This document shows, piece after piece, positions 1 to 64,000 of a stretch of 64,000 nucleotides of DNA. A program made the position numbers and the translations under genes. Source of the stretch: Verrucomicrobiia bacterium. Lineage in GTDB: Bacteria > Verrucomicrobiota > Verrucomicrobiia > Verrucomicrobiales > DEV007. Within the stretch, counting starts at the first letter, position 1; each line of letters begins with the position of its first letter. Location: contig JAUIAH010000021.1 of assembly GCA_030425385.1 (NCBI GenBank), positions 62,001-126,000 of the forward strand, in the 5' to 3' direction. The notes under the pieces were generated by a model that was given only the letters and a program-made list of their open reading frames with translations, searched no databases and had not been told where the DNA came from.

Positions 1-2
1 AG

Positions 3-563
3 TCGGACTCGCGTCGACGAGTGCTCAAGGAATTCATCACTGTGCATGGATTACCTTCAGTGAGTGAGCTGGATGCCACCGTCCGGGAACTCTGGCAGAT
101 GCCCGAACGCGAGATCCACTATTGCGCACAAGAATTGGCGGACAAGGTCTGGCGGAAACCACCGTCGAATGCCTTGGATCTCTACGTGTTCATGATCGTC
201 CATCAATCGTGGTGGGATTCTGTGGACATGATTGCCACCAAGCTGGTGGGCAACTACTTCACCTCGCATCCAGAACAGGAAGCTGAGCTGAGTCGTCAGT
301 GGTGTAAGAGTGAGAATCTCTGGATGAAACGCACGGCGATCCTGTTCCAACTTAAGCGCAAGGCGAAGACGAACTGGCCGTTATTGCAGGAGACGCTCAC
401 CAGTAACCTTGACCATCCAGACTTCTTCATCCGGAAAGCGGTTGGCTGGGCACTTCGTGAGTATGCAAAGGCCAATCCCGAGTCCGTAAAGCAGTTTGTG
501 AGAACGCACCCGCAACTGTCTGCTCTGAGCAAGAAGGAAGCGCTCAAGAAGATTGGGAGCTAA
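3..563 (+). CDS. DNA alkylation repair protein, AlkD-like (5' end missing)
   Basis: This is the C-terminal part of a HEAT-like-repeat DNA glycosylase of the AlkD family, which removes alkylated purines. The reading frame stays open to the window edge, so the real start lies outside; the first start-like codon inside is the GTG at 21. The visible 180 residues carry SWWDSVDMIA, resembling the AlkD W-D-x-x-D core, and the late RKAVGWALREYAK helix with another conserved Trp. Full AlkD proteins are about 220-240 residues, so roughly 40-60 residues are missing. It converges on the MarC gene. Known: the family acts in base excision repair. Inferred: it may be chromosomal flank rather than cargo. Confidence 0.8.
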   Translation, partial: SDSRRRVLKEFITVHGLPSVSELDATVRELWQMPEREIHYCAQELADKVWRKPPSNALDLYVFMIVHQSWWDSVDMIATKLVGNYFTSHPEQEAELSRQWCKSENLWMKRTAILFQLKRKAKTNWPLLQETLTSNLDHPDFFIRKAVGWALREYAKANPESVKQFVRTHPQLSALSKKEALKKIGS

Positions 564-612
564 CAACATTTCGTGAAACGCACGAGTATCGCTCGTTCGA
601 TTGGTGCCCCGC

Positions 613-1206
613 TCAGTTGCCCAAATAGGCTTTGATGCCATCGAGGAACATCTGAACCGCGATCATGACAAGCAACATTCCCATCAAGCGTTCGATCGCC
701 GCAGATCCTCGGCGGCCCAGGAAGCGAAACAGAGGGACGGACGCAGTGAGTATGATGGTCGATGCCAACCAGGCTAGAGTCAGTGCCAGCGTCCATTGCC
801 CCATCTTCTCGGGTTCCTTGCTGGCCATCAGCAACAACGCTGCGATGCATGAAGGCCCGGCAATCAACGGGATGGCTAACGGAACCACCAGAGGCTCGCC
901 ATCGTCTTGATCCGACTCCGGCATCATGACACTCTTCCTTGGAAACACCATTCCGAGAGCGATCAGAAACAGGATGATGCCTCCGGAAATACTAAGCGTG
1001 GCATCGCGCAATCCAAGAAAGACGAGCACCCACCGACCGGTATACAAGAACAGCAGAAGAATCCCATAGGCGATCACGGACTCTCGCAGGATCACCACGA
1101 TGCGCCGCCGTTGCTCAAGCGAACTGAGCAATGAATTGAACATCACCATGTTCCCAAAGGGATCCATGATGAGGAATAGGAGAATTGCCGCCGAAGCCAG
1201 GGTCAT
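613..1206 (-). CDS. MarC/UPF0056 family integral membrane protein
   Basis: This is a 197-residue, strongly hydrophobic protein with about six membrane segments. The family signatures are visible: an N-terminal MDPFGN stretch near residue 14, and PLAIPLIAGPS near residue 110, both typical of MarC/YhgN/YchE proteins. A polar loop (residues about 92-105, rich in Asp and Glu) separates the two halves. The length is normal for the family. Despite the name, MarC proteins have no proven transport substrate. It converges on the AlkD gene and diverges from the relaxase. Confidence 0.85.
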   Translation of the reverse strand: MTLASAAILLFLIMDPFGNMVMFNSLLSSLEQRRRIVVILRESVIAYGILLLFLYTGRWVLVFLGLRDATLSISGGIILFLIALGMVFPRKSVMMPESDQDDGEPLVVPLAIPLIAGPSCIAALLLMASKEPEKMGQWTLALTLAWLASTIILTASVPLFRFLGRRGSAAIERLMGMLLVMIAVQMFLDGIKAYLGN

Positions 1207-1271
1207 GGAGGTTCATACCTTGCCACGGCTTCATCAGCAATGGAAAGAAGTTGAGAGAACGCACTCCTAAA

Positions 1272-1310
1272 ACGTGATCTGCATTCACGGACGGCGAATG
1301 AACTAGTGAC
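1272..1310 (+). promoter_or_regulatory. Transfer-regulon motif, copy 1 (upstream of relaxase)
   Basis: This 39-bp element runs from AACGTGAT to GGCGAATGAACTAGTGA. The same blocks with identical spacing occur at 8165-8203, 47311-47349 and 56184-56222. Here it ends 21 bases before the relaxase ATG. The left block also forms a short inverted repeat (CGTGA ... TCACG). The two blocks are spaced like the -35 and -10 elements of an ECF-sigma promoter, but an operator role is equally possible. Confidence 0.7.
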
Positions 1311-1331
1311 GCCCCATGGCCTGTCGCTAGA

Positions 1332-4300
1332 ATGATTACCGCAAGCTCCATCACCGGTGGCGACAACTACCTGTCAAAGCACCTTCGAGCGAACGACTAC
1401 TACGAGGAAGGCAAGGAAGTCTCCGGCGAGTGGATCGGAAACGGCGCGCAGAAACTTGGGCTTGAGGGGGCCGTCGAATCCGAACATTTCGAGATGCTTC
1501 GGAACAATCAGCACCCGTTCACCGGAGAACGTCTCACCGAGCGCAAGAACACCGTCGCCAAAGTGACGAATCCGAAAACGGGTCGGGTCGAGAATCGCAA
1601 GCCGATCACGCTACATGACATCAACATCAGTGCCCCAAAGGCCGCGAGCATTGTCGCCATTGTCGGCGGAGATGATCGCGTGGTCGAGGCTTGGAAGGAT
1701 TCGGTTAGGCTTGCCGTGAAAGAAATGGAACACTTCGCAGCCGTTAGGCTGCGCGCGGGCGAATTCAGAAACTCTGAGAAACTCCGCATCACCGGCAATG
1801 TAGTCGGTGCTCTCTTCTTCCACGACAGCAGCCGAGAGCTTGATCCGCAGTTGCACGCCCATGCTGTGATGGCCAACGCGAGCTTTGATAGGGAACGCGA
1901 CAAGTGGATGGCGCTTCAGCGTCGCGCCATGATGGAGTCGAGCGTCTACGTGCGCGAATTTCTTTATCATAGCTTCGCTCGGAAACTGACGCAGTTAGGT
2001 TACAAGGTCGAACCCAGCAAAGACTCGCACGGATTCGAGATTGCCGGGATCTCCGAGGAGGCAAAGCGCACGTTCAGCGAGCGCGCGAATCAGAGAATCA
2101 AGTTCGAGGCCCATTACAAGAAGGTGTTCGGCCATCAACCGACCAAACGACGGGTTGGGCAATTCATCGCGGATCTCAAGGGGGCGTCAGAGCTGCGCTT
2201 CCGCGCCGAATACAAGGCAGCCTTCAAGAAAGAGCCAGAAGCGAAGCTCGTGGCTGACTTCGTCAAGAACGCCCGCAGTCCGAAACTACCCGAGATCTCC
2301 ACAGGGGAAGTGCGAGCACGGCAACGCGAGCGGCTAGACGATCAAGGCCTCGGCCAAGTCGAGCAGACAGTCGCCGCAGCACGAGTGCGCGCAGCGGAAG
2401 GCATCAGCCTCTCACCGAGCAGCAGTCTAAAGGAGGCTGCCGTCAAGGGTTTGGATCACTGCCTCGAACGCACCAGCGTTCCCCGCCTGGGCGATGCCTT
2501 GGCGTCGGCATTGCGATTCGGATCGAAGCGGATCGGCGATCTCGATCCGAGTGGACTTTACAAGGAGATGCGTTCAAGAACCGGTGCGATTAGCGACGGC
2601 TATTTGATGACCACTGAGCTAGTCCTCCAGGAAGAAACAGCCATCCTCCACTTTGCGAAACACTCACGTAACCAGTTCGAGCCGTTGGGCGACTGTCAGG
2701 GAGCACAACTTGATCTCTTGGACGAAGGTCAACGTAAAGCCATCGTAGGTTTGTCAGAGAGCCGGAATGGCATCGCCATCCTGATCGGCGATGCCGGAAC
2801 TGGCAAAACGCACACGTTAGCGAGACTCGACGAAGCGCATCGGCACAAGACGCGCAACGGACTGATCGCGCTGGCTCCAACGACACGGGCGACAGCGGAG
2901 CTTGCCGCAAACGGGTACCCGGAAGCGGCCACGGTAGCCGCATTCCTGAACAGCGAACGCCTTCAAGAACAAGCTGCCGGGCGAGCCGTGCTCATCGATG
3001 AAGCAGGATTCCTTTCCACGAAACAACTCGCGCAACTCGTCACCATCGCGAACGAGCGCGGGGTGCGACTGGTGCTTGTTGGCGATACCAAGCAACACGA
3101 ATCCGTTGAACGCGGTAGCGCCCTTCGCAGCATCATCGATTCCGGCTTCATCAAGCCCGAACGCCTGCGAGACGTCAGGCGACAACGAGCGGAGTTGCAT
3201 CGCAAGCTGGCAAAGATGCTAGCCGACGGGAAGTCCCTCAAGGCGTTGGAGAAAGCCGAAGCGCTAGGCATGGTACACGAGATCCCCGATGCCCGCGAAC
3301 TGTTCGTCGATGCGGCGAAGCACTACGCCGACGAAGTCGAAGCTGGAAAAGAGACGCTCGTCGTCATCCCGACCTGGGATGACATCGACTGGTTCAATGA
3401 GGAGGCGCGGGCCGAAATGAAGGCACGGAATCTGATCCACGGCGATGAAATCGAGATCCGTGGATCCGCCTCGATGTCCTGGACGGAAGTCGAACGGTGT
3501 CACTGGCAGGATTACCAACCTGGCATGGTGCTCAACTTCCATCGCGAAGTGGGCGGCATGAAAGTGGGCGAATCCGCGACCGTTAAAGAGGTGCATAACA
3601 ACGGTGTCAGTGTCGTGCGACCCGATGGAACTACCGTCAAGATTGGACGCAGACAACGCAACGGCTTCGACGTGGCGGAAGAGCGACCGCTTCAAGTTGC
3701 CGCAGGCGACGAGCTTCTCTTCCGGGCCAATTGCCCCGAAATCAAGGTCTCGAACGGCGAACGTCTCAAGGTGGTCTCGGTCGATGCCTCGACGAATCAG
3801 GTGACACTGTCAGGAAACAGAGTGTTGCCTGACAACTTCACGCAAGTGAGCCACGGCCACGCCGTGACCTCGCACAAATCCCAAGGCGCGAGCGTCGAGC
3901 AATCGATCCTCGTGGTCGGGCCAAGTTCGTTGCCAGCTTCGAACCTGAGACAGTTTTACGTAAGCAACACGCGTTTCAAGGATGGTCACCGTCTCTATGC
4001 GCACAATCTGAGCGCATTGAAGGGAGCCGTCGCTAGCCGTTCTGAACGGATGCTGGCGCGCGAGTTTGTCGCCCACTTGAGCAAAGAACTAGGCGCGCTG
4101 TTGCAGGAACAGGAACGAGCCAAGCTGAACACGAAATCGAACGGCAGCGACATCGTCAGAGCGAAGCAACGCGAGAAACGCATCAAACAATTGATGGGAG
4201 AAGTTGCCGGGCGCGAACGAAGAGCAAAGAACCGTGTCAGCTTCAACGCTCTTCAGGAGAAGCTATGCATCAGCCAGATGCCGGAGCGCATTCTCAAATG

Positions 4301-4454
4301 GCTCAAAGGGCGACGCAAGGAGCAGACTCGCAAGCGAGCCAAGAGCAAGTTCCGAGCCTACGCCGTGGCTCGAAGCATTCGGCAAGGGCGTAAAGCTTCG
4401 CAGTGGTTCGAGCGCGCCCGTGCCGGCGTGCGGAGCATGGGCCGACGACGCTAA
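1332..4454 (+). CDS. MobF-type conjugative relaxase-helicase (TrwC/TraI-like)
   Basis: This 1040-residue protein should nick oriT, stay covalently bound to the transferred strand and unwind DNA. The N-terminus (MITASSITGGDNYL) is typical of MobF. Catalytic Tyr23-Tyr24 lie in NDYYEEG, and the metal-binding histidines are His164, His175 and His177 in FFHDSSRELDPQLHAHAV. A UvrD/RecD-like helicase follows: Walker A GDAGTGKT near residue 486, Walker B VLIDEAG near 553 and a late GHAVTSHKSQGAS motif near 840. The C-terminus is basic. It is much shorter than F TraI (1756) but similar to TrwC (966). A conserved 39-bp motif lies just upstream. The type IV secretion genes are 43 kb away, an unusual separation. 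Confidence 0.93.
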   Translation: MITASSITGGDNYLSKHLRANDYYEEGKEVSGEWIGNGAQKLGLEGAVESEHFEMLRNNQHPFTGERLTERKNTVAKVTNPKTGRVENRKPITLHDINISAPKAASIVAIVGGDDRVVEAWKDSVRLAVKEMEHFAAVRLRAGEFRNSEKLRITGNVVGALFFHDSSRELDPQLHAHAVMANASFDRERDKWMALQRRAMMESSVYVREFLYHSFARKLTQLGYKVEPSKDSHGFEIAGISEEAKRTFSERANQRIKFEAHYKKVFGHQPTKRRVGQFIADLKGASELRFRAEYKAAFKKEPEAKLVADFVKNARSPKLPEISTGEVRARQRERLDDQGLGQVEQTVAAARVRAAEGISLSPSSSLKEAAVKGLDHCLERTSVPRLGDALASALRFGSKRIGDLDPSGLYKEMRSRTGAISDGYLMTTELVLQEETAILHFAKHSRNQFEPLGDCQGAQLDLLDEGQRKAIVGLSESRNGIAILIGDAGTGKTHTLARLDEAHRHKTRNGLIALAPTTRATAELAANGYPEAATVAAFLNSERLQEQAAGRAVLIDEAGFLSTKQLAQLVTIANERGVRLVLVGDTKQHESVERGSALRSIIDSGFIKPERLRDVRRQRAELHRKLAKMLADGKSLKALEKAEALGMVHEIPDARELFVDAAKHYADEVEAGKETLVVIPTWDDIDWFNEEARAEMKARNLIHGDEIEIRGSASMSWTEVERCHWQDYQPGMVLNFHREVGGMKVGESATVKEVHNNGVSVVRPDGTTVKIGRRQRNGFDVAEERPLQVAAGDELLFRANCPEIKVSNGERLKVVSVDASTNQVTLSGNRVLPDNFTQVSHGHAVTSHKSQGASVEQSILVVGPSSLPASNLRQFYVSNTRFKDGHRLYAHNLSALKGAVASRSERMLAREFVAHLSKELGALLQEQERAKLNTKSNGSDIVRAKQREKRIKQLMGEVAGRERRAKNRVSFNALQEKLCISQMPERILKWLKGRRKEQTRKRAKSKFRAYAVARSIRQGRKASQWFERARAGVRSMGRRR

Positions 4455-4485
4455 TCAAATCACCAAACACCCACCAGTACACAGA

Positions 4486-4830
4486 ATGACAACGACTCCG
4501 AACCGAACTGACAACGTCTATGAAACAGACGATCATCCGCATACGATTGCCTTCAACGCGAAAGAGGAAACCGTGGCCTTCCCTTATCATCGCATCGATG
4601 AAATGAGGCGAGGTCAAGGTGATCGAAGCATTGAGATCGACTGTGACGACACTAGGATTCTGATTCGCGGTAGCCATCTCGGCAAGATGTGGCGCGAACT
4701 CTGCGCCTATCGATTGCGAGAAGTCTCGGTTAGTGTCCTGACGGTGGTCGAGAAAGAGTTGGCGGTGAAACCGGCGCGCTGCCAGGTCGAAGACATCGTG
4801 ATCCACCGAATGGATCAGGAAGAGGAGTGA
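4486..4830 (+). CDS. Hypothetical protein, relaxase operon
   Basis: I do not recognise this 114-residue protein. The frame extends upstream into the relaxase gene, but the ATG at 4486, 31 bases after the relaxase stop, is the sensible start. It is acidic and polar with no membrane segment or signal peptide. The stretch TIAFNAKEETVAFPYHRI suggests a small beta-rich fold. It is probably cotranscribed with the relaxase and followed by a strong hairpin. A role in transfer initiation is guesswork. Confidence 0.65.
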   Translation: MTTTPNRTDNVYETDDHPHTIAFNAKEETVAFPYHRIDEMRRGQGDRSIEIDCDDTRILIRGSHLGKMWRELCAYRLREVSVSVLTVVEKELAVKPARCQVEDIVIHRMDQEEE

Positions 4831-4878
4831 TTCACAGGAATCTGGCGAATGCCACAAACCCAAGGGCAAATGCCCGTC

Positions 4879-4932
4879 TCCGGCGCGGTCGTGCGAAGTG
4901 TAACGTAAGCGCGACCGCGCCGGAAAATTTTT
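4879..4932 (+). terminator. Strong hairpin with A/T tail after the relaxase operon
   Basis: The 13-base arms TCCGGCGCGGTCG (4879-4891) and CGACCGCGCCGGA (4912-4924) pair perfectly around a 20-base loop, followed by AAAATTTTT. This fits a rho-independent terminator for the relaxase unit. A hairpin of this size beside a relaxase gene is also the kind of structure found at oriT. Confidence 0.7.
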
Positions 4933-4953
4933 GAACGCTCCGTTATGGTTTTT

Positions 4954-5325
4954 CTAACCGTCGATCCAATCAATGATCCCGCCAAGAAAGCAGACAAAGC
5001 CAAAGCAACCTGAGGTAATGAAGAGGAGACCAAGCCAGCTCTCGGCACTTTTCACTAACCGATAGCGGAGATACGAAGGAAAGGGATCGGCAAGCTTCCG
5101 GCGGTAGAACCGACGGCGCTGGATCCAATGCATGCCGAGATAGCCGAAAAGAAAAAGCACCGTGCCGACACTGCAAAAGAAGAGGGTGCCGTGTTCTTCC
5201 AGCAAGAGGTCACCAACGCGTCGAATCTCGTGAGGATTGGGAATAAAGTCCATGCCGCTTGATGAAGCATGAAGGGAAACGCACGACAGGGCAAGTTCAA
5301 ACCCTAACAATCTACCTACATTCAA
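4954..5325 (-). CDS. Small membrane protein, unknown
   Basis: This 123-residue protein has an N-terminal hydrophobic stretch and two clearer membrane segments (about 47-67 and 96-117). They are separated by a very basic loop with RRRFYRRK, so the loop is probably cytoplasmic. No family is recognised. It lies directly downstream of the small acidic ORF on the same strand, and the short gap suggests cotranscription from the ssb/DUF932 side. Confidence 0.55.
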   Translation of the reverse strand: MNVGRLLGFELALSCVSLHASSSGMDFIPNPHEIRRVGDLLLEEHGTLFFCSVGTVLFLFGYLGMHWIQRRRFYRRKLADPFPSYLRYRLVKSAESWLGLLFITSGCFGFVCFLGGIIDWIDG

Positions 5326-5337
5326 CTTCCGTTGCAG

Positions 5338-5511
5338 TTATACAAATCCAAGCAGACTGAGCCAACTGTCCGGATGATCCGGTTCGACGATATCGCCGTC
5401 AGGCGTTTCGCAGACACTGTCATGCGCCCAGAAATCGATGGCCTCCTCGGAAGGCGCTTCGTACTCATCGCCGTGCCAGGTGATGGTTTCGGGAAGTGCT
5501 GTGGAGATCAT
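5338..5511 (-). CDS. Small acidic protein (57 residues)
   Basis: This short frame starts at ATG 5511 and stops at TAA 5338. It encodes a 57-residue, strongly acidic product beginning MISTALPETITWHGDEYEAP, with 15 Asp/Glu, four Trp/Tyr and almost no Lys or Arg. It sits in the leading-region cluster beside ssb and DUF932. Acidic DNA-mimic anti-restriction proteins occur in such places in other elements. That resemblance is only positional and compositional. The consistent acidic composition argues for a real gene. Confidence 0.5.
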   Translation of the reverse strand: MISTALPETITWHGDEYEAPSEEAIDFWAHDSVCETPDGDIVEPDHPDSWLSLLGFV

Positions 5512-5684
5512 GATAGAATGAGGAAAAGAAATTAAGATTTGGGAATCGCGGTGATGCTTTCAGTGGCGTGGTACATCAGATGCATCTCCGGCGATAAGAT
5601 TCGGCCTCAAGGAGACCCGCACCGGACGCGAACAACCATTTCGACGTTCCAGCCGTAGGCGTCTTATCTGCGTTTGGTGCGGGT

Positions 5685-5719
5685 GGGGGACTCGGAAGGA
5701 GGTTGCCTTCGAGTCCCCC
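5685..5719. other. Long inverted repeat downstream of DUF932 gene
   Basis: GGGGGACTC (5685-5693) pairs with GAGTCCCCC (5711-5719), and the stem continues inward with GGAAGG against CCTTC. There is no T-run on either side, so it is a poor intrinsic terminator. It could stabilise the 3' end of the DUF932 message. The rest of 5512-5736 shows no gene. Confidence 0.5.
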
Positions 5720-5736
5720 CCAGGACTGACAATCGT

Positions 5737-6498
5737 TTAGGCGGGCAGCGCGAGCGCTTCCTTCCGTTCGACCTGGCCCACGATGTCTAGCACTCCGTGA
5801 AGTGCTTCGCTTCTCTGCGGCAGTTTCAACAAGCCACCTTTCAGCGTCTCCGTAAACGCATTGTAGAGACTCCAAAGATTACGATCTTTGAACTCCGAAT
5901 GGTTGGGCGCGCGCCATTGCTCCAACACTTTTGGAACCATCGTCGTGGTAATGGCGCGGGCATCCAATGCCCTGACAATGAGGTCATGCGCTTCTGCGTT
6001 GCCCATCTCACGGTCACGGTATACCGTCGCTCGATGTTCTGTCATACCAACGAAATCCGTGAGCCTGCCAATGGCCCGAGTCGTGACTTGGGGGAGATCA
6101 CGCAGAATGTTGGTGGTATGCCTGCGCGCAAGAACCACTTCGCCAGAGAAGGCCGTATTGTCGCAAACGAAGACCGAGCTTCCCAAGGCTAGAGCTGCGG
6201 GAAAGCGTTTATCGTGTGAGTTCCGCAAGCCAACGATCGTTCCCCAATCGTCGCTTTCATGGCCATCGATAGCCACCTGCATCAGGCCGAAGTACTGAGC
6301 CCCTCCCCTGTTCAGTGCGTGTGCTTCCGTGAGGACTTTCATTCCGGCATCTTCGAGACCGCGCCTTACCTGTGAGGCAAGCGTTGCATGGGCAACTGGT
6401 TGCCAGCGTCCCTCGGCTAGTGGAGTGGCGACGCGTTCAAGTTGTTCTGGCTCGACACGAGCGCCGCCACAGTGTAGGAATAGATTATTGAGTTTCAT
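5737..6498 (-). CDS. DUF932 (plasmid/phage-type) protein
   Basis: This 253-residue protein resembles the DUF932 family common on plasmids, ICEs and phages; its function is unknown. Visible hallmarks are the middle block VFVCDNTAFSGEVVLARRHT and a C-terminal LWSLYNAFTETLKG helix, both characteristic of the family. There is no signal peptide. It lies downstream of an ssb gene with only a hairpin between them, an order often found in plasmid leading regions. It is probably expressed early after transfer together with SSB. Confidence 0.75.
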   Translation of the reverse strand: MKLNNLFLHCGGARVEPEQLERVATPLAEGRWQPVAHATLASQVRRGLEDAGMKVLTEAHALNRGGAQYFGLMQVAIDGHESDDWGTIVGLRNSHDKRFPAALALGSSVFVCDNTAFSGEVVLARRHTTNILRDLPQVTTRAIGRLTDFVGMTEHRATVYRDREMGNAEAHDLIVRALDARAITTTMVPKVLEQWRAPNHSEFKDRNLWSLYNAFTETLKGGLLKLPQRSEALHGVLDIVGQVERKEALALPA

Positions 6499-6542
6499 GT
6501 ATCTGCTTTCGTTTTCCGACGTGATTAGATGAGTGGCTCATG

Positions 6543-6570
6543 GCGGGAAGGGGTGCCAGCCCCTCCCCGC
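6543..6570 (-). terminator. GC hairpin between ssb and DUF932
   Basis: GCGGGAAGGGG (6543-6553) and CCCCTCCCCGC (6560-6570) form an 11-bp stem with one G-T wobble and a 6-base loop. It has no T-run. It may attenuate read-through from ssb into DUF932 or protect the ssb mRNA. Confidence 0.5.
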
Positions 6571-6585
6571 TCCTGCCTCACAATG

Positions 6586-6966
6586 TTAGGCAGCCTTGCG
6601 ACGTGCTTTTGGTTTCGAATTGGTTGCGGTCTTCTCCTCCGGCTTACTTGCGAGGAACTGCCAGTCTTCGACGCGAATGAGCAGGCGCGACTGCGGCTTG
6701 CCTTCGTGCTCCCACTGATCGAGCTGCAACTTGCCTTCGATGCAAACAGGCACCTTGCTCGTCACGTGCTTGGCGAATGCTTCGCCGCGCTTGCCCCAGA
6801 TATCGAGGTCAACGGCGACCAGGCGCTCAACGGTTTCACCGTCCGCTTTGCGGATCGTCTCGTTGTGAATGAGACGGGCGCGGGTCACCGTTGTGTCACC
6901 GGCTTTGCGGGTTTCGGGAGCCTTGGCGATGTTACCTGTCAGTTGGATAGAGTTCTTAGTGAACAT
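6586..6966 (-). CDS. ssb: Single-stranded DNA-binding protein (leading-region copy)
   Basis: This 126-residue OB-fold protein has the SSB layout: N-terminal IQLTGNIAKAPETR, central RLIHNET, then VDLDIWGKRGEAFAKHV and a strand ending VEDWQFL near residue 103. The tail is short and basic (KPKARRKAA) instead of the acidic DDDIPF-type tip that recruits partner proteins. A second SSB at 58343 is clearly homologous along the whole OB fold. The gene is preceded by a LexA-like palindrome and probably protects the incoming strand after conjugation. Confidence 0.88.
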   Translation of the reverse strand: MFTKNSIQLTGNIAKAPETRKAGDTTVTRARLIHNETIRKADGETVERLVAVDLDIWGKRGEAFAKHVTSKVPVCIEGKLQLDQWEHEGKPQSRLLIRVEDWQFLASKPEEKTATNSKPKARRKAA

Positions 6967-7046
6967 GGTCTAATTACCTTTCGTGTTTATGTTTTACGGT
7001 TTGATAGAGAGCGTTTTTCCGCTCTCAAGTGACATTCCAACTATAG

Positions 7047-7060
7047 TGTTCTAATGAACA
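7047..7060. promoter_or_regulatory. LexA-like operator (TGTTC-N4-GAACA)
   Basis: The perfect inverted repeat TGTTCTAATGAACA lies in an AT-rich stretch, 81-94 bases upstream of the ssb start. I recall TGTTC-N4-GAACA as the LexA motif of Verrucomicrobia. If so, ssb and DUF932 would be SOS-induced, which makes sense when single-stranded DNA enters a cell. No lexA gene is in the window. Confidence 0.6.
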
Positions 7061-7100
7061 TTTTTCAATAGAAAATGGCTGAAATAAGCAATTTATTTAG

Positions 7101-7113
7101 GTGCATTATGCAC
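7101..7113. promoter_or_regulatory. Perfect palindrome GTGCATTATGCAC
   Basis: This 13-bp palindrome (6-bp arms around a central T) lies in the AT-rich region between the ssb promoter area and the hairpin-rich segment. It could be an operator or a protein-binding site of an origin. No regulator can be assigned. Confidence 0.4.
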
Positions 7114-7115
7114 TA

Positions 7116-8164
7116 TTTAACAACGACTTACAGAACATGCTTGGCTCAGAGGGGCCAGACACTAACACGGCCATAAAATGCGGTGAAACTTGCGTTCTTC
7201 ATTGGCATCAATCCGTCGCCATCGGCCAACGAGCCGATCACGCTTCGCCCTTTTTGCAGCGCCAGCGCTCGCCTTCATCGGCCCCGATCACCGGGACGTG
7301 GAACAAAAGAAAGGAGGATGAAAAACCATTTTTTCGAGAGAAAAAATGACGCTTTGCAAGATGCAGCAGAGTGCCGGGAGTCCTAAGGACAAAATGCCGA
7401 AGGGAAGGAGGGCTCCCTCTGGGATACCCATTTTTCCGTGGACGCCCGGTACGTCGCTGCGGGGTGCGGAGCTTCTAACGAACAGCTCATAGAGCGGCTG
7501 ATTCAAAAGCGCACGGTGTTGGGTAGTTTCGCATCGCCGGGTGGTGGAGATCGGGTGGCGGCGAATGCGAGACTTCCCGACACGGTGTAAGACGAATCAC
7601 AGAATGGCGAAGCGACGAAAGGTAGCGTGAAGCTGGCCTCGGGGAGGCCGACGAAGGAGGGTGTGGCAAGTGCGAGGCGAGCATCACGAGTGGTGCGGAG
7701 CGTCCATCACCTCTCGGCACGGTGTGCAACACGGTGCCGACAAGAATCCGGTGGGTGGTGGTCATGGTAGGAGGGAACGGTCTGCGTTTCGACGGGCGCC
7801 GGAGAGGAAGCGGCTGAAGCGCAGCGCTGCTGGAACGGAGTGCCTGGCGAAAGGCAAAGACGGTTCCGGGTGGGCGGCTGTCTGGGGCGGATACAAACCC
7901 GCGTAAGCGCTGGCGACAACTGCCGCAAAGCGGATCGGGGCGTTGCGGGCCCTCCCGCTAGAGAGGGTAGCGCCGCACGAAGTAGGCGCGAGGGAGAGAC
8001 CTCTCCCTATCAAATGGCTGCTAGAGAACTGCCAGTGAGCATCGAGCGCTGCTAGAAAGTGGGAGTAGTGATGTCGGATTTTAACTGATTGATTTGTAGT
8101 TACTCTACCTAAACTGGTTCGCGATTAACTGAATGTGCGAGATGATGATAATTTCAGTAGATCG
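7116..8164. other. Gene-poor, hairpin-rich segment (possible oriT, origin or structured RNA)
   Basis: Frames here are short, lack family resemblance and have the Arg/Pro/Gly bias of non-coding GC-rich DNA, so I call no gene. Many compact inverted repeats are visible: CATTTTTTC/GAAAAAATG (7327-7348), GGCCTC/GAGGCC (7635-7649), TCGGCAC...GTGCCGA with an inner GTGT/ACAC stem (7714-7740) and AGGGAGA/TCTCCCT (7991-8008). CACGGTGT recurs at 7512, 7581 and 7718. The last 100 bases are AT-rich. Lying between ssb and the kinase, opposite the relaxase cluster, it could hold oriT with leading-region single-strand promoters, a replication origin or a large RNA. None is proven. Confidence 0.45.
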
Positions 8165-8203
8165 AACGTGATGCGCCTGGGAAAATGGCGAATTAGTTGG
8201 TGT
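8165..8203 (+). promoter_or_regulatory. Transfer-regulon motif, copy 2 (upstream of kinase)
   Basis: Same 39-bp architecture as copy 1: AACGTGAT, then GGCGAATTAGTTGGTGT after the same spacing. It ends one base before the kinase ATG. If it is a promoter with its -10 element in the right block, the kinase mRNA would have almost no leader. Confidence 0.65.
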
Positions 8204-8204
8204 C

Positions 8205-9938
8205 ATGTCTCAACTCTTCGACTCAAACGAGAGCGTTCCCGACGAGAACGGCACGGACGTCGAGTTCGGTTTGTGCAACGGATGCGGTGAACCCCTCACG
8301 GCCCCCGGCGAGGGCGGTCACTGCGAGAGCTGCCTGCTCGTTCCGTTCGCGGGAGTGTGGGATCCGTGCGAGCCGCCAAGCATGGAAGAGGCCGCGAGCC
8401 GACTTCCCCGATTCAAGTTCGAGAAAGAACTTGGACGCGGAGGACTGGGAACGGTCTTTGGAGCAATTGATAGGAAACTTGATCGTATCGTGGCGATCAA
8501 AGTGATGTTCAAGAATCCCGATAACCCTGAGTTTTCGGAGCGATTCGAGCGCGAAGCATCAGCGATGGCAAAGCTGAGCCATCCTAACATCGTGTCGATC
8601 CATGAGTCCGGCAAAGTCGATGATCTGCACTACCTCGTAATGGAGCGGATGGAAGGTGGCACCTTGGCAGAGGAGATTAGCTCAAAGAGGAAGCTGCCGG
8701 TTCGGCGTGCCATGAATGTGCTTGGTCAAGTCTGCGATGCGTTGGACTACGTTCATTCAATGGGGGGCATGCATCGGGATGTGAAGCCGGGTAACATTCT
8801 GTTGGATAGAAAGGGCAACGCCAAGCTGAGCGACTTTGGACTGGTGAAAGGCATGCTCTATGAGGAGTTCACAGAAGAGGCCCTGACACGAACCGACATG
8901 GCGGTGGGTACGCCGCAGTACATGGCTCCCGAACAATTGGAATGGCCAGCCCAAGCTGATCTTCGTGCTGACATTTACTCAACTGGAGCAGTGCTCTACG
9001 AGATGATGACAGGAGAAGTGCCGCACGGGCGCTACAAGCCCGCATCAAAGTTCCCCGGAGTGCCGCGCCTTCTGAATCCCATCGTTGATCGCGCGTTGAA
9101 CAAGGTGCCGGAGAAGAGATTCGAACGAGCCTCTGCCTTGAAACAAGAGATGATACACCGAATGAAGGCGAAGAAACGTTGGTCGATTCGGCTCGGAGCG
9201 GCAGTGGGATTGATCCTCTTTGCCGTCACGGGTGCAAAAGCCCTGGAGGCCCTGAGAGGCGAAACCAACCAGAAAGCCGCTGCTCCACAACACATCCCGC
9301 AAGAAGAAATCGAGGGCCTTCCGCTAGGGGAACTCGCGGACGAAGTTGATTTCGACGACTGGTACAAGCTGGCTGATTACGATTTTGAAAGAAAGGCAGC
9401 GGATAGCATGGGAAACCAAGAGGATCTCAAGCTTGAGGAAGGAGTCATAGTCGAAGATGGAAAACTCCGATTGAAATTGTTGGGAGACTTCGCGGTGGCA
9501 AACTTGAAGCGAACATGGACTTCACCTCCCAAAGGGTTCGCAGTGAACTTCAAGTTCCTGCCCGAGGAATACTTGGCCACGGGCGTACAGGACACCGTGA
9601 TCTTCGAATACTCATTGCACTGGAAGAACGGCGTGTTCCTCCAGGGCTCAAAGTGGGGCGATCCTCGACCAACGTTCCTGACAGACCTACGTCAGCCGAT
9701 GGCACCTCCTGGAGTCATTGAGCCTCATCTGGCAGTGGGCCAGTGGCACGATGTGTGGATTGTCCTCACAGATAGCCATCGCCTATGGATCGATGGAAAA
9801 GCAGTCTACCGTACCCGCGCATCTGCGGGCTTGGAGAACTGGGAACGATGGAAAGGAAATCAGGGAGTGACACTGCAAGTCCAGGGATTTCGCGGCTTGG
9901 TCGACCACATTCGCATCTGGGAACAAAAGCGGGGGTAG
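8205..9938 (+). CDS. Membrane-anchored Ser/Thr protein kinase with zinc ribbon
   Basis: This 577-residue protein has four parts. A zinc ribbon (Cys24, Cys27, Cys40, Cys43) is followed by a PknB-like kinase domain (about 72-320) with the G-loop LGRGGLGTVFG, Lys99 in VAIK, HRDVKPGN (Asp192), DFG (Asp210) and GTPQYMAPE. A membrane helix (328-346) precedes an exported C-terminal domain (about 375-577) that looks beta-rich and LamG-like. The kinase residues look intact. In PVC bacteria such kinases often pair with ECF sigma factors; a candidate is at 50848. A decayed copy of the kinase core lies at 46845-47216. The gene carries the same upstream motif as the transfer genes, so it may control conjugation. 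Confidence 0.88.
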   Translation: MSQLFDSNESVPDENGTDVEFGLCNGCGEPLTAPGEGGHCESCLLVPFAGVWDPCEPPSMEEAASRLPRFKFEKELGRGGLGTVFGAIDRKLDRIVAIKVMFKNPDNPEFSERFEREASAMAKLSHPNIVSIHESGKVDDLHYLVMERMEGGTLAEEISSKRKLPVRRAMNVLGQVCDALDYVHSMGGMHRDVKPGNILLDRKGNAKLSDFGLVKGMLYEEFTEEALTRTDMAVGTPQYMAPEQLEWPAQADLRADIYSTGAVLYEMMTGEVPHGRYKPASKFPGVPRLLNPIVDRALNKVPEKRFERASALKQEMIHRMKAKKRWSIRLGAAVGLILFAVTGAKALEALRGETNQKAAAPQHIPQEEIEGLPLGELADEVDFDDWYKLADYDFERKAADSMGNQEDLKLEEGVIVEDGKLRLKLLGDFAVANLKRTWTSPPKGFAVNFKFLPEEYLATGVQDTVIFEYSLHWKNGVFLQGSKWGDPRPTFLTDLRQPMAPPGVIEPHLAVGQWHDVWIVLTDSHRLWIDGKAVYRTRASAGLENWERWKGNQGVTLQVQGFRGLVDHIRIWEQKRG

Positions 9939-9997
9939 GATAAGCTCTACGGACGTTTCGATCCAATGATACTCAACCTTAGCGAGTGGCTCATGCC

Positions 9998-10882
9998 TCA
10001 AACTTTTAGCGCGAGGACGAGGAGCCACCGGCCACCGCCATCGACCTCGTATCCGACACGCTCCGACTGGTGGACGATCTCGAAACCAGCTTCCCGAAGG
10101 AGATGGGGATAATTGTGCGAGAAAGACAGCTCGCGGCCATAGACAAAGGATTCTTGGTGGGCATCGAGATCGTGGTCGGAGCCAATCGTCTCGACAACGG
10201 CGACAGCCGCAGGAGCTAGGTTCTCGGCAACGTGCGCGAACAGGTCTTGGAGTTCTTCTCTGAGGAAGTACTCGAAGACGCCCCCGTTGGTGAGAACGAT
10301 GCTGCGTGGCTTAGCATTGGCGGGCACCCATTCGACAGCGTCTGCTGCGTGGAACGCCATCTTGGGGTGGTCGAACGCTTTCACGTTGGCCTTGATTTGC
10401 TCTGCGCCGAGATCGATGCCGACGAACCCGTCGATGTCTGTTAGACGATCGGCGAGATAGCTGATAACTTGCCCGCCACCGCAGCCGATTTCGTAGAGAT
10501 GATCGAAGCCTGTGCCGTCTGTGAGGCTGGCCATTGCCTTCTCCAGCTCATCGATCACGATGACATCGTGCTTGAGGAACATGCGCTCAAAGCGGTCTTG
10601 CCAGGCATCGTGGAAGTTCTTCGCCTCCTGTCCCCAGTATTTTGAGAGATAGCCTCTTAGCTTGGCGAAGTCGCCCTGTTCGAGAGCGCGGGCGTATAAG
10701 CCATTGCGTACGAGCCGGTGGATCTGTCCGTCAGAGCCAAACGGTGCGGCTTCGACGGCTTCGATGCGCCCGCGAAAGAGCGGAAGCAGAAGCTTTCCGA
10801 GGCGCAGTTTGAGTTGTTTTGCTAGTGAGAAATCACTGAGGGATCGCCGAATGGCGTTCTCGTGATGATGAGAGTCGTTCAT
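9998..10882 (-). CDS. SAM-dependent methyltransferase
   Basis: This 294-residue class I methyltransferase has the SAM-binding motif LYEIGCGGGQVISYLAD (residues 129-145) and an acidic residue at the end of the next strand (FVGIDLG, about 153-159). The first 110 residues are helical and unlike common families. The C-terminal part resembles small-molecule O- or N-methyltransferases rather than DNA methylases, as no NPPY-type motif is present. It converges on the kinase gene. The substrate is unknown. Confidence 0.75.
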   Translation of the reverse strand: MNDSHHHENAIRRSLSDFSLAKQLKLRLGKLLLPLFRGRIEAVEAAPFGSDGQIHRLVRNGLYARALEQGDFAKLRGYLSKYWGQEAKNFHDAWQDRFERMFLKHDVIVIDELEKAMASLTDGTGFDHLYEIGCGGGQVISYLADRLTDIDGFVGIDLGAEQIKANVKAFDHPKMAFHAADAVEWVPANAKPRSIVLTNGGVFEYFLREELQDLFAHVAENLAPAAVAVVETIGSDHDLDAHQESFVYGRELSFSHNYPHLLREAGFEIVHQSERVGYEVDGGGRWLLVLALKV

Positions 10883-11030
10883 GGAAGGAGGTCTGCCGAA
10901 TCCGACAGGGGAATAAAGTTCTGATAGTGCTGCGCCTCTCCGATCAGCGGGCGCGTTATTGAGGCCGCCTACAAGCGGCTCGGATCTTGATGGGGCGAAC
11001 CACCAGTGGTTTGGGGACTGTCAGAACTCC

Positions 11031-11414
11031 TCAGAGGAGGAACGAGCAATGCCGTTGATAGATGGGCACGAGGGTTCTGTGCCATCCGCATCGCGATGCT
11101 AGAGTCTCCCTCCGATTACGTGGAGTCGGCGTTGGAAGCGCATAGCTTTCTCTACCATCGCAAGCCCCTAAGGGGCTACAGTCCACTTTAGCCGATGGAG
11201 CTAGCTTCCCCCCCTCGGTGGGCTTGTTCATTTCTTCCCCGCATTGGCAGCACTCGCAGCCACCATCATTCGGTTTCTTCGGCGTCTCCGATTGGCCTTC
11301 GGCGTCGGCAGGCAGGCAGCACTTGGGGGCTGACTCCACATCGCAACAGCAGACCGGATTCGCGACAAGCACGAATAGAAGGGCTGCGATCAAGCGGTAA
11401 GTCAGGGGTAACAT
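11031..11414 (-). CDS. Cys-rich exported protein next to Cus operon (copy 1)
   Basis: This 127-residue protein has an N-terminal signal-like helix ending near NPVCCCD. Dense cysteines follow: CCC near residue 22, CC near 31, then CECCQCGEE near 53-61. It follows the CusA gene by 4 bases, so it is the last gene of the Cus operon. No known family is recognised. Two other short Cys-rich exported proteins (21454-21891, 30365-30757) sit beside metal efflux genes here and may be functional analogues. Periplasmic Cu(I)/Ag(I) binding is a reasonable inference from the thiols and the context. Confidence 0.65.
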   Translation of the reverse strand: MLPLTYRLIAALLFVLVANPVCCCDVESAPKCCLPADAEGQSETPKKPNDGGCECCQCGEEMNKPTEGGKLAPSAKVDCSPLGACDGRESYALPTPTPRNRRETLASRCGWHRTLVPIYQRHCSFLL

Positions 11415-11418
11415 CGAT

Positions 11419-14400
11419 CTACTCTTCGGTTTGAGGTTGGAGTTTGCCTTTGGCCGAGCGCTCTTTGGTTAGGCAGAACAAAACAGGAACGACGAACATC
11501 GTCATCAATTCGATGGCCATGCCCCCGAAAACAGGGATGGCCATGGGCACCATGATGTCTGAACCGCGTCCAGTTGACGTGAGGACGGGCAGAAGCGCCA
11601 GCAGCGTTGTGCCTGTGGTCATGAGGCAAGGACGGACTCGCCGAAGGCCAGCCTCGACAGTGGCATCGCGGATCTCCGCGATACTCCTCGGATTCAATTC
11701 ACCAAACTTCTGGCGCAGGTAGGTGGCGATGACCACACCGTCGTCGGTGGCGATTCCGAACAATGCTAGGAAACCGACCCAGACAGCAGTCGATAGATTG
11801 ACCGGATTGACCTGGAACAGCTCGCGCAGGTTGATCCCGAAGATGCTGAAGTCCAGAAAACCCGGACGGCCGTAAAGCCAGAGCATGATGAAGCCGCCCG
11901 ACCAGGCCACCATCACCCCGGAGAAGATAATGAGTGTCGTCGAGACCGATTTGTTCTGGAGGTAGAGGAGGATGAAGATCGACACGAGGCAGAGCGGCAG
12001 CATGACTGCTAGTGTCCGATTGAAGTCGAGAGCGGATTCGTAGTTGCCCGCAAACTCGTAACGGACACCCGGTGGTCTAACGAGTTCGCCAGCAGCTTCC
12101 TTCTCCTTCAAAAATGCCTGGGCCGTTTCGACGACATCGATTTCGGCAAAGCCAGCCTCGGATCCGAAGGTGAGGTAGCCGGTCAGGAAAGTGTCTTCGG
12201 CCTTGATGACTTGCGGGCCGCGCACATAGCGGATTTCGGACAATTGTGAGAGCGGCACCATCGCGCCCTCTTTGCTCGTGACCAGAGTCTTCTCGAGTGC
12301 TTCGATCGAGTCTCGCATCTCGCGGGCGTAGCGCACTTGCACGCCGTAGCGCTCGCGGCCTTCAATGGTGGTGGAGACGACCATGCCGCCGACGGCTAAT
12401 TGAATGGTCTGGTGAATGTCGGCGATGTTCAGCCCATAGCGTTTCGCCGCCTGCCGATCGGGTACGATCTCTAGGTAGGGTTTGCCGACGATGCGGTCGG
12501 CATTCACAGTGGAGGTGCTTAAGCCCTCGACTTCACCGGATCGGAGGATCCGCTCGAGCTGAAGCCCGAACTCTTCAATGATCTCTAGCGACGGCCCTTT
12601 GATCTTGATGCCCATCGGAGCGCGCATTCCCGTTCGAAGCATCACGAGACGTGTCTCGATGGGCTGCAATTTCGGAGCGCCGGTTGCCCCTGGCAGTTTC
12701 GCCACCTTGTCGATCTCCTTCCAGATGTCCTCTGGCGATTTGATGTGTGGGCGCCACTGGCGGAATGGCTTACCGCGCTCGTCCGGGATGAGGTCGTCAT
12801 CTTTGTAGAGGAAATTCCCTTCCTTGTCCGTCCTGAACCTAAGGGCACGCCCTTTCTCATCGCTACGGTATTCGGGAAGGTAGTTCACGACCGTCTCGAT
12901 CATCGAGATAGGAGCCGGGTCTAACGGAGACTCCACTCGCCCAATCTTACCCACGACCTGGGAGACTTCAGGTACAGTTGCGATCGCTGCGTCGAGCGTT
13001 CTTAACGTGTCGACCGCTTCCTCGATCGACGCGTGGGGGCTCACCGTCGGCATGAACAGGAATGACCCCTCGTCGAGCGATGGCCGGAACTCGCGGCCGA
13101 GGCCGGGAAACTTCTGCACCAAGTCCTCACCGATGCGCGTCTTTGCAACCGCGTCGGGAAGTATCTTCTCCGCACCCTGCCAAACGAACACAGCCAGCAA
13201 CAACGAGAGAACGGGGATGCAGAGAAAGAGTAACTTGTGGTTTAGGCACCACCTCAACATCGATCCATAGAACTTCTCGAACAGCCGGAATGCTAGAAGC
13301 AGACCACCGATGATGAGCACGACGAACAGGATGTTAGAAAGTACGGCGCGGTCGAGGCCGAGCGGCATCCAGTCCTTCGCCAGGAACCAGACCACGGCGA
13401 GCGCGAAGGCAAGGTTGATAACGAGCGACGCGCGCCGTTTCGGTGCAAAGCGCCACTCGCGTTTGAACAGCAGGTGCGCGATGGGCGGGATGATTGTGAG
13501 GGCGACGATGATCGAGGCGATGAGGGCGAAGGTCTTGGTGAACGCTAGTGGTCGGAAAAGCCTTCCCGCTTCGCCAGTCATGGTAAACACGGGGAGGAAG
13601 CTCACCACGGTCGTGGCCACAGACGTCGTGACCGCCGAGGCCACCTCGGTCACGGCCTCGTAGATGATCGTTAGTCGGGACTTCTCGGCCGGGGCTTCAT
13701 CCAGATGTTTGAGGATGTTCTCTGTGAGCACGATCCCGACATCCACGACCGTGCCGATGGCGATGGCGATCCCTGACAAGGCTACAATATTGGCATCCAC
13801 GCCGAATTGCTTCATCGCGATGAAGGTCACTAGCACCGCGAGCGGCAGCATGGCGGAAATGAGCAAGCTGCTTCGCAGGTGCATCACCATAATGATCACG
13901 ACGATGATGGTGACGAGCACCTGTTGGAACAGCGCCTCGTTGAGCGTGTTCAAGGTTTCGCCGATGAGCCCCGAGCGATCATAGAAGGGTTGAATGGTCA
14001 CCTTCGAAGTGTTGAGCCACTCCGGCCACTCCGAGCGGTCAACGCTACGTGCCCATGCGAGCCAGGCCTCTTGATTCGGATCGCCTTCGACGAATGGTTC
14101 GACAACTCCGCGCTCGCTAGCAAAGCGGGTGATTGCTTCACGGTCGGCCTTCTCCATGTCAATGACCGCTCTGATCGGCAGCGATTCTTCGAGGTCGGCG
14201 ATCCTTTCTTTGACGTGGTTGATCGCCGCAAGCGGATTGGCTCCGAAGCGCGAAACGACCACACCGCCAACTGCATCCGCGCCATTCACATCGAGCGCAC
14301 CGCGTCGCATGGCTGGCCCTAGCTGAACTGTCGCCACGTCGCCAACCGTGATCGGCACGTTCTCGCGAACGGCCACGACGGCATCGCGTAGGTCATCGAG

Positions 14401-15168
14401 ACTCTCAATGTAGCCAGTGCCCCGAAGAATGTACTCCACGCCGTTGATCGCGAGGTTCCTTGCGCCGATCTCCTGATTGGCTTTGCGCACCGCGTCGGCC
14501 ACCATCATGAGGTGAACGTCGTGGGCGCGAAGGGCGTTCGGATCGACTTCGACTTGATATTGCCTGACAAAGCCACCCACGGAAGCCACTTCTGCAACGC
14601 CTTTGGCGCTGAGCAGGGCATAGCGCACCTGCCAGTCTTGAATCGAACGCAGCTCGTCCGTGTCCCACCCGCCGATGGGCTTTCCGTCAGGATCACGCCC
14701 TTCGAGGACGTACCAGTAAACTTGTCCGAGACCGGTCGCATCCGGCCCTAACGAAGGTGTCACGCCTTCGGGCAGGAGATTTGAGGGAAGGCTGTTGAGC
14801 TTTTCCAACACTCGGCTGCGCGACCAGTAGAACTCCACATCCTCCTCGAAGATGAGGTAGACGTAGGAGTAGCCGAACATCGAGAAACTCCGCACCTCGC
14901 GAACGCCAGGCACCCCTAACAAGGAGACGGTGAGCGGGTAGGTGATCTGGTCTTCGACGTCTTGCGGTGATCGGCCTGCGTATTCCGTGAAGACGATCTG
15001 TTGGTTGTCCCCGAGATCGGGGATGGCGTCCACCGGCACCGGATCGCGCTCGAGCACACCCGTGTCCCAATCGAAGGGTGCGACCTTGACGCCCCATCCC
15101 ACGACCAACCCTAGCAGAAGCAGGACGACCAGCTTCTGATTGAGGCAGAAATGGATGAGGCGATTCAC
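11419..15168 (-). CDS. cusA: Heavy-metal RND efflux pump, CusA-like (Cu/Ag type)
   Basis: This 1249-residue inner-membrane pump should drive proton-coupled efflux of Cu(I)/Ag(I) through CusB and CusC. It starts MNRLIHFCLNQKLVVLLLLG and shows PVDAIPDLGDNQ, the TM4 block IAIAIGTVVDVGIVLTEN with its Asp and Glu, and VMLRTGMRAPMGIKI. In the last, the Met fits the methionine-relay position of CusA. E. coli CusA has 1047 residues. The extra length lies in periplasmic loops (about residues 310-385 and 755-830, rich in charged and Trp residues), as in some Bacteroidetes and PVC homologues. The gene ends the operon sigma-anti-sigma-sensor-CusC-CusB-glutaredoxin-lipoprotein-CusA. Confidence 0.93.
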   Translation of the reverse strand: MNRLIHFCLNQKLVVLLLLGLVVGWGVKVAPFDWDTGVLERDPVPVDAIPDLGDNQQIVFTEYAGRSPQDVEDQITYPLTVSLLGVPGVREVRSFSMFGYSYVYLIFEEDVEFYWSRSRVLEKLNSLPSNLLPEGVTPSLGPDATGLGQVYWYVLEGRDPDGKPIGGWDTDELRSIQDWQVRYALLSAKGVAEVASVGGFVRQYQVEVDPNALRAHDVHLMMVADAVRKANQEIGARNLAINGVEYILRGTGYIESLDDLRDAVVAVRENVPITVGDVATVQLGPAMRRGALDVNGADAVGGVVVSRFGANPLAAINHVKERIADLEESLPIRAVIDMEKADREAITRFASERGVVEPFVEGDPNQEAWLAWARSVDRSEWPEWLNTSKVTIQPFYDRSGLIGETLNTLNEALFQQVLVTIIVVIIMVMHLRSSLLISAMLPLAVLVTFIAMKQFGVDANIVALSGIAIAIGTVVDVGIVLTENILKHLDEAPAEKSRLTIIYEAVTEVASAVTTSVATTVVSFLPVFTMTGEAGRLFRPLAFTKTFALIASIIVALTIIPPIAHLLFKREWRFAPKRRASLVINLAFALAVVWFLAKDWMPLGLDRAVLSNILFVVLIIGGLLLAFRLFEKFYGSMLRWCLNHKLLFLCIPVLSLLLAVFVWQGAEKILPDAVAKTRIGEDLVQKFPGLGREFRPSLDEGSFLFMPTVSPHASIEEAVDTLRTLDAAIATVPEVSQVVGKIGRVESPLDPAPISMIETVVNYLPEYRSDEKGRALRFRTDKEGNFLYKDDDLIPDERGKPFRQWRPHIKSPEDIWKEIDKVAKLPGATGAPKLQPIETRLVMLRTGMRAPMGIKIKGPSLEIIEEFGLQLERILRSGEVEGLSTSTVNADRIVGKPYLEIVPDRQAAKRYGLNIADIHQTIQLAVGGMVVSTTIEGRERYGVQVRYAREMRDSIEALEKTLVTSKEGAMVPLSQLSEIRYVRGPQVIKAEDTFLTGYLTFGSEAGFAEIDVVETAQAFLKEKEAAGELVRPPGVRYEFAGNYESALDFNRTLAVMLPLCLVSIFILLYLQNKSVSTTLIIFSGVMVAWSGGFIMLWLYGRPGFLDFSIFGINLRELFQVNPVNLSTAVWVGFLALFGIATDDGVVIATYLRQKFGELNPRSIAEIRDATVEAGLRRVRPCLMTTGTTLLALLPVLTSTGRGSDIMVPMAIPVFGGMAIELMTMFVVPVLFCLTKERSAKGKLQPQTEE

Positions 15169-15242
15169 CGATGATTGGTAGGGTTGACGCCGCCCACGTC
15201 ACTAGCGGCACGGACGGCGTCGGGTGCGGGAGAACGAGCCGA

Positions 15243-15503
15243 CTATTTGATCTTGGCGACGTAGGTGTCGGGATCTTTGTTGAACTTGGGCAAGCAGTTC
15301 TTGCAGCAGAACTTCACCGTGGTGCCCTCGTGTTCCAGGACGTAGGGCTCGCCCATGCTCCCGAGGGGCTCGCCTGAGACAACGCAGTCCTCTAGTGGGT
15401 AATCTTCAGAACCGCCGTTGCTCGCTGCATCGTCCTTCTTGGAGCAAGAAGCAAGGGCGAGCGGAAGGACGAAGATGATGGCTAACAATAGTTTGGACTT
15501 CAT
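15243..15503 (-). CDS. Small metal-binding lipoprotein (TRASH/YHS-like)
   Basis: This 86-residue protein has a signal peptide ending in the lipobox LASC (Cys20). The mature part contains DCVVSGEPLGSMG and FCCKNCLPKFNKDPDTYVAKI, the arrangement of YHS/TRASH-like metal-binding domains in which a Cys and a Cys-x2-Cys bind soft metals. It lies between CusA and the glutaredoxin-MauE protein in the Cus operon. A periplasmic copper-handling role is inferred from motif and position. Confidence 0.75.
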   Translation of the reverse strand: MKSKLLLAIIFVLPLALASCSKKDDAASNGGSEDYPLEDCVVSGEPLGSMGEPYVLEHEGTTVKFCCKNCLPKFNKDPDTYVAKIK

Positions 15504-15559
15504 GGGTTGCTTGGTGATTGGGGTTTCTGTGGTTGTGAAGGGTTATCGATGAGTGATTG

Positions 15560-16312
15560 TTAGAAGGAGATCAGCCCCAGTTCTTTGGCGATCATCCAGA
15601 TGGACATCGCCATCATCATGAGGTTCTCGGTTAGGGAGATGAATCCGAGAGGGACGCTGCTGCCGCCACCCACGCAGGCGCAGTTCAGATCTCGCTTGTC
15701 GATGTAGACCGCTTTGACCACCGAGATTGCCCCGATGGTGGAAACGATGAGGGCGAGCGGGGCGGCAACCCAGGTGAGTAAGCCGCCGATCATGAGGACG
15801 CCAGCGCCGCCCTCGACGAAGGGATAGAAATAGCCGTAGGGAACGTAGCGCCGCGCCACCATGTCGTACTGCACAAAGCCCGTGGTGAACGACGAGAGGT
15901 CCCGAAGTTTCATGATCGCGAGCACGCACATGCTGATGGCGATGAATAGCTCTATCACTCGGACGAGATTCACCCCGCCGAGTTCCACCCAGCACGTCGC
16001 CAGCGCCATGAGGATCGTCATCGAGAAGATGGCGATGATCGGCCGATAGGCTTCCCCCTCGGCTCCCTCCGGTTTTTTGCCCAGGTGTGCGCGCAGTTCG
16101 TCGTAGCCCCCGATGCGTTCGCCTTCGATCCAGATCTGCGGTGTCTCATCGACCCCGTGCTCTTCCTTGAAGGCATTGTTCTCGATTGAAGATACGAGGT
16201 GCTTGTCCTCGATCTCGAATCCGCCTCGGCGGAGAAGATCCATGGCTTTGATACCCCAGGGGCAAAGATGGTCGGGTGTGACTAGGCGGTGGACAGTTGC
16301 TTCTTTGCTCAT
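15560..16312 (-). CDS. Glutaredoxin-MauE/DoxX fusion protein
   Basis: This 250-residue protein joins a glutaredoxin domain (residues 1-85) to a four-helix membrane domain of the MauE/DoxX type. The redox motif is CPWG (Cys17) where classical glutaredoxins have CPYC, so it is monothiol. TPQIWIEGERIGGYDEL is the usual glutathione-side motif. A cysteine pair CAC follows the third membrane region (about residue 208), where MauE-like proteins pass electrons. Such fusions are often found with copper-resistance genes. It probably keeps thiols of the Cus system reduced or helps move metals. Confidence 0.75.
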   Translation of the reverse strand: MSKEATVHRLVTPDHLCPWGIKAMDLLRRGGFEIEDKHLVSSIENNAFKEEHGVDETPQIWIEGERIGGYDELRAHLGKKPEGAEGEAYRPIIAIFSMTILMALATCWVELGGVNLVRVIELFIAISMCVLAIMKLRDLSSFTTGFVQYDMVARRYVPYGYFYPFVEGGAGVLMIGGLLTWVAAPLALIVSTIGAISVVKAVYIDKRDLNCACVGGGSSVPLGFISLTENLMMMAMSIWMIAKELGLISF

Positions 16313-16321
16313 GCCTTAGGA

Positions 16322-18565
16322 TCAGTGTTTGTGCTCCTCGTGAGCGCCCGACTTCATTCCAGATTTCTTGGTGGCTTGTTGCGGATCGAAAGAAAGATTC
16401 GCCGTGACGGTGCCGCAGGTGAGCATCTCCTCACCGAAGTAGGGATTGAGAATGGCAGGAGCGGGCGACAGCCAATCGGCGCCTTCGTAGTCGAAGGCCA
16501 TGGGACAATGCACGACGTAGACACTGCCCACGCGATCCGCGCCGATCTCTTTCACCATGGCGACGAGAGCATTGCTTACCGGTGCGAACGCCTTGCGTCT
16601 GGCCGGGAGATCAGCCGATGCGCTGAGCGCTGCCGCATTGATCCCCAGGCTGTCTAGCGAAGCTGCCAATCGCTCCGCAGCGCTCGCGGAAGCATTCTTG
16701 TCATCAGCAGCGAGCGCCTTTGAAAGAGCGAAATACTTTTTCAAGGCTTCTTGCAGGGTCTTCAGTTTCTCGCCGTTGACGGTGGCGGCCACGCGAACGG
16801 GGTCGCTCGGTAGCCCGAGATAGCGACCAACCTCAGCGATCTCATGCCGGAGGTCGCGGTAGGCAATGGGCAATTCTCCCGCAGGTGCCTTGTGGGCGAC
16901 CGATAAGGCATTCTTGAGGCGGTTGGAGAACTCATGCCATCCTTGCATGGTCTTGCCGGGGAAGGACTCCATGTTCACGGCGTCGATCGCCGCGCCCATG
17001 TCAGAGATCGCCGAATGGGCTGCTTTCTGGTCGCGCTCTTTCACGGCGCTTTCCAGTCGCCCGAGTGCGCGTGGTACCGCTCCCCATTGCCCTAACAGGC
17101 TTGCGTCGGCCTCGGCTGCGGGCGTCTCGGTGAGACCGGAATTCCGGTTCATCATGCTCGGCTTGGCTTTTAGCTGCAATTCGGAGTCCAGCTTGAACGC
17201 ACCCCGCGTCACCACCATCTCGCCTGCGCTCAGGCCAGACTCGACGATGTAGCGCTCTCCCACACGTGCGCCGAGCACGATCTCGCGGCCTTCAAACTTC
17301 GGTTCCGGCGAGCCGGTGAGCCTCACATAGACCGTGGCGCGTTTGCCAGTCTTGAGGACGGACGACGCGGGAACGAGGAGCGGGTTCTGTTCGATTTGGC
17401 CTTCGCTCGAGCGCACGAAGCCTAACTCCTTGCCGAGCACCAGCGGCATTCCACAGATGGGGCACTCGCCGGGAGCATCGCGCACCACTTCCGGATGCAT
17501 GGGGCTGATCCACTTGTCCGCGAGATCATCGTCCACGATCTTCCCACCGGCAGCGACACGCGCATCCACCGTTGCCCTGACAAACATGCCGGGCTTTAGC
17601 AGGCGCCTTTCGTTGGGCACGTTGACCCGCACCTTCACCACGCGACGCATGGGATCGATTTCGGGATCAATGTAGGCGATGAGACCGTGGAACACCTCGC
17701 CCGGGATCGCCTCCACGGTGAAGGCCACGTCTTGCGCGAACTTCAGCCAAGAAAGATCGCTTTCGTAGGCTTCCATGTATAGCCACACCGATTCTAGCGA
17801 AGCGACAGAGAATAGAGGCTCGCCCTCTTTCACGTAGGCGCCTTCGACAACATGCCGTTCGGTAACGATGCCATCTTGTCGTGCGAAGATGGTGATGTGA
17901 TCGGACGGCGTCTTCTTCTTCGCGATCGCATCAATTTGATCGTCTGCGAGCTGCAAGAGCCGCAATCGCTCGCGGGCGGACTGAGCCAAGCGCTCTTGCG
18001 TACGAACCGCAGCCGCCGTGCCGCCGTTCTTTGCGCGAGCCAATCCCTGCACCGCCTTGATGAGATCCTGTTGGGCGACAAGCAAGTTCGGGCTGTAGAT
18101 CTCGGCGATGTGGTCGCCCTTGCGAACGAGCGTGCCCGTGTAGTCGACAAAGAACCGGTCGAGACGCCCCGCGACGCGGGCGGTGGTGGTCGTCACCTTG
18201 CGCTCGTCGTAGGCGATCTTGCCAAACAGGTCGAGGTGGATGGCAGCAGGCTCCCTAACCACTGAGCTAACCCGCAGATCCATGAGCGCCGCCGCTTCGG
18301 GCGTCACTTTGATCTCTCGCAGACCACCTTCGCCACCCGGCTCAAGCGGAATGAGATCCATCGCGCAGATGGGGCAAAGGCCTGGGTTGGGCTGCCGTAC
18401 CTGTGGGTGCATTGAGCACGTCCAACTCGTGTCGCTGGCACTGGCCGACTCCCCACCTGATTTCGCTGGCAGACCGACATACCAACCCGCCAAGAAGACT
18501 GCCACGATCAACGCGGGTAGCCAGAGCTTCTGTGTGTGCCTAAGAGTTGTTAGCAATTTCGACAT
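16322..18565 (-). CDS. cusB: RND periplasmic adaptor, CusB-like, with two heavy-metal-binding domains
   Basis: This 747-residue adaptor has an N-terminal membrane anchor (about 14-30). A heavy-metal-binding segment, TWTCSMHPQVRQPNPGLCPI (about 48-67), is followed by HlyD-type barrel and hairpin regions (about 85-330). A second such segment, ISPMHPEVVRDAPGECPICG, lies near 350. The C-terminal 230 residues resemble DUF3347, ending with HCPMAFDYEGADWL and GEEMLTCGTV. Ordinary CusB has about 400 residues, so this is a fused form as in Bacteroidetes and PVC bacteria. Its stop is 4 bases from the CusC-like gene region. It should pass Cu/Ag to CusA. Confidence 0.9.
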   Translation of the reverse strand: MSKLLTTLRHTQKLWLPALIVAVFLAGWYVGLPAKSGGESASASDTSWTCSMHPQVRQPNPGLCPICAMDLIPLEPGGEGGLREIKVTPEAAALMDLRVSSVVREPAAIHLDLFGKIAYDERKVTTTTARVAGRLDRFFVDYTGTLVRKGDHIAEIYSPNLLVAQQDLIKAVQGLARAKNGGTAAAVRTQERLAQSARERLRLLQLADDQIDAIAKKKTPSDHITIFARQDGIVTERHVVEGAYVKEGEPLFSVASLESVWLYMEAYESDLSWLKFAQDVAFTVEAIPGEVFHGLIAYIDPEIDPMRRVVKVRVNVPNERRLLKPGMFVRATVDARVAAGGKIVDDDLADKWISPMHPEVVRDAPGECPICGMPLVLGKELGFVRSSEGQIEQNPLLVPASSVLKTGKRATVYVRLTGSPEPKFEGREIVLGARVGERYIVESGLSAGEMVVTRGAFKLDSELQLKAKPSMMNRNSGLTETPAAEADASLLGQWGAVPRALGRLESAVKERDQKAAHSAISDMGAAIDAVNMESFPGKTMQGWHEFSNRLKNALSVAHKAPAGELPIAYRDLRHEIAEVGRYLGLPSDPVRVAATVNGEKLKTLQEALKKYFALSKALAADDKNASASAAERLAASLDSLGINAAALSASADLPARRKAFAPVSNALVAMVKEIGADRVGSVYVVHCPMAFDYEGADWLSPAPAILNPYFGEEMLTCGTVTANLSFDPQQATKKSGMKSGAHEEHKH

Positions 18566-18569
18566 CCTG

Positions 18570-19892
18570 TTAGAAGTGGGTTCCAGTTGCCTTTCGCAGC
18601 GACGCGAGCGCCTGTCCGAGCTGTGCTTGGTTGCCTGCCTGTTGCAGTTGGAAGGCGAGCAGTTGCCGCCAGGCGTCTAGCGCATCGACGAAATTCTCCT
18701 TACCTGCGGCGTAGCTGGTCAGCACTCCATCAAATGACTGTTGTGACTCTGGCAGGATCTGTTTGTCGAACAGCGTGATGAGCGACTCCGCTGACTTCGC
18801 ACGCTGCCAGGCATCTTCTACCTCGTGGCGCAGGCTGGCGCGTGTCGCGCCGATCAAGGCCGTGGATTCGTCGATGCCCGCACGCGCCTCCTCGATCTTC
18901 GCTCGACGGGGCGCTCGCCAGAGCGGGATCGAAACGCCGATAGAGGCAAACAGTTGATCGCGACCATTAGCGGAGGGAGCGAGCCCGCTGTCGGAAACTG
19001 CCGCGTGCTGTACCCCCAACATGAAGTCCGGGAAACGTTCTAGCTCCGCACGTTTGAGCCGGTGCTGATAGGCTTCGCGAGACGCGCCTGCCGCGACGAC
19101 TGAAGGGTGCTGTGATTCCGCTAGCGAAACCAGGCCGTCCAAGTCCTTCCGAACACCGCCTGACCTGAAGTGAGGGCTCGGCAATTCTGAACCAGAAGGG
19201 CGATTGAGGAGCGCGTTTAGCCGAGAGCGCGCACTCGCCTCGGCTCGGTTGGCTTGGATGAGCGCCTGTTCCAATTTGCCCGACTCTGTAGCGAGGCGCA
19301 GCTGGTCGTCCTGGCTCGACTGGTTTGCGGCGACTCTAGCATCGACCGAATCGCGCACCGCTTCGAGCGCTTGCCGGTTCTGTGATGTGATCTCGGTCGT
19401 CCGCTTTGCAAGATAGAGATTCCAATAGGCCTGCTCGACTTGTGAGGCAACGCTGAGCCGGACGCCTTCGAGCTGGGCCGCCGCCGCTTCGGCCTCCTTG
19501 CCTGCGGCTCGTGCCATCTCGCGTAACTTGCCCGGGAACGGCAGCGCCTGTTCGACGCCTGCCATCCAGTTGACCCGACCCGCAGCGGTTTCGGCCATCG
19601 CTCCCGATGAAAGTTTGAACTTGGGATTGGGGAGGCTCTCGGCTTGCGGCACCTTGGCTAACAAGCGCCTTACTTTGGCCTCCGCTGCCGTAATGCTGGG
19701 GTGATGCACCAGTGCGTGGCGCACGAGATCGTCGAGACTCGCGTTGACGCCAACGGCATAGCTGATGGAACGGTCACCCGAATGCGGAGCAGCCATGGCC
19801 ACGACCGTATCGGGCTTTGAATTGCGTTTGGTGGTGGCGGTCGTCGCGCAGCCTGTTAGGGCGGCCGTTAGGAACAGTGCTAAGGCTTTCAT
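18570..19892 (-). CDS. cusC: TolC-family outer-membrane efflux protein, CusC-like
   Basis: This 440-residue protein forms the outer-membrane duct of the Cus system. I start it at ATG 19892 (MKALALFLTAALTGCATTA), which gives a lipoprotein signal with Cys15 and a 4-bp ATGA overlap with the upstream sensor gene. The longer frame from 20048 would overlap that gene and lack a signal peptide. Long heptad-rich helices and two repeats typical of TolC proteins are visible (for example around QVEQAYWNLYLAKRTTE and EDAWQRAKSAE). Confidence 0.88.
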   Translation of the reverse strand: MKALALFLTAALTGCATTATTKRNSKPDTVVAMAAPHSGDRSISYAVGVNASLDDLVRHALVHHPSITAAEAKVRRLLAKVPQAESLPNPKFKLSSGAMAETAAGRVNWMAGVEQALPFPGKLREMARAAGKEAEAAAAQLEGVRLSVASQVEQAYWNLYLAKRTTEITSQNRQALEAVRDSVDARVAANQSSQDDQLRLATESGKLEQALIQANRAEASARSRLNALLNRPSGSELPSPHFRSGGVRKDLDGLVSLAESQHPSVVAAGASREAYQHRLKRAELERFPDFMLGVQHAAVSDSGLAPSANGRDQLFASIGVSIPLWRAPRRAKIEEARAGIDESTALIGATRASLRHEVEDAWQRAKSAESLITLFDKQILPESQQSFDGVLTSYAAGKENFVDALDAWRQLLAFQLQQAGNQAQLGQALASLRKATGTHF

Positions 19893-20359
19893 TGGTTCCC
19901 CCCTTGGATCATGTCGGAGTGGCGTTGGTGTTGGCCGGTTCGATCTTGAAGCAGGGCTGTCACCATCCGCTCTCGGTAACGCCCGCCTTGCGATTCGGGC
20001 ATCATCGCCGCGACGGTGAAGACGTGATCGAGGCTCATGCGAATGCACCCCTCCTCGATCGCATTTACGGCAGCGTAGGCCTCGGTGATCTGCGAACTCG
20101 TGGCGGTAGTCGACGAAGAACGCTGGGCGAGTTCCTTCCGCGCCTCAGCAAGGCGGCGACACATTTCCCAGCACCCGGGAAGATAGGCCTCCTTCGCTTG
20201 CGCGACTTGAGCAACCGTTTCGTCGCTCAAGTCGTACTCACTTTGGAGCCACTCAAGCGGTTCGTCAGGGGATTGCGCCGTCGCCCAGCCGAAGTAGGCA
20301 CAGTACGCCGCCACGGAAGAAAGCAGGATGGCAATAACGCAAATGATCCCCTTATTCAT
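19889..20359 (-). CDS. Periplasmic metal sensor, CnrX/ZraP-like (copy 1)
   Basis: This 156-residue protein has one N-terminal membrane helix (about 4-24) and a helical periplasmic domain with YLPGCWEMCRRLAEARKEL. The Y-x-P-x-C-x3-C pattern is shared with the second copy at 32492 (YFPECEDHC). The domain resembles the heavy-metal-resistance family that includes CnrX and ZraP. It overlaps the anti-sigma gene upstream by 8 bases and the CusC gene downstream by 4, so the three are tightly coupled. By analogy with CnrYXH, it would sense metal and release the sigma factor from the anti-sigma protein. Confidence 0.75.
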   Translation of the reverse strand: MNKGIICVIAILLSSVAAYCAYFGWATAQSPDEPLEWLQSEYDLSDETVAQVAQAKEAYLPGCWEMCRRLAEARKELAQRSSSTTATSSQITEAYAAVNAIEEGCIRMSLDHVFTVAAMMPESQGGRYRERMVTALLQDRTGQHQRHSDMIQGGNQ

Positions 20360-20708
20360 GGCCGTGGTTCATTGCTAGAGTTTCGCCGTCGGCGCCGACT
20401 CGTGCCAGCGGGCTGATGGAGGTGAGGTAGCTTCCCTCGGCCATCGCTCGGCGTTGGCTGACGACGTGATCAGCGTGTTGGTGGGCGACGCCGATGCTAA
20501 CCAACAAAGTCAGAGCAGCAGTCACCCCGGCGTAGGCCGGACGGGCGAAGAAGGCGTTGAGACGATCTAGAAAGGACAGCCCGCGCTGTTCCTGCCGGGC
20601 GGCGATCTGTGTCCAGACCGAAGATCGGAAGCCTGAAGGCACTTCGGCGCCCGGCTCCCACTGCCGGAGCAACTGCGAGAGTATCTTGTCGTCTTCTTCA
20701 GGGTTCAT
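20352..20708 (-). CDS. Membrane anti-sigma factor, CnrY-like (copy 1)
   Basis: This 118-residue protein starts at ATG 20708 (MNPEEDDKILSQLLRQW), 25 bases after the sigma stop. It has a short cytoplasmic sigma-binding segment (about 1-55), one membrane helix (about 60-80, AGVTAALTLLVSIGVAHQ) and a short periplasmic tail with His residues. Homology with the protein at 32134 is clear in layout and in the motif GFRSSVWTQIAAR versus GFEHHVWSEIAIR. It should hold the ECF sigma at the membrane until the sensor detects metal. Confidence 0.75.
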   Translation of the reverse strand: MNPEEDDKILSQLLRQWEPGAEVPSGFRSSVWTQIAARQEQRGLSFLDRLNAFFARPAYAGVTAALTLLVSIGVAHQHADHVVSQRRAMAEGSYLTSISPLARVGADGETLAMNHGHE

Positions 20709-20733
20709 ACCGGTTCTACACCGCAGGGCAGGG

Positions 20734-21366
20734 CTACCCCTCAAAGTTTCTTTCGAAAAGTCCGACAAGGCTGGCTTTCAACGCTTTACGGGCACGGTAA
20801 AGCCGTGTCTCGACCGCCTTGACCGAGCATTTGAGCACCTCGGCGATCTCGGCTTGGGAGAGCCCTTGGAACTCGAATAGCAGAACGACCGTCCTGAGAT
20901 CGTGCGGCAGTTCCTGGATCGCATGGCGCACCTGTGCGGCTTCATCCGCACGGGCGCTCTCTGTATCCGGGCTGGCGCCGGTTGCCGGCAGAGACTCGAT
21001 CAGATCCACGCCGTCCTCGGTCACCTGGGAGACGCTCGGATGCCTCCGTTTCCAACGGACATGGTTCCTGCACAAGTTCGCCGCAATGCTGAACATCCAT
21101 GTAGAGAACTTGCCTTTGGGGCGGTAGCGCTTCCGGTTCTCGTAGATCCTGACAAAGGTCTCCTGAGCTAGCTCAACCGCATCGCTACGGTTGTTCGTGT
21201 AGCGCATGGAAAAGCCCACGAGTGGCTGCTCCCATCGCTCCATGAGCGCGTTCAGTGCGAGGTCGTCGCCCTCGCGCAGGCGCGTCATGAGTGTTTCGTC
21301 AGTGTCTCTAGCGTTGTTCGATTCGTTCGATAATGGTGGTCGAGTGACCATGAGTTCGCTCCACAA
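20734..21366 (-). CDS. ECF RNA polymerase sigma factor, CnrH-like (copy 1)
   Basis: This 210-residue protein is a sigma-70 family ECF factor. Region 2 runs through DAVELAQETFVRIYENRK and FSTWMFSIAANLCRNHVRWK. Region 4 includes IQELPHDLRTVVLLFEFQGL and a helix-turn-helix (SQAEIAEVLKCSVKAVETRL). It heads a gene row sigma, anti-sigma, sensor, CusC, CusB, glutaredoxin-MauE, lipoprotein, CusA, Cys-rich protein, so it probably activates this copper operon. The start could also be the in-frame ATG at 21351. The paralogue at 32956 is about half identical by eye. Confidence 0.88.
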   Translation of the reverse strand: MWSELMVTRPPLSNESNNARDTDETLMTRLREGDDLALNALMERWEQPLVGFSMRYTNNRSDAVELAQETFVRIYENRKRYRPKGKFSTWMFSIAANLCRNHVRWKRRHPSVSQVTEDGVDLIESLPATGASPDTESARADEAAQVRHAIQELPHDLRTVVLLFEFQGLSQAEIAEVLKCSVKAVETRLYRARKALKASLVGLFERNFEG

Positions 21367-21453
21367 GGGTTCCGTGATTACGGTTCATGCGAGAGTCGCA
21401 ATGGCGCGCTCTCGCTCGGACGGTGGTGTCGCGAAAGGCGACGCCGGAGCGAA

Positions 21454-21891
21454 TCAAAGCTGGAACGAACAGTATCGAATCCTCGCCGGACTGACGGAAA
21501 GTCGAACAGTCAGTAGCGGGAACGTGGCCACCTTTGGAGGCGGCGGAAGCGGTAGTTGCGCTAGCTCAACCAACGCTGGGGGAGCGATCAACCCTAGCAG
21601 AGACTCTTCAGGAATCTCTGCGGGCGCAGGCTCGGGAGCCTCGTCGGCTACTTGGAGACAGGCACAAGAGGAACAAGTCGCCGCGCTGAGGCCATCGCTC
21701 CCTTGATCATCAGATGGGTGTTCATCTTGCGGAGTCTTTTCACAGCATTCGTCGGACTCTTGTGAGGCAATGCCACAACAACACGCAGCGCGGTGCTCGA
21801 CGCTGGTCGAACACAAACATGCGCTTAGCCACATGCCCGCCTGGCTGGAAACCAGACTGACGATCAGGCCTATGGTGACAAGATAGCGCAT
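21454..21891 (-). CDS. Cys-rich exported protein (copy 2)
   Basis: With the ATG at 21891 (MRYLVTIGLIVSLVSSQAG) this is a 145-residue protein with a clean signal peptide. The mature part has CLCSTSVEHRAACCCG, DECCEK and CSSCACLQ. The rest is Pro/Ala-rich, and the final third has a possible membrane or lipid-contact segment. It lies 87 bases upstream of the ECF sigma gene on the same strand. Metal binding or a link to the Cus system is inferred only from thiol content and place. Confidence 0.6.
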   Translation of the reverse strand: MRYLVTIGLIVSLVSSQAGMWLSACLCSTSVEHRAACCCGIASQESDECCEKTPQDEHPSDDQGSDGLSAATCSSCACLQVADEAPEPAPAEIPEESLLGLIAPPALVELAQLPLPPPPKVATFPLLTVRLSVSPARIRYCSFQL

Positions 21892-21942
21892 TCGTAATGA
21901 AGAGCTTACACCTTGCCGAGGTGGGCGCAATCCCCGATCCGG

Positions 21943-22686
21943 CTAGAAGGCAAACCCGTAGGCGATGCCGGGGAGTTCCAGGTCGAACATCAGGAAGGTG
22001 AGGGTGTGGTTGCCGAATTGGCGGGAAATCGAAACGTGCTCGTCAACCCCGCTATACATGAACATGGCCGACCAGGCGTCTCTTCTGAGATGCAGCCCGC
22101 CAACGGGGCGCACCTCGTCGAGTTCCTCGATGAAGGTGGCACCACCGTAGAGCGACACATTGGTGCCGCCGACTTCGAACAGGTGCTTCGAGAAGGTTGC
22201 GTAGTAGCTATCGCTGTTGATGTCTCCGAAGTCATCGTTGCTCGTCCCGACAATAAGCGCTGGCCGCCACGAGTCGTTCTCAGGGAACACCCGGACGTTG
22301 GCGAGGATGCTAACGTCATCGGTTAGGGGACGATAGTCGACTCCGAAGCGGAACCAGTCGGTGACTTGGTAGCTGAGATTGAGATACCATTTCCCGTGAT
22401 CGGGTTTCTCCGGAATCCATCGCGAATAGAGCGAGAAGCCCATCGGTTCCTCAGGCTTACTCAATAGGGAGCCCACGCCTTGAAGGAACTCGCTATCACT
22501 GTCCTTGAGGAAGCTGATAGAGCTGAACGGATCTTCGTTGGGGTCTGCTGATCGGCCACGCACGGTGCCCGCTTCACCTGGTCACATCACTCAGGCCGGC
22601 ACTTCGGAAGCAGGGCGCTGCGCCCACGAAGGGCTAGCCGCGAGCAGGACGGTCAAAGGGATCAGGAGGGCTGTGAGAGATTTCAT
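21943..22686 (-). pseudogene. Outer-membrane beta-barrel-like protein, signal peptide split off by two stops
   Basis: The ATG at 22686 begins a perfect signal peptide (MKSLTALLIPLTVLLAASPS, then WAQ). The same frame hits TGA at codon 32 and again at codon 35, and then stays open for 206 residues to 21943. The long part alternates aromatic and charged residues (KWYLNLSYQVTDWFRFGVDY), ends in Phe and looks like an outer-membrane beta-barrel. I read this as one exported gene broken by two nonsense codons. The alternative is a new start at GTG 22563, which would lack export. Confidence 0.5.
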
Positions 22687-22800
22687 AATCGAGGTTTTCT
22701 TAGGAGGCGGTTACTTATGTCTGATAGTCATGTCAGGGTCAATCGGATTCCCGAGCTGCTTGTGTCTCTGCGACCGCAAAGACGATTATTTCTTTCAGCC

Positions 22801-23304
22801 TCAGCCAGGTTTCTTGGACTGTTCTGCCTCGGCCCCTTCGTCTGAGTCTTCTCCGCCCTCCGAATTCTCGACTTCCAGCTTCTCTAGCTTTCGGGCGATC
22901 TGCCTCTCTAGCTCTTCGAAGCGCTGTTCGATGCGATCTTCGATCCCCTCCAACTGTTCGGAGAGGCGGCTGTCGACCTGCCGCTTTCGATTGTTCCGAA
23001 GTTGTGAGACTTCCTCTGCGACCTCGTCCAGACCGGCAGCCTTGAGGTGCTTGATCGCAGCGGCAAGGTGTTGCTTCCTTTGATGTTGTTTGCCCTTAGC
23101 GCGCTTTGGCTTGGAGGCCGAACCCTTCCGAACCTTCTTCTGCCGTCCCTCTTCTTCGACCGACGGTTTCCGTGATTCTCCGGCGATAGGTTTCGTCTTC
23201 TTACGACTTTCGTCTGCCGATGTCGTGCCAACCAGGGCAAGCGCTGACAACAGCAGCGCCACGCCGAGTCTAGTGGCAATCGTGTTTCGCAATTTCGTTC
23301 TCAT
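22801..23304 (-). CDS. Exported basic/acidic coiled-coil protein
   Basis: Starting at ATG 23304 (MRTKLRNTIATRLG) it has 167 residues. A signal peptide ends near TTSAD, a very Lys/Arg-rich stretch covers about 35-75, and a long coiled coil (about 95-145, with LSEQLEGIEDRIEQRFEELE) ends in a Glu/Asp-rich tail. No family is recognised. The next gene downstream of the hairpin, 23446-23727, also begins MRTKSPTKN and has a basic mature part. A periplasmic structural or metal-sequestering role is possible but unsupported. Confidence 0.6.
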   Translation of the reverse strand: MRTKLRNTIATRLGVALLLSALALVGTTSADESRKKTKPIAGESRKPSVEEEGRQKKVRKGSASKPKRAKGKQHQRKQHLAAAIKHLKAAGLDEVAEEVSQLRNNRKRQVDSRLSEQLEGIEDRIEQRFEELERQIARKLEKLEVENSEGGEDSDEGAEAEQSKKPG

Positions 23305-23381
23305 AGATGATGGTTGTTGGTTTCGTTTCGTTAGGCACTGCATGGATTGGGAGGATCCACGCAGCAGTTGATCTTCAGTTT

Positions 23382-23411
23382 CCTCCACCGGCCCCGCAGG
23401 GCCGGTGGAGG
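23382..23411. terminator. Perfect 13-bp hairpin
   Basis: CCTCCACCGGCCC (23382-23394) pairs with GGGCCGGTGGAGG (23399-23411) around CGCA. It lies between two minus-strand genes. Neither side has a T-run, so it may act as a factor-dependent terminator or an mRNA-stabilising element. Confidence 0.55.
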
Positions 23412-23445
23412 TTGGATGGGGAGGAGGAGGCTAGGGTGTCGTCGC

Positions 23446-23727
23446 CTAGCGGCCGCGGCGGAAGGTCCGTGCACCGCCCTTGCGAGTGAAACGCGGGCTA
23501 CGTGTCCTCTTGCTAGACGCCTTTGTCTGCTTGTCAGCGCAGCTCGTTGCCTTGCAGCAACTGGGCCGGGCTTTGCTCACTGCCTTGCTCTTCTTGTGCA
23601 AATGCGAGATGCCGGGCGACTTCGATGGCGGTCGTGCTTCGGCGCTGGGTGCTGCAAAAGCGACCGCCAGAATCGCTAGAGCAAACGCGAGGAGGGCTCT
23701 GTTCTTCGTAGGGGATTTCGTTCTCAT
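23446..23727 (-). CDS. Small exported basic protein with Cys
   Basis: This 93-residue protein has a signal peptide (MRTKSPTKNRALLAFALAIL, cleaved after APSAEA). The mature part is Lys/Arg/Ser-rich, with CCKATSCADK in the middle and FRRGR at the end. It is unlike any family I know. It lies 66 bases after the cation diffusion facilitator gene on the same strand and may be part of that operon. Confidence 0.55.
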   Translation of the reverse strand: MRTKSPTKNRALLAFALAILAVAFAAPSAEARPPSKSPGISHLHKKSKAVSKARPSCCKATSCADKQTKASSKRTRSPRFTRKGGARTFRRGR

Positions 23728-23793
23728 GGCTTAGGTTTTTGGTTCGGTTTTCTTCTTCGGTTCTCTGTGTTCGTTTTTTGGGGACAGTGATGT

Positions 23794-24408
23794 TCAGGGG
23801 GAGGCGGAGATGGGTTTGTCGTTCGTGTTGGCCTCTTTCAGGATCGCCAGCCCGCCACGCAACACTACGACGGTGATGATCGCGCCGATGACGATGTCCG
23901 GCCACCGGGTGCCGGTGTTGAGGATGATCAGACCGGCAACCATGACCCCGAGGTTGGCGATCACGTCGTTCTTCGAGAAGATCCAGCTGGCGCGCATGTG
24001 GACTTCGCCCTTGCGATGCTTCGCCAACATGGCGAGGCAGGCCACGTTCGCGATGAGCGCCACCAATCCCACTCCCATCATGAACCATGATTGCGGTTCG
24101 CTGCCGAAGGCGAGCCTACGAAGAATGTCGAGACCGACGCCGCACGCGAGAGCGATTTGAAAGTAACCGCTCCAGCGCGCGGCGGTGGTCTTGACCGCAG
24201 CGGCGCGACCGACCGCGTACAGCGCGATGCCGTAGACGATGGCGTCGGCCAGCATGTCGAGTGAGTCCGCGAGCAGCCCGGTGGAATCAGCGAAGATACT
24301 CGCGACCAACTCGGCCACGAACATCACACCGTTGATCGACAACAGTGTCAGGAGCACGGAGCGTTCCGTGATCTCGCTTGAAGCCTCTCTGCAGTGACAG
24401 TCACTCAT
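23794..24408 (-). CDS. Cation transporter, CDF-like, membrane domain only
   Basis: Starting at ATG 24408 (MSDCHCREAS) it has 204 residues and about six membrane segments. The metal site of TM2 is visible in DSLDMLADAI, and TM5 has SKNDVIANLG in place of the usual His-x3-Asp. The cytoplasmic C-terminal domain of normal CDF proteins is missing, which is common in this short subfamily. Two Cys and one His at the N-terminus (CHC) may bind metal. It starts 11 bases after the small Cys-tailed protein gene. It should export a divalent cation. Confidence 0.8.
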   Translation of the reverse strand: MSDCHCREASSEITERSVLLTLLSINGVMFVAELVASIFADSTGLLADSLDMLADAIVYGIALYAVGRAAAVKTTAARWSGYFQIALACGVGLDILRRLAFGSEPQSWFMMGVGLVALIANVACLAMLAKHRKGEVHMRASWIFSKNDVIANLGVMVAGLIILNTGTRWPDIVIGAIITVVVLRGGLAILKEANTNDKPISASP

Positions 24409-24419
24409 GAGGGCTGCTG

Positions 24420-24872
24420 TTATTCGTCGCAGGTGCAGGCGTACTCGGGGTTCTTGCAGGAGCCGCCGCAAATATGATTTAGGAATGCAAAGCGAAAGTT
24501 CTTGGGTTTGGCCTTCGCTGTGGAACGCACTTGCACGACAAGGTTGTAGCCATCTCCTTCTGGTAGTTTTTCCTTCGATACCAGCGCGTCTCCTTTCTTC
24601 TCAAGTTGAAGCTTTGCCTTCGCCGTGCCACTCGCGATGACAGTCACTTTCTGATCCGTCGGTTTCACGACCTTTTTTTCCTTGTTGTAGAATTTCACAG
24701 AAACGGTGTGATCTTTCTCGACGAAGAATTCGGGCCTAGGATAGTCAGTGGCTAGCAGGCGCCCACCTCTTGGGCCAGCTTCGACTTCCTTAGCTTCTTC
24801 AGCGAATGCTGTTGGTAGGGTGACTGCCGCAAGAAAAGCGGCAACGACTAGTTTGGTCATGGATGTTTTCAT
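24420..24872 (-). CDS. Periplasmic metal-binding protein with Cys-rich tail (family of three, copy 1)
   Basis: This 150-residue protein has a signal peptide (cleaved near AFAEE), a core beginning AGPRGGRLLATDYPRPEFFV and a C-terminal CGGSCKNPEYACTCDE. Two homologues lie at 43918 (AGPNGGRVLTDVEPHLEFLV, CPTCKYKEYACTC) and 46034 (AGPNGGRVLTSVEPHAEFFV, CPTCDYKEYACTC). All three follow or flank RND pump genes. The shared G-P-x-G-G-R start and C-x2-3-C...YACTC ending suggest a periplasmic metal chaperone or buffer. This copy lacks the His-rich segment of the others. Confidence 0.7.
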   Translation of the reverse strand: MKTSMTKLVVAAFLAAVTLPTAFAEEAKEVEAGPRGGRLLATDYPRPEFFVEKDHTVSVKFYNKEKKVVKPTDQKVTVIASGTAKAKLQLEKKGDALVSKEKLPEGDGYNLVVQVRSTAKAKPKNFRFAFLNHICGGSCKNPEYACTCDE

Positions 24873-24912
24873 GGATTTCGTTTTGTTGGGTTATGTTCTG
24901 CTTTAGTTTGGT

Positions 24913-27900
24913 TTACGTACTGGTTGGAGATGAAACGGTCTGGGATGGTTTTGGCGCTTGGTCCAAAGACTGTGCTTCGTCGAGACGCCGCCGTTCTGGT
25001 TTGCGCTCTAGCCACTCGTAGAGTGCCGGCAGCAGTACCAATGTGAGGATGGTCGATGTCAGGATTCCCCCTATGACGACGGTTGCAAGTGGGCGTTGAA
25101 CTTCTGCCCCTGGACCGGTTGCTATCGCCATCGGGATGAAGCCGAACGAGGCTACAAGCGCCGTCATGAGCTTCGGGCGCAGTCTGGTCAGGGAGCCTTG
25201 GACGACCGCCTCACGGAGCCCCATCCCGCCCTCGCGCAGTTGGTTGATAAAGCTGATCAACATGATTCCGTTGAGCACGGCGATGCCGCTGAGGGCGATG
25301 AAGCCGACCGCCGCCGAGATGGTGAACGGCATGCCCCGCAAGTAGATGGCGAAGATGCCCCCCGTGACCGCGAGCGGCACGCAAGTGAAGATGAGCGCCG
25401 CCTGGCGGAAGCTTCCGAAGCTCATGAAGATGAGAATGAAGATCAATGCAAGAGCCATCGGAACCACGACCGTGAGTCGCTGTTTGGCTTTGATTAGATT
25501 CTCAAACTGCCCTCCGAACTCGAAGTAGTAACCGTCTGGCCACTCCATCTTCTCACGCAGAGTAGCCTGCGCCTCTTCGACGAAGCTCTCCGTGTCCCGC
25601 CCGGCGTTGTTGATGAGGATGGCGACGCGGCGCTCGCTGGACTCGCGTACGATTTGACCTACTTGCTGGACAATCTCGATCTTGGCGACCTGCCCGAGGG
25701 TGATGAGTCCCTCGTCCTCGGTGCGTAGCGGCAGGCGCTTGATGGCTTTGGTGTCGGTGCGGGTAGATTCCGGTAGACGCACTACGATCTCGTAACGCCG
25801 ATTGCCGTCGATCATCGTGCCGGTCTCCTCGCCTGCGAGCGCTGATCGGATGACCGCGTTGATCTCGTCCGCCTGCACGTTAAACTTGCGCATGGCCTCG
25901 CGGTCGGGCGTGATCTCGAGCGTGGGGTTGCGCCCGAGACTGTCGAACTCAACCTGGCTGGCACCGGGAATGGCAGAAATGAGTTCGCGCGCCTTCCCGG
26001 CGAGCTCCTCCAATTTGTCGTAGTCCTGCCCGTAGATCTTGCAGAGGAGGTTGGCGCGCGCGCCCGCCATGATCTCATTGAAGCGCATCTGAATCGGTTG
26101 CGTCACGAGGTAGCCCTGGCCGGGCACGTTCAGAGCGAGCTGGTCGCGCATGAGGTCGCCCAGTTCCTGCTTGGTGATGGTTCGCCCTTCGATCTTTCGC
26201 CACTCGTCGCGCGGCTTCAGCATGATAAAGGTGTCGGCCAGGTTCGGCCCCATCGGGTCCATGGCGACCTCTGAGGTCCCGATGCGCGAGAACACCGTCT
26301 CGACCTCATCGGGGAACCTCTCTAACAGAATCTTTTCCGACTTGAGCTGGAGGTCCAACGACGCATCAAGCCCCGCGCTGATACTGCGGATCATTTGGAT
26401 AGTCATGTCTCCCTCGTCGAGTTCGGGGACAAACTCGGCACCCATGCGGCTGAAGAGCACGAGCGAAAAGCCGAACAGGCCGAACATGGCCACCGCGACC
26501 ACCCAGCGGAAGCGCAGGGCGAAATAGAGGATGGGTGTGTAGATGGCCTTGAAAACCCTTACGAGCCACGAGTCTTTCTCCTTGATCTCGCCCCGCAAGA
26601 AGTAGGAACACAGCACCGGCATCAGTGTCAGGGCGAGGATGAGCGCACCGATGAGCGCGAACATGACGGTCATCGCCATGGGTTTGAACATCTTTCCCTC
26701 GATCCCTACAAGGGCGAGGATCGGGATGTAGACAACGGTGATGATCGTGACGCCAAAGAACATCGGGTTGGCAACCTCGCGAGCCGAGATGACAACCTCT
26801 TCCAGCCGCTCCTTCGCGTTGAGCTTACGCCCGAGTTCTTTCTGCTTCTCCCCGAGGTGGCGGACGATGTTCTCCACCATGACCACGGCGCCGTCGATGA
26901 TGAGCCCGAAATCGATCGCACCGAGGCTCATCAGGTTCCCGGAGAGTCCCGTGCTGACCATTCCGGTAAAGGCGAAGAACATAGAGAGAGGGATGGCGCA
27001 AGCGACGATGACAGCCGCGCGGAAATTCCCTAACATCAGCATAAGCACGACGACGACGAGGATCGCACCTTCGAACAGGTTTTTCTCGACCGTCCAGATC
27101 GTGGCGTTGACCAGATTGGAGCGGTCATAGAGCGTGCGAATGACGACGCCCTCGGGCAGTTTCTCCTGGATCTCTTCCAATCGTTCGCCGACAGCCATCG
27201 ACACCGTGCGGCTATTCTCGCCGAGCAGCATGACCGCCGTGCCCAGCACAGCCTGCTCCGCACGCTCTGTCGCCGCGCCGGTGCGGAAGCTGTGGCCGAT
27301 GCCGATCTCGGCGACGTCTCCGACCAAGATCGGATCGACGCCTGCGCCGAACTTGAGGGGCAACAGTGAAATCTCTTCGGTGGACTGCACGCGGTTATTC
27401 CCGCGGATCACGACTTGCTCGCCGCCGAGTTCGATCAGTCCTCCGCCTACGTTCTCGGTGTTCTCGCTGACGATCTCCGCGATGTCGTGCAATGTCAGGC
27501 CGATGGCGGTCAGGCGTTCGGGGTAGGGCTGGATGACGATCTGTTTCTCGAAGCCACCGGTCGAGTTGACTTCCGTGATCCCCGGCGTGGCGCGCAGGAG
27601 CGGTTTAACGGTGAGGTCGTGGATGAGCTTCAAGGCCATCAGACGCTCGGTTGGATCTTCGGGCGCAGTTGCAGCGCCATCCTCGAAGTCGACCGAGTAG
27701 TAGAAGATCTCGCCGAGGCCGGTCGCGATGGGCGCGAGCTGCGGGGTGAGTCCCTCCGGGATGTTCTCCTTGACGGTCTGGAGGCGTTCCGAGACTAGCT
27801 GGCGAAGCAGGTAGATGTCGGAGCCGTCCTCGAAAACCATCGTCACCTGGGAGAGGCCGTATTTGGACAGCGATCGGATCTGAGTCATGCCGGGCAGCCC

Positions 27901-28122
27901 CGCCAGTTCAGTCTCGATCGGGAAGGTCACTAGCTTTTCGATCTCGTCGGGCGCGAGTGCGGGGACCTCGGTGTTGACCTGCACCTGCACATTGGTGATG
28001 TCGGGGACGGCATCGACGGGTAGGCGCAATGCCGACCACAGTCCGATCCCGATAAGGATGAGCGTGGCGAGCAAGACGATCGAGCGTTGCTTGAGCGCTG
28101 CGGTGACGATCCAGTTAATCAT
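24913..28122 (-). CDS. czcA: Heavy-metal RND efflux pump, CzcA-like
   Basis: This 1069-residue inner-membrane pump matches the usual CzcA length. TM4 reads AIDFGLIIDGAVVMVEN, with the Asp, Asp and Glu typical of divalent-metal (Zn/Co/Cd/Ni) pumps. The region around MRFNEIMAGARANLLCKI matches the CzcA branch rather than CusA. The ends are MINWIVTAALKQRSIVLLAT and a polar tail. It follows the short adaptor gene by 89 bases and precedes the small Cys-tailed protein and the CDF exporter. Confidence 0.93.
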   Translation of the reverse strand: MINWIVTAALKQRSIVLLATLILIGIGLWSALRLPVDAVPDITNVQVQVNTEVPALAPDEIEKLVTFPIETELAGLPGMTQIRSLSKYGLSQVTMVFEDGSDIYLLRQLVSERLQTVKENIPEGLTPQLAPIATGLGEIFYYSVDFEDGAATAPEDPTERLMALKLIHDLTVKPLLRATPGITEVNSTGGFEKQIVIQPYPERLTAIGLTLHDIAEIVSENTENVGGGLIELGGEQVVIRGNNRVQSTEEISLLPLKFGAGVDPILVGDVAEIGIGHSFRTGAATERAEQAVLGTAVMLLGENSRTVSMAVGERLEEIQEKLPEGVVIRTLYDRSNLVNATIWTVEKNLFEGAILVVVVLMLMLGNFRAAVIVACAIPLSMFFAFTGMVSTGLSGNLMSLGAIDFGLIIDGAVVMVENIVRHLGEKQKELGRKLNAKERLEEVVISAREVANPMFFGVTIITVVYIPILALVGIEGKMFKPMAMTVMFALIGALILALTLMPVLCSYFLRGEIKEKDSWLVRVFKAIYTPILYFALRFRWVVAVAMFGLFGFSLVLFSRMGAEFVPELDEGDMTIQMIRSISAGLDASLDLQLKSEKILLERFPDEVETVFSRIGTSEVAMDPMGPNLADTFIMLKPRDEWRKIEGRTITKQELGDLMRDQLALNVPGQGYLVTQPIQMRFNEIMAGARANLLCKIYGQDYDKLEELAGKARELISAIPGASQVEFDSLGRNPTLEITPDREAMRKFNVQADEINAVIRSALAGEETGTMIDGNRRYEIVVRLPESTRTDTKAIKRLPLRTEDEGLITLGQVAKIEIVQQVGQIVRESSERRVAILINNAGRDTESFVEEAQATLREKMEWPDGYYFEFGGQFENLIKAKQRLTVVVPMALALIFILIFMSFGSFRQAALIFTCVPLAVTGGIFAIYLRGMPFTISAAVGFIALSGIAVLNGIMLISFINQLREGGMGLREAVVQGSLTRLRPKLMTALVASFGFIPMAIATGPGAEVQRPLATVVIGGILTSTILTLVLLPALYEWLERKPERRRLDEAQSLDQAPKPSQTVSSPTST

Positions 28123-28211
28123 CTGATAGTGATGGGTGTGACAGGGGTGGTGTTAGTTTGTGTTCGTTTGTTCGTATGATGGGTGCCGACCGGCACCTAG
28201 TGGGCGCAGCT

Positions 28212-28922
28212 TCACGCCCTGCCGGATTTCAACAGGGCTAGCTCGGTCATCCACAGTGTCATGACTGGCGAGGTGGCGATGACATCGCCGGCGTAAAGGC
28301 CATCCACGATCTCGACCATGTCGCCCTCCTCGCCACCAGTCTCGACCTCTGCTCGGGTCATCCAACCGCCGTTATCGACGTAGGCGAACACGCCTTCCGC
28401 CGAGTTGACGACGGCATTCTTGGGGACGACGACGACTTCACCGTCGCTACTGATCTCGACCGTCCCCGACAGAAACTTGCCCGTCTTGAGCGCTCCGCCC
28501 TCGTCGGTGATCTCTAGCAAGACCTCACCCTGCCCGTTGATCTTGTTCTTCACGCTGGTGATCTTGCCGCTGAAGCCATGCTCCAATTTGACGGCCATCC
28601 CGGTTGCAAGTTTCGATACGTCCTCCTGTGGTACCCAAGCGCTCGCTAACACGCTGTCTTCTGGGGAGGCATCGAACACCTGCACCTGAAGGGTGAGCGT
28701 CGCGGTGATCTCCCGCTCCTCCACGTTAGCAGTCTCGAACCCTAGCAGTTTGGCGGAAAACGGGGTCACGTATAGCCCTTGCTTCTTATCGTACTTGATG
28801 CCGATGTTCGGGTTGTCGCCGCGGATCGGGCCGACCGATTCCTCGTCCGCGTTCGCTGGCACCAGCAGCGCTCCCGCCAGAAGGGCAGCTATTGCTAATG
28901 TTCGTGTGTATTGCGCTTTCAT
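28212..28922 (-). CDS. Shortened RND periplasmic adaptor (CzcB-like)
   Basis: This 236-residue protein has a signal peptide (cleaved near VPANADE). The beta-barrel and membrane-proximal parts of an RND adaptor are present: SKLATGMAVKLEHGF and GKFLSGTVEI, then VVVPKNAVVNSAEGVFAYV and YAGDVIATSPV. The lipoyl and alpha-hairpin region of normal 400-residue CzcB proteins is missing. The gene lies between TolC and CzcA genes. The adaptor at 39539 is also short of the hairpin, so this seems a property of these systems. Confidence 0.75.
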   Translation of the reverse strand: MKAQYTRTLAIAALLAGALLVPANADEESVGPIRGDNPNIGIKYDKKQGLYVTPFSAKLLGFETANVEEREITATLTLQVQVFDASPEDSVLASAWVPQEDVSKLATGMAVKLEHGFSGKITSVKNKINGQGEVLLEITDEGGALKTGKFLSGTVEISSDGEVVVVPKNAVVNSAEGVFAYVDNGGWMTRAEVETGGEEGDMVEIVDGLYAGDVIATSPVMTLWMTELALLKSGRA

Positions 28923-28946
28923 GATTTCGTTAGGGTAGTGTTGGGA

Positions 28947-30236
28947 TTACTCGGCCTTGGCCGTTTTCTCGGTTTTCACAAGCTTCTGGGTTGCGCCGAT
29001 GAGCTGTTCGAGTTCCAGCGCGGCTTCGAGCGCCTCCGCCTTCACATCATTGATCGCCTCGAGCGCTTCCAGATAGTTCTCTTGCAGTTCGATGTAGGTG
29101 GACACTGGAACGGCCCCGAGCCGATAGTGCCGGTCCGCCAGCTCTGCAGCCTCGCGAAGTGATTGGATTCGTTCGGATGACCACGAGGCGAGCCGCTTTC
29201 CGGAGTTCTTGTAGACGAGCGCCGCTTCCGCAACCTCGCGCTCCAACTCTCTGGCCGTCGCGTGCATCGACGCCTGCGCCTGCATGCGTCGCGCCTTCGC
29301 CTTGTCCACCTTGACTCGACCATTGCGGAAGATCGGCAACTCTAGCGAAAGCCCGATCCCGGCTTCGCGCTCGCGCTCGCCCGCTCTCTCCTCCGAGTAG
29401 TAGGGGCCGACGTTGACGGTCGGGAAGCGCTCGTTCTTGGCCAGCGAGACACGCAGCCCCTGCTGAGCAAGTTCGGCTCGGCGAATATGCATCCGGTAGT
29501 TGTTGGTTAGGGCGGAAGCCATCAGCTCGGCGAAGCCCGGCGTCTCTGGGAAGTCGTACTCGGTCCGCGCAACGATCAGGGGCGTGTCGGCGCGGCGCCC
29601 CATGAGCTGATTGAGCTGAAGTAGCACTTTCTGCATTTCGATGGCCGCTTCGAAGGCCTCCTTCTCCATGACCACCGATGCCGCGTCGATGGCCCTGATC
29701 TCGAGGATTGGCGTGACGCCACCGGCCTCCCGCTGGACGAGGACTTCCTTCACGGCATTAAACCGGCCCGAAACTTCTTCGGCAACGGCCGCCTTGTCTT
29801 GGGCCGTGGACAGCCGGTAGGCCAAGCTCCGCACTTCGCCTGCAAGGCGTGTCTTGAAACGCTCCAGCCCCAACAGTGCTAGTCGGATGTCGCCGTTCGC
29901 GATGGCCTTTCGCAACCCGATCCGCCCTGGCCATTCGATCGGCTGTGCAAGGCTGACGGAGTAGGTCAAACCCTCAGCGGAGAAATCACTGCCAGACGAA
30001 CGCTTGTGACCAAGTTCGAGGTCGAGTTCGGGATTGCCGGGACGACCTGCCACCCGGCGTCCAGCTTTCGCTGCAACGATCTCGCTTTCGTAGAACTGGA
30101 GTTCCGGGTTCTTCGCGAGCGCGTTGATCACAAGACTCTCGATCGTCATCGGCTCCGGCTTCTCCTCAGCGGAGACGGAACCAAACAGCGCGAATGCTAG
30201 GAGGGATAATAGTAGAATGGAAAGTGTTCGGTACAT
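28947..30236 (-). CDS. czcC: TolC-family outer-membrane efflux protein (CzcC-like)
   Basis: This 429-residue protein has a signal peptide (cleaved near GSVSAEE) and the two long helical repeats of TolC proteins. GRRVAGRPGNPELDLELGHK near residue 55 is typical of CzcC-type members, in which a NPEL motif is common. It starts the second RND operon and ends 24 bases before the adaptor gene. Confidence 0.88.
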   Translation of the reverse strand: MYRTLSILLLSLLAFALFGSVSAEEKPEPMTIESLVINALAKNPELQFYESEIVAAKAGRRVAGRPGNPELDLELGHKRSSGSDFSAEGLTYSVSLAQPIEWPGRIGLRKAIANGDIRLALLGLERFKTRLAGEVRSLAYRLSTAQDKAAVAEEVSGRFNAVKEVLVQREAGGVTPILEIRAIDAASVVMEKEAFEAAIEMQKVLLQLNQLMGRRADTPLIVARTEYDFPETPGFAELMASALTNNYRMHIRRAELAQQGLRVSLAKNERFPTVNVGPYYSEERAGEREREAGIGLSLELPIFRNGRVKVDKAKARRMQAQASMHATARELEREVAEAALVYKNSGKRLASWSSERIQSLREAAELADRHYRLGAVPVSTYIELQENYLEALEAINDVKAEALEAALELEQLIGATQKLVKTEKTAKAE

Positions 30237-30269
30237 ACGTGGGTGTTCAAAAAATAGGAAGGTGGGTAA

Positions 30270-30287
30270 GCCCCGCGCCGACGGGGC
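30270..30287. other. GC hairpin in the TolC leader
   Basis: GCCCCG (30270-30275) and CGGGGC (30282-30287) form a 6-bp stem in the 5' region of the TolC gene. It may end the upstream Cys-rich gene transcript or modulate the leader. There is no T-run. Confidence 0.4.
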
Positions 30288-30364
30288 ACGGATGGGCAGG
30301 GGATGGACTCTAGCCTAAGCCTAACCCGACACGCGTGAGGTGCTGTCAGGCTCTAGCGCACGAA

Positions 30365-30757
30365 CTAGGCGTTCGGAGCGCGCGTCGGGAGCGACGTGCT
30401 CACCAGACGGGTGTACAGATGCCCAACGGGCATCCCTGTGCAACACAAACTGCCGCTAGCCTGTTCGGCCTCGCAGATTACTCGTTCTACAGATGCTAGG
30501 AAATCGGTGAAGTGTAGTAGGGTCCAGTCGACTGAATCGACTACGAGCGGACTGATCGTAGGCACGCCGCCGATACCGAAGATGTCGCACACTCCACAGG
30601 GGGCGTCTTGTTCGCCACCATCAGAGTCCGGGCATCCGTCCGAACCAGCGCTCTGCACCGGGCACGTGCTACAGTCCGCCATTCCAGCTTGCTCTGCCGA
30701 GCAGTGGAGGTAGCACGCTGTCCACAGTAGGAGAATGATGGTGGTGAACCTCTTCAA
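30365..30757 (-). CDS. Cys-rich exported protein (copy 3)
   Basis: This 130-residue protein starts at a TTG (30757) overlapping the MerR stop by 4 bases (TTGA), a translational-coupling layout. It has a signal-like helix (ILLLWTACYLHCSAEQ), then ADCSTCPVQSAGSDGC and APCGVCDIFG, and later CCTGMPVG. The thiol spacing differs from the other two Cys-rich proteins, so common ancestry is uncertain. Coupling to MerR suggests metal-induced expression. Confidence 0.6.
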   Translation of the reverse strand: MKRFTTIILLLWTACYLHCSAEQAGMADCSTCPVQSAGSDGCPDSDGGEQDAPCGVCDIFGIGGVPTISPLVVDSVDWTLLHFTDFLASVERVICEAEQASGSLCCTGMPVGHLYTRLVSTSLPTRAPNA

Positions 30758-31176
30758 CGCTTTGAGGATAGCTTGGAACTCATTCTTGCCAAGATCTTAC
30801 AAGAATCCACTTTCCGCTCGCTCGCACAAGAGTCGGCCAGCGTTTCCAGTTCGCGCTTGAACGCGCGCATCTGGCGAATTTGCTTCTCTAGGTTGGCAAC
30901 CTTCTCGCGGGCGAAATCGCAGATGGCCGAGCAATCCGATGCTTCCTCATCCGAGGCCAAGTCGAGGAGGCGTTTGATCTCGTCTAGGGTGAAACCCATG
31001 CCCTGGGCGTTTTTGATAAACCGCACACGCTCAGCTGCTTGCTCATCAAACTTGCGGTAGCCCGCACCCGTCCGCTCGGCCTCACCGATCATACCGATGC
31101 GCTCGTAGTAGCGCACGGTATCTGCGCGGACTTCGGTTGCTTTAGCCAACTGGCTGACGGTGAGCAGGGTTTGCAT
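30754..31176 (-). CDS. MerR-family metal-responsive regulator
   Basis: This 140-residue protein has the MerR winged-helix start (LTVSQLAKATEVRADTVRYY, then ERIGMI) and a dimerisation coiled coil (about 80-115). Cys residues suitable for metal binding lie at CSAIC (about 83-87) and CASERKVDSC near 117-126. The layout is like ZntR/CadR/MerR types, but the exact metal cannot be read. A palindrome upstream (31198-31213) is a likely operator. It is coupled to the Cys-rich gene. Confidence 0.88.
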   Translation of the reverse strand: MQTLLTVSQLAKATEVRADTVRYYERIGMIGEAERTGAGYRKFDEQAAERVRFIKNAQGMGFTLDEIKRLLDLASDEEASDCSAICDFAREKVANLEKQIRQMRAFKRELETLADSCASERKVDSCKILARMSSKLSSKR

Positions 31177-31197
31177 CTACTACCACCAACCTATGAG

Positions 31198-31213
31198 TTG
31201 ACTCTTAAGTCAA
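31198..31213. promoter_or_regulatory. Candidate MerR operator
   Basis: TTGACT-CTTA-AGTCAA is an inverted repeat of 6-bp arms, 21 bases upstream of the merR-like start. TTGACT also fits a -35 element, as in MerR-type promoters where the dyad lies in or beside the spacer. A -10 element is not clear. Confidence 0.5.
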
Positions 31214-31224
31214 GGCTTAATTTC

Positions 31225-31809
31225 TTATGAGCCGTATTTGCCGCTCTGCATCACCATTAGGAGATCACCTTCCAATCGCCGGAGATCTTGCATAACAGGC
31301 ACAAACGTATCTGCCGAGCGGTTGGATGACGCTGTGACCTGCTCCAGATCTCCGCGCAGCTTGACGAGATCGTCCAGAGCCTTGCCCAACGATCCATCTT
31401 TCGGATCGCCTTTTAGACGAGTCACTAGCAAATTTACCCCTTCGACTACGGTGCGGATCTCCGATACCCTGGAATCGAGACTGAGGGGAGAAAGCTGCCC
31501 TGAACCAATCTGGTAGAGGTGTTTAAAGATCTGCATCACCGGAGAAATGATCTTCGCATGCAGGATGATGCTGAGCGTCACGCAGACAGCCAGGCCGATA
31601 AGCATGGCGGGAAGGAGATGGTGTCCAGCAAACTCGCTTAGTGTCGGAGCCTCTCCGAGAAGATATTCAAATGCGGAGTAGATGAGCATCCCAACCAGCG
31701 TGGCCATAAGGCTCGCCGTAGCAAGGATGCGGATAATGCTGCTGCTAGGACGATCAGACCTGCCGTCTGACGAGGTTTCGGCTATCGTTTTATGGTTAGT
31801 ATTTGTCAT
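31225..31809 (-). CDS. Two-helix membrane protein with HAMP-like region (copy 1)
   Basis: From ATG 31809 (MTNTNHKTIAETSSDG) it has 194 residues. Two membrane helices (about 27-48 and 66-88) are separated by a short periplasmic loop with HHLLPAMLIGL. The cytoplasmic part begins IISPVMQIFKHLYQIGSGQL, resembling a HAMP linker. The homologue at 37610 has HHLFPALFIGL and the same GVNLLV motif, and lies next to a metal ATPase. This copy also follows the remains of an ATPase tail, so both gene pairs descend from one duplication. It may be a signalling or stabilising membrane protein. Confidence 0.6.
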   Translation of the reverse strand: MTNTNHKTIAETSSDGRSDRPSSSIIRILATASLMATLVGMLIYSAFEYLLGEAPTLSEFAGHHLLPAMLIGLAVCVTLSIILHAKIISPVMQIFKHLYQIGSGQLSPLSLDSRVSEIRTVVEGVNLLVTRLKGDPKDGSLGKALDDLVKLRGDLEQVTASSNRSADTFVPVMQDLRRLEGDLLMVMQSGKYGS

Positions 31810-31825
31810 GGTGATTTCTGTTTGC

Positions 31826-31857
31826 GAGTGAAATGCCACCCACGTAGAAATCCCCCC
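31826..31857 (-). promoter_or_regulatory. Metal-region promoter motif, copy 1
   Basis: On the minus strand, GGGGGGATTTCT is followed by GGTGGCATTTCACTC at the same spacing (19 bases after the GGGGGGA core to the end of CATT) as at 32073 and 37564. It ends 16 bases before the start at 31809. The left block resembles a GGAAC/T-type ECF -35 element and the right block may be the -10. Confidence 0.6.
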
Positions 31858-31901
31858 AAGTTTCGACCGTGTTTGAGCCTTGCCTGCTCAGCCGCTCAAT
31901 C

Positions 31902-31990
31902 TTCCCGATAGGCCAAGAACCTCAAAAGTTGCCGACCACCAACAGAGTGGAGCCTTCGTGGAACAGAACGGCAATCCCCATCTTCAACCC
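31902..31990 (-). pseudogene. Remnant of P-type ATPase C-terminus
   Basis: A minus-strand frame contains GLKMGIAVLFHEGSTLLVVG, nearly identical to GLNMGIAVLFHEGSTLLVVV at the end of the ATPase at 35098-37533. After a frameshift near 31925 the DNA still matches codons for RLLAYGG. The rest of the ATPase is gone. The remnant lies before a membrane protein gene paralogous to the one that follows the intact ATPase, so a duplicated segment broke inside the ATPase gene. Confidence 0.75.
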
Positions 31991-32072
31991 GAGCCTTGGA
32001 GTTAGGTCATGGGTCAAGAGATTTTTCCGAAAGGCAGTTTTCGCCCCATAATGGGCGAATTGTGAATTCTTT

Positions 32073-32104
32073 GGGGGGAACTCGCGCTGGGCGGCATTTA
32101 ACAC
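32073..32104 (+). promoter_or_regulatory. Metal-region promoter motif, copy 2
   Basis: GGGGGGAACTC and GGCGGCATTTAAC, with the same spacing as at 31826 and 37564, lie 30 bases before the second anti-sigma/sensor/sigma operon. As ECF sigma factors usually activate their own operon, this is a candidate autoregulated promoter. Confidence 0.65.
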
Positions 32105-32133
32105 TACAAGCAGCTTAACGAGCACTGAGAACC

Positions 32134-32484
32134 ATGAAAAAGAATGAACCCAACGACCTTTTCGAAACGGCGCTGCATTCCCTGAAAGAGCGATCTGGTG
32201 AGGTCGACCTCTCTGGTTTTGAGCACCATGTTTGGTCTGAAATTGCCATTCGTGACGAGCGCGGCTCCTGGTTGCAGTGGCTCCAAGGCGGGCGTTTTCT
32301 CATGCCCGCACCTGCCACCGCGGCGGTGGCCATCGCCGCAATCGGCGCGGGCATCACCCTTGGATTCTCTCAAGCCGAATCCTACGGGAAACAAGCATCT
32401 CTCGACCTGGAGCAGCGCTACGTGGAATCCATTCATCCTGTGATGATGAGCGCCAACCACGTGAGTAATCATACAGAACACTAG
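32134..32484 (+). CDS. Membrane anti-sigma factor, CnrY-like (copy 2)
   Basis: This 116-residue protein parallels the one at 20352. It has a cytoplasmic part with GFEHHVWSEIAIR, one membrane helix (about 60-78, AATAAVAIAAIGAGITLGF-like) and a periplasmic tail rich in His and Asn (MSANHVSNHTEH). It starts an operon with the sensor 8 bases later and then the sigma. The order anti-sigma, sensor, sigma is the CnrYXH order, whereas copy 1 puts the sigma first. Confidence 0.75.
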   Translation: MKKNEPNDLFETALHSLKERSGEVDLSGFEHHVWSEIAIRDERGSWLQWLQGGRFLMPAPATAAVAIAAIGAGITLGFSQAESYGKQASLDLEQRYVESIHPVMMSANHVSNHTEH

Positions 32485-32491
32485 CGAAACC

Positions 32492-32941
32492 ATGCGCAAT
32501 CTCGGCCTTACCGTATTACTCGCCGCGTTGTTGGGGGGCATCGCTTACACGGCGATCTTTTTCTGGCAGAAAAGCCGGATAGATGATCACCACGCACACT
32601 TAACGGCATTTGAGTGGTTTTGTGAAGAGTTCGCAGTCACTGGAGAGCAACGGGCACAGATAGAGGCCTTGCATAAAGAGTATTTCCCCGAGTGCGAAGA
32701 TCACTGCGTACACTACGCCGATACTCAACACACGCTGGCAAAGATCACGAACGATCCGCATCTCGACAATAGCCCCGAGCACAAAGAAGCCGCGAGAGAG
32801 CTCACGCAACTAGAGAAGGAGGCAGACAAGAAATTCATCGATTTCGTCTACAGAATCGCTGGCGAGATGGATACGGCACAGTCGCAGCGATACCTTCAAC
32901 GAATGAAAGGGTGGCTTGATCGAGCGGTCGTGGCCAATTGA
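32492..32941 (+). CDS. Periplasmic metal sensor, CnrX/ZraP-like (copy 2)
   Basis: This 149-residue protein has one membrane helix (about 5-24) and a helical domain with HKEYFPECEDHCVHYADTQ, giving the same Y-x-P-x-C-x3-C pattern as the first copy plus nearby His. The rest is helical. His/Cys residues suggest a divalent or soft metal. It lies between its anti-sigma and sigma genes with 7- and 14-base gaps. Confidence 0.75.
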   Translation: MRNLGLTVLLAALLGGIAYTAIFFWQKSRIDDHHAHLTAFEWFCEEFAVTGEQRAQIEALHKEYFPECEDHCVHYADTQHTLAKITNDPHLDNSPEHKEAARELTQLEKEADKKFIDFVYRIAGEMDTAQSQRYLQRMKGWLDRAVVAN

Positions 32942-32955
32942 TCCGTGAGTAGCCG

Positions 32956-33531
32956 ATGAGGGATCAGCAGCATGATGACGCGCACTGCATGGAGCGCCTC
33001 AGGCAGGGTGACGACCTTGCACTAAATGATCTGATGCGTCGATGGAAGGAGCCTCTGGTGACGTTTTGTTTGCGCTACACAGGCAATGTAACGGATGCGT
33101 GCGAGATTGCTCAAGAGACGTTTGTGAAAGTGCATGGAAGTCGGCATCGTTACCAACAGAGTGCTGCCTTTTCAACTTGGCTGTTCAGCATTGCGGCCAA
33201 CCTCTGTCGCATGCGCACGCGATGGCGCACGCGTCACCCCGAAGTGCTTGAGGCAGATCGCAATCAAGATACAGAACGCGTTCCTGATAGGATCGATTTG
33301 ACTGATCCAAGTGTCGAAAGCGACCGCAACACTCTTGCTGCGGATCTCGAAAGCGCCATCCAGAGCTTACCGCACGACCTCCGTGTAGCTTTCGTGCTCT
33401 TTGAGATTCAAGGGCAATCTTACCGCGACGTTAGCCAGATTCTCAAATGCACGGAGAAAGCGGTGGAACGCCGACTCGCAAAAGCCCGGGAACGACTGCG
33501 ATCAATGCTAGAATTCAAATGGCGGGGCTAG
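32956..33531 (+). CDS. ECF RNA polymerase sigma factor, CnrH-like (copy 2)
   Basis: This 191-residue ECF sigma has region 2 (ACEIAQETFVKVHGSRHRY, FSTWLFSIAANLCRMRTRW) and region 4 (SLPHDLRVAFVLFEIQGQS, then YRDVSQILKCTEKAVERRL). It shares long matches with the copy at 20734, including LREGDDLALN-like and PHDLR stretches. The antiporter and ATPase genes follow. It probably controls the GGGGGG...GGCATT promoters nearby. Confidence 0.88.
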   Translation: MRDQQHDDAHCMERLRQGDDLALNDLMRRWKEPLVTFCLRYTGNVTDACEIAQETFVKVHGSRHRYQQSAAFSTWLFSIAANLCRMRTRWRTRHPEVLEADRNQDTERVPDRIDLTDPSVESDRNTLAADLESAIQSLPHDLRVAFVLFEIQGQSYRDVSQILKCTEKAVERRLAKARERLRSMLEFKWRG

Positions 33532-35105
33532 TGATCCATACTGTTAGCAACTTTCAGAACAGTCTTTCCAGAACCGTGTCTCGTAAGCAGAAGGCCATCG
33601 TTTGGGCAATTATCGCGGTTGTCCTTTCTGTTGCCTGCACCGGAGCCTATGGCCAAGACGCCCCCGCCCAGGCTAGCAAGCTCGGGACTCCGGCGGCGGA
33701 AGTTCTGACGCACGACGCAACCGATCATCACGTGCCGTTTTCCCCGATCCTATTGGAGATAGCTATCATTATAGGTCTGGCAGTAGTGGGTCGTTGGTTG
33801 GCGACCTGTCTTCGCCAGTCGGAAGTGCTCGGTGAGCTTTTGATCGGCGTCATCGTTGGCAACATTGGTTACTGGTTTGGGATTCCGATTTTCGTTCTTG
33901 TCATGAATCTGGGAGATGCAATTCCGCTCTTCAGTGAGGTGTGGTTGACGGGGAAAGCCGTTAGCGAATCAGCTGAACACGTCTTTTCACCCGAGCAGCT
34001 CGAAGCTGGTGGGAGTGCAGAACACCTGTTAGCGATCATGACCGGTCTTGAGGGGCCTCGCCATGTGGCGATGGGTTTCGCACTTTGGATTTTCTCTGAA
34101 CTTGGAGTGATCCTTTTGTTGTTCATGGTTGGTCTCAAATGCGGGGTCGATGACATGCTTAGAGTCGGAACAAGAGCACTGGCGGTAGCCGCTGCGGGAG
34201 TGGTAATACCGTTCGTGGCAGGAATAGTCGTAGCAAAGCTACTTCTCCCCATGGCCGGGACACCAGTTCAGGTTTTCCTGGCCGCTGCTTTGACTGCTAC
34301 CAGCGTTGGAGTGACGGCGCGTGTCTTTCGTGACCTCAACAGGTTGCAAACAGCCGAGGCGAAGGTGATCCTTGGTGCGGCAGTTATTGACGACATTTTG
34401 GGCTTGGTGATTCTCGCAGCCGTCATCGACGTGGCTTCCACGGGCCAGATCGACCCGTTTGCGATCGGCCGGATCGCCCTGCTCTCTTGTACGTTTTTGG
34501 GTGTTCTATTAGTATTTGGGAACCGCTTAGTCCGACTCATAGTCCCACTCGTGAGTTTGCTTGAGAAGCACCATAGCAAACTGCTGTTTCCATTGGCACT
34601 TGCCTTTCTAATGGCCTGGGCTGCAAACTCAATTGAACTTGCACCGATCGTAGGTGCTTTTGCAGCCGGACTGATTCTAACTGAAGATCAGTTCGCCAAG
34701 CAGTCACCTAGTGTGACGATGGAAAACCTCATTGCTCCGCTAGAGCGCATCTTCGCCCCCATCTTCTTCGTCCTCATGGGAATGCAAGTGAACCTCCAGT
34801 CGTACCTTGAGCTCGACACCTTGTGGCTAACCGTGGCCTTCACAGTTGTCGCGATTCTAGGCAAAGTTTTGAGCGGTTTGCTGGCAGGGCGTGGAATTGA
34901 TCGTCTGACGGTGGGGATTGGAATGGTGCCTCGTGGTGAAGTCGGACTTATTTTCGCGAGCATCGGTAAGGCCATGGGAATCATCAGTGGATCCGTTTTT
35001 TCCGCTCTAGTTTCGATGGTCATTCTCACAACGCTCGTCACGCCCTTCGCTTTGAAGTGGTCGTTAGGCCGAGGCTCAAATCAACCACAGCAGCACAATG
35101 ACTGA
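33519..35105 (+). CDS. Cation/proton antiporter (CPA2, KefB-like)
   Basis: From ATG 33519, overlapping the sigma gene end, it has about 528 residues; GTG 33576 would give a shorter protein beginning just before a hydrophobic signal-like segment. There are about 12 membrane segments. Family features are QSEVLGELLIGVIVGNIGYW, ELGVILLLFMVGLKCG, AAVIDDILGLVILAAVID and VPRGEVGLIFASIGKAMG. The extended periplasmic loop near 95-140 is unusual. It should exchange a cation for H+. Its place between the sigma and the metal ATPase suggests metal or pH homeostasis under the same sigma. Confidence 0.85.
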   Translation: MAGLVIHTVSNFQNSLSRTVSRKQKAIVWAIIAVVLSVACTGAYGQDAPAQASKLGTPAAEVLTHDATDHHVPFSPILLEIAIIIGLAVVGRWLATCLRQSEVLGELLIGVIVGNIGYWFGIPIFVLVMNLGDAIPLFSEVWLTGKAVSESAEHVFSPEQLEAGGSAEHLLAIMTGLEGPRHVAMGFALWIFSELGVILLLFMVGLKCGVDDMLRVGTRALAVAAAGVVIPFVAGIVVAKLLLPMAGTPVQVFLAAALTATSVGVTARVFRDLNRLQTAEAKVILGAAVIDDILGLVILAAVIDVASTGQIDPFAIGRIALLSCTFLGVLLVFGNRLVRLIVPLVSLLEKHHSKLLFPLALAFLMAWAANSIELAPIVGAFAAGLILTEDQFAKQSPSVTMENLIAPLERIFAPIFFVLMGMQVNLQSYLELDTLWLTVAFTVVAILGKVLSGLLAGRGIDRLTVGIGMVPRGEVGLIFASIGKAMGIISGSVFSALVSMVILTTLVTPFALKWSLGRGSNQPQQHND

Positions 35106-37533
35106 AAAGACGAAAATTGAAATCCACCTGGTTTTGCCAGAACTAGCAGATGCGCGTGATGCGTGCGTACAGCGCCTCATTGAACTTCTCGAAGCGAAGG
35201 AAGGCATCAGTCGCGCGCATGTGATCGACACGGACAAGAGCGCTCTCGGACAACTTTGTATTCACTACGATCCAAAGTTGATGAGCATCAGTGTTCTGAG
35301 AGAATTCGCAACGCGTGCTGGCACGAGGCTTCAGGAGCGCTTTGGTCACTTGCTGCTCAAAACAGAGCCTATGCACGCCAGACGTGCGCGCTCAATCGCG
35401 AGCCTTGCGGAAAGAATTACCGGTGTGTTAGAAGCCGCGTGCTCACCCGATGGCGTGTTGCGAGTCGAGTTTGATCGAGAGAAGACCGATGAGGATACGC
35501 TGCATCACGCGCTGCACGCCGCGCACGTGCCGATCGTTGAAGCTGACACTCACGAAGGTCACGAGCACAAGCATGGAGGCATTTTCGGGGAGAAGACGGA
35601 ACTCGTTTTCGCAGGTGCTTGCGGAGTCCTGTTGTTGAGTGGAGTGCTTCTAGCGAAGTTCGGAACTCTTCCGCCCTGGGTCACACTAGCGCTCTACATA
35701 GCGGCCTACTTCTTTGGCGGTTGGTTCACCTTGCGTGAGGCGATTGATAATATCCGTCAGCGTCGATTCGAGATCGACTCACTGATGCTGGTCGCCGCCA
35801 TCGGCGCTGCGTCGCTTGGGGAGTGGGCGGAAGGTGCTCTCCTGTTGTTCCTTTTTAGCTTGGGGCATGCACTCGAACACTATGCTATGGGACGCGCGCG
35901 GCGTGCGATCGAGGCTCTGGCAGAACTCGCTCCAGACGTTGCTTTAATCCGGCGCGATGGGAAAATCGTGGAATTGGCGGTCGCGGAATTGCAGCGCGGC
36001 GATATCGCCATCGTGAAGCCGAACGAGCGTATTCCTGCCGATGGGTTTGTAGTGGAAGGCTCGGGCAGCGTCAATCAAGCGCCTATCACCGGAGAGAGTG
36101 TGCCGGTCGACAAAAGGCCAGCGGACGATCCGCAGGAGGCCGCAGCTCAGGGCGACAGTCTAGCTGCTGAACACCGTTTGTTTGCGGGTTCTATCAATCA
36201 AAGTCAGGCGCTGGAAATGCAGGTCACGAAGCTCTCTAGCGAAAGCACCCTGGCGAAGGTCGTCAAGATGGTCAGCGAAGCCGAAACCCGCAAGTCGCCC
36301 ACCCAGCAGTTCACCGACAGATTCGAGCGCATCTTCGTTCCCGTTGTGCTTGGTTTCGTTGGGCTTCTACTTTTCGCTTGGATCGTCGTCGATGAACCGT
36401 TCAGTGCTTCGTTTTATCGGGCGATGGCCGTCCTGGTGGCTGCCAGCCCTTGTGCGCTCGCCATTTCTACACCCAGCGCCGTCCTCAGCGGTATCGCCCG
36501 AGCAGCGCGTGGCGGCGTTCTGATAAAAGGGGGAGCCCCCTTGGAAAGCCTCGGAAGAATTTCTGCCATCGCGTTCGACAAGACGGGCACCCTGACGGAA
36601 GGCAAACCGCGTCTCACCGATGTCGTCCCCTGTGACGGTGTCGCCGAATCCGAGCTACTTGAAATCGCCGTGGTCGTTGAGAGATTCAGCGACCATCCTT
36701 TGGCTGCTGCCGTCGTCCGGGGTGGCGAGGAAAGGCTCGGTGGTTCACCGACTAGCGTAGCCACCAATACTCGGAGCATCACCGGTCGAGGTATCGAAGC
36801 AAGTTTAGATGGCGAGACGATCCACATCGGTAAGGACGATTTGTTTGCCGAAGTCGATGGGCCAGGGCTACCGGAAAAAGTGCGCCAGCAGGTTGAGTTG
36901 TTAGAGACGCAAGGTCGCACGACCATGGTTGTGCGCCGGGGAGAAAGGTACCTTGGTGTGCTCGGTCTGATGGACACCCCGCGCGAAGCTGCGAAACGCA
37001 TGATCGGCCAACTTCGCGCTCTTGGCGTACGCCGCATGATCATGATCTCGGGCGACAATCAGCAAGTTGCTGATGCCGTCGCTCGCGAAGTTGGTATTGA
37101 CGAAGCCAGAGGCGACTTGCTTCCAGATGATAAAGTCACTGCGATTAAGGAGATCCGCGCACAGGAGGATATTGCGATGGTCGGGGACGGCGTTAACGAC
37201 GCCCCTGCCATGGCAAATGCCACTGTAGGAATCGCGATGGGCGCAGCAGGCTCAGACGTGGCTCTCGAAACCGCCGATATCGCGCTCATGGCCGACGACT
37301 TGGCGCATCTGCCGTTTGCTGTGGGCTTGAGCAGGAAGACCAGTCAGATTATCAAACAGAACCTATGGTTCAGCCTTGGGATGGTCGCTTTGCTCGTCCC
37401 GGCTACCGTATTTGGTCTCAACATGGGGATTGCCGTATTATTTCATGAGGGATCAACCCTTTTAGTGGTCGTCAATGCACTCCGGCTCCTCGCCTACGGC
37501 GGGATCCAGAGCTCTGGGCAACAGCCGGTCTGA
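35098..37533 (+). CDS. Heavy-metal P-type ATPase (P1B-4-like)
   Basis: This 811-residue ATPase overlaps the antiporter gene by 8 bases. It has a phosphorylation site DKTGT (Asp near 494), the GDGVNDAPA hinge and a TM6 motif SPC (about residues 448-450) instead of CPC. TM8 has HEGST near 783. SPC plus HEG[S/G]T marks subgroup P1B-4, linked to Co, Zn, Cd or Fe. Two ferredoxin-like N-terminal domains have lost their Cys-x2-Cys; a His-rich HEGHEHKHGG (about 151-160) precedes TM1. It should pump metal out of the cytoplasm. Confidence 0.92.
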   Translation: MTEKTKIEIHLVLPELADARDACVQRLIELLEAKEGISRAHVIDTDKSALGQLCIHYDPKLMSISVLREFATRAGTRLQERFGHLLLKTEPMHARRARSIASLAERITGVLEAACSPDGVLRVEFDREKTDEDTLHHALHAAHVPIVEADTHEGHEHKHGGIFGEKTELVFAGACGVLLLSGVLLAKFGTLPPWVTLALYIAAYFFGGWFTLREAIDNIRQRRFEIDSLMLVAAIGAASLGEWAEGALLLFLFSLGHALEHYAMGRARRAIEALAELAPDVALIRRDGKIVELAVAELQRGDIAIVKPNERIPADGFVVEGSGSVNQAPITGESVPVDKRPADDPQEAAAQGDSLAAEHRLFAGSINQSQALEMQVTKLSSESTLAKVVKMVSEAETRKSPTQQFTDRFERIFVPVVLGFVGLLLFAWIVVDEPFSASFYRAMAVLVAASPCALAISTPSAVLSGIARAARGGVLIKGGAPLESLGRISAIAFDKTGTLTEGKPRLTDVVPCDGVAESELLEIAVVVERFSDHPLAAAVVRGGEERLGGSPTSVATNTRSITGRGIEASLDGETIHIGKDDLFAEVDGPGLPEKVRQQVELLETQGRTTMVVRRGERYLGVLGLMDTPREAAKRMIGQLRALGVRRMIMISGDNQQVADAVAREVGIDEARGDLLPDDKVTAIKEIRAQEDIAMVGDGVNDAPAMANATVGIAMGAAGSDVALETADIALMADDLAHLPFAVGLSRKTSQIIKQNLWFSLGMVALLVPATVFGLNMGIAVLFHEGSTLLVVVNALRLLAYGGIQSSGQQPV

Positions 37534-37563
37534 AAGGTCGATCGAAGAAAATTGTGAAAAAAC

Positions 37564-37595
37564 GGGGGGATCTGCGCTTCGGCGGCATTCAACTC
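37564..37595 (+). promoter_or_regulatory. Metal-region promoter motif, copy 3
   Basis: GGGGGGATCTG and GGCGGCATTCAAC at the spacing of the other two copies, 15 bases before the start of the two-helix membrane protein and its downstream RND operon. Confidence 0.65.
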
Positions 37596-37609
37596 GGCAG
37601 CAACGCAAT

Positions 37610-38194
37610 ATGACTACCACTAACGCCCCGTCCATCTTACCAATGACTGCAACAACCACTGCCCCAGGCCCCTCCAAAACACTTGGCCGAACCGTTGTCG
37701 GCGCCACTTTGGTGGCGGTGTTCGTGGGGATGCTCGTCTACACGGGTTTTGAGTATCTTTTCGCGACGCCCACCGACCTGGCAGAATTTCTCACCCACCA
37801 CCTGTTTCCAGCCCTATTCATCGGCCTGGTTGTTTCGGTTACGCTGAGCGTGCTTCTTCACTCAAAGGTGATCGCGCCAGTGAAGAAGATATTCGAACAT
37901 CTCTATCACGTCGGATCGGGCCGACTGGCCCCACTCGAACTTGATTCTCGCATTGAAGAAATCGACACCGTTGTCGAAGGGGTTAATTTGTTAGTGCAGC
38001 GTCTCAAAGATAGTTCCGACAATCAAGCGATCGGAAAAGCGGCTGACGACGTCGTAAAGCTCCGCTCAGATTTAAAACGCGCCGTTAATGCGACTGCGAG
38101 TGGCGCAGATGAATTCATCCCCGTCATGCGCGACCTCCAACATTTGGAGCGCCATCTTCTCTCAGCAATAGAGGCAGCAAAGCAGAGCGCTTGA
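37610..38194 (+). CDS. Two-helix membrane protein with HAMP-like region (copy 2)
   Basis: From ATG 37610 (MTTTNAPSILPMTA) it has 194 residues, with helices at about 27-46 and 65-85, HHLFPALFIGLVV between them and a cytoplasmic helical part starting VIAPVKKIFEHLYHVGSGRL. It is a clear paralogue of 31225-31809. It heads the operon with TolC, adaptor and RND pump genes. Function unknown; HAMP-like helices suggest signal coupling to the membrane. Confidence 0.65.
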   Translation: MTTTNAPSILPMTATTTAPGPSKTLGRTVVGATLVAVFVGMLVYTGFEYLFATPTDLAEFLTHHLFPALFIGLVVSVTLSVLLHSKVIAPVKKIFEHLYHVGSGRLAPLELDSRIEEIDTVVEGVNLLVQRLKDSSDNQAIGKAADDVVKLRSDLKRAVNATASGADEFIPVMRDLQHLERHLLSAIEAAKQSA

Positions 38195-38201
38195 GTTTGC
38201 A

Positions 38202-39536
38202 GTGAACTTCGTTTCGATCTCGATGACTACCATACACAGGCGACTTACGCTCACCTATTTGCTGTTCTTGCTTCTCAGATTAACCGCAACGGGACAGGAC
38301 GAATCAATTCTAACTTTCAGTCGTGAGGCTGCAATTGAGAGTGCTGTTCGTAACAACCCTGAACTATCGGTCGCCGCGCTTGAGATCGAACGCGCGAAGT
38401 CAAGGCTTCGCTGGGCCGGACGTCTTGAGAATCCTGAACTCGAACTTTCAAGTTCAACGGATCAATTCGGGCTCAATGAAGACGAAGGGGAGATTGAGAT
38501 CGCGTTCAGCCAGCGATTCCCGGTCACTTCTCGGTTGCGAGACGAGAAGACGGCTAGAAAGCACGATGTCGAACTTGCGGAGATCGAGTTTGCCATAAGG
38601 CAGCGCCAACTTGCCTATGAGGTGGACAAGGCTGCTCTCATGCTTCTGGCGGCCGAACGAAAGGTACAACTTCAGAGCAAGTTAATCGAGCTTAACAGAG
38701 AGATCGTCACGTTTATGACAAGCAGGGTCAAGCTAGGGGAAATCTCTGCACTCGATGCTACCCAGGCTTCCCTCAACGGTCAGCTGCTTGATCAGGAGCT
38801 TGGAACGGCGCGGGCCGCAATTACGAGTGCGCGCTCACGGCTACAGCAACTGCTAGGGGTTGACCCCGATAGCTCCGTCAGTATTTCTGATTCGCTAGTG
38901 CTTTCGCAGGATCCTCCTGATTCTTCGATAGATTTAAACGCCGTCCTGCAGAACCGCCCCGACTATGCCTCATTGCTAACGTTAAGTGATCTTGGCAGGG
39001 CTCAGCTCGGCCTAGCCATGGCACAACGTTGGGATGATATTGCCGTAAAAATCTTCGTCACACGAGAACTGGCACAGGACGCCCCGGAAGGCCTCGAACG
39101 CAATACCTTCGCAGGGATCGGACTGTCGATCCCGCTTCCACTTCGTAACCGGAATGAGCAGGCCATCGAAGAAGCAAAGATCGAGATCGAGAAAGCACGA
39201 CGCGCTCGCGGGGCCAAGATGTTTGAAATCCACAGTGAACTTCGGGCGGCACTGAAGGCTCGTGAAGCAGCTCATGAGCTTTCCTTAAGTGCTGGAGGAG
39301 AGGCTCTGGAACTGGCTAAAAAGAACTTTATTGATTTCAAGGCGGCGCAGCAGACTGGTCAAGCGAGTCTGCTTCAAGTGCAGCAGGCGCAGACTCAGCT
39401 GCTTCAGTTAGAGAATTCAGCGTTAGAGTTTCAGACGAACTATCACATCACTGAAACGGAAGTCCGATTTATCGCAGGCACGTATCCGCTCCCTCAACCG
39501 TCTGCATACACTAACGACAATTATAACAAGAAATAG
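38202..39536 (+). CDS. czcC: TolC-family outer-membrane efflux protein (CzcC-like)
   Basis: This 444-residue protein (GTG 38202; ATG 38223 is an alternative that begins right at the signal peptide) has a signal sequence ending near LTATGQ. NPELSVAALEIERAKSRLRW and RLENPELELSSS are typical of CzcC proteins. Two long helical repeats follow. It lies 7 bases after the membrane protein gene and 2 bases before the adaptor. Confidence 0.88.
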   Translation: MNFVSISMTTIHRRLTLTYLLFLLLRLTATGQDESILTFSREAAIESAVRNNPELSVAALEIERAKSRLRWAGRLENPELELSSSTDQFGLNEDEGEIEIAFSQRFPVTSRLRDEKTARKHDVELAEIEFAIRQRQLAYEVDKAALMLLAAERKVQLQSKLIELNREIVTFMTSRVKLGEISALDATQASLNGQLLDQELGTARAAITSARSRLQQLLGVDPDSSVSISDSLVLSQDPPDSSIDLNAVLQNRPDYASLLTLSDLGRAQLGLAMAQRWDDIAVKIFVTRELAQDAPEGLERNTFAGIGLSIPLPLRNRNEQAIEEAKIEIEKARRARGAKMFEIHSELRAALKAREAAHELSLSAGGEALELAKKNFIDFKAAQQTGQASLLQVQQAQTQLLQLENSALEFQTNYHITETEVRFIAGTYPLPQPSAYTNDNYNKK

Positions 39537-39538
39537 AA

Positions 39539-40681
39539 ATGATGCGAATGCTCTATGCTGGCTTGACTGCCATTAGCACTACCTTATGCCTGACGAGTGG
39601 TTTGGCGGAAGAAGCCATCGACCCAGGCCGGGCCGCCAACACCATCATCCTCGACGAGAATGGTGTAAAGAACCTGCGCATTGAGACGGTGGCCGTCGAA
39701 GAGCAGGACTTCGAATCGACGGTCTTTGCCATCGGTCGGCTCGAAGAAACGCCAAACAGCCGCTCGGTTCTCTCATCACGCATCTCTGGGCGAGCGATCA
39801 AAGTGAACGCCTTCCTCGGAGACCATGTGACCAAGGGCGACATTCTGGTCGAAGTAGAGAGCCGCCAACCTGGCAGCCCCCCTCCTGTCATTCCCCTCAA
39901 AGCTGCCGAGACCGGCCTCGTGATCCAATCACATGTGAAAGTCGGCCAGCCGATCGAGCCGGATGCGGAATTGTTAGACATATCGGATCGATCAGTGATG
40001 TGGGCCGTCGCCAAGATCCCAGAAAAAGAAGCAGCCGACGTGAAGATTGGCTCTCGCGCGCGCATCCGCATCCCCGCCATCGGGGGTGAGCCCATCGAAG
40101 CGACTATCATACGCTTCGGCATCGCCGCCGACAGACAAGCGGGTACCGTCGAAGGTATCTTCGAAATTCCGAACCCCGGAGGGGAACTCCAGCCCGGCAT
40201 GCGAGCTGAGTTCTCTATCATTGTGAGCAGTCGTGAAGACGTGATGGCCGTCCCGCGCACCGCTCTACAAGGAGACCCCTCTAAGCGGGTCGTGTTTGTG
40301 AAGGACTTCGATCTCCCCAATGCCTTCGTCAAAGCCCCCGTACAGGTCGGCGAACAGAACGATGGATTCATTGAGATCACTGCCGGCCTCTTCCCTGGTG
40401 ATGAAGTCGTCACGCAAGGCTCTTACTCCCTTGGATTCGCTGGCGGCGGAAGCGTATCGCTCAAAGAAGCGCTCGACGCTGCCCACGGCCACGAGCACAA
40501 CGAGGACGGCTCCGAGCTTACGCCAGCGCAGAAGGCGGCAAAGGAAGCTGAGAAGGCAGGGCCTGCTGGCCAAGGGGGCGGCGCGTCCAGCGGCATCCTC
40601 AAGATCTACGCACTTGTCATCACGCTGCTCTTTATCGTGGTCGCCCAACTCTACTGGAGAAATCGTAAAGCAACGAGCTAA
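39539..40681 (+). CDS. czcB: RND periplasmic adaptor (CzcB-like) with C-terminal membrane helix
   Basis: This 380-residue protein has a signal peptide (cleaved near SGLAEE), then barrel-sandwich parts (VKVNAFLGDHVTKGDILVEV-like, with SPPPVIPLKAAETG) and beta-barrel parts (ELQPGMRAEFSII, then AVPRTALQGDPSK). The alpha-hairpin between the lipoyl halves is almost absent. A His-containing linker (HGHEHNEDG, about 316-324) leads to a Lys/Ala-rich stretch and a membrane helix (about 355-373) ending in a basic tail. A C-terminal anchor is unusual for adaptors. Confidence 0.82.
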   Translation: MMRMLYAGLTAISTTLCLTSGLAEEAIDPGRAANTIILDENGVKNLRIETVAVEEQDFESTVFAIGRLEETPNSRSVLSSRISGRAIKVNAFLGDHVTKGDILVEVESRQPGSPPPVIPLKAAETGLVIQSHVKVGQPIEPDAELLDISDRSVMWAVAKIPEKEAADVKIGSRARIRIPAIGGEPIEATIIRFGIAADRQAGTVEGIFEIPNPGGELQPGMRAEFSIIVSSREDVMAVPRTALQGDPSKRVVFVKDFDLPNAFVKAPVQVGEQNDGFIEITAGLFPGDEVVTQGSYSLGFAGGGSVSLKEALDAAHGHEHNEDGSELTPAQKAAKEAEKAGPAGQGGGASSGILKIYALVITLLFIVVAQLYWRNRKATS

Positions 40682-40691
40682 CACTTAGACC

Positions 40692-43600
40692 ATGCTCAAC
40701 AAACTTATCAGACTCAGTTTGGCGCAGCGCGCCCTTGTGGTCGCTGTCTCACTCGTTCTACTCGTCCTCGGTATTAAGAAGACGCTAGAGCTTCCCGTCG
40801 ATGTCCTCCCAGACCTCACGAAGCCTACGGTCACCATCCTGACAGAAGCCTCAGGCTACGCCCCCGAGGAGGTCGAAACCCTAGTGACAATCCCCCTGGA
40901 AAACGCTCTGATGGGGGTGACTGGCGTCGAGCGTCTACGATCAACAAACGACATCTCACTTTCGCTAATCTTCGTCGAGTTTGAGTGGGGAACAGACATC
41001 TACCAAGCACGTCAATTCGTCCAAGAGCGTCTCACTGGTGCGGTCGAAGTATTGCCTGAAGGCGTTACGCCATACATGACGCCCGTGGCTTCGCTCATGG
41101 GCGACATCATGATGGTCGGCGTGCGTGACCCTAGCGGAGAGACAAAACCACGCGACCTGCGCGTGCTGGCAGATTGGGTGATCGGTCGCCGCTTCCAGTC
41201 GGTTCCGGGCATTGCCGAGGTGCTCTCGATGGGCGGTGGGGTGAAGCAGATCCAAGTGCAACCAGATCCGAACAATATGTTCGCCATGGGCGTAACGTTT
41301 GAGCAGCTTCGCGAGGCCGCGTCCAAGGCGGTCAGGAATACCACAGGCGGATTCCTCACAGAACAGGATCAGGAGATCATGGTGCGCAATCTCGCCATGA
41401 CGACCGACCTAGATGCCATCGGTGACACAGTGGTCGTCCACGAAAATGACCGCGCCATCCGCATCAAGGATGTGGCCACCGTAAGGTGGGACATCGAACC
41501 CATGCGCGGTGATGCTGGGATGGGCACCAAGCTCAATCCAGACGGAACCCACGTCGAAGGCGCCGTCACCGGCGACGAGGGCGTGATCATCAACATCCGA
41601 AAATCTCCTGGCTTCGACACCATTGCGCTCACCGATAAGCTCGAATCCATCATCGATGAGTTGAAGACGACACTTCCAGAAGGCGTGGAACTCGTCACGC
41701 TCTACCGACAACGCGATTTCATCGATCTCTCGATTGGCAACCTCGAAGAGGCCCTACGCGACGGTGCGATCATGGTCTCGATCGTCCTCTTCCTATTTCT
41801 GTTCAACTTTCGAGTCACCTTCATCACGCTCACGGCGATTCCACTATCTCTCGCGATCACAATATTGGTCTTCGATTTCCTCAATCTGAGCGTGAATTCC
41901 ATGACCCTTGGAGGGCTAGCCGTCGCCATTGGCATGGTGGTGGACGACGCCATCGTCGACGTGGAGAACGTGTTCCGGCGCTTGCGGGAAAACGCCGCCC
42001 GGGAGACGCCCGAGTCGAAGTTAGAGGTGATCGCGCTCGCGTCGAGCGAGGTGCGCTCCTCCATCCTATACGCAACGATCCTCATCATCCTCGTGTTCAT
42101 GCCGCTGCTCGCGTTGAGCGGCGTCGAAGGGCGATTGTTCACACCCATCGCCATCGCCACCATCGTCAGCATGGGTGCCTCTTTCGTCGTCTCTCTAACA
42201 GTCATCCCGGTACTCAGCTCCTACCTGCTCAACCCAAAGCCAGGAAAAGAACATGGGGACAGCTTCCTAGTTCGCTGGATCAAGGGTGCATTTCGCCTGA
42301 CATGGTTAAAGCTAGCACTCGCGCAACCGTTCCTCATCTTCGCCCTCACCGGGATTCTCCTCTTCATCAGTTACGAAGCCTACACGAAGATGGGCGGCAA
42401 TTTCCTCCCGCCGTTCCGCGAACCGACCGCGGTGGTCGCGATGACCACTGCCCCTGGAACCTCACTCAAGACCACCACAGAACTCTCGAAAACAGCCCAA
42501 GATCTTCTCCTCCAAATTCCTGGAGTTGAAACCGTTGGCTACCGTGTCGGTCGTGCCGAGCGCGGCGACCATGTTGTCCCCGTATCTACAGTGGAGTTCG
42601 ATGTCGAGTTCAATGAGGAAGGAGAAGCCAACAGGAAGGAAGTCTTAGAACAGGTCCGTAATACGATGCGATCCATCCCAGGCACCTTCAGCGCCCTCAG
42701 CGGCCCCTTGGCAGACCGGATTGGCCACATGCTGAGCGGAGTCTCCGCTAAGGTCGCCGTGAAAATCTATGGCCCAGATCTCAAGGAACTGCGTCGCCTC
42801 GGCGAAGAAGTCGCAGGCATCGCTCGTGCCATTCCAGGTCTCGAAGAGGCGCGAACGGAGCAGCAGGCTCCGATCCCCCAGCTCAGGATCGAAGTGGACC
42901 GCAAACGCGCCCTCGCCTACGGCGTCACACCGGGGGAACTCAACGATGATCTCGCCGCTCTCATGGGGGGCGAGGCCGTCGCCGAAGTCTACGAAGGGCA
43001 AAGAGTCTACGATCTAGTCGTCCGACTCCCGCTTGAATGGCGGGAGAATCCCCAGCGTTTGGAAAACATCTACATCGACACGGAGAGCGGCCAGCGTATC
43101 CCTTTAAGCTATGTGGCCGAGCTACGTCAGGCGACTGGCCCGAACACCATCTTGCGTGAAAACACGCTAAGGAGATTCGTCGTCTCAATTAACCCGACCA
43201 CCAGCGACCTCAACGCCGTCGTCGAACAGTTGCAGCAAGACGTGGCAGCGAAACTCAAGCTCCCTAAGGGATACTCGCTTTCGTTCGAAGGCGAGTACGA
43301 GGCCCAACAGAAAGCTACCCGGACGATCGCGATCACCTCTGCCATCATCCTCGTGGTCATCGTATTCCTCCTCTACAGCTACTTTCAAAGCTTCAGCTTC
43401 GTCCTGCTAGTCCTAACGAATATTCCAATCTCCCTCATCGGCGCCGTGCTCTACACACGTTTCACGCTCGACAACATTAGCATCGCAACGCTTGTCGGCT
43501 TCATCGCGATTACTGGAATCGCGGCGCGCAATAATATCATGATGATTTCGCACTATCTTCATCTCATGGCGCACGAGGGGGAGAAATTTACACGCAAGAT

Positions 43601-43856
43601 GGTGGAGAGAGGCACGCTAGAACGCCTAGTTCCTGTTCTCATGACAGCCATTTCAGCGGGCATCGCATTGATACCACTCATCCTTGCCGCCGACGAACCA
43701 GGTAAGGAGATCCTGAATCCGGTGGCCATCGTCATCATTGGCGGGCTCGTTAGCTCGACCTTGCTAGGCCTCGCAATCACTCCGGCCATCTTCTTTAGCT
43801 TCTGCCGCAAAGCTGCCGAGAAAGCGGTCGCTGCCGGGGCTCCAGCTTGCGGATAG
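40692..43856 (+). CDS. Heavy-metal RND efflux pump (CzcA/CusA family)
   Basis: This 1054-residue pump has the family start (NKLIRLSLAQRALVVAVSLV) and PVDVLPDLTKPTVTILTEAS. TM4 reads GGLAVAIGMVVDDAIVDVEN, closer to the branch with G-x-VVDDAIVDVEN than to the CzcA DFGLIIDG pattern. The region DRIGHMLSGVSAKVAVKIYG is also typical of that branch. Its metal is therefore uncertain; nickel, cobalt or zinc are possible. It follows the adaptor by 10 bases and precedes the His-rich binding protein. Confidence 0.92.
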   Translation: MLNKLIRLSLAQRALVVAVSLVLLVLGIKKTLELPVDVLPDLTKPTVTILTEASGYAPEEVETLVTIPLENALMGVTGVERLRSTNDISLSLIFVEFEWGTDIYQARQFVQERLTGAVEVLPEGVTPYMTPVASLMGDIMMVGVRDPSGETKPRDLRVLADWVIGRRFQSVPGIAEVLSMGGGVKQIQVQPDPNNMFAMGVTFEQLREAASKAVRNTTGGFLTEQDQEIMVRNLAMTTDLDAIGDTVVVHENDRAIRIKDVATVRWDIEPMRGDAGMGTKLNPDGTHVEGAVTGDEGVIINIRKSPGFDTIALTDKLESIIDELKTTLPEGVELVTLYRQRDFIDLSIGNLEEALRDGAIMVSIVLFLFLFNFRVTFITLTAIPLSLAITILVFDFLNLSVNSMTLGGLAVAIGMVVDDAIVDVENVFRRLRENAARETPESKLEVIALASSEVRSSILYATILIILVFMPLLALSGVEGRLFTPIAIATIVSMGASFVVSLTVIPVLSSYLLNPKPGKEHGDSFLVRWIKGAFRLTWLKLALAQPFLIFALTGILLFISYEAYTKMGGNFLPPFREPTAVVAMTTAPGTSLKTTTELSKTAQDLLLQIPGVETVGYRVGRAERGDHVVPVSTVEFDVEFNEEGEANRKEVLEQVRNTMRSIPGTFSALSGPLADRIGHMLSGVSAKVAVKIYGPDLKELRRLGEEVAGIARAIPGLEEARTEQQAPIPQLRIEVDRKRALAYGVTPGELNDDLAALMGGEAVAEVYEGQRVYDLVVRLPLEWRENPQRLENIYIDTESGQRIPLSYVAELRQATGPNTILRENTLRRFVVSINPTTSDLNAVVEQLQQDVAAKLKLPKGYSLSFEGEYEAQQKATRTIAITSAIILVVIVFLLYSYFQSFSFVLLVLTNIPISLIGAVLYTRFTLDNISIATLVGFIAITGIAARNNIMMISHYLHLMAHEGEKFTRKMVERGTLERLVPVLMTAISAGIALIPLILAADEPGKEILNPVAIVIIGGLVSSTLLGLAITPAIFFSFCRKAAEKAVAAGAPACG

Positions 43857-43917
43857 CCTTCAAACACTCACCCGCCCGACCCTGGGCGATCACCCAAACC
43901 ATACAGCAAATAAAACG

Positions 43918-44430
43918 ATGAAACTAACCACCCGTATCCTAACGATCTTCTCCGTTGCGGCCTACGCCGTAATGCCAGTTCTAGCAGACGAAGATAAACA
44001 CGACGACCATGACGATCACGGCCACGAGAAAGTCGTTGCCGGGCCGAATGGCGGGCGCGTACTCACCGACGTCGAACCGCACCTCGAATTCCTCGTCAAC
44101 GAAGACCGCACGGTCACGATCACCGCGCTCGACGACCACAACAAGGCCGCCAAGATTGCCGGTCAGACGGTGAAGATGATTGCTGGTAAGCGCAGCAGCC
44201 CTACGAATCTCACCTTCTCAGTGAAAGACGGCAAACTCGTCTCCAGCGGGAAACTCCCAGCTGGCAACGACTTCCCCGTCGTCGTCCAAATCAAGCCTAA
44301 AAAAGGTGCAAAAACAGTGAACGCCAAGTTCAACCTAAACCTGAAAGACTGCCCGACCTGCAAGTATAAGGAGTACGCCTGCACTTGCGCCCACGGGGAC
44401 GACGATGACCACAAAGACCACGACCACTAA
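43918..44430 (+). CDS. Periplasmic His-rich metal-binding protein (family of three, copy 2)
   Basis: This 170-residue protein has a signal peptide (cleaved near PVLAD). A short His/Asp cluster, HDDHDDHGHE, is followed by AGPNGGRVLTDVEPHLEFLV and a C-terminal CPTCKYKEYACTCAHGDDDD with a final HKDHDH. It resembles the proteins at 24420 and 46034. It starts 61 bases after the RND pump gene and ends before a strong hairpin. Likely a periplasmic metal buffer or chaperone for the pump. Confidence 0.75.
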   Translation: MKLTTRILTIFSVAAYAVMPVLADEDKHDDHDDHGHEKVVAGPNGGRVLTDVEPHLEFLVNEDRTVTITALDDHNKAAKIAGQTVKMIAGKRSSPTNLTFSVKDGKLVSSGKLPAGNDFPVVVQIKPKKGAKTVNAKFNLNLKDCPTCKYKEYACTCAHGDDDDHKDHDH

Positions 44431-44470
44431 GACGAAAAGGATAAGTAACACCCACTAGCGTTATTTCGAG

Positions 44471-44501
44471 GCCGTCGCCCCTCCCATCCGGGGGCGACGG
44501 C
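44471..44501 (+). terminator. 11-bp hairpin after the third RND operon
   Basis: GCCGTCGCCCC (44471-44481) and GGGGCGACGGC (44491-44501) pair perfectly around a 9-base loop, followed by TCTTCCCGTTTA. It separates the RND operon from the TnpB-like gene, which begins 34 bases later. Confidence 0.7.
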
Positions 44502-44535
44502 TCTTCCCGTTTAACGCCACCGCTACGGACGTCGG

Positions 44536-45774
44536 ATGGCCATACCTATGAAATGCGGAACATGCAGAGCTGAAAATCGCCTTGTCGATAAACACGGTAA
44601 GGAACGTACCCCCCGTGGTTGGAAGCTATTTCAGGGGCAGAGGTATTGTGCTGCTTGTTGGGAAAAGCAATTCGTCCTCCGCTCCCTGGTGCTCGCCGTG
44701 AGCAAGCCTCTCGACCTCTCCTGGGATGAATTTACTGATCGATTGGAGACCGCCTGGCGGCAGACCACGCAACTATCGAACGCGATTATCACCAAGCTGG
44801 CTCTGCTAGAACCCGTGAGAACGCCGGAGATGACCAAGATGCCCGCAGCCCCGAGTCCCTACCTCTATCCGTGGGCATGCGATGAGTTTCCCGACCTCGA
44901 CGTCCAAAGTATCAACTCACTCATCCATACCGTACAACGAACGTACAATCGCTTTCGCCTGGAGGTCTTCTGGCGCCGGTCCCGCTCGCTCCCACAGTAC
45001 CGATACCCGGCGCCTGCCCCTTTCCCTAGCCAGTCTTCCAAACTTGAGTGGCTCTCTGATTCTCAGAAAGTCCCTGTGGTGACCCTACGCCTCGGCGGCG
45101 AGCGGACGAGACTTCAGCTCCAGTCGAAACACCAGAAGAACTACAAGCTATCGCTCTCTCAGATCGTCGCAGGCGAAGCTAAGCTCTGTGAAGGGGCGAT
45201 CTACCGAAAAGTCAGTTTTGGAACACACCGACCCGGAGTCGTTTCTCGGGCTCCGGGAGGAGGCCAACGCTTCCACTCGCAGGTGTTTGTGAAACTCACC
45301 GCTTGGCTCCCGCGCCAAACCGTTTCCGGTCCAGCCAAGCGGCGCCACCTCCGTGTGAGCACCGGCAATGATTTCTTCCTGTCGGCCTCCGTTTCCGGCG
45401 AACCTCAATGGACACTCCACGCCGACCACGTCAGGCGCTGGATCAATTCCCACGCCGAACGCCTCAGACGCCTATCGTCCGACCAAGACTTCGCGGCCAG
45501 GCAATCGCGCAGACATCGCCTCCCGATCAATGAGTTCCGCTCCAAGCTCACCGGCAAGCACCACCGCCGGATGGCAAACTTCCTCAAGCAAACCTGCGCC
45601 GAAGTATCCGACTACGCGGTGCGCAACGGTTGTCGGAAGATCATCTGGCAGCGCGAGAATACGGGATTCTTGCGTTCGTTCCCGTGGTTTGAGCTAGAGA
45701 CTTCACTAGAGCACCGGGCGGAAGAACTCGGAATCCTTTTCGAACGGGCTACTTCGGGGAGCCCGTCAACCTAA
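44536..45774 (+). CDS. TnpB/Cas12-like RuvC-fold protein, apparently nuclease-dead
   Basis: This 412-residue protein is hard to assign, but its C-terminal half follows the TnpB/Cas12 RuvC layout. HLRVSTGNDFFLSAS (about 270-284) sits where RuvC-I has D-x-G. A long helical part with HHRRMANFLKQTCAEVSDYA (about 342-361) leads to CRKIIWQRENTGF, where RuvC-II has Glu. FPWFELETSLEHRAEELGI (from 382) matches the L-x-x-K-A-E-x-x-G region. The catalytic Asp and Glu appear replaced and the protein ends before the zinc finger and RuvC-III. An N-terminal zinc knuckle (Cys7, Cys10, Cys38, Cys41) replaces it. No partner transposase is present. It lies between two paralogous His-rich metal genes. It resembles domesticated TnpB-type repressors, but this is inferred. 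Confidence 0.5.
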   Translation: MAIPMKCGTCRAENRLVDKHGKERTPRGWKLFQGQRYCAACWEKQFVLRSLVLAVSKPLDLSWDEFTDRLETAWRQTTQLSNAIITKLALLEPVRTPEMTKMPAAPSPYLYPWACDEFPDLDVQSINSLIHTVQRTYNRFRLEVFWRRSRSLPQYRYPAPAPFPSQSSKLEWLSDSQKVPVVTLRLGGERTRLQLQSKHQKNYKLSLSQIVAGEAKLCEGAIYRKVSFGTHRPGVVSRAPGGGQRFHSQVFVKLTAWLPRQTVSGPAKRRHLRVSTGNDFFLSASVSGEPQWTLHADHVRRWINSHAERLRRLSSDQDFAARQSRRHRLPINEFRSKLTGKHHRRMANFLKQTCAEVSDYAVRNGCRKIIWQRENTGFLRSFPWFELETSLEHRAEELGILFERATSGSPST

Positions 45775-46033
45775 CCATGCAACCAAACTTAGAACAACCT
45801 CGATACCTACCGGCCATCACCAGGCCGAGCGCGATAACCCCTCCTGACGCTGGTCGCTTGAGGGTCTCGCGGAACGCGCCCCAAGCGGCGGGGATACGGC
45901 ACCCTGTGCCAGCGCCCCTGCGCCACCTGATGAAAAGAAGGACCGGTGTGAGTGGAACAAGAATGTAACTAGGCGCATCCAACCAGATCGGAACGCCTCA
46001 CTATAAAACCAATACCCAACTAGAATTAACACA
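45775..46033 (+). other. Non-coding stretch after the TnpB-like gene (possible guide RNA)
   Basis: This gap has no convincing gene: the short plus frame from 45777 and the minus frames are Pro/Arg-rich and unrelated to known families. It contains small hairpins, for example GGCAC/GTGCC (45899-45911), and GC-rich segments, then becomes AT-rich before the next gene. TnpB and related dead proteins use an RNA encoded at or just past their 3' end, so this is where one would expect a guide RNA. The promoter of the downstream His-rich lipoprotein must also be here. Confidence 0.4.
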
Positions 46034-46612
46034 ATGAAACTAACCAAATTGCCACTAATCGCTATCGCTCTAGCGGGCACCTACTATCTCTCTTCCTGCG
46101 GCGGAGACCAGCACGACGACCACGATGGTCATGACTACGACGAGCATGCCGAACACTCCGAGGATGATGACCACGAGGGTCACGATCATGACGACCATGA
46201 AGGACACGATCACGATGACCATGAAGGACATGACCACAGCGACATCGTTGCAGGGCCGAACGGTGGCAGGGTCCTAACAAGCGTCGAACCCCATGCGGAA
46301 TTCTTCGTCACTGACGACCGCAAGGTGCAGATCGCGTTCGTCGACGATGACCTGAAACCTGTTGCGGCAGGCGACCAGAATGTCTCAGTGATTGCGGGAG
46401 ACCGCTCGAATCCGACCAGTCTCTCCTTTGCCAAGAGCGGCAATGTCCTCATCTCTGACAAGGTCCTTCCCGACGGCAACGACTTCCCGGTCATCGTCCA
46501 GATCAAGACGGACGCCTCTGCCGAGACGGTTCGCGAGAAGTTCAATCTGAATCTCGCCGACTGCCCGACCTGCGACTACAAGGAGTACGCCTGCACCTGC
46601 GCCCACGATTAG
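46034..46612 (+). CDS. His/Asp-rich metal-binding lipoprotein (family of three, copy 3)
   Basis: This 192-residue protein has a lipoprotein signal (YYLSSC, Cys22). Residues 26-70 are mostly His, Asp and Glu, including three tandem DDHEGHDH units. The core AGPNGGRVLTSVEPHAEFFV and the end CPTCDYKEYACTCAHD match the protein at 43918. It would buffer metal at the membrane surface. It lies after the TnpB-like gene and its non-coding tail. Confidence 0.75.
   Translation: MKLTKLPLIAIALAGTYYLSSCGGDQHDDHDGHDYDEHAEHSEDDDHEGHDHDDHEGHDHDDHEGHDHSDIVAGPNGGRVLTSVEPHAEFFVTDDRKVQIAFVDDDLKPVAAGDQNVSVIAGDRSNPTSLSFAKSGNVLISDKVLPDGNDFPVIVQIKTDASAETVREKFNLNLADCPTCDYKEYACTCAHD
46166..46237 (+). repeat. Three tandem 24-bp units encoding DDHEGHDH
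   Basis: Three consecutive in-frame 24-base units (46166-46189, 46190-46213, 46214-46237) encode DDHEGHDH. They differ mainly at third codon positions. The number of units may vary between strains, which would tune metal capacity. Confidence 0.85.
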
Positions 46613-46844
46613 CGTCATCAATGACTGCTGGAATATTTTAGTGAGAATATCTTTCATCGTGTCCGTTAGCCGGGGCCGGGGACAACCCGGGCCTCGGCGC
46701 GTTGGACGCGTTTCTTGGGGGCGGCGAGGCAGCTGGGCAGGTCTGCTTTCGGGTTCAGCCCCGAAACCGGTGGAGATTTCGACGTTAACTATCGCGCGGG
46801 CAACCTCCGAAGACGCCGATATCTCTGACCCGTCTCGCCGATGT

Positions 46845-47216
46845 GCCCTGCTTCCTCGATTCAAGCTCGAGAAAGAACTAGGGCAAGGAAGACTAGGTGC
46901 CGTCTATGGTGCGGTTGATAGAAAACTGGATCGTATCGTGGCGATGAAGGTGATGTCTGATGATCCCCACATTCCCGGGTTCTCGGAACGCTTCGAACGG
47001 GAAGCTTCGACGATGGCAAAACGGAACCATCCTAACATCGTTTCGATTTATGAATCTGGCTGAGTAGATGATTATCTCGTGATGGAGCGGATGGAAGGCG
47101 GCTGAGTAGATTCGCTCAAAGGAAAAACTGTCGATTCAGAGCGCGATGAGTGTGCTTGGGCAAGTCTGCGATGCGTTGGATTACGTTCACTCGCTTGGCA
47201 TGCATCGGGATGTGAC
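46845..47216 (+). pseudogene. Decayed Ser/Thr kinase fragment
   Basis: The frame reads FKLEKELGQGRLGAVYGAVD and KLDRIVAMKVM, then FSERFEREASTMAKRNHPNI, colinear with residues 70-130 of the kinase at 8205. After VSIYESG two TGA stops appear (at 47061 and about 47103), each in a copy of GGCTGAGTAGAT, with codons lost around them. Later DNA still matches the segment up to MHRDV, then similarity ends at about 47216. The zinc ribbon, catalytic core end and sensor part are gone. Nothing recognisable fills 46613-46844 except GC-rich hairpins. Confidence 0.85.
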
Positions 47217-47229
47217 TCGCTGCCGAGCG

Positions 47230-47280
47230 GAGCGCAGGAACTTAAGCACATTGTCAGAATGTGCTCACTTCCTTCTGCTC
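47230..47280. terminator. Extended hairpin before the transfer operon
   Basis: An 8-bp perfect stem AGCACATT/AATGTGCT (47245-47265, loop GTCAG) is extended by GAGCGCAGGAA against TTCCTTCTGCTC (47230-47280) with mismatches. There is no T-run. It lies between the kinase remnant and the VirB2 promoter motif and may insulate the operon. Confidence 0.55.
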
Positions 47281-47310
47281 TGAAGAAAGTTTCAAAAAAC
47301 ATCACGCCAT

Positions 47311-47349
47311 ACCGTGATGTGCGTTCTCAGACGGCGAATTAACTGGTGA
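47311..47349 (+). promoter_or_regulatory. Transfer-regulon motif, copy 3 (upstream of VirB2)
   Basis: ACCGTGATGTGCG, then GGCGAATTAACTGGTGA with the common spacing. It ends 22 bases before the VirB2-like ATG. An overlapping inverted repeat CATCACG/CGTGATG (47300-47319) includes the left block, as expected for an operator. Confidence 0.7.
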
Positions 47350-47371
47350 ATCCTAACCATTTGATTCGCTT

Positions 47372-47650
47372 ATGAATAACATTATCAACAATATCATGCC
47401 GGTTCTCGCTGCTGCGGGAGGTCTTCAACAGAATTTGGGGCAAGTCGCGGGAGTCCTCAACGCTATCGCCATTCTGCTCTTCTTCGGAGGGCTGCTCATG
47501 TCCGCTATCATGTTCATGATCGGGCGCACCGAATACCTGAAATACGGTCTGGTCGGTGCGGGGCTTGGTGGTCTCGCGTGGGTTATTGTCACGACCTTCT
47601 TCCAAGCGGGCAATGGGGTCGATCCCGGCATCCAGTTGCAGAACTTCTAG
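47372..47650 (+). CDS. virB2: VirB2/TrbC-like pilin
   Basis: This 92-residue protein has two hydrophobic helices (about 28-50 and 58-78) and a short polar loop (MIGRTEYLKYG), as in VirB2/TrbC pilins, though the N-terminal leader is short. It is the first gene of the type IV secretion operon, with a VirB3-like and a VirB4-like gene next, so position strengthens the call. It would be the major pilus subunit. Confidence 0.7.
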   Translation: MNNIINNIMPVLAAAGGLQQNLGQVAGVLNAIAILLFFGGLLMSAIMFMIGRTEYLKYGLVGAGLGGLAWVIVTTFFQAGNGVDPGIQLQNF

Positions 47651-47703
47651 CGTGAACACACGGCGTCGAACCTAACCGAATACGACTCCCACATTCTCAT
47701 CAC

Positions 47704-48129
47704 ATGAGCCCACACGGCGAAGGCCGACGCTACCACGAGGCGAACGCGGGAAGGGATTCCAAGCCCGTCATCTTCATCTTCGAGGGGAACAACATCCTCT
47801 GGATGGTGCTCGGATGCGGGCTTGCCCTTCTCGTGTTTCGGCTCGGCCACGACCAACTGAACTGGAGCATCGGCGAGTCACTCGCCGCTGGCCTCGTTCC
47901 CCTATCAATCATCTCGCTCTACGTCATCCTCCTCAAGTCGGGCAAGCCGCAGAGCTTTGACCGTGAGTTCTTCGAATGGATCGCCATCCGTTCACGACAG
48001 GCCCTCGATCACTTCGGACTGATGCGTGATCGTGCCTACTTCGCTCCGCCGAGATCCAAGCCTACCCGTCGGCCCAACCATCCATCCAGCAAATCTTCAC
48101 AATCCAACAATCATGGCCAAACCCATTGA
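47704..48129 (+). CDS. virB3: VirB3/TrbD-like inner-membrane protein
   Basis: This 141-residue protein has two close membrane helices (about 30-48 and 60-80) and a polar, basic C-terminal tail. VirB3 proteins have this layout and always lie before VirB4, as here. The sequence itself is weakly conserved. It overlaps the VirB4 start by 17 bases. Confidence 0.6.
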   Translation: MSPHGEGRRYHEANAGRDSKPVIFIFEGNNILWMVLGCGLALLVFRLGHDQLNWSIGESLAAGLVPLSIISLYVILLKSGKPQSFDREFFEWIAIRSRQALDHFGLMRDRAYFAPPRSKPTRRPNHPSSKSSQSNNHGQTH

Positions 48130-50788
48130 CGGCTACCTTGTCGATGACCTCATCGTCTATCGCGGACTGCAGAAAGGAGGCTACGTCGGTCGTGGCTTCC
48201 GAATCCACCCACCCGATGGCGAGAACGCCGATGTGGGCTGGCTTAACCGGCTCGAAGACGAAATGCGCGTTCTGCTAGCCTCGCTCAAGGACACAGCGCG
48301 GATGCAGTTCCATTGGTCGGTTGATTCCGATTACCAACGCGAATTGCTCTCCTACTACGCAAAGACCAAGGAACTGGCGACCAACGAATGGAGCAAACTT
48401 CAGCGCAACGAACGCTTCACGCGCTACTGGCGACTCATGGAGCAACGCCAACTGCGCCGCGAACGTCTAAACATCTACATCACAAGCAAAGTCGATGCAG
48501 GCGCGCTGCCCAAGGATGGGGGCAAGCGCAAGATCTATGACTACGTGCTCGGTACCATTGGCAGGGAATTGGAGCAATACGGCGACCTCATGGAGCAAAT
48601 CTTTGGAAGTGTCGGAGGCTCTGTTCGTCCGTTAGGCGAGTTGGATCACTTCGAAGAATTCTATCGCTACTTCAACGCTTCCGCCCCCGATTGCCCTGAG
48701 ATCGACTACGAACAACTCTACGATCCTGACAGAAGTCTGATCGAGAACTGCTTCAATGGCGAAGCTGCCCCCCTATCAAAACCCGATCAGGGCTACTACC
48801 TCGACGGCTACTACCAAGGCATCCTCGTCGTGAAGAGTCTGCCCAAGACCACCTTCTCCGGCATGATCGCTCAGCTGACCGAACTCGACATGCTCGACTA
48901 CAGCATCACGGTCAACATCCGTCCGCTCGACGTCATGAAGGAGATCGAAAAGGAAGAAGGAGCCTACGAGAAACTCCAGAACACCATCCAACACTCGCCA
49001 AAGCTTCGGATGCTCGCCGCCATGCAGAAGAAGGGGCAGAAGATCTCGCGTCTGATGTCGAACGAAGTGCTCCCCTACAAGGCACAGTTCATTCTGCGCT
49101 GCTGGGATGCCGACAAGGCCGGACTTCGCGCCAAGATGGCGGCCCTGCGAAGCGCCATTTCAAAACTGGGCGGCGCGAAATACTATGATCCCGCTCTGCC
49201 GACCAGTAATCGCAACTACTTCTACGCCGCCATACCGGGATGGTCTTGGGACAAGTACCAGGACTTCAGCCACTACATTGAGGATGCGAACCTGGCCAAC
49301 CTGCTTCCAGTGTCTGCCACGCCCACCGCCGATCTAGCTGATGCCGAAGCGATCTACGACGGAGCCAACCGCAACCTCATCGGTGTGAAGACATTCGCCA
49401 ACAATGCGCCGCAACATGGCGTGATGTTTGGCATGAGCGGCGCGGGCAAGTCGGTGAATATGATCGATCTCCTGACACAGACCGATCCCTACTACGACTA
49501 CACCGTGATCGTCGAGGAAGGCCTTTCTTACGGCATCTATTCACAAACCGTCGAGGAGAACGCCAAACCGATCATCATTCAGCCCAACGGAACGCTGACG
49601 TTCAATTACCTCGATACCAGCGGCTTGCCGCTCACATCGCTACACATTTCGAACGCTACCGCACTTTGCCAACTCATGGCAGGCGTTTGTCAGGACGAAG
49701 ACAAGAACCGGCTGCGTGGGGCGCAATTGTCGGGCGCTATCCGCCAACTCTACCGTGACTACTACGACGATTGGACACGACGGAACACCGATTCCCATCG
49801 TGAACTTGTTCGAACCGTCGCGGCATTGCAGAAATGGCTGGTCGAGAAATTGCCTCCCGGCGCAACCATGCTCGACGCCTACATCGACTTTCGCGATTCT
49901 GGCCACGGGGAGAAAGAAGAATGGTTAGCGAGCACGACTGACGAAGAGATCGAAGTCACCGAACGCGATCAACTTGCCTCCGAGGAGACTTTCCGCCTCG
50001 CCTTCGCCGGAATGCGCCCGGATCAAATGCCAACACACAGCCAGTTGCAGGAAATGCTAGGGATGGACCCCCAAGGCGTCAATGCACAGGAAGCGAGGCA
50101 GCTCGCGCAACTGCTAGAGCCATGGTGCCATCATGGCAGCTACGGCGCAATCCTTGACGGCACCAACAACGTCAATCTGCGGGGGCGAATCGCTCACTTC
50201 GAACTCGGCTACATCCCCGAATCCGCGCAAGACCTGCGAGCCGTCGCCGCCTTTCTCATCACGAATCACGTTCGAAACGAGGTCATGACGCGTCGCCGCG
50301 ATGTCAGAAAACGTGTGATTCTCGAAGAGCTGAGCGCCTTCCTAACCATTCCCGATGGCGACCGCATCACCCGCGAATTCTACGAGCGGATGCGCAAGTT
50401 CAACTGCTGGGTGTTCTCAGTGATTCAACAGTTCGGTCGTTTCTACGATAGTCCCGTCCGCTCCAGCGTGATGGGCAACTCGCGAATGCTCATGCTCATG
50501 AAACAGCGAGACCGTCAGGATCTCGACCGCATCTCGGAAGCGTTTCCATTGCCAGAAGTGACACAGGGAGCCATCAGTTCGTTCCCCGAGCCCAAGGCAT
50601 TCTCCAGCTTCGTCTACTATCGTGAAGACGACGCCAAGCCGATCATCGCAAACGCCAGGAACCGAGCGTCAAAAGAGATGCTCTACGCAACCGCCAGCGA
50701 CGGTGCGACTTTTGAACGCAGGGCCAAGGAAATGCTAGGCAACGCACCAGTCGTCGAACGCATCACCCAAGCAGCTCAATCCGCCTAA
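48113..50788 (+). CDS. virB4: VirB4/TraC-type conjugation ATPase
   Basis: From ATG 48113 (MAKPIDGYLVDDLIVYRG) it has 891 residues. The longer frame from 48026 would overlap the VirB3-like gene. Walker A is GMSGAGKSVN near residue 440. The Walker B-like site is RVILEELSAFLT near 732, with Glu-Glu where Asp-Glu is usual. A later FSVIQQFGRF region also fits VirB4/TraC. This ATPase drives pilus assembly and DNA transfer at the inner membrane. Confidence 0.9.
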   Translation: MAKPIDGYLVDDLIVYRGLQKGGYVGRGFRIHPPDGENADVGWLNRLEDEMRVLLASLKDTARMQFHWSVDSDYQRELLSYYAKTKELATNEWSKLQRNERFTRYWRLMEQRQLRRERLNIYITSKVDAGALPKDGGKRKIYDYVLGTIGRELEQYGDLMEQIFGSVGGSVRPLGELDHFEEFYRYFNASAPDCPEIDYEQLYDPDRSLIENCFNGEAAPLSKPDQGYYLDGYYQGILVVKSLPKTTFSGMIAQLTELDMLDYSITVNIRPLDVMKEIEKEEGAYEKLQNTIQHSPKLRMLAAMQKKGQKISRLMSNEVLPYKAQFILRCWDADKAGLRAKMAALRSAISKLGGAKYYDPALPTSNRNYFYAAIPGWSWDKYQDFSHYIEDANLANLLPVSATPTADLADAEAIYDGANRNLIGVKTFANNAPQHGVMFGMSGAGKSVNMIDLLTQTDPYYDYTVIVEEGLSYGIYSQTVEENAKPIIIQPNGTLTFNYLDTSGLPLTSLHISNATALCQLMAGVCQDEDKNRLRGAQLSGAIRQLYRDYYDDWTRRNTDSHRELVRTVAALQKWLVEKLPPGATMLDAYIDFRDSGHGEKEEWLASTTDEEIEVTERDQLASEETFRLAFAGMRPDQMPTHSQLQEMLGMDPQGVNAQEARQLAQLLEPWCHHGSYGAILDGTNNVNLRGRIAHFELGYIPESAQDLRAVAAFLITNHVRNEVMTRRRDVRKRVILEELSAFLTIPDGDRITREFYERMRKFNCWVFSVIQQFGRFYDSPVRSSVMGNSRMLMLMKQRDRQDLDRISEAFPLPEVTQGAISSFPEPKAFSSFVYYREDDAKPIIANARNRASKEMLYATASDGATFERRAKEMLGNAPVVERITQAAQSA

Positions 50789-50847
50789 CTAAAACATTGA
50801 GCCCTGCCACCCAACCTGACAGACTCTTTAACCCCATCATCTGAACC

Positions 50848-51588
50848 GTGAGAACAGGATTCGAAGCCGACATGTTTCCCTCCACCCACTGGAGCGCCAT
50901 TAGCCAAGCGAGAGGTAGTGATAGTGCCACCGCTAAAGCTGCCCTTGATCGACTCTGTGTTACCTACTGGAAGCCGATTTGCTCCTTCATTCGCCACCTT
51001 GGCCAAACCGAGGAAGACGCCGAAGATCTGACCCAGGATTTCTTTCGCCAGCAAATGATCCGGCGAAACCTGTTTCTGGAAGCACGGAAAGGGAAAGGCT
51101 CTCTCAGAAGCTACATCTGCGTTGCGGTGAAGCGACTAGTGTATGACGCCAACAAGAAGCGAGGAAGACTCAAGCGCGGCGGCGATCAATCCTTTGTGTC
51201 GTTCGAAGCGGCTGAAGAATCCGACGACGGCCTGCTTGATACTTCATCCAGTCCTGACCTCTACTTCGACCGGCAATGGGCGATTGCAACGATTGGCCGA
51301 GTGGTGACGGAATTCGAGGCCGATCTCGTTGCACGGGGCAAACAAGAGCTGTTCGATGAGCTGCGCCCCTACCTCATGGGCCCGGAAACAGACACGCCTC
51401 AACAGGAAGTCGCCCAACGGCTCGGAATGGAACCCAACGCCCTTTCCAACCTGCTCCAGCGATGGCGCTCCAAACTCGGCAAAGCCTTCCGGGCCGAAGT
51501 CGCTGCCACGATTCCCAGCGAAAACCCGCGCGAAATCGAAGCAGAGATCATCTATTTGAAGGGGCTGTTCGATTCAAACACAAGGTGA
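50848..51588 (+). CDS. ECF-type sigma factor (kinase-partnered PVC type)
   Basis: This 246-residue sigma has FPSTHWSAISQARGSDS near the start, which is typical of the large PVC ECF groups. Region 2 is EEDAEDLTQDFFRQQMIR with SLRSYICVAVKRLVYD. A helix-turn-helix follows near 185-215 (QQEVAQRLGMEPNALSNLLQ). In PVC genomes this type usually neighbours a Ser/Thr kinase with a Cys ribbon. Here the kinase is at 8205 and a dead copy is at 46845. It lies inside the transfer operon and may recognise the 39-bp motif. The next 216 bases hold no gene. Confidence 0.8.
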   Translation: MRTGFEADMFPSTHWSAISQARGSDSATAKAALDRLCVTYWKPICSFIRHLGQTEEDAEDLTQDFFRQQMIRRNLFLEARKGKGSLRSYICVAVKRLVYDANKKRGRLKRGGDQSFVSFEAAEESDDGLLDTSSSPDLYFDRQWAIATIGRVVTEFEADLVARGKQELFDELRPYLMGPETDTPQQEVAQRLGMEPNALSNLLQRWRSKLGKAFRAEVAATIPSENPREIEAEIIYLKGLFDSNTR

Positions 51589-51804
51589 ACCGAACCATTG
51601 GGCTTATTCTATTCAGTCATGTCTGGGAGCCTCATTCTATTCCAGAACTCGGCATCCCCGCGTTTCCGGTGCTGTCCAAGGCCTTTAGGGATGGCAAGTC
51701 TCCGTCCCGAACCACATTGCGTTTGGATCTTGAGAATTTCTCGCGTCCCCTTGAAAATTAAGATAGCTTGTGGTTTTTAACGTATCCCACCGAAAACCCG
51801 TCGA

Positions 51805-54800
51805 ATGCCCCTTGAAGACCTGCTCGCCAGCCTTGGCTATTCTGGATCACCCAGCTATTTGAAGCGGGGTGACGGGGTATTCGAGACGGAGATGGGCTAC
51901 GGGCACATCTTCAGGCGTGCAAAGGATCCTGAGGGCGAGGGTAGTCCACGCTGGCAAGCTGAAGGGATTTATGGCATCCGCGAATCCGCTGATGCTAATG
52001 GCCGGTTTATCCCTCTTGTCTACGTGTGTACAGCTCACGACGAAAAGGCTGCTGCGGAGCTTCATCGCCTGATTTGGAATCAGGATGTTGCCCCATACAT
52101 CATCGTTTACACGACTCGCGGAGTGGCGGTCTATTCGGGCTTCAACTACGCTGCCAAGGCCAAAGATCTAGATGGTAAGGGAATCATTGCTGCACTGACG
52201 GATTTCAACAACGCCAAGGAGATCTTGCGGCGGTTTCACAGGCGCGAGATTGACGAGGGCGGTCTGTGGCAGCATCCGCATCTGCGCGTTGACCAGAGCC
52301 GCCGCGTCTATCACCGGCTGCTCGCTTCCTTACGCGAACTTGACAAGGCCTTGCAGACCGACGGCCTCCCAAAGGAGGTCTCCCATGCCCTGATCGGCAA
52401 GTATGTATATCTCAGATATCTCAGAGATCGGGGAATCTTGTCGGATGATCGTCTCGCGGTTTGGGGGTTGAAAGCCGACGATGTTTTTGGGAACAAGGCG
52501 AAGAAAGTTAGCCTCAGCACGCTTGCAAAGAATCTCGACGATTGGCTCAATGGCGAGGTCTTTCCCTTCCCGAAAAGCAAACGTCTGCCCACTGCCTCAG
52601 AAATCCAGGCGGTCGCGGGAGCCTTTCGTGGTGATGAACACTCCAGCGATGGTACCCAGATGCACCTCGATTTCGAGGCCTACAACTTTGCCTTCATCCC
52701 CATTGAGACTCTCTCGCTGGTATACGAACAATTCCTTCACACGCCTGACCCGAACGCGAAGAAAGACGGCAAGACTAAGAAGACGAAAGGTCGCGAGGAA
52801 GGGGCTTACTATACGCCGCTTCCACTAGTTAACTTCATGCTCGCCAGCTTGGAGCGCCAGAAGCCGCTTCAGCGGGGTATGAAAGTGCTCGATCCGAGTT
52901 GCGGATCCGGTTCGTTTCTGGTGCAGGCTTACCGCCTTCTCATTGAGAAGACCTTTCCTGTGTCGAAACCGCGCCCCAAGCCGGGTGAGCTTCGACAATT
53001 GCTGGAGGACTCCATCTTTGGGTGTGATGTCGACAGCGATGCGTGTCAAGTCACGCAACTCAGCCTACTGCTCACACTGTTAGACTACGTCGATCCACCA
53101 GACCTCACTGGGCAGATGCACGCCTTCAAGCTGCCGACCTTGTGCGAGACGACCGATGCGAAGAAGCTCGCCGCCGGGCACACGCCAAACATCCTACATC
53201 ACAACTTCTTTGGCGCGGAGCCGCTGCTTAGTGCATCTGTTCGAGGCAAACAAGGAGCTAATGCTGACTGGCCCACTCAGGGCTTTGATTGGATCGTTGG
53301 AAATCCGCCATGGAAGACGATCAGCCCCAAGAAGCTGGGAGCCAATGACAAGCCAGTTTGGAAATGGATGCAGAACAATGCCAAAGCAAGGCCCGTTGGG
53401 CGCAACCAAGCAGCACAGGCCTTTGTTTGGGAGGCTCCAAAGTATCTTAAGGCCCGTGGCGAGTGTACTTTGTTGATTCCCGCCATGGGCTTGTTTGAGG
53501 AGCCCTCCGAACTCTTTCGCAAAGGATTCTTTGCCGACCTCAAAGTACATGAAGTAGCGAACTTCTCCAATCTCGCGGAAGTGTTATTCGATGGTCGCGC
53601 TCGCGTACCCGCCGCATCCATTAGCTACCGCAATCGCCTAACGGATGTGGTATCTGAACCCGACGATTGCATCACCGTCTTTTCGCCTTTTGTGGTCAAT
53701 CAAGAACAGACCAGACCGCTGACTGAAGGGAAGCGTGGCAAAGTCTGGAGCATCAGCCTTAATGCTAGTGAAGTGCGCGTCATCGAGGAACGAGAAGCCG
53801 CTACGGGACACGGGTTGCCGTGGAAGCTCGCCATGTGGGGCTCGCCTTGGGATGAACGCCTTCTGGCCCGACTTGAGAAAAAGTGGCCTTCTTTGAACTC
53901 CTTGGAGGCAAAGTGGAAGCCTTCATTGAAAAAATTTGTCCAAAGTGACGAAAGTCAAATTCTGTGTGTAAGTGAGGGTCTTCAGATCCGTGAAGAAAAC
54001 GGTGATGATGTTGAACCGGTGGAGGAAGCATCGGGTAAATGGGCCATCGACATGAAAGTCATGAATCGATGGCGTTGCCTCTTTACGTTCCCAGCGGACT
54101 CGTTAATCAAGCTCGATCGCGAGAGCTACTATGCGTTGAAGGGGCGCGTTCGTCGACCTTTAACAGTATCGCGCCCACCTCATGTAATCGTTAGCGCAGC
54201 TAGAAACTTTGCAATCTACTCCGAGAATCTTATTATCGTGCCGCCAAGACAGATTGGCATCGTTAGTCGAAGTAACGACAAAGACCTCCTCAAAGCGTTG
54301 TCGCTCTTCCTTAGCTCAGACTTTGTATTCTATCATCAGTTTTTTCGGTGTACAGAACTTGGAATCAAACGGGATCGAGCGACCTTGGAAGCGCTGCGCA
54401 GGATGCCGGTTCCCCTAACAAGCTTAACGCGCACGGAGCTAAAGAAATGGTCATTGCTCTACTCCAAGCTTGCCAAATGCAAGCCTCGCAAGTTGGAGGG
54501 TGGGAAGAAGAAATCCGAGTTGCGGCAAGGCGACATGTTCGAAACTGATAGCGAGGATTCCAAATTGGACGCTTTGCTTACGCAACTCAACGAGATGACG
54601 GCTGATGCGCTCGGCCTCAGTAACGAAGAGCGCGGTCTGATTCACGATCTGGTGCAAGTAAGGTACGCGCTCAACGACGGCAAGCGTGGCGATGCTGCCA
54701 TGCGCGCGCCGGAACCCAAGGAACTGCGTGCCTATGCTAGATCCCTGAAGAATGAACTCGACGATTTCGCGGGAGATGCTGCGGGACGCGCTCATCAAGT

Positions 54801-55104
54801 GACCGTGCTCGCCGATGGCCAATCCGCAATGATAGAAGTCAACTTCACCAAAGACCGTCATGCCGCACGCACGCCTCGCATATTTTCAGCCTCTGACACT
54901 GAGGCTAGATTCTTGAAACGAGCGCGGAAGCTTATGCTTGACGCCCACGGCGCTTGGCAGTGGGCCTACTTCAACCGCAATTTGCGGATCTATCGCGGAC
55001 GAAAGATTTACATAATGAAGCCGCTGCACCGCTTTCACTGGACGCAAAGCAACGCGCTTACCGATGCCAGTCAGATTATCGCGGAAACGCTTTCTGCTAG
55101 TTGA
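51805..55104 (+). CDS. N6-adenine DNA methyltransferase, large (type IIG/BREX-like)
   Basis: This 1099-residue protein has the SAM motif VLDPSCGSGSFLV (near 361) preceded by GAYYTPLPLVNFML, and the catalytic NPPW near 500. This order is that of class I gamma adenine methylases. The N-terminal 330 residues resemble the helical and nuclease-like regions of type IIG enzymes, but no clear PD-(D/E)XK was found there. The C-terminal half should bind DNA. The next gene, 3 bases away, encodes a candidate nuclease, so the pair is probably a defence system carried in the transfer operon. Confidence 0.8.
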   Translation: MPLEDLLASLGYSGSPSYLKRGDGVFETEMGYGHIFRRAKDPEGEGSPRWQAEGIYGIRESADANGRFIPLVYVCTAHDEKAAAELHRLIWNQDVAPYIIVYTTRGVAVYSGFNYAAKAKDLDGKGIIAALTDFNNAKEILRRFHRREIDEGGLWQHPHLRVDQSRRVYHRLLASLRELDKALQTDGLPKEVSHALIGKYVYLRYLRDRGILSDDRLAVWGLKADDVFGNKAKKVSLSTLAKNLDDWLNGEVFPFPKSKRLPTASEIQAVAGAFRGDEHSSDGTQMHLDFEAYNFAFIPIETLSLVYEQFLHTPDPNAKKDGKTKKTKGREEGAYYTPLPLVNFMLASLERQKPLQRGMKVLDPSCGSGSFLVQAYRLLIEKTFPVSKPRPKPGELRQLLEDSIFGCDVDSDACQVTQLSLLLTLLDYVDPPDLTGQMHAFKLPTLCETTDAKKLAAGHTPNILHHNFFGAEPLLSASVRGKQGANADWPTQGFDWIVGNPPWKTISPKKLGANDKPVWKWMQNNAKARPVGRNQAAQAFVWEAPKYLKARGECTLLIPAMGLFEEPSELFRKGFFADLKVHEVANFSNLAEVLFDGRARVPAASISYRNRLTDVVSEPDDCITVFSPFVVNQEQTRPLTEGKRGKVWSISLNASEVRVIEEREAATGHGLPWKLAMWGSPWDERLLARLEKKWPSLNSLEAKWKPSLKKFVQSDESQILCVSEGLQIREENGDDVEPVEEASGKWAIDMKVMNRWRCLFTFPADSLIKLDRESYYALKGRVRRPLTVSRPPHVIVSAARNFAIYSENLIIVPPRQIGIVSRSNDKDLLKALSLFLSSDFVFYHQFFRCTELGIKRDRATLEALRRMPVPLTSLTRTELKKWSLLYSKLAKCKPRKLEGGKKKSELRQGDMFETDSEDSKLDALLTQLNEMTADALGLSNEERGLIHDLVQVRYALNDGKRGDAAMRAPEPKELRAYARSLKNELDDFAGDAAGRAHQVTVLADGQSAMIEVNFTKDRHAARTPRIFSASDTEARFLKRARKLMLDAHGAWQWAYFNRNLRIYRGRKIYIMKPLHRFHWTQSNALTDASQIIAETLSAS

Positions 55105-55107
55105 TCG

Positions 55108-55809
55108 ATGACTACCACTCGCACTTCAGCTCCCTTCGGACTCAGCAATAACCATGCTGACTATCAGGCGGCATTTCTTCAGCGAATACACCGCTTGCTG
55201 CAACTAGCATACGAATCCCTAAAGCCCGCAAACTATCAAAAGTCTGAGGAGGACGATATCACTGGCGATCTCTGCAAGCACATGAAACACTTGACCGAAG
55301 TGGCCCCGACAGAGCGTTGGATGAGCCGTTTCTCAGTGCATGATCAAGATCCAAGCAATGAGGTGGTCTCAGCAAAGACAGGTTTGCTTCGAAAAGGAAA
55401 AAGGCGGCCGAAGATCGACATTCGTATTGTGTGCAAACATCAGATCCCAAATCGCGGCTACTGCATCGAAGCCAAACGGTTCTATCGCAGTGATTCTGTA
55501 AGTGAATACGTCAACGACGAAGGTATCGGGGCCTTCCTAAGCGGCAACTACGGCAGAGGCGATTCGTTAGGCGGAATGATGGGCTACATCCAATCAGATG
55601 AGATATCGGACTGGACACGTAAGATTGAGAGCAAACTATCACAGCTCTCGTCTGTGAATTGCCGAACGAGTGGTAGACCATGGGAAGAAACCACGTTTGA
55701 CAGTGGGCCAACACATTGTTTCCTAAGCTCCCACGAGCGTGACTGCGGAAACGACATCATGCTGGTGCACGTGATGTTCATATTTGTGGGCTTGAAGAGT
55801 AGTGTATGA
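55108..55809 (+). CDS. Putative PD-(D/E)XK restriction nuclease
   Basis: This 233-residue protein has KIDIRIVCKHQIPNRGYCIE, then AKRF. Asp104 with Glu121-Ala-Lys123 fits the D...E-x-K core of restriction endonucleases. N- and C-terminal parts are not recognised. It follows the methylase by 3 bases. It most likely cuts DNA lacking the methylation made by its neighbour, or senses DNA ends. A helper role without nuclease activity cannot be excluded. Confidence 0.6.
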   Translation: MTTTRTSAPFGLSNNHADYQAAFLQRIHRLLQLAYESLKPANYQKSEEDDITGDLCKHMKHLTEVAPTERWMSRFSVHDQDPSNEVVSAKTGLLRKGKRRPKIDIRIVCKHQIPNRGYCIEAKRFYRSDSVSEYVNDEGIGAFLSGNYGRGDSLGGMMGYIQSDEISDWTRKIESKLSQLSSVNCRTSGRPWEETTFDSGPTHCFLSSHERDCGNDIMLVHVMFIFVGLKSSV

Positions 55810-56183
55810 CGTAGAGACCGCTCAGGAGAAACTCTTTTAGCAGGCTTGCCGCCTGCATTCGCAGAGAGGCTTGCGATAGCAACGTGACGATTGGCTCGGA
55901 GGAAATCGCACTCAACTGACTCATGATCGATTGAGAGTTCAAACGTTCAATCGATACTCCGTTGGAGTGGAATAGAGAGTTGCAAGAAATGGTGCCTTCG
56001 GCCCTGCAGAGCCTATAAGGGAGGCTATGAGGAGGAATTCCGTCGCTGTGCTGAATGAACGCCGATGGCGCAATCGACTTCATCGTCGCGCTAAGGTTAG
56101 CTGGTGAACCGGTTCGACTGGGACGTGAAGGCGTACCTTACCTTAGGAGAGGCGATGGCAAAGTGGGAAAAAACTTCCCCAAG
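55810..56183. other. Gene-free gap before the second transfer block
   Basis: I see no supported gene in these 374 bases. The minus frame 55778-56083 is low-complexity and unlike known proteins. Small palindromes occur, such as GAACCGGTTC near 56105 and GGGAA/TTCCC around 56165-56179. The gap ends in the transfer-regulon motif. Confidence 0.5.
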
Positions 56184-56222
56184 AACGTGATGTGGCTCTC
56201 CAGACGGCGAATTAACTGGTGA
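56184..56222 (+). promoter_or_regulatory. Transfer-regulon motif, copy 4 (second transfer block)
   Basis: AACGTGATGTGG, then GGCGAATTAACTGGTGA, at the same spacing as the other three. The last base is the A of the next gene's ATG, so a promoter reading here would make a leaderless message. Confidence 0.7.
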
Positions 56223-56662
56223 TGAAACCTATCGCAGCAACCGTCGGCTGGCTGGCAACCGTTCTGGCCATCACTTTTCTCAACTCCTGTAGCAGTGTTC
56301 CGCGTGCGGCGACCAACGCCGCCTTGGCTGGCACGGGGGCATTCATTGGCCATGAGGTATCGGACGGCGAACCGGAGGGAGCATTGCTAGGAGCGGCGGC
56401 GGGGGTTGTTGCGGGAGAGCTGCTGAATCACAAGCAGGAGACTGGCAAAGCCAGGGCCTACGGCACTGGCTATGACAAGGGGAGGAGCGATGAAGTAAAG
56501 CGGCTCTACTGGGTGCAGCGAAATCTACACCGAGGCGATGAGTTCGGTGGGGCGGGATCCCTAACGCCTTCCTACTACGAGATCCCGGTGCCCGAGCATG
56601 TGAACTCGGACGGCACCATCATCGAACCTCACACGGAAATCATCGAAGTGCTGGAGCCATGA
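56222..56662 (+). CDS. Glycine-zipper lipoprotein of the transfer region
   Basis: From ATG 56222 (MKPIAATVGWLATVLAI) it is a 146-residue lipoprotein with lipobox LNSC (Cys about 21). A glycine-zipper stretch follows (AALAGTGAFIGHEVSD, EGALLGAAAGVVAGELL), as in outer-membrane lipoproteins of conjugation or VirB7-like components. It begins the second block of transfer genes and overlaps the next gene by 4 bases. Confidence 0.65.
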   Translation: MKPIAATVGWLATVLAITFLNSCSSVPRAATNAALAGTGAFIGHEVSDGEPEGALLGAAAGVVAGELLNHKQETGKARAYGTGYDKGRSDEVKRLYWVQRNLHRGDEFGGAGSLTPSYYEIPVPEHVNSDGTIIEPHTEIIEVLEP

Positions 56663-57021
56663 GATCGCGATACACACACGAAGGACAGCTCGATCATCAC
56701 GCGGACAACGAGCATGAACTGTTTCATCGTGCCGACCAGGCCTTGGAACGGCAACGCCGGATGGATCACTTGGCACGAGTTGATGAGCATTCGGCGGCGA
56801 TCGGATTCGCAGCGCCTCTCGGGAAGGACTTGGGATTTCCCTTAGCAGCAAGCCTGCCTGCTGCCAGTACCCCGGTTCCAAAGATGCCTCATGAGGAGAT
56901 CGCCGAACGCATTGCTCTAAAACCAGCGACTCTAACCACACCCCAAGCGGGCCTTGCTTGGCCGCCCCGAACGAACCCGGCGGCGACCGGATACAACCAC
57001 GGATTTCGAACCAAGAGATAA
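56659..57021 (+). CDS. Hypothetical protein of the transfer region
   Basis: This 120-residue protein is polar, with many His and Arg near the N-terminus (HHADNEHELFHRADQALERQ) and a Pro/Ala-rich second half. There is no signal peptide. It is not recognised. It overlaps the lipoprotein gene and precedes another unknown gene by 3 bases. Confidence 0.55.
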   Translation: MRSRYTHEGQLDHHADNEHELFHRADQALERQRRMDHLARVDEHSAAIGFAAPLGKDLGFPLAASLPAASTPVPKMPHEEIAERIALKPATLTTPQAGLAWPPRTNPAATGYNHGFRTKR

Positions 57022-57024
57022 AGA

Positions 57025-57432
57025 ATGAATCGAATCGACACTGCGCAGGCACCTTACCAGCTTCGACGCGCCCTTGCCGAATTCACCGGCAAAGAGGTTT
57101 CGACCCTAACGCTAGGGCGAGTGAAGCCCATCGAAGGGGTTGAGGGTGGCTTGCAACGCCAGATGACGGCGAGACTCGGTGGCGAGCGCAAGAGCTTCAC
57201 CGCCATGGAAGTTGGCGGCAAAGTCACGATCATCGATGGAAGCCTCGGACTCGAAACGAACAAGGCTCACGAGTTCCTCAAGCGTGTCGATGCCGCAAGA
57301 GAGAAGCGGCTGACGTCGGCGCAAGTATCCAGCCCCAACAGTTCTCATCAGGCGACAACTGGCTGGCCAGTACGCCAAGCCTCAACCGCCAATCACGTAA
57401 CAGCTACTCGGGCACAAGTTCGACGGCGTTGA
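57025..57432 (+). CDS. Hypothetical protein of the transfer region
   Basis: This 135-residue, basic protein has a start rich in beta-forming residues (EVSTLTLGRVKPIEGVEGG, then MTARLGGERKSFTAMEVGGK) and a disordered Ser/Thr/Arg tail. It could bind DNA, but I do not recognise a family. It lies between the lipoprotein gene and the VirB5-like gene. Confidence 0.55.
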   Translation: MNRIDTAQAPYQLRRALAEFTGKEVSTLTLGRVKPIEGVEGGLQRQMTARLGGERKSFTAMEVGGKVTIIDGSLGLETNKAHEFLKRVDAAREKRLTSAQVSSPNSSHQATTGWPVRQASTANHVTATRAQVRRR

Positions 57433-57458
57433 CCACAACCAAACCATATCAAAACAAC

Positions 57459-58301
57459 ATGAGATCCACGATCCTAACCATTCTATTCGGCGCCCTGGCG
57501 CTATCTCCAATTGCCTCGCAAGCAACAGGCATTCCCGTCGTTGACGCTGCTCACATTGCAACCAACCGAGTGTCGCACGCCATCGACTACGTGCAGCAAG
57601 TCCTGCACGAGGCGAACCAGCAAACGCAGATTACCAATCAGCTAGAGCAGGTCACGCAGCTCTACGAACAGATTGATCAGCTCTATGAGCAAATCGCTCA
57701 GATGGATGACTATCTGGAACGTTTCGGTGATCCCAAGTCGATTGTGAATCTCGCCGGGTTCAACGAATTGCTTGGAGAACTCGAGCAGGCAACCGATGGA
57801 CTAGACATTGAGGGGATTCTGCCAGAAATCACCGGCGAAGACTTTTTCGGATTCGATGGCAGGGGCATCTTTCAGCCAATCCAGCCAACGATCACCATTG
57901 GCGACGAAGACTTTGATAGAGACCCAGAGCGCTATAAGCCCAACGATGCAGCCAAGGAAACCGTCGCGCAGTATCGCGCCAAGAAGGCGGAGGTCATTGA
58001 GCGGAGGGACGCGCTGCGCGCCAAGATCGCGGAGACCACAGAGCAGATGCAATCCGCCGAGACCGACAGTGAAGTCAAGAAGCTGACCGGCATCCTGCTA
58101 GGCCAGCAAACCGAATTGCAGGCCATTGATAGTGAACTGGACATCGCACGCGGCGATGCCGAGGCCCGCGCTCTGGAGAACGAGAATCAGCGACAAGCCG
58201 AAGCCAAAGCGCGAGCCGAAGAAAGCGCCAAACGCTTTGAGGCCGCAGGACGTGCTGATGTTGAGACCTACAAGCTGGATCAATCGCCCTACGGATGGTG
58301 A
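57459..58301 (+). CDS. VirB5/TrbJ-like pilus-associated protein
   Basis: From ATG 57459 (MRSTILTILFGALALSP) it has 280 residues. After a signal peptide ending near SQATG, GIPVVDAAHIATNRVSHAID, a Gln-rich coiled coil (QITNQLEQVTQLYEQIDQLY) and a long charged helix follow, as in TrbJ/VirB5. The family sits at the pilus tip. A TTG at 57429 is an alternative start. The place before VirB6/TrbL supports the call. Confidence 0.7.
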   Translation: MRSTILTILFGALALSPIASQATGIPVVDAAHIATNRVSHAIDYVQQVLHEANQQTQITNQLEQVTQLYEQIDQLYEQIAQMDDYLERFGDPKSIVNLAGFNELLGELEQATDGLDIEGILPEITGEDFFGFDGRGIFQPIQPTITIGDEDFDRDPERYKPNDAAKETVAQYRAKKAEVIERRDALRAKIAETTEQMQSAETDSEVKKLTGILLGQQTELQAIDSELDIARGDAEARALENENQRQAEAKARAEESAKRFEAAGRADVETYKLDQSPYGW

Positions 58302-58342
58302 TCCCAATTTCCTAACCATTCACAGCACACAACCGCACGACC

Positions 58343-58696
58343 ATGTTCCAACGCAATCGTATCGAACTCACTGGCAATATTGCCAAGCAACCACGCTCAG
58401 CCAGGGCTGGCAACTCCATCGTCGTTCGCGCTCGCCTGATCCACAACGAAACGGTGGAGAAGGCGAGTGGCGAAACGATCGAACGCCTGACCGCAGTCGA
58501 GATTGAGATCTGGGGCAAACGCGGAGTGGCCTTCGAGCAACACGTCACGAGCCAAACGCCGGTCTACATCGAGGGAAAGCTGCAACTCGCGGAATGGGAG
58601 AAGAACGGGGAGCGGTTCTTCCGAAACTTCATTCGAGTGACGAACTGGCAATTCCTGATGCCGAAACAGGCAGCCACTAGCACGGCGTCTGCCTAA
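58343..58696 (+). CDS. ssb: Single-stranded DNA-binding protein (transfer-region copy)
   Basis: This 117-residue SSB matches the copy at 6586 along the OB fold (IELTGNIAKQPRSARAG, RARLIHNET, then WGKRGVAFEQHV and NWQFL). The tail is short (MPKQAATSTASA) and lacks the usual acidic tip. Having one SSB in the leading region and one in the transfer operon suggests roles in recipient and donor, respectively. Confidence 0.88.
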   Translation: MFQRNRIELTGNIAKQPRSARAGNSIVVRARLIHNETVEKASGETIERLTAVEIEIWGKRGVAFEQHVTSQTPVYIEGKLQLAEWEKNGERFFRNFIRVTNWQFLMPKQAATSTASA

Positions 58697-58708
58697 CCCA
58701 ACGCAATC

Positions 58709-59848
58709 ATGGACGACTTCGACTCTCTCTTTCCGACCTTCAAGACCAACGTCGCCGATCTGCACGACGGGCTGCTCGTGTTTGCCTATTTGACGATGGT
58801 GCTTGGACTGCTGCTCGCGGCCTATCGCGGAATGTTCGGAAACATCACCGAAGTTGTTAGGGCACTGGTCGCCGTCGCCATTCTCAGTGTCACGTTGGGT
58901 TACATTGATGATTGGGTCTTCGATTCGGGAAACCTCGTGAACGACTTCATCATCGATGGTCTCAACACCGATCCCCGAGAAACGCACACACGATTCGGTG
59001 AACTGCTAGCCAATCCAACCGACGCTGACGATGACCGTTCGTGGTATGATCGGATCTTCGACGCAGAAACGGCGATGGCTGAATGGTTGGCCAAAGGCAT
59101 CATCTGGCTGGCCGCCAAAGCCGCGTGGGTGATCGTCTGGTGGGCCTACTTCATTCACAAGGCGATTGTCTACTTCGGCGTCTCCCTCGCACCGATCTTC
59201 CTGCCGATGCTCATGCTGAATCCAACGCGCGGAATTGCCGTGCGCTATGTCATGGGCTTGTTCTCGCTCATCATGTGGCCGCTCGGCTGGGCAGTTGCCA
59301 ACCTCATGACCCAGTCACTGATGGATGCGGCGGCGGATCGCACGCTCTACGAATTCGGCGGCATCCTCGGTCAGGCATCCTACGGGCCGCAGATGCTGAT
59401 CTTCATACTGATCGCCTCCATCTGGCTACTCGCCAGCACCATTGGTGCCCCAATCATTATGAGCCGGGTTCTCACGAGTGGTGCACAGATTGGAGCAGCC
59501 CTGTTAGGAGGGTTCGCCGGAAGCATGGTCGGGACGGCAAGCGGAGGTGTCGGAGGGGCCATGCTAGGCGGAAGCATGGCGGGCGGAGCCGGTGCGGTCG
59601 GAGGCGCGATCCTAGGTGGCGGTGGAGGCTTTGCTAGCGGAGCCGCTGGCGGCCCAAGCTCCGGCATGGCCACCGGTGCAGGCATGGCGGCATTCTCTAT
59701 GGCGGGAGGGATGAGCAGCTCATCCAGCGGTTCCGATTCAAAAGGCGGCGGTGGTGGATCGGGAGGCTCAAGCGGGGGTGGAAGCTCGGCGTCTTCATCC
59801 AACTACAACTCTGAAGCCGAAGCCATTGCCAAGGCGGCGGGAGCCTAA
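58709..59848 (+). CDS. VirB6/TrbL-like polytopic membrane protein
   Basis: This 379-residue protein has about six membrane segments (including LLLAAYRGMFGNITEVVRAL and FIHKAIVYFGVSLAPIFLPM regions). It ends with a long Gly/Ala/Ser-rich low-complexity tail (about 255-375), with SSSSGSDSKGGGGGSG. TrbL/VirB6 proteins have this hydrophobic core and often a disordered tail. It is the inner-membrane channel part of the secretion system. Confidence 0.75.
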   Translation: MDDFDSLFPTFKTNVADLHDGLLVFAYLTMVLGLLLAAYRGMFGNITEVVRALVAVAILSVTLGYIDDWVFDSGNLVNDFIIDGLNTDPRETHTRFGELLANPTDADDDRSWYDRIFDAETAMAEWLAKGIIWLAAKAAWVIVWWAYFIHKAIVYFGVSLAPIFLPMLMLNPTRGIAVRYVMGLFSLIMWPLGWAVANLMTQSLMDAAADRTLYEFGGILGQASYGPQMLIFILIASIWLLASTIGAPIIMSRVLTSGAQIGAALLGGFAGSMVGTASGGVGGAMLGGSMAGGAGAVGGAILGGGGGFASGAAGGPSSGMATGAGMAAFSMAGGMSSSSSGSDSKGGGGGSGGSSGGGSSASSSNYNSEAEAIAKAAGA

Positions 59849-59869
59849 CCATTCAACTCACATCAATCT

Positions 59870-60478
59870 ATGAAACGTTCACAAGCTATTGATCTCTTCA
59901 TCCACAAGGACAAAGTCGCGCTCTTCTGGTTCGGTGTCGCTTTGCTGGTCACCATCGGATTCTGGTTCGAGCGTCAGCGACTTGTGAAGAACCTGATGGC
60001 GAAGCCGCAGTTCTTCGTCATGGACGCCAACCATACTTACTACCTGCCGTCCGCGATGGACTTTGGCAGCGCGAAGGAAGTTCATGCGGCGCAGACACGG
60101 CTAGCGATGGAGGCGATCTTCAATCGCACTGCCAATGGGCCAGACAGCCCGGAACGATTGAAGCGCATCTTGGGGCGCGATGCCTATCACAAGGCCATGG
60201 ACGCCATCGATCACGAAGCGGACGAGTTCGCAGACAAGCAGATTCACCAGAAGGTCGAACTCGGGCCGATTCAGGTACTGCAAGTGCGTGACGATTCCGT
60301 TCTGACCGGTGTCGAAGGTCAGCTCGTTCGCAGCGGCATCTTTCGCGGTAAGGCCTTCACCGAAGCGCTGCTCGTGAAGGCTCAATTCAAATTCATCCTC
60401 AACCCCGACATGACGGCGAATGGCCGGTTTCCGACCGTGGCCATCGCCTTTGATTCCACTACAGAACCTACACTATGA
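59870..60478 (+). CDS. VirB8/TrbF/TraE-like protein
   Basis: This 202-residue protein has a short cytoplasmic start, one membrane helix (about 17-34) and a periplasmic domain with a helix (EVHAAQTRLAMEAIFNRTAN) and strands typical of VirB8-like folds. It links inner-membrane components. It overlaps the VirB9-like gene by 4 bases, so order and coupling support the call. Confidence 0.65.
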   Translation: MKRSQAIDLFIHKDKVALFWFGVALLVTIGFWFERQRLVKNLMAKPQFFVMDANHTYYLPSAMDFGSAKEVHAAQTRLAMEAIFNRTANGPDSPERLKRILGRDAYHKAMDAIDHEADEFADKQIHQKVELGPIQVLQVRDDSVLTGVEGQLVRSGIFRGKAFTEALLVKAQFKFILNPDMTANGRFPTVAIAFDSTTEPTL

Positions 60479-61452
60479 AACTGAAACCCATACTCACATG
60501 CATCCTCGCGACAGGGCTGATCAGCCTAAACGCCAGCGCCGAGCCCATCGAGCGTCTCGCGCTCGACCCCGGCAAGCCCCTCGTCATCCCAATCGGCTCC
60601 AAGACCGCCACCACCGTCCAGTTCCCGCGACAGATCCAAGGTATCTTCGGCTTCGGGCTGACGAAAGGCGAAGCACCCGGCACCTATCACTACGCCCATC
60701 CCGATGGGGCGCGCGTTCTCGCTTTTCGTAATTTGATACCGGACAAGGAGACGTACGTCTCCGTCTTGTTGGGTAAAGATGATCTCTACGTGCTGCATCT
60801 GAAGCCATCGACAGAGCCTCCGATCGCGGTGCATTTGCTAGATCAAAACGATCTGGCGCGACAGCGTCAGGCGTGGCGAGTCGAAGCCGATGCACTGGCA
60901 GAGCGCCAGCTTGATCCTGACACGGCGCGACTGTTCAACCTGCTCAAGCTCGGCAAGAACGAGCGCGCCTTCCGAATCGCGGTGCCGCATCTCTATCAGG
61001 ATGTCGAAAGCCGCAAAGTAGACTATCGGCACGACGATGATTCCGTGGCGACTGTCGTGAAGAAACTCCATCGGTTTCCGAAGGAGGATGCCGTCTTCAT
61101 CAACGGTCACGTTGAGAACCACACCGACGAAGCGTTGTATTTCGATCCGGGATCGTTGCAAGTGAAAGTGGGATCTCGCACTTATCCCGTGGCTCTGGTC
61201 GATTCCGCTTCCGAGATTCCGGCAATGGGGAAGATCCCGCTCCATGTCGTCGTGCGCGGTGGCATCGAAGGCGAGCGAGCGCACTTGAGCATCAAGAATG
61301 AGTTCCGTTTGATCATGCCCGACTATGCGCCTTGCACAGACGATCCATCACTGACGGATCAGTTGGGTCAGGTGCTCGTGCCACCGGGCGATTACGATGT
61401 CCCTGATGATGGCCTTTTCCCTGAGACCGGACAGAAGGGAGGCTCCAAATGA
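60475..61452 (+). CDS. VirB9/TrbG/TraK-like secretin-like protein
   Basis: This 325-residue protein has a signal peptide (cleaved near SLNASAEP). The early segment KPLVIPIGSKTATTVQFPRQ and later beta-rich stretches fit VirB9/TraK. The C-terminal part (RLIMPDYAPCTDDPSL-like) contains one Cys, possibly for a disulphide with the lipoprotein. It lies between VirB8- and VirB10-like genes with 4-base overlaps. Confidence 0.75.
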   Translation: MKLKPILTCILATGLISLNASAEPIERLALDPGKPLVIPIGSKTATTVQFPRQIQGIFGFGLTKGEAPGTYHYAHPDGARVLAFRNLIPDKETYVSVLLGKDDLYVLHLKPSTEPPIAVHLLDQNDLARQRQAWRVEADALAERQLDPDTARLFNLLKLGKNERAFRIAVPHLYQDVESRKVDYRHDDDSVATVVKKLHRFPKEDAVFINGHVENHTDEALYFDPGSLQVKVGSRTYPVALVDSASEIPAMGKIPLHVVVRGGIEGERAHLSIKNEFRLIMPDYAPCTDDPSLTDQLGQVLVPPGDYDVPDDGLFPETGQKGGSK

Positions 61453-62609
61453 TCGGTCGCGTCATCGGATTCTTCAAATCACCGGTCGGAGCCGGGATTC
61501 TGTTCCTGGTAGGCATGTTCGTCTTCTTCTACTTTGTGCGCAGTTATCGTGAGCACAAAGCGATGGAAGCCATGGCCGCTGAAGGCGTCAACGTGCTAGG
61601 CCAGATGTCACCCGAGGATGTTGGCCCAAACCCTGGCACACCGCTTCAATCAGAGTGGGTGAAGGAAGGCGAACTGAAGAAATTCAATCCTCCACCTGAG
61701 AAAGATGTACCGCTAACCAGGCCAGAAGTCGCCCGTCAAGAGCCCAACAAGCCACCCGTGTTGCCGGAACTCGTGCATCTCTATCGTGAAGCCAAAGATG
61801 AACCGGCAGCGCCCGATCCCATCAAACCTCCGCGCACCTTTGCCCCAATGGGTACGCTGATTCCCTGCCAGCTCGTGATTACCGTCGATAGCAGTTCGCT
61901 CGAAACGCCGGTCGTTGGATTCGTGAGCGATGATGTCTGGCACAACCAGAACCTGATTGTGCCGGCGGGAACCGAAGTGCATTGCTTCGCCAAGCGCGGA
62001 CGCGTTCGCAATAGGATCGAAGTCACTGGAACCTGGAACTTTGTTTGGCAGGATGGTCGTGAAGTGCGGATCAACGGTATCGCGCTTGACCGGGATTACG
62101 ATCCTGACAAGGACAGCTACGCTATCACCGATGGCTCGGCAGGCATTCGGGGGAAAGTCGAGAAGTCAGACGAGTTTCTGGAGTTCAAGATGTTTGCAGC
62201 AACTGCGATATCAGGAGCTAGCAGGAATGCCAAAGGCACGACTAAAACCGTGCTAGGAGAATACGAGAACAATTCACTCTCCAATGCGTTGCTTGATGGC
62301 GGAGAATCCGTCGCCGACCGCTACGCCAAACTGATGCTCGATCAGATCGAGGGCGATGGGCTGTTTGTCAGAATACCTGCCGGAACCGAGTTCTACATCT
62401 ACACGCTGCAGGTCTTCGAGCCCAAGCTTGCTAGCGTTGCCGGACTCAGGCAGGGGCAGCAACCGGTGAACTCGTGGCAGAATACCGAAATCAACGAACG
62501 CTCAACTGTATCCGAACCATCCCCCAAGGTTCGGAACGCTCTAGAGGATCGTGAACGACTTGAGCAATTGATCCGGGCACGAATGGAGTCCAACAAGAAA
62601 GCATCCTGA
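61449..62609 (+). CDS. VirB10/TrbI/TraB-like scaffold protein
   Basis: This 386-residue protein has one N-terminal membrane helix (about 14-31), a Pro-rich linker (PPPEKDVPLTRPEVARQEPN) and a C-terminal beta-barrel domain with IPCQLVITVDSSSLETPVVG, IVPAGTEVHCFAKRGRV and VRIPAGTEFYIYTLQVF. These are typical of VirB10/TrbI, which bridges both membranes. It is the best-conserved of the channel proteins here. Confidence 0.85.
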   Translation: MIGRVIGFFKSPVGAGILFLVGMFVFFYFVRSYREHKAMEAMAAEGVNVLGQMSPEDVGPNPGTPLQSEWVKEGELKKFNPPPEKDVPLTRPEVARQEPNKPPVLPELVHLYREAKDEPAAPDPIKPPRTFAPMGTLIPCQLVITVDSSSLETPVVGFVSDDVWHNQNLIVPAGTEVHCFAKRGRVRNRIEVTGTWNFVWQDGREVRINGIALDRDYDPDKDSYAITDGSAGIRGKVEKSDEFLEFKMFAATAISGASRNAKGTTKTVLGEYENNSLSNALLDGGESVADRYAKLMLDQIEGDGLFVRIPAGTEFYIYTLQVFEPKLASVAGLRQGQQPVNSWQNTEINERSTVSEPSPKVRNALEDRERLEQLIRARMESNKKAS

Positions 62610-62610
62610 C

Positions 62611-63258
62611 ATGAAACCATTGAAACTAGCGTTGATCTCTCTCATCGGACTGAGCGCCTGCCAATCGCCACCGAAACCAACGAGTGTTCCTCCGCCATTG
62701 CCGAGTGCAAAGGTGCGCCATGACTACCTCAAGCCTGGTGACATCGAGCGGGTGCGGACAGGTGAGTTTGTGAAGACCTACCACGTTGGACGTAGCGTCA
62801 AAAGCCGTGGCGGCTCGACGATGCACGAAGCGCACCGCGTTTACAGATTGGAGAAGCCCAGTCGTTGGAATCTTGCGCGCAATCAGCCACCGCTCGCCAG
62901 CACCGGGCCGGTGAATCGGGTTGTCGATTCGGCGTTCAAACCTGCTCCAGAGTCAAAAGCCGTTCGTGCTGAACTCAATCGGCAGCGAGGGCTCGCCAAG
63001 GAGTTGGAAGACGCCAGTGAAACGCTTCGGACTGCCGCGAGGACTGCGCGCGACAAACTGAACGAAACGGCGAACGACAAGCTCGACCGTAACCGGTTGG
63101 AAAACGAGATCGATCGCTTGGAAGGAGAGCTTGCCGCATTGAGGAAAGTAAATGCGTCAAGCGCCACTCCATACCAGGAAAGCGATTCGCCATCCAGTGA
63201 ATTGAAGCAGTGGGGAGAGAAACTTGATGCAACCAAAGCAAATGCGGCAAGACCTTGA
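62611..63258 (+). CDS. Transfer-region lipoprotein with coiled coil
   Basis: This 215-residue protein has lipobox LSAC (Cys about 17) followed by a Pro-rich stretch (SPPKPTSVPPPLPS). A helical, charged second half (DKLDRNRLENEIDRLEGELA) looks like a coiled coil. It sits after VirB10, where VirB7/TraV-type lipoproteins also occur, but I see no family match. It overlaps the next gene by 32 bases. Confidence 0.65.
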   Translation: MKPLKLALISLIGLSACQSPPKPTSVPPPLPSAKVRHDYLKPGDIERVRTGEFVKTYHVGRSVKSRGGSTMHEAHRVYRLEKPSRWNLARNQPPLASTGPVNRVVDSAFKPAPESKAVRAELNRQRGLAKELEDASETLRTAARTARDKLNETANDKLDRNRLENEIDRLEGELAALRKVNASSATPYQESDSPSSELKQWGEKLDATKANAARP

Positions 63259-64000
63259 TGTGCTGACTGGGCTCGGTGCGGCCCTAGGGAATCAGATCAT
63301 GGGACAGCATCACGTCCTACCACAGGTCGTCGAAGCCCTTCAGGACGGCGAACTTGGCCTAACCGATCCTGATCGGCCAAAGGGAACGTTTCTGTTCCTA
63401 GGGCCAACCGGTGTCGGCAAAACGGAACTAACGCTGGCGTTCACGCGGCATTTGTTTGGAGAAGATCATCTGGTTAGGCTCGACATGAGCGAGTTCCAGA
63501 ATCAGGAATCGGTTGGCGTCTTGCTAGGGCGAAACGAGAATGAAGTAGGACTGATCGCGAAGCGATTCGCCGCCGTGCAGGGACAGGGCACGCTTCTACT
63601 CGATGAAATTGAGAAGGCGCATCCACGCGTGCTCGACCTACTGCTTCAGATTCTGGATGCAGCTAGAGTAACGATGGCCAATGGAGACACGCTGGATCTC
63701 AGCGAGTTCTATGTTGTCTGCACCTCCAACATCGCTGCAAGTGCGATGCTGAATGCCCGGCACAGTGTCAGGTCAACGCTCGTGCGGTTTGTGGAATCGC
63801 AGGCTCAGGCGCAATTGCGTCCCGAGGTTTTCGCGCGATTTCAGACGGTGAGCGTCTTTGACAGGCTCGAATACGACGTCCAGTTGGAGATCGCCCAACA
63901 CTTGCTGGATCGCGAGATCTTCAACCAGAGAAGTCGCAGCGAAATCAAGATCAGCTACGACCCAAAGCTCGTTCCCTTCCTGACTGGCCAAGGCGTCCAT
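63227..64000 (+). CDS. ClpA/ClpB-like AAA+ ATPase (3' end missing)
   Basis: The frame starts at ATG 63227 (MQPKQMRQDLDVLTGLG) and stays open to the window edge (258 codons). The alternative start is ATG 63242. Walker A is GPTGVGKTELT, Walker B is LLLDEIEKAHP and the arginine-finger region has LRPEVFARFQTVSVFD, as in the second AAA+ domain of Clp/Hsp100 proteins. The expected N-terminal Clp repeats are missing. Overlap with the lipoprotein gene places it in the transfer operon. Its role there is unknown, perhaps recycling of the machine. Confidence 0.8.
   Translation, partial: MQPKQMRQDLDVLTGLGAALGNQIMGQHHVLPQVVEALQDGELGLTDPDRPKGTFLFLGPTGVGKTELTLAFTRHLFGEDHLVRLDMSEFQNQESVGVLLGRNENEVGLIAKRFAAVQGQGTLLLDEIEKAHPRVLDLLLQILDAARVTMANGDTLDLSEFYVVCTSNIAASAMLNARHSVRSTLVRFVESQAQAQLRPEVFARFQTVSVFDRLEYDVQLEIAQHLLDREIFNQRSRSEIKISYDPKLVPFLTGQGVH

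Follow-up and report, generated by a model that had tools for sequence, protein, structure and literature searches.

How conjugative elements of the Verrucomicrobia time their transfer appears, from the literature searched, to be unknown; no ECF sigma factor and no motif of the kind described here was found to control conjugation genes in Verrucomicrobia in the open-access literature, with most subscription journals lying outside that search. The question is raised by a short motif which recurs at distant points of the window, by which is meant the whole stretch of DNA analysed (64,000 nucleotides; C27:62001-126000 of the genome G000, hereafter the own genome, of 8.0 Mb in 74 contigs): what does this motif do, and what reads it? 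The initial annotation reported one motif at four distant loci with fixed spacing and claimed that it joined mobilisation, secretion and a kinase into one regulatory unit, naming no mechanism. The evidence favours a promoter, probably used by an ECF-type sigma factor encoded by the element itself, a gene which that annotation did not mention.

The gene set of a conjugative T4SS is present in this element, with a relaxase (TrwC), VirB4/TraC and VirB10-like genes (TrbI and TrbL matches; Table 1). No Pfam match was obtained for the VirB2, VirB3, VirB8 and VirB9 candidates; VirB2 and VirB3 are taken to be such from position, and VirB8 and VirB9, which have no family match, from gene order. The window also carries heavy-metal efflux cargo at 9998-46600, comprising two RND pumps with HlyD/OEP partners, a P-type ATPase and a Na/H exchanger; its place, with the intact kinase on one side and the decayed copy that precedes VirB2 on the other, looks like that of an insertion. 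A large methyltransferase resembling type IIG restriction-modification enzymes is found at 51805-55104, downstream of the sigma gene and ahead of the second transfer operon.

Table 1. Motif copies and principal genes of the element, in window coordinates unless a contig (C27) is given.
Feature	Position	Strand	Details
Fifth motif copy	C27:61047, ~950 bp before window start	minus	69 nt upstream of ParA-like gene
Weak sixth motif copy	C27:61542	minus	2 core mismatches; 9 nt upstream of next small gene
Motif copy 1	1271..1309	+	before relaxase; core GTGAT-N16-CGAATGA, 1 core mismatch; core end to ATG 1332, 30 nt
TrwC/TraI-type relaxase-helicase	1332..4454	+	TrwC 1.1e-59, AAA_30
Motif copy 2	8165..8203	+	before Ser/Thr kinase; exact core, 9 nt to ATG 8205
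Ser/Thr kinase, proposed sensor	8205..9938	+	Pkinase 4.7e-53; one TM, residues 326-344 (hydropathy)
Decayed partial kinase copy, directly upstream of VirB2	46851..47215	+	76.7% DNA identity to 8205 gene over 382 columns
Motif copy 3	47311..47349	+	before VirB2; exact core, 30 nt to ATG 47372
VirB2-like pilin candidate, heading VirB2-VirB3-VirB4-sigma run	47372..47650	+	position; conservation in sister elements
VirB4/TraC-type ATPase	48026..50788	+	P-loop_TraG; TraC-F-type 7.9e-27
ECF-type sigma factor, proposed motif reader	50848..51588	+	directly after VirB4; sigma-like domain scores, fold
Motif copy 4	56184..56222	+	before second transfer block; exact core, 7 nt to ATG 56222
Second transfer operon	56219..63258	+	small glycine-zipper lipoprotein-like gene, VirB5, SSB, VirB6, VirB8, VirB9, VirB10, neighbours

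The full motif was defined as (A/C)CGTGAT-N14-GGCGAATTAACTGGTGA and its core as GTGAT-N16-CGAATTA or the CGAA(T/C)TA variant. With up to three mismatches allowed, GGCGAATTAACTGGTGA matches four times in the window against 0.12 expected, and the spacing of the blocks is equal in all four copies. The second block carries two mismatches in the relaxase copy, three in the kinase copy and none in the VirB2 copy or in the copy at 56206, with the VirB2 copy reading CCGTGAT rather than ACGTGAT. The copies end 22, 1 and 22 nt ahead of the start codons at 1332, 8205 and 47372, respectively; copy 4 overlaps the start at 56219/56222. All four copies are genuine, and the claim of one motif at four distant loci with fixed spacing holds, the copies being alike rather than identical. 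A fifth copy had been overlooked, as had a weak sixth that is not significant when taken alone (matrix score 14.5, below the best shuffled score of 16.6).

The full motif, at three mismatches or fewer, has five matches in the whole 8.0-Mb genome, all in the window's element, and the control has none; many matches at unrelated genes genome-wide would have counted against a common regulatory unit, and this search did not return them. The core GTGAT-N16-CGAATTA is found exactly 18 times in the own genome (C27 4, C39 6, C48 3, C35 2, C53 2, C6 1), with the reversed motif, used as control, matching once even with one mismatch allowed. When 74 genomes of the family were scanned with the core GTGAT-N16-CGAA(T/C)TA, each against a control motif, a clear excess was detected in three, namely G000 (20), G063 (19) and G064 (4, in an assembly 70% complete), giving 43 sites against a single control match in the three together. 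The remaining 71 of the 74 genomes hold 19 core matches against 23 for the control, which is chance level, with the same-genus genomes G050-G052 showing no excess (one core match each; controls 1, 3 and 0). Element genes are preceded by 41 of the 43 sites, among them two on C35 and C53 where the relaxase runs past the contig end and four on C338, where the genes concerned are an HTH gene and one of unknown function, the latter also found on C100 next to the ParA genes; the exceptions, on C70 and C427 of G063, look like chance. The distribution of the motif tracks the elements rather than the host lineage. Separately, a near-core with one mismatch and a C27-type flank was seen on the minus strand at G000 C8:31328 (L095), before a 250-aa open frame near the contig end, and whether it belongs to an element is uncertain.

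Sister elements in the own genome and in another genus carry the core before equivalent genes: the relaxase, the operon of a small gene and ParA, the kinase, VirB2, the lipoprotein gene at the head of VirB5-10 and, in elements in which that operon is divided, VirB8. The sister elements on C39 and C48 (own genome), C300 and C42/C260 (G063) were located via VirB4 homology, independently of the motif, and many contigs outside C27, C39, C48, C300 and C42 were chosen for having a motif match, so that their gene counts are not independent. The order kinase-VirB2-VirB3-VirB4-sigma is complete in C48, C39 and C300, with C42 and C260 each holding part. On the contigs found through VirB4 (C27, C39, C48, C300 and C42) the exact core lies upstream of VirB2 in 5/5 cases, of the lipoprotein gene in 4/4 and of the kinase in 3/5; over all examined contigs the corresponding counts are 5/5, 7/7 and 4/6, with the relaxase at 3/3 (two exact, one with a single mismatch). 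The small gene heading the ParA genes (g1104) has the exact core in 6/7 cases and two mismatches in its C27 copy, and the ParA genes themselves have a site at one mismatch or fewer in three of six, the other three, which lie behind further operon genes, having none. Contigs picked by motif match show the same set of relaxase, g1104, kinase and lipoprotein gene. Kinase sites are degenerate or missing in 2/6 cases, the C300 kinase having no recognisable site; no motif was found before VirB2 on C249 of G050, where VirB4 is broken, and neither a sigma match nor a core within one mismatch was obtained on the more distantly related T4SS contigs C206, C128 and C566. On C6 the motif stands in addition before a winged-helix gene that has a large serine recombinase behind it, and on C100, C338 and one G064 contig it stands before HTH genes called excisionase-like by resemblance, the G064 gene itself being identified only by resemblance. 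On C338 of G063 (L125), duplicated back-to-back motif pairs occupy 1327-1411 and 4248-4332, between the HTH_17 gene and the gene of unknown function.

The position of VirB8 differs between these elements and the motif differs with it. Where VirB8 lies inside the operon (C27, C211) there is no site (three mismatches; 0/2), and where it is separated from VirB6, by ~12 kb on C39 and ~48 kb on C48, an exact site is found 50 nt upstream (2/2), a pattern which is the expectation for a promoter and not for chance or a structural element. The claim that one regulatory unit joins mobilisation, secretion and the kinase is supported, on sequence evidence, because the motif reappears in sister elements at the starts of the corresponding genes and because it is absent elsewhere in the genome and not above chance in 71 of the 74 family genomes. 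The reading of these operons as a regulon, inferred as it is from sequence, is well supported.

The anatomy of the motif bears on how such a regulon would work. The consensus of 28 non-redundant sites reads TGTGATGT, a weakly conserved stretch ending (A)RAN-RR and then CGAA(T/C)TACC, with A-rich sequence upstream; four of 44 sites were left out as chance (C27:92340 and C260:13290, one mismatch each; C427:23369 and C70:7143, both exact). Only the two boxes, separated by a 16-bp gap, show information peaks, and they point toward the gene in one orientation, with no palindrome or tandem repeat apparent. Promoters of the ECF type consist of two boxes about 16 bp apart, with transcription starting just downstream. 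The two boxes seen here resemble -35 and -10 elements: the -35-like box reads (T/C)GTGATGT, the -10-like box CGAA(T/C)TACC, and 16 bp separate GTGAT from the latter. Among the 31 head genes for which a site with 0-1 mismatch is present, 17 have their start codon within 12 nt of the core, as do 4/4 cases in G064, the core-to-start distance often being 6-12 nt within an overall range of 6-69 nt. If the boxes are read as -35 and -10, many of the messages would be leaderless or nearly so. The motif is likely to represent a dedicated promoter at the heads of the main transfer operons in a family of Verrucomicrobia conjugative elements, the transcription start being inferred.

The candidate reader of this promoter is the sigma gene that follows VirB4. 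ECF sigma factors (sigma-70 group 4) have sigma-2 and sigma-4 in a single chain without sigma-3. The VirB4-linked sigma is a protein of 246 aa with sigma-like regions that resembles TIGR02937 over residues 32-213 (E 1.1e-10; 41.4 bits against a cut-off of 42.9) and Sigma70_r2 (E 3.1e-4; 20.9 bits against 24), in both cases just short of the cut-off, with a DAEDLTQ region-2.2-like motif present. Its structural model is all-helical (pLDDT 71), and in a Foldseek search with this model the first 14 matches were sigma factors or transcription-complex chains, all of them weak (best E 0.069); a PDB sequence search with the sigma alignment likewise gave weak matches (best E 0.044) with sigma factors on top. 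In PLSDB there was no match to the sigma, and the matches to VirB4 were distant (<60% identity). Contigs C27, C39, C48, C300 and C260, all of which bear VirB4, encode the VirB4-linked sigma. The kinase precedes the run VirB2-VirB3-VirB4-sigma in C48, C39 and C300, and in C42 it precedes VirB2-VirB4; the linkage of both genes to the transfer genes is shown by sequence. The VirB4-linked sigma diverges much faster than VirB4 (44-51% identity between element types against 78-88%), and near-identical sigma pairs go with near-identical boxes, as in C27/C168 (88% over 138 residues) and C48/C39 (93%). Within the own genome, CGAATTA is preceded by G in 4/4 exact C27 sites and by A in 14/14 others, with the two kinase sites carrying CGAACTA on C39/C48 having G before the box; C39, C48, C35 and C53 are near copies, so these flanking-base counts are not independent. 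No own motif copy was found directly upstream of the sigma genes or of DUF932. In C27, C39 and C48 the VirB10 operon closes with a second sigma gene, which is intact in C39 and C48; that of the window's element (C27:126162-126728, just beyond the window end) has lost the C-terminal DNA-reading part, leaving the VirB4-linked sigma as the candidate. That the element's own VirB4-linked sigma reads the motif is the best single explanation and probably the correct one, with binding being inferred in the absence of binding data.

The kinase has zinc-ribbon-like cysteines at its N-terminus, then the kinase domain and a single predicted TM helix, and ends in a lectin-like outer domain, the model of which is weak (pLDDT 58) and matches lectin/GH16-type beta-sandwich folds at E 2e-6. 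The decayed copy, in which the kinase match falls in two pieces, occupies the place where sister elements keep an intact kinase, the intact kinase of the window being 38 kb away. In the circuit proposed here, the lectin-like outer domain of the membrane kinase would sense an outside signal, the nature of which is inferred, and the kinase, itself under the motif, would activate the sigma factor by phosphorylation, for which there are no data. The sigma would read the motif promoters and, its own gene being downstream of a motif copy, would generate positive feedback. The joint switch-on would cover the relaxase, the partition-like gene and the secretion apparatus, and in sister elements also the recombinase and the excisionase-like genes. 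This kinase-sigma-promoter explanation is considered likely overall, with start site, sigma binding and phosphorylation all inferred, while the part in which the transmembrane kinase acts as the sensor controlling the sigma is plausible and only modestly favoured on inference.

More distant relatives suggest that the gene partnership has a longer history than the motif. In five genomes from a different genus within the order (L160-L169), with a VirB4 ~48% identical, an ECF/kinase pair is found upstream of VirB2 in 5/5, divergent and adjacent in four and ~4 kb away in the fifth. The box before VirB2 in that genus differs (TGTCACA-N17-TAACC), and no multi-site motif was found there, with one exact box copy genome-wide in four of the five genomes and none in the fifth. 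Since these loci keep the ECF/kinase pair and have a different box, the partnership is probably older than the motif, which speaks for a functional link of the pair with the transfer apparatus. A design with many promoters, in contrast, is shown for the family of the window's element alone.

Among other explanations, the one that survives best keeps the promoter but has it read by a host sigma factor or by the second sigma gene of the element. It is favoured by the number of related sigma genes in the own genome (34, each a possible reader), by the second sigma gene that closes the VirB10 operon on C27, C39 and C48, and by the presence of the motif in G064 where sigma matches are weak (best 2.8e-22). 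Against it, G050-G052 hold 7-23 related sigma genes with no motif excess, the second sigma of the window's element is without its C-terminal DNA-reading part, and the VirB4-linked sigma accompanies VirB4 on all five contigs named above; this reading is held to be unlikely. It is also improbable that an activator or repressor encoded by the element binds the motif and acts with ordinary promoters, in the manner of the transfer master activators of other conjugative elements. Small DNA-binding proteins (HTH_17 and winged-helix genes) do lie under the motif in sister elements, but the lack of an apparent palindrome or tandem repeat, the fixed 16-bp gap and the single orientation all speak against such a site, and starts often 6-12 nt downstream are too near for a separate downstream promoter plus leader. 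An RNA leader, a translation signal or a DNA-processing site is very unlikely: the GGTGA end resembles a ribosome-binding site and lies near the start codon in several C27 copies, but it varies among elements with the two upstream boxes constant, start codons lie anywhere between 6 and 69 nt away, and the motif precedes many different operons rather than one processing site. A host housekeeping promoter is rejected on the core being at control level in 71 of the 74 family genomes, same-genus ones included, and a chance origin is rejected by the window count against expectation and by the genome-wide full-motif and core counts against their controls.

With a promoter read by the VirB4-linked sigma as the preferred reading, a self-encoded sigma and its own set of promoters would make a short circuit running from sensor kinase to sigma, promoters and transfer. 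A bolder reading, no more than possible at present, is that each element has a private kinase-sigma-promoter circuit, such that sister elements sharing a genome have diverged in their -10 boxes and sigmas and are switched on separately, the trigger being a surface glycan or contact with a neighbour sensed by the lectin-like domain of the kinase. If the proposed circuit is true, the motif would serve as a genome-searchable tag for such elements, and the elements would offer a natural series of diverged sigma-promoter pairs.

Parts of this arrangement have counterparts in known systems. SigN of the Bacillus subtilis plasmid pBS32 is likewise a sigma encoded by a plasmid, but is tied to DNA-damage-induced cell death, unlike the role with transfer genes proposed here. 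The use of one element-encoded regulator for conjugative transfer genes recalls SetCD of the SXT/R391 elements; SetCD is an activator and not a sigma factor. Groups ECF59, ECF61, ECF62 and ECF217, the last with planctomycete examples, resemble the VirB4-linked sigma in having a kinase neighbour and a retained DAED-like motif (PMC8999054), with no function or target promoter given for them in the sections of that paper bearing on them. The pairing of a Hanks-type kinase with an ECF sigma factor is known from PknS-EcfK of Xanthomonas citri, in which a transmembrane kinase and a sigma switch on a T6SS (PMC13147305), and from PknT-EcfP of Vibrio parahaemolyticus. EcfP and EcfK belong to ECF43, in which the DAED of region 2.2 is replaced by uncharged residues with a phosphorylated Thr (PMC8999054); membership of the VirB4-linked sigma in ECF43 is rejected on its intact DAED, and because DAED is kept the activation mode of EcfP does not apply as such. 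Unlike in both pairs, the promoters described here look near-leaderless and are repeated across the element, and unlike PknS-EcfK the apparatus concerned is a conjugative T4SS with a relaxase on mobile elements, such that, if the proposal is true, kinase-ECF control extends from the T6SS to DNA transfer.

Follow-up and report, generated by a model that had tools for sequence, protein, structure and literature searches.

Three intergenic sites in the genome of a Verrucomicrobiia bacterium are, with a probability that we put at about 0.9, ECF promoters recognized by a sigma factor whose gene lies just downstream of one of them, an arrangement that would join autoregulation of the sigma factor to a metal-efflux output. 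All positions given here refer to the window, the whole 64,000-nucleotide stretch of contig JAUIAH010000021.1 that was analyzed. An initial annotation had advanced the promoter reading, autoregulation included, and support for it now comes from a conserved footprint in seven other genomes, co-occurrence of the sites with orthologues of this sigma factor, their fixed orientation near start codons, and a layout like that of the mapped promoters cnrYp and cnrCp. We infer direct recognition by this sigma factor, induction by metals, an anti-sigma role for Y, and a sensor role for X. The sites and the genes beside them are listed in Table 1.

Table 1. Predicted promoter sites and neighboring genes (window coordinates)
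Feature	Position	Strand	Description
Site A	31826..31857	-	GGGGGGATTTCTACGTGGGTGGCATTTCACT; predicted promoter of memA; predicted start ~31824
Site B	32073..32104	+	GGGGGGAACTCGCGCTGGGCGGCATTTAACAC; predicted promoter of Y-X-sigma operon (autoregulation); predicted start ~32106
Site C	37564..37595	+	GGGGGGATCTGCGCTTCGGCGGCATTCAACTC; predicted promoter of memB and RND operon; predicted start ~37597
memA	31225..31809	-	Two-helix membrane protein with HAMP-like region, no kinase
Y	32134..32484	+	Small protein, one apparent membrane helix; probable anti-sigma factor; first in operon
X	32492..32941	+	Probable periplasmic metal sensor, membrane-anchored, conserved His/Cys
ECF sigma factor	32956..33531	+	Sigma70_r2 and r4_2; proposed reader of the three sites
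Na/H exchanger-family antiporter	33579..35105	+	PF00999; in sigma operon; start codon uncertain, open frame from 33447
Heavy-metal P-type ATPase	35098..37533	+	TIGR01525 above cut-off; in sigma operon
memB	37610..38194	+	memA paralogue
Outer membrane factor	38202..39536	+	RND operon; PF02321 OEP
Membrane fusion protein	39539..40681	+	RND operon; PF16576 HlyD_D23
CusA/CzcA-family heavy-metal RND pump	40692..43856	+	TIGR00914 above cut-off

The pattern GGGGGGAWYT-N7-GGYGGCATTY occurs with 0 mismatches at 31831-31857 (-), 32073-32099 (+), and 37564-37590 (+), and a scan of the window returned no match elsewhere, even at three or fewer mismatches. Dinucleotide shuffles yielded 0.05 matches on average, and none of 100 shuffles reached three. 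These results bear out the initial description of three intergenic sites on these strands that share a G-run and GGYGGCATTY at equal spacing, and the gene context agrees with their placement ahead of the second sigma module, a two-helix membrane gene, and that gene's paralogue with its RND operon. Every site is oriented toward its downstream gene, with 21 to 36 bases between the end of GGCATT and the start codon of memA (31809), Y (32134), or memB (37610). Sites A and B are divergent, and site C lies 31 bases past the stop codon of the ATPase gene. A genome-wide motif scan, which the initial annotation had suggested, places all perfect matches in this region: the trimmed pattern GGGGGRWNT-N9-YGGCATTYNAC has exactly three in the 8,006,327-base genome, and they are sites A, B, and C. 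Allowing 2 mismatches adds 2 further genome matches; a reversed control pattern has 3 at two or fewer mismatches.

A profile that uses sequence only and was built from the sites of other species gave a concordant ranking. The three window sites were the genome's top three matches, with scores of 27.1, 19.4, and 19.0 bits, followed by 12.4 bits, in a search that scored the best 150 of 2290 first-look candidates. When the nearest relative (G011) was also withheld from the matrix, the three sites scored 33.4, 29.7, and 20.3, and the next position in the window scored 7.7. The same matrix reached a maximum of 21.5 on 8 Mb of random null sequence, against 20.3 for site C, which is therefore not significant genome-wide by the strict matrix alone; site C is carried by its position and by the exact-pattern count.

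The sites track the sigma factor across genomes. Among 95 genomes searched, close orthologues of the sigma factor (59-90% identity) are present in 7 besides this one, two of these relatives being Verrucomicrobiota metagenome assemblies; because G034 and G049 are almost the same and are treated as a single genome, the independent genomes are fewer than this number. All seven share the same Y-X-sigma order with the motif upstream of Y, so that the motif stands upstream of the sigma factor's own operon in 8/8 genomes with a close orthologue, this one included. A second site is likewise present in all seven, ahead of the outer membrane factor gene or, where memB comes before that gene, ahead of memB, and in G042, G034, and G049 the membrane gene lies apart from the RND operon and each unit has a site of its own. 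The motif is retained in other genera. An alignment of 17 sites, from which the L067 set was omitted as a near-copy of L066, resolves the conserved columns into two blocks, TTnGGGGG[A/G][A/T]nT and YGGCATTYMACnC, between which lie nine bases of very low information; an AT-rich stretch precedes the first block.

Across the 95 genomes, profile matches at E <0.02 are confined to the eight sigma-bearing genomes, plus one in G075; matches in the six training genomes arise by construction, and it is the lack of matches in other genomes that carries information. The profile found no credible site in any of these 95 genomes that is without a close sigma orthologue. The G075 match falls within a 351-codon open frame, and matches in G073 and G082 are also inside long open frames. 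Three exact matches on viral contigs, each spanned by a long open frame, were taken as chance. In a Verrucomicrobia assembly from Lake Pavin, a degenerate copy, CGGGGGACATCCCTTCGCGCCGGATTTGACCC, lies just upstream of a Y gene (L073:9149-9174, +), and the sigma factor there shows 54% identity across its first 90 residues; this site is possibly an intermediate in promoter specificity.

Y, which is first in its operon in the seven relatives as well, has no Pfam match in a search up to E 10. X matches PF13801 (Metal_resist) weakly and under the cut-off; its invariant residues are H34, H36, H61, C68, D70, H71, C72, H74, and H97, and its predicted model (pLDDT 67, too weak for a firm fold claim) resembles Spy, CpxP, and CnrX weakly (Z 4-6). 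The paralogues memA and memB, 49% identical, resemble the TM2-HAMP portion of PmrB-type sensor kinases and have no kinase: the NCBIfam PmrB model covers residues 65-133 of memA and the Pfam HAMP match is weak, and the predicted structure of memB has a pLDDT of 53, too weak for a firm fold claim. These HAMP-like proteins may contribute feedback or sensing to the circuit. Every copy of the memA/memB type found in relatives also has a promoter site. The antiporter gene lies between those of the sigma factor and the ATPase; at the G011 locus no homologue of it was detected, and there the ATPase gene directly follows that of the sigma factor. Downstream (3') of the RND pump, 43918-44430 and 46034-46612 (both +) encode two related His/Asp-rich, probably exported proteins that end in a CPTCxYKEYACTCAH-like motif, and several relatives have homologues of them adjoining the RND operon.

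The closest known parallel is the cnrYXH-cnrCBA nickel system, carried on plasmid pMOL28 of Cupriavidus metallidurans, with which this locus shares the Y-X-sigma order beside RND efflux genes and the placement of separate promoters ahead of Y and of the efflux genes. The cnrYp and cnrCp starts were mapped to positions 24 and 25 bases ahead of their genes, and both promoters are reported to be under CnrH control (PMC9045368). Each has GGGG 20 bases before CGTATA, which begins 11-13 bases before the start site; the Verrucomicrobiota sites have their G-run 19-20 bases before GGCATT, so that the G-run of the -35 element and, to within one base, the spacing to the -10 element are alike. The transcript starts predicted in Table 1 follow from analogy with this mapped layout. 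The -10 sequence differs, being GGCATTYMAC here and CGTATA in Cnr, and the regulon here, unlike that of Cnr, adds the P-type ATPase, the antiporter, and the HAMP-like membrane proteins.

The proteins were also compared with those of Cnr. The sigma factor shares 27% identity with CnrH. A profile built from its orthologues scores other ECFs at 102 bits and CnrH at 56 bits, with better matches to AlgU/SigH, SigW, and RpoE than to CnrH; the sigma factor's nearest solved relatives are of the RpoE/AlgU/SigW type. X has no BLAST similarity to CnrX, which scores 91.2 bits against PF13801, whereas X scores 22.5 bits (cut-off 29.2). Y is without the CnrY domain (PF17524), which CnrY itself matches. Because the sigma factor is this distant from CnrH and closer to AlgU/SigH, SigW, and RpoE, because Y does not have the CnrY domain, and because the -10 element differs, we do not file the system in the CnrH group: it would work like CnrYXH but, by sequence, is not a member of that group. 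A plasmid search with the sigma factor returned distant ECFs only, all <60% identical, the best at 30-35%. Canonical ECF promoters of the RpoE/AlgU/SigW type are of the GGAAC and CGTC type. The sites described here resemble them in two-block layout and in autoregulation, and depart from them in having five or six G in place of GGAAC and GGCATTYMAC in place of CGTC.

Other readings of the sites fare poorly against these data. They might be operators of a DNA-binding regulator rather than sigma promoters, and a MerR-family protein is encoded at 30754-31176, adjoining memA; in G011 a MerR-family gene adjoins Y. No MerR homologue was found, however, in the motif-bearing stretches L062-L067 (two of which are short contigs), neither block is an inverted or direct repeat of the other, and every site is turned the same way, toward a nearby start codon; we regard the operator reading as highly improbable. 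The sites might also be promoters for another ECF sigma factor, and the window does encode a homologue about half identical to the 32956 sigma factor, that of the first module (20734-21366), beside another metal-efflux operon. Yet relatives that have first-type Y-X-sigma modules only show no motif upstream of Y and no credible match in the genome, and the motif precedes the operon of the 32956 sigma factor or its orthologues in all eight genomes. Attribution to a different sigma factor is thus just as hard to credit, the co-occurrence going against this reading and the operator reading alike.

The least probable alternative, to which we give almost no weight, is that the sites are alike because the DNA around them was duplicated, and that they have no promoter function. 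The initial annotation had itself raised this as the result that would overturn its reading, and memA and memB are indeed paralogous at 49% identity. The comparison of the three window sites contradicts it: upstream flanks match at 14-23/59 positions and downstream flanks at 7-12/34, compared with 10-11/13 for the -10 block. Y, moreover, carries a site though it is no paralogue of memA or memB, and the motif persists in other genera. Duplicated flanking DNA is ruled out because the two blocks are conserved and the spacer and flanks are not.

Sister Y-X-sigma modules offer an observation of their own. A GGAAC-type ECF promoter was sought upstream of these modules and not found. They have a different shared element upstream of Y, GCAAGGGTTTGAG followed by GGTGTTA, at L039:623 and 2087 (+) and L040:2923 (-), and in L039 it recurs after the sigma factor gene. 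This element is perhaps the sister modules' own promoter code. As a general promoter of sister modules, GCAAGGGTTTGAG was convincing in G088 and G091 only.

We propose that the 32956 sigma factor reads all three sites as follows. TTnGGGGG[A/G][A/T]nT would serve as the -35 element and YGGCATTYMACnC as the -10 element. In the unstressed cell, Y, as a membrane anti-sigma factor, and X, as a periplasmic sensor, would keep the sigma factor at the membrane, and binding of metal by X would release it. Sigma-RNA polymerase at site B would then transcribe Y, X, the sigma factor, the antiporter, and the P-type ATPase, a positive autoregulation; at site C it would drive memB together with the RND efflux operon, and at site A, memA.

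The literature searched yielded no study of such a system in Verrucomicrobiota. For this phylum, the sites provide an ECF sigma factor with a promoter code that can be tested, and because the regulon looks small and complete, with three sites in 8 Mb, it is a candidate for a metal-inducible, orthogonal switch. The proposed circuit would also connect metal efflux with a membrane protein of the HAMP-only kind. More tentatively, and with doubt outweighing confidence, we suggest that Verrucomicrobiota hold a closed, three-promoter metal regulon in which a sigma factor outside the CnrH group has acquired or kept a CnrH-like G-run -35 element and spacing, uses a new -10 code, and includes among its outputs a HAMP-only membrane protein, which may be a new feedback or sensing part.

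What the first reader, a model, noticed from the sequence alone, without database searches (positions are those of the whole stretch)
44536..45774. Nuclease-dead TnpB/Cas12-like protein inside a metal-resistance island
The C-terminal half follows the RuvC-fold order of TnpB/Cas12 proteins, but the positions of the RuvC-I Asp and RuvC-II Glu appear to be Ser/Thr and Trp/Gln, and the protein ends before the zinc finger and RuvC-III. It has an added N-terminal Cys4 knuckle. It sits between two paralogous His-rich metal-binding genes and has no transposase next to it. Known dead TnpB-derived repressors use RNA guides to silence nearby promoters; this could be an unrelated example that controls a metal operon. 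The family call is from pattern recognition only.
Basis: partly seen in the sequence, partly recalled or inferred. Interest (0 to 1): 0.88.

Follow-up and report, generated by a model that had tools for sequence, protein, structure and literature searches.

The report
Dead Cas12f with RNA, metal island
A conjugative metal-resistance island in a Verrucomicrobiia bacterium carries a CRISPR-Cas12f relative that has lost its DNA-cutting parts but keeps a very strongly conserved neighbouring RNA that looks like its guide, so it probably steers to DNA without cutting it, although its target was not found.

Summary
ORF 44536-45774 is a diverged Cas12f: PADLOC Cas12f 7.6e-11 (1.2e-14 for its homologue), HHalign against Cas12f 5.7e-9, and a model matching AsCas12f at Z 24 over residues 47-412. 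RuvC-I Asp is Ser275, RuvC-II Glu is Gln372, and the protein stops before the zinc finger and RuvC-III, at the same place as the solved natural dCas12f (9n9c). A Cys4 motif is added in front. Only one homologue was found (69% identical, another genus, same family), in the same order: cusA-hisrich1-dcas12f-hisrich2.

New here: 35 bp after the gene lies a 161-nt noncoding block 93% identical between the two genomes, whereas synonymous sites are saturated and the flanking noncoding DNA is about 30-40% identical. A 1-nt indel breaks any reading frame in it. It ends in GAATG(T/A)AAC, after which the sequences diverge. This is best read as a built-in guide-RNA scaffold followed by a guide. The protein is under strong purifying selection.

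Most likely it is an RNA-guided, non-cutting DNA-binding regulator carried on a conjugative element. No target was found in either genome (hits near control levels), and activator versus repressor is unknown. New variant of a known kind (TldR, dCas12f); the tree favours an independent origin.

The parts
44536..45774 (+). nuclease-dead, C-terminally truncated Cas12f-like protein, 412 aa (conserved start probably ATG 44548)
   Evidence: PADLOC Cas12f 7.6e-11; HHalign 5.7e-9; AF2 pLDDT 78.5, Foldseek AsCas12f 1.6e-19, Z 24.3 over 47-412; dN/dS far below 1
44554..44658 (+). N-terminal Cys4 motif (C7, C10, C38, C41)
   Evidence: all four Cys conserved in the homologue; outside the Cas12f model and outside the structure matches, which begin near residue 47
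45358..45360 (+). codon of Ser275, position of the RuvC-I catalytic Asp (Gln in the homologue)
   Evidence: alignments A6 and A8
45649..45651 (+). codon of Gln372, position of the RuvC-II catalytic Glu (Glu in the homologue)
   Evidence: HMMER alignments; MAFFT register ambiguous
45809..45969 (+). putative guide-RNA scaffold (noncoding, 161 nt, single copy), ending GAATGTAAC
   Evidence: 93.2% identical to the homologous locus, against 29-40% for the noncoding sequence around it and 64-67% for the genes; 1-nt indel breaks reading frames; no Rfam family
45970..45989 (+). putative guide TAGGCGCATCCAACCAGATC (first 16 nt 11/16 identical to the homologue's)
   Evidence: position directly 3' of the scaffold; 69% identity over 16 nt, then 40%. 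No target found
43918..44430 (+). His-rich metal-binding-like secreted protein 1
   Evidence: syntenic in L003
46034..46612 (+). His-rich protein 2, paralogue of 1 (61% over 121 aa); its start lies 44 bp after the putative guide
   Evidence: syntenic in L003
38202..43856 (+). RND heavy-metal efflux operon (outer membrane factor, CzcB/IhpB-type adaptor, CusA/CzcA pump)
   Evidence: NCBIfam TIGR00914 3.9e-225 and others
35098..37533 (+). Zn/Cd/Pb-type P-type ATPase
   Evidence: TIGR01525 3.4e-177
32134..33531 (+). CnrYXH-like metal-sensing cassette: putative anti-sigma factor, Metal_resist sensor, ECF sigma factor
   Evidence: PF13801 1.4e-4 (below its gathering score) and sigma-70 domains; PDB CnrH 1.5e-8; syntenic in L004
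50848..51588 (+). ECF-type sigma factor after virB4; considered and not adopted as partner
   Evidence: Sigma70_r2 3.1e-4; in L004 also follows virB4 and then lies 165 bp from hisrich2

Best explanation
A domesticated, cleavage-dead Cas12f with its own single guide RNA, carried by a conjugative metal-resistance element. The protein keeps the RNA- and DNA-binding lobe (WED/REC) and a RuvC remnant but has no catalytic site. It binds the RNA transcribed from directly downstream of its own gene (scaffold 45809-45969, guide from 45970), and the complex binds DNA matching the guide without cutting it. Its likeliest use is regulation of transcription, by blocking RNA polymerase as TldR does or by recruiting it as dCas12f-sigmaE does. 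Shown here: Cas12f homology and fold, loss of catalytic residues and C-terminus, purifying selection, conserved synteny, and an extremely conserved noncoding block in the guide-RNA position. Inferred: that the block is the guide RNA, where the guide starts, that the complex binds DNA, and that it regulates genes. Unknown: the target and the sign of regulation.
For: Cas12f HMM 7.6e-11 / 1.2e-14; HHalign 5.7e-9 over residues 116-401; fold match Z 19-24 to AsCas12f, dCas12f 9n9c and OsCas12f (the model's alignment contained Cas12f relatives). Truncated at the same point as 9n9c, which also lacks the RuvC-I Asp. Synonymous sites saturated (pS 0.85) while 69% of residues are kept; the WED/REC half is 76% identical, the RuvC remnant 57%. 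A 161-nt block downstream is 93% identical across a frame-breaking indel; its size fits the 129-156 nt gRNAs of one Cas12f group (PMC13186708), and TldR guide RNAs also lie downstream of their gene (PMC13418256).
Against: No target: near-matches to either guide occur at roughly the level of reversed-pattern controls, none of the paired candidates lies at an orthologous position, and the own contig shows none. No compensatory base changes (two sequences only), and the fold is no more stable than shuffles. Only two genomes carry it. No expression data.
Confidence: 0.68

Rival explanations
1. RNA-guided transcription activator: the dead Cas12f recruits an ECF sigma factor of the island (CnrH-like, or the one after virB4) to guide-specified sites, as in Bacteroidota dCas12f-sigmaE systems. 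This is a sub-case of the best explanation with a named partner.
For: ECF sigma genes lie in the same island in both genomes, one of them 165 bp from hisrich2 in L004; truncation and Asp loss are shared with 9n9c dCas12f.
Against: No sigma gene is adjacent to dcas12f in the window; the nearest follows virB4 in both genomes, so it looks like part of the transfer module. The tree places the protein outside the 9n9c/phage dead clade. No target found. The sigmaE system itself is known to me only from memory.
Confidence: 0.15
2. The conserved block is a cis-acting structured leader (for example a metal riboswitch or a shared promoter/UTR element) of hisrich2, and the dead Cas12f uses some other RNA or none.
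For: The block ends just upstream of hisrich2; no Rfam family covers it; no guide target was found.
Against: hisrich1, its paralogue, has no such leader; conservation stops at a Cas12f-repeat-like end and the block sits directly 3' of the Cas gene, as for TldR guide RNAs.
Confidence: 0.17
3. A dead Cas12f used for interference against other mobile elements, binding plasmid or phage DNA without cutting.
For: It is carried on a conjugative element; phage contigs here carry truncated dead Cas12f with CRISPR-like arrays.
Against: One fixed guide-like sequence, no array; the only exact 18-nt viral match is in a baseplate-like gene of an unrelated phage contig and is about what chance gives.
Confidence: 0.08
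4. A decaying TnpB/Cas12f relic without function.
For: Catalytic residues and C-terminus lost; found in only 2 of the genomes searched.
Against: Open frame and synteny kept at saturated synonymous divergence, with few amino-acid changes; an RNA block more conserved than any 161-nt stretch of the neighbouring genes.
Confidence: 0.04

Closest known systems
Natural nuclease-dead Cas12f (PDB 9n9c/9n9m, 'dCas12f-gRNA complex'; from memory, the Bacteroidota dCas12f-sigmaE RNA-guided transcription systems)
   Same: Cas12f fold, RuvC-I Asp lost, protein ends at the same point before the zinc finger and RuvC-III
   Different: About 15% identical; separate deep branch in the tree; added N-terminal Cys4; no adjacent sigma gene; metal-resistance cassette
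TldR (TnpB-like nuclease-dead repressors)
   Same: Dead RuvC, gRNA-like element downstream of the gene, carried on a mobile element next to a paralogue pair, no transposase
   Different: Cas12f rather than TnpB ancestry; loses the whole zinc finger and RuvC-III; no guide target identified
Active Cas12f nucleases (AsCas12f, OsCas12f)
   Same: WED/REC and RuvC core order, gRNA size
   Different: Have intact RuvC triad and zinc finger and work with CRISPR arrays
Phage-borne truncated dead Cas12f (L231-L237, L244)
   Same: 377-404 aa, RuvC-I Asp lost, same truncation
   Different: CRISPR-like arrays next to several; group with 9n9c, not with this protein

Membership tests
Cas12f (type V-F) protein family | Sequence and fold homology across WED/REC and RuvC | tested here: met
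Cas12f (type V-F) protein family | Intact RuvC D-E-D triad and zinc finger (active nuclease) | tested here: not met
   S275, Q372, C-terminus absent
Cas12f (type V-F) protein family | Adjacent CRISPR array | tested here: not met
   no CRISPR-like repeat array in 44431-46640
TldR | RuvC inactivated, open frame kept under selection | tested here: met
TldR | Derived from TnpB | tested here: inconclusive
   Cas12f models score better than TnpB and the tree puts it on the Cas12f side of three TnpB outgroups, on a very long branch
TldR | gRNA encoded downstream of the gene | tested here: inconclusive
   strongly conserved block in the right place; expression and binding not testable here
TldR | Guide matches a promoter it represses | tested here: inconclusive
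   no target in two incomplete genomes
dCas12f-sigmaE RNA-guided transcription | Dead Cas12f lacking the C-terminal zinc finger/RuvC-III | tested here: met
   same end as 9n9c
dCas12f-sigmaE RNA-guided transcription | sigmaE gene genetically linked to dcas12f | tested here: inconclusive
   ECF genes in the island, none adjacent; nearest follows virB4
dCas12f-sigmaE RNA-guided transcription | Same clade as 9n9c | tested here: inconclusive
   ML tree separates them with 83/83 support; one origin of 'dead' in 13% of bootstrap trees
IS605/TnpB transposon | TnpA transposase and repeated element ends | tested here: not met
   no transposase among the neighbouring ORFs; gene and RNA block single-copy

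The most novel reading that the evidence does not exclude
An independently arisen, RNA-guided transcription factor made from a dead Cas12f, spread by a conjugative element and used to control metal-resistance genes or a host metal-response gene, with its guide RNA cut from the transcript between dcas12f and a paralogue of the gene it regulates.
Probability: 0.3. Interest if true: 0.85.

Novelty: new variant of a known kind. Interest (0 to 1): 0.72.

Why it matters
Natural RNA-guided transcription factors are so far known to me from dead TnpB (TldR) and from dead Cas12f linked to sigma factors. A dead Cas12f on a separate branch, in another phylum, on a conjugative metal-resistance island and with a very strongly conserved built-in RNA would suggest that programmable, non-cutting regulators arise repeatedly and are carried with resistance cargo. 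The locus is small (about 1.5 kb) and testable in a laboratory strain.

Tried and rejected
Guide targets: 20-mers with up to 3 mismatches, 16-mers with 2 and 12-mers with 1 in the whole own genome and the homologue's genome gave counts near the reversed-pattern controls, somewhat above them for the 12-mers (54 against 43, 110 against 84) and for the 16-mer in the second genome (14 against 6); the listed 12-mer sites (about 10 of the 110 in the second genome were not listed) were fetched and tested for homologous flanks, and no pair was in register; few were intergenic. Other guide starts on the own contigs gave nothing convincing. Viral 20-mer matches to the scaffold end lie in phage contigs without a Cas12f and are taken as chance, and the 26-nt plasmid match covers only 14% of the query and was not pursued. 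No relatives in plasmids, phages, viral contigs or 84,980 species genomes beyond the one homologue. First AF2 model with two sequences was useless (pLDDT 40.5). HHalign with five TnpB-like proteins matched only 28 columns. Search of G000 with the Cas12f family model did not list the gene at E 1e-6, although the protein itself scores 7.6e-11; I trust the direct scan. The solved-structure entry 9n9c could not be tied to a paper in the library.

Full report
What is there. The ORF at 44536-45774 encodes 412 aa. Pfam finds nothing, NCBIfam gives TnpB at E 0.022, and PADLOC gives Cas12f at 7.6e-11 and Cas12u3 at 4.3e-9. The homologue scores 1.2e-14. phmmer against solved structures puts OsCas12f (9nzq, 6e-5) and a natural dCas12f (9n9c, 0.0018) first. 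HHalign of the two-sequence family against 9n9c, 9nzq and AsCas12f gives 95.9% probability and E 5.7e-9 over residues 116-401. With 20 sequences AlphaFold reaches pLDDT 78.5 and pTM 0.57; Foldseek's best is AsCas12f at 1.6e-19, and VIA-align gives Z 24.3 over residues 47-412, with dCas12f 9n9m/9n9c at Z 20. The alignment used for the model contained Cas12f relatives, so fold and homology are not fully independent evidence. Rmsd over the whole chain is large (8-13 A); the WED/REC lobe alone matches OsCas12f at 2.0 A over 165 residues.

Why it cannot cut. In alignments with intact and dead Cas12f the RuvC-I Asp is Ser275 here and Gln in the homologue, and the RuvC-II Glu is Gln372 here and Glu in the homologue (MAFFT shifts the RuvC-II register). 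Both proteins end about ten residues after the last RuvC helix, without zinc finger and RuvC-III. 9n9c, 365 residues long, ends at the same point and also lacks the RuvC-I Asp. Phage contigs hold further dead, truncated Cas12f. An N-terminal Cys4 motif is conserved in the two genomes. In the tree the two proteins form a long separate branch, away from the 9n9c/phage dead clade (83/83 support), so an independent inactivation is favoured but one origin is not excluded (13% of bootstrap trees).

Distribution and selection. Only one homologue was found: 69% identical, in another genus of the same family, a metagenome-assembled Verrucomicrobiia genome (HKST-UBA30). Plasmid, phage, viral and 388 phylum-wide genome searches found no other full-length relative. 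The order cusA - hisrich1 - dcas12f - RNA block - hisrich2 is the same in both. Synonymous sites are saturated (pS 0.85 for dcas12f), while non-synonymous change is low (pN 0.20). The RNA/DNA-binding half is 76% identical and the RuvC remnant 57%, the pattern expected if binding is kept and cutting is lost.

The RNA. From 45809 to 45969 the two genomes are 93.2% identical; the noncoding sequence directly around the block is 29-40% identical, and dcas12f, hisrich1 and hisrich2 are 64-67%. The best 161-nt window outside the block reaches 78%. A one-base indel inside the block breaks reading frames on either strand, so this is not a small protein. It is single-copy in the genome and matches no Rfam family. 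It ends in GAATG(T/A)AAC; the next 16 nt are 69% identical and the following 48 nt 40%. From memory, Cas12f repeats often end in GAATGNAAC; that motif alone is expected about twice in the window by chance, and the arrays beside the phage Cas12f genes read here do not end in it. Its length fits Cas12f guide RNAs of 129-156 nt described in PMC13186708, and TldR guide RNAs also lie downstream of their gene (PMC13418256). Weak points: no compensatory changes between two such similar copies, and folding energies are not unusual.

The target. Guide-like sequences are TAGGCGCATCCAACCAGATC here and TGGCAGCAACCGACCAATAA in the homologue. Searches at three stringencies in both genomes gave few hits, close to or modestly above reversed-pattern controls, with no orthologous pair and no good site on the own contig. 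The genomes are 95.5% and about 91% complete, guides of such systems can be short, and the target may lie on another replicon, so this is a missing link rather than a refutation.

The setting. The window carries a MobF relaxase and a VirB4-type transfer ATPase, a Zn/Cd/Pb P-type ATPase, an RND metal-efflux operon, and a CnrYXH-like sensor-sigma cassette, all on one 127-kb contig. dcas12f lies between two paralogous His-rich genes (61% identical). An ECF sigma gene follows virB4 in both genomes and happens to lie 165 bp from hisrich2 in the homologue.

Reading. The likeliest explanation is an RNA-guided, non-cutting DNA-binding regulator with one built-in guide. Whether it silences like TldR or activates like dCas12f-sigmaE cannot be told. 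As to membership, it is a Cas12f-family protein but not a Cas12f nuclease and not a CRISPR system; it resembles TldR and dCas12f-sigmaE systems in anatomy, with the defining target and partner features untested or inconclusive.

Noticed in passing
L231-L237, L244 (viral contigs): Phage-borne Cas12f proteins of 377-404 aa without RuvC-I Asp, zinc finger or RuvC-III, several with CRISPR-like arrays (about 36-nt repeats, 29-30-nt spacers) directly next to the gene: dead Cas12f that appear to keep their own arrays.
   Followed up: partly
window 46641-47063 and 8205-9938: A fragment of a Ser/Thr kinase gene just after hisrich2, resembling the intact kinase at 8205-9938: a sign of duplication or rearrangement at the edge of the cassette.
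   Followed up: partly
window 35098-37533 and L004 11756-14194: The P-type ATPase gene is far more similar between the two genomes (dS about 0.4) than its neighbours (saturated), suggesting recent exchange or recombination.
   Followed up: no
window 24420-24872: A third, shorter protein with a similar C-terminal EYACTC signature follows the second RND pump gene, so an RND pump plus such a protein may be a recurring module.
   Followed up: no
window 51805-55104: An Eco57I/MmeI-type adenine methyltransferase-like protein of 1099 aa, probably a restriction-modification enzyme of the mobile element.
   Followed up: no
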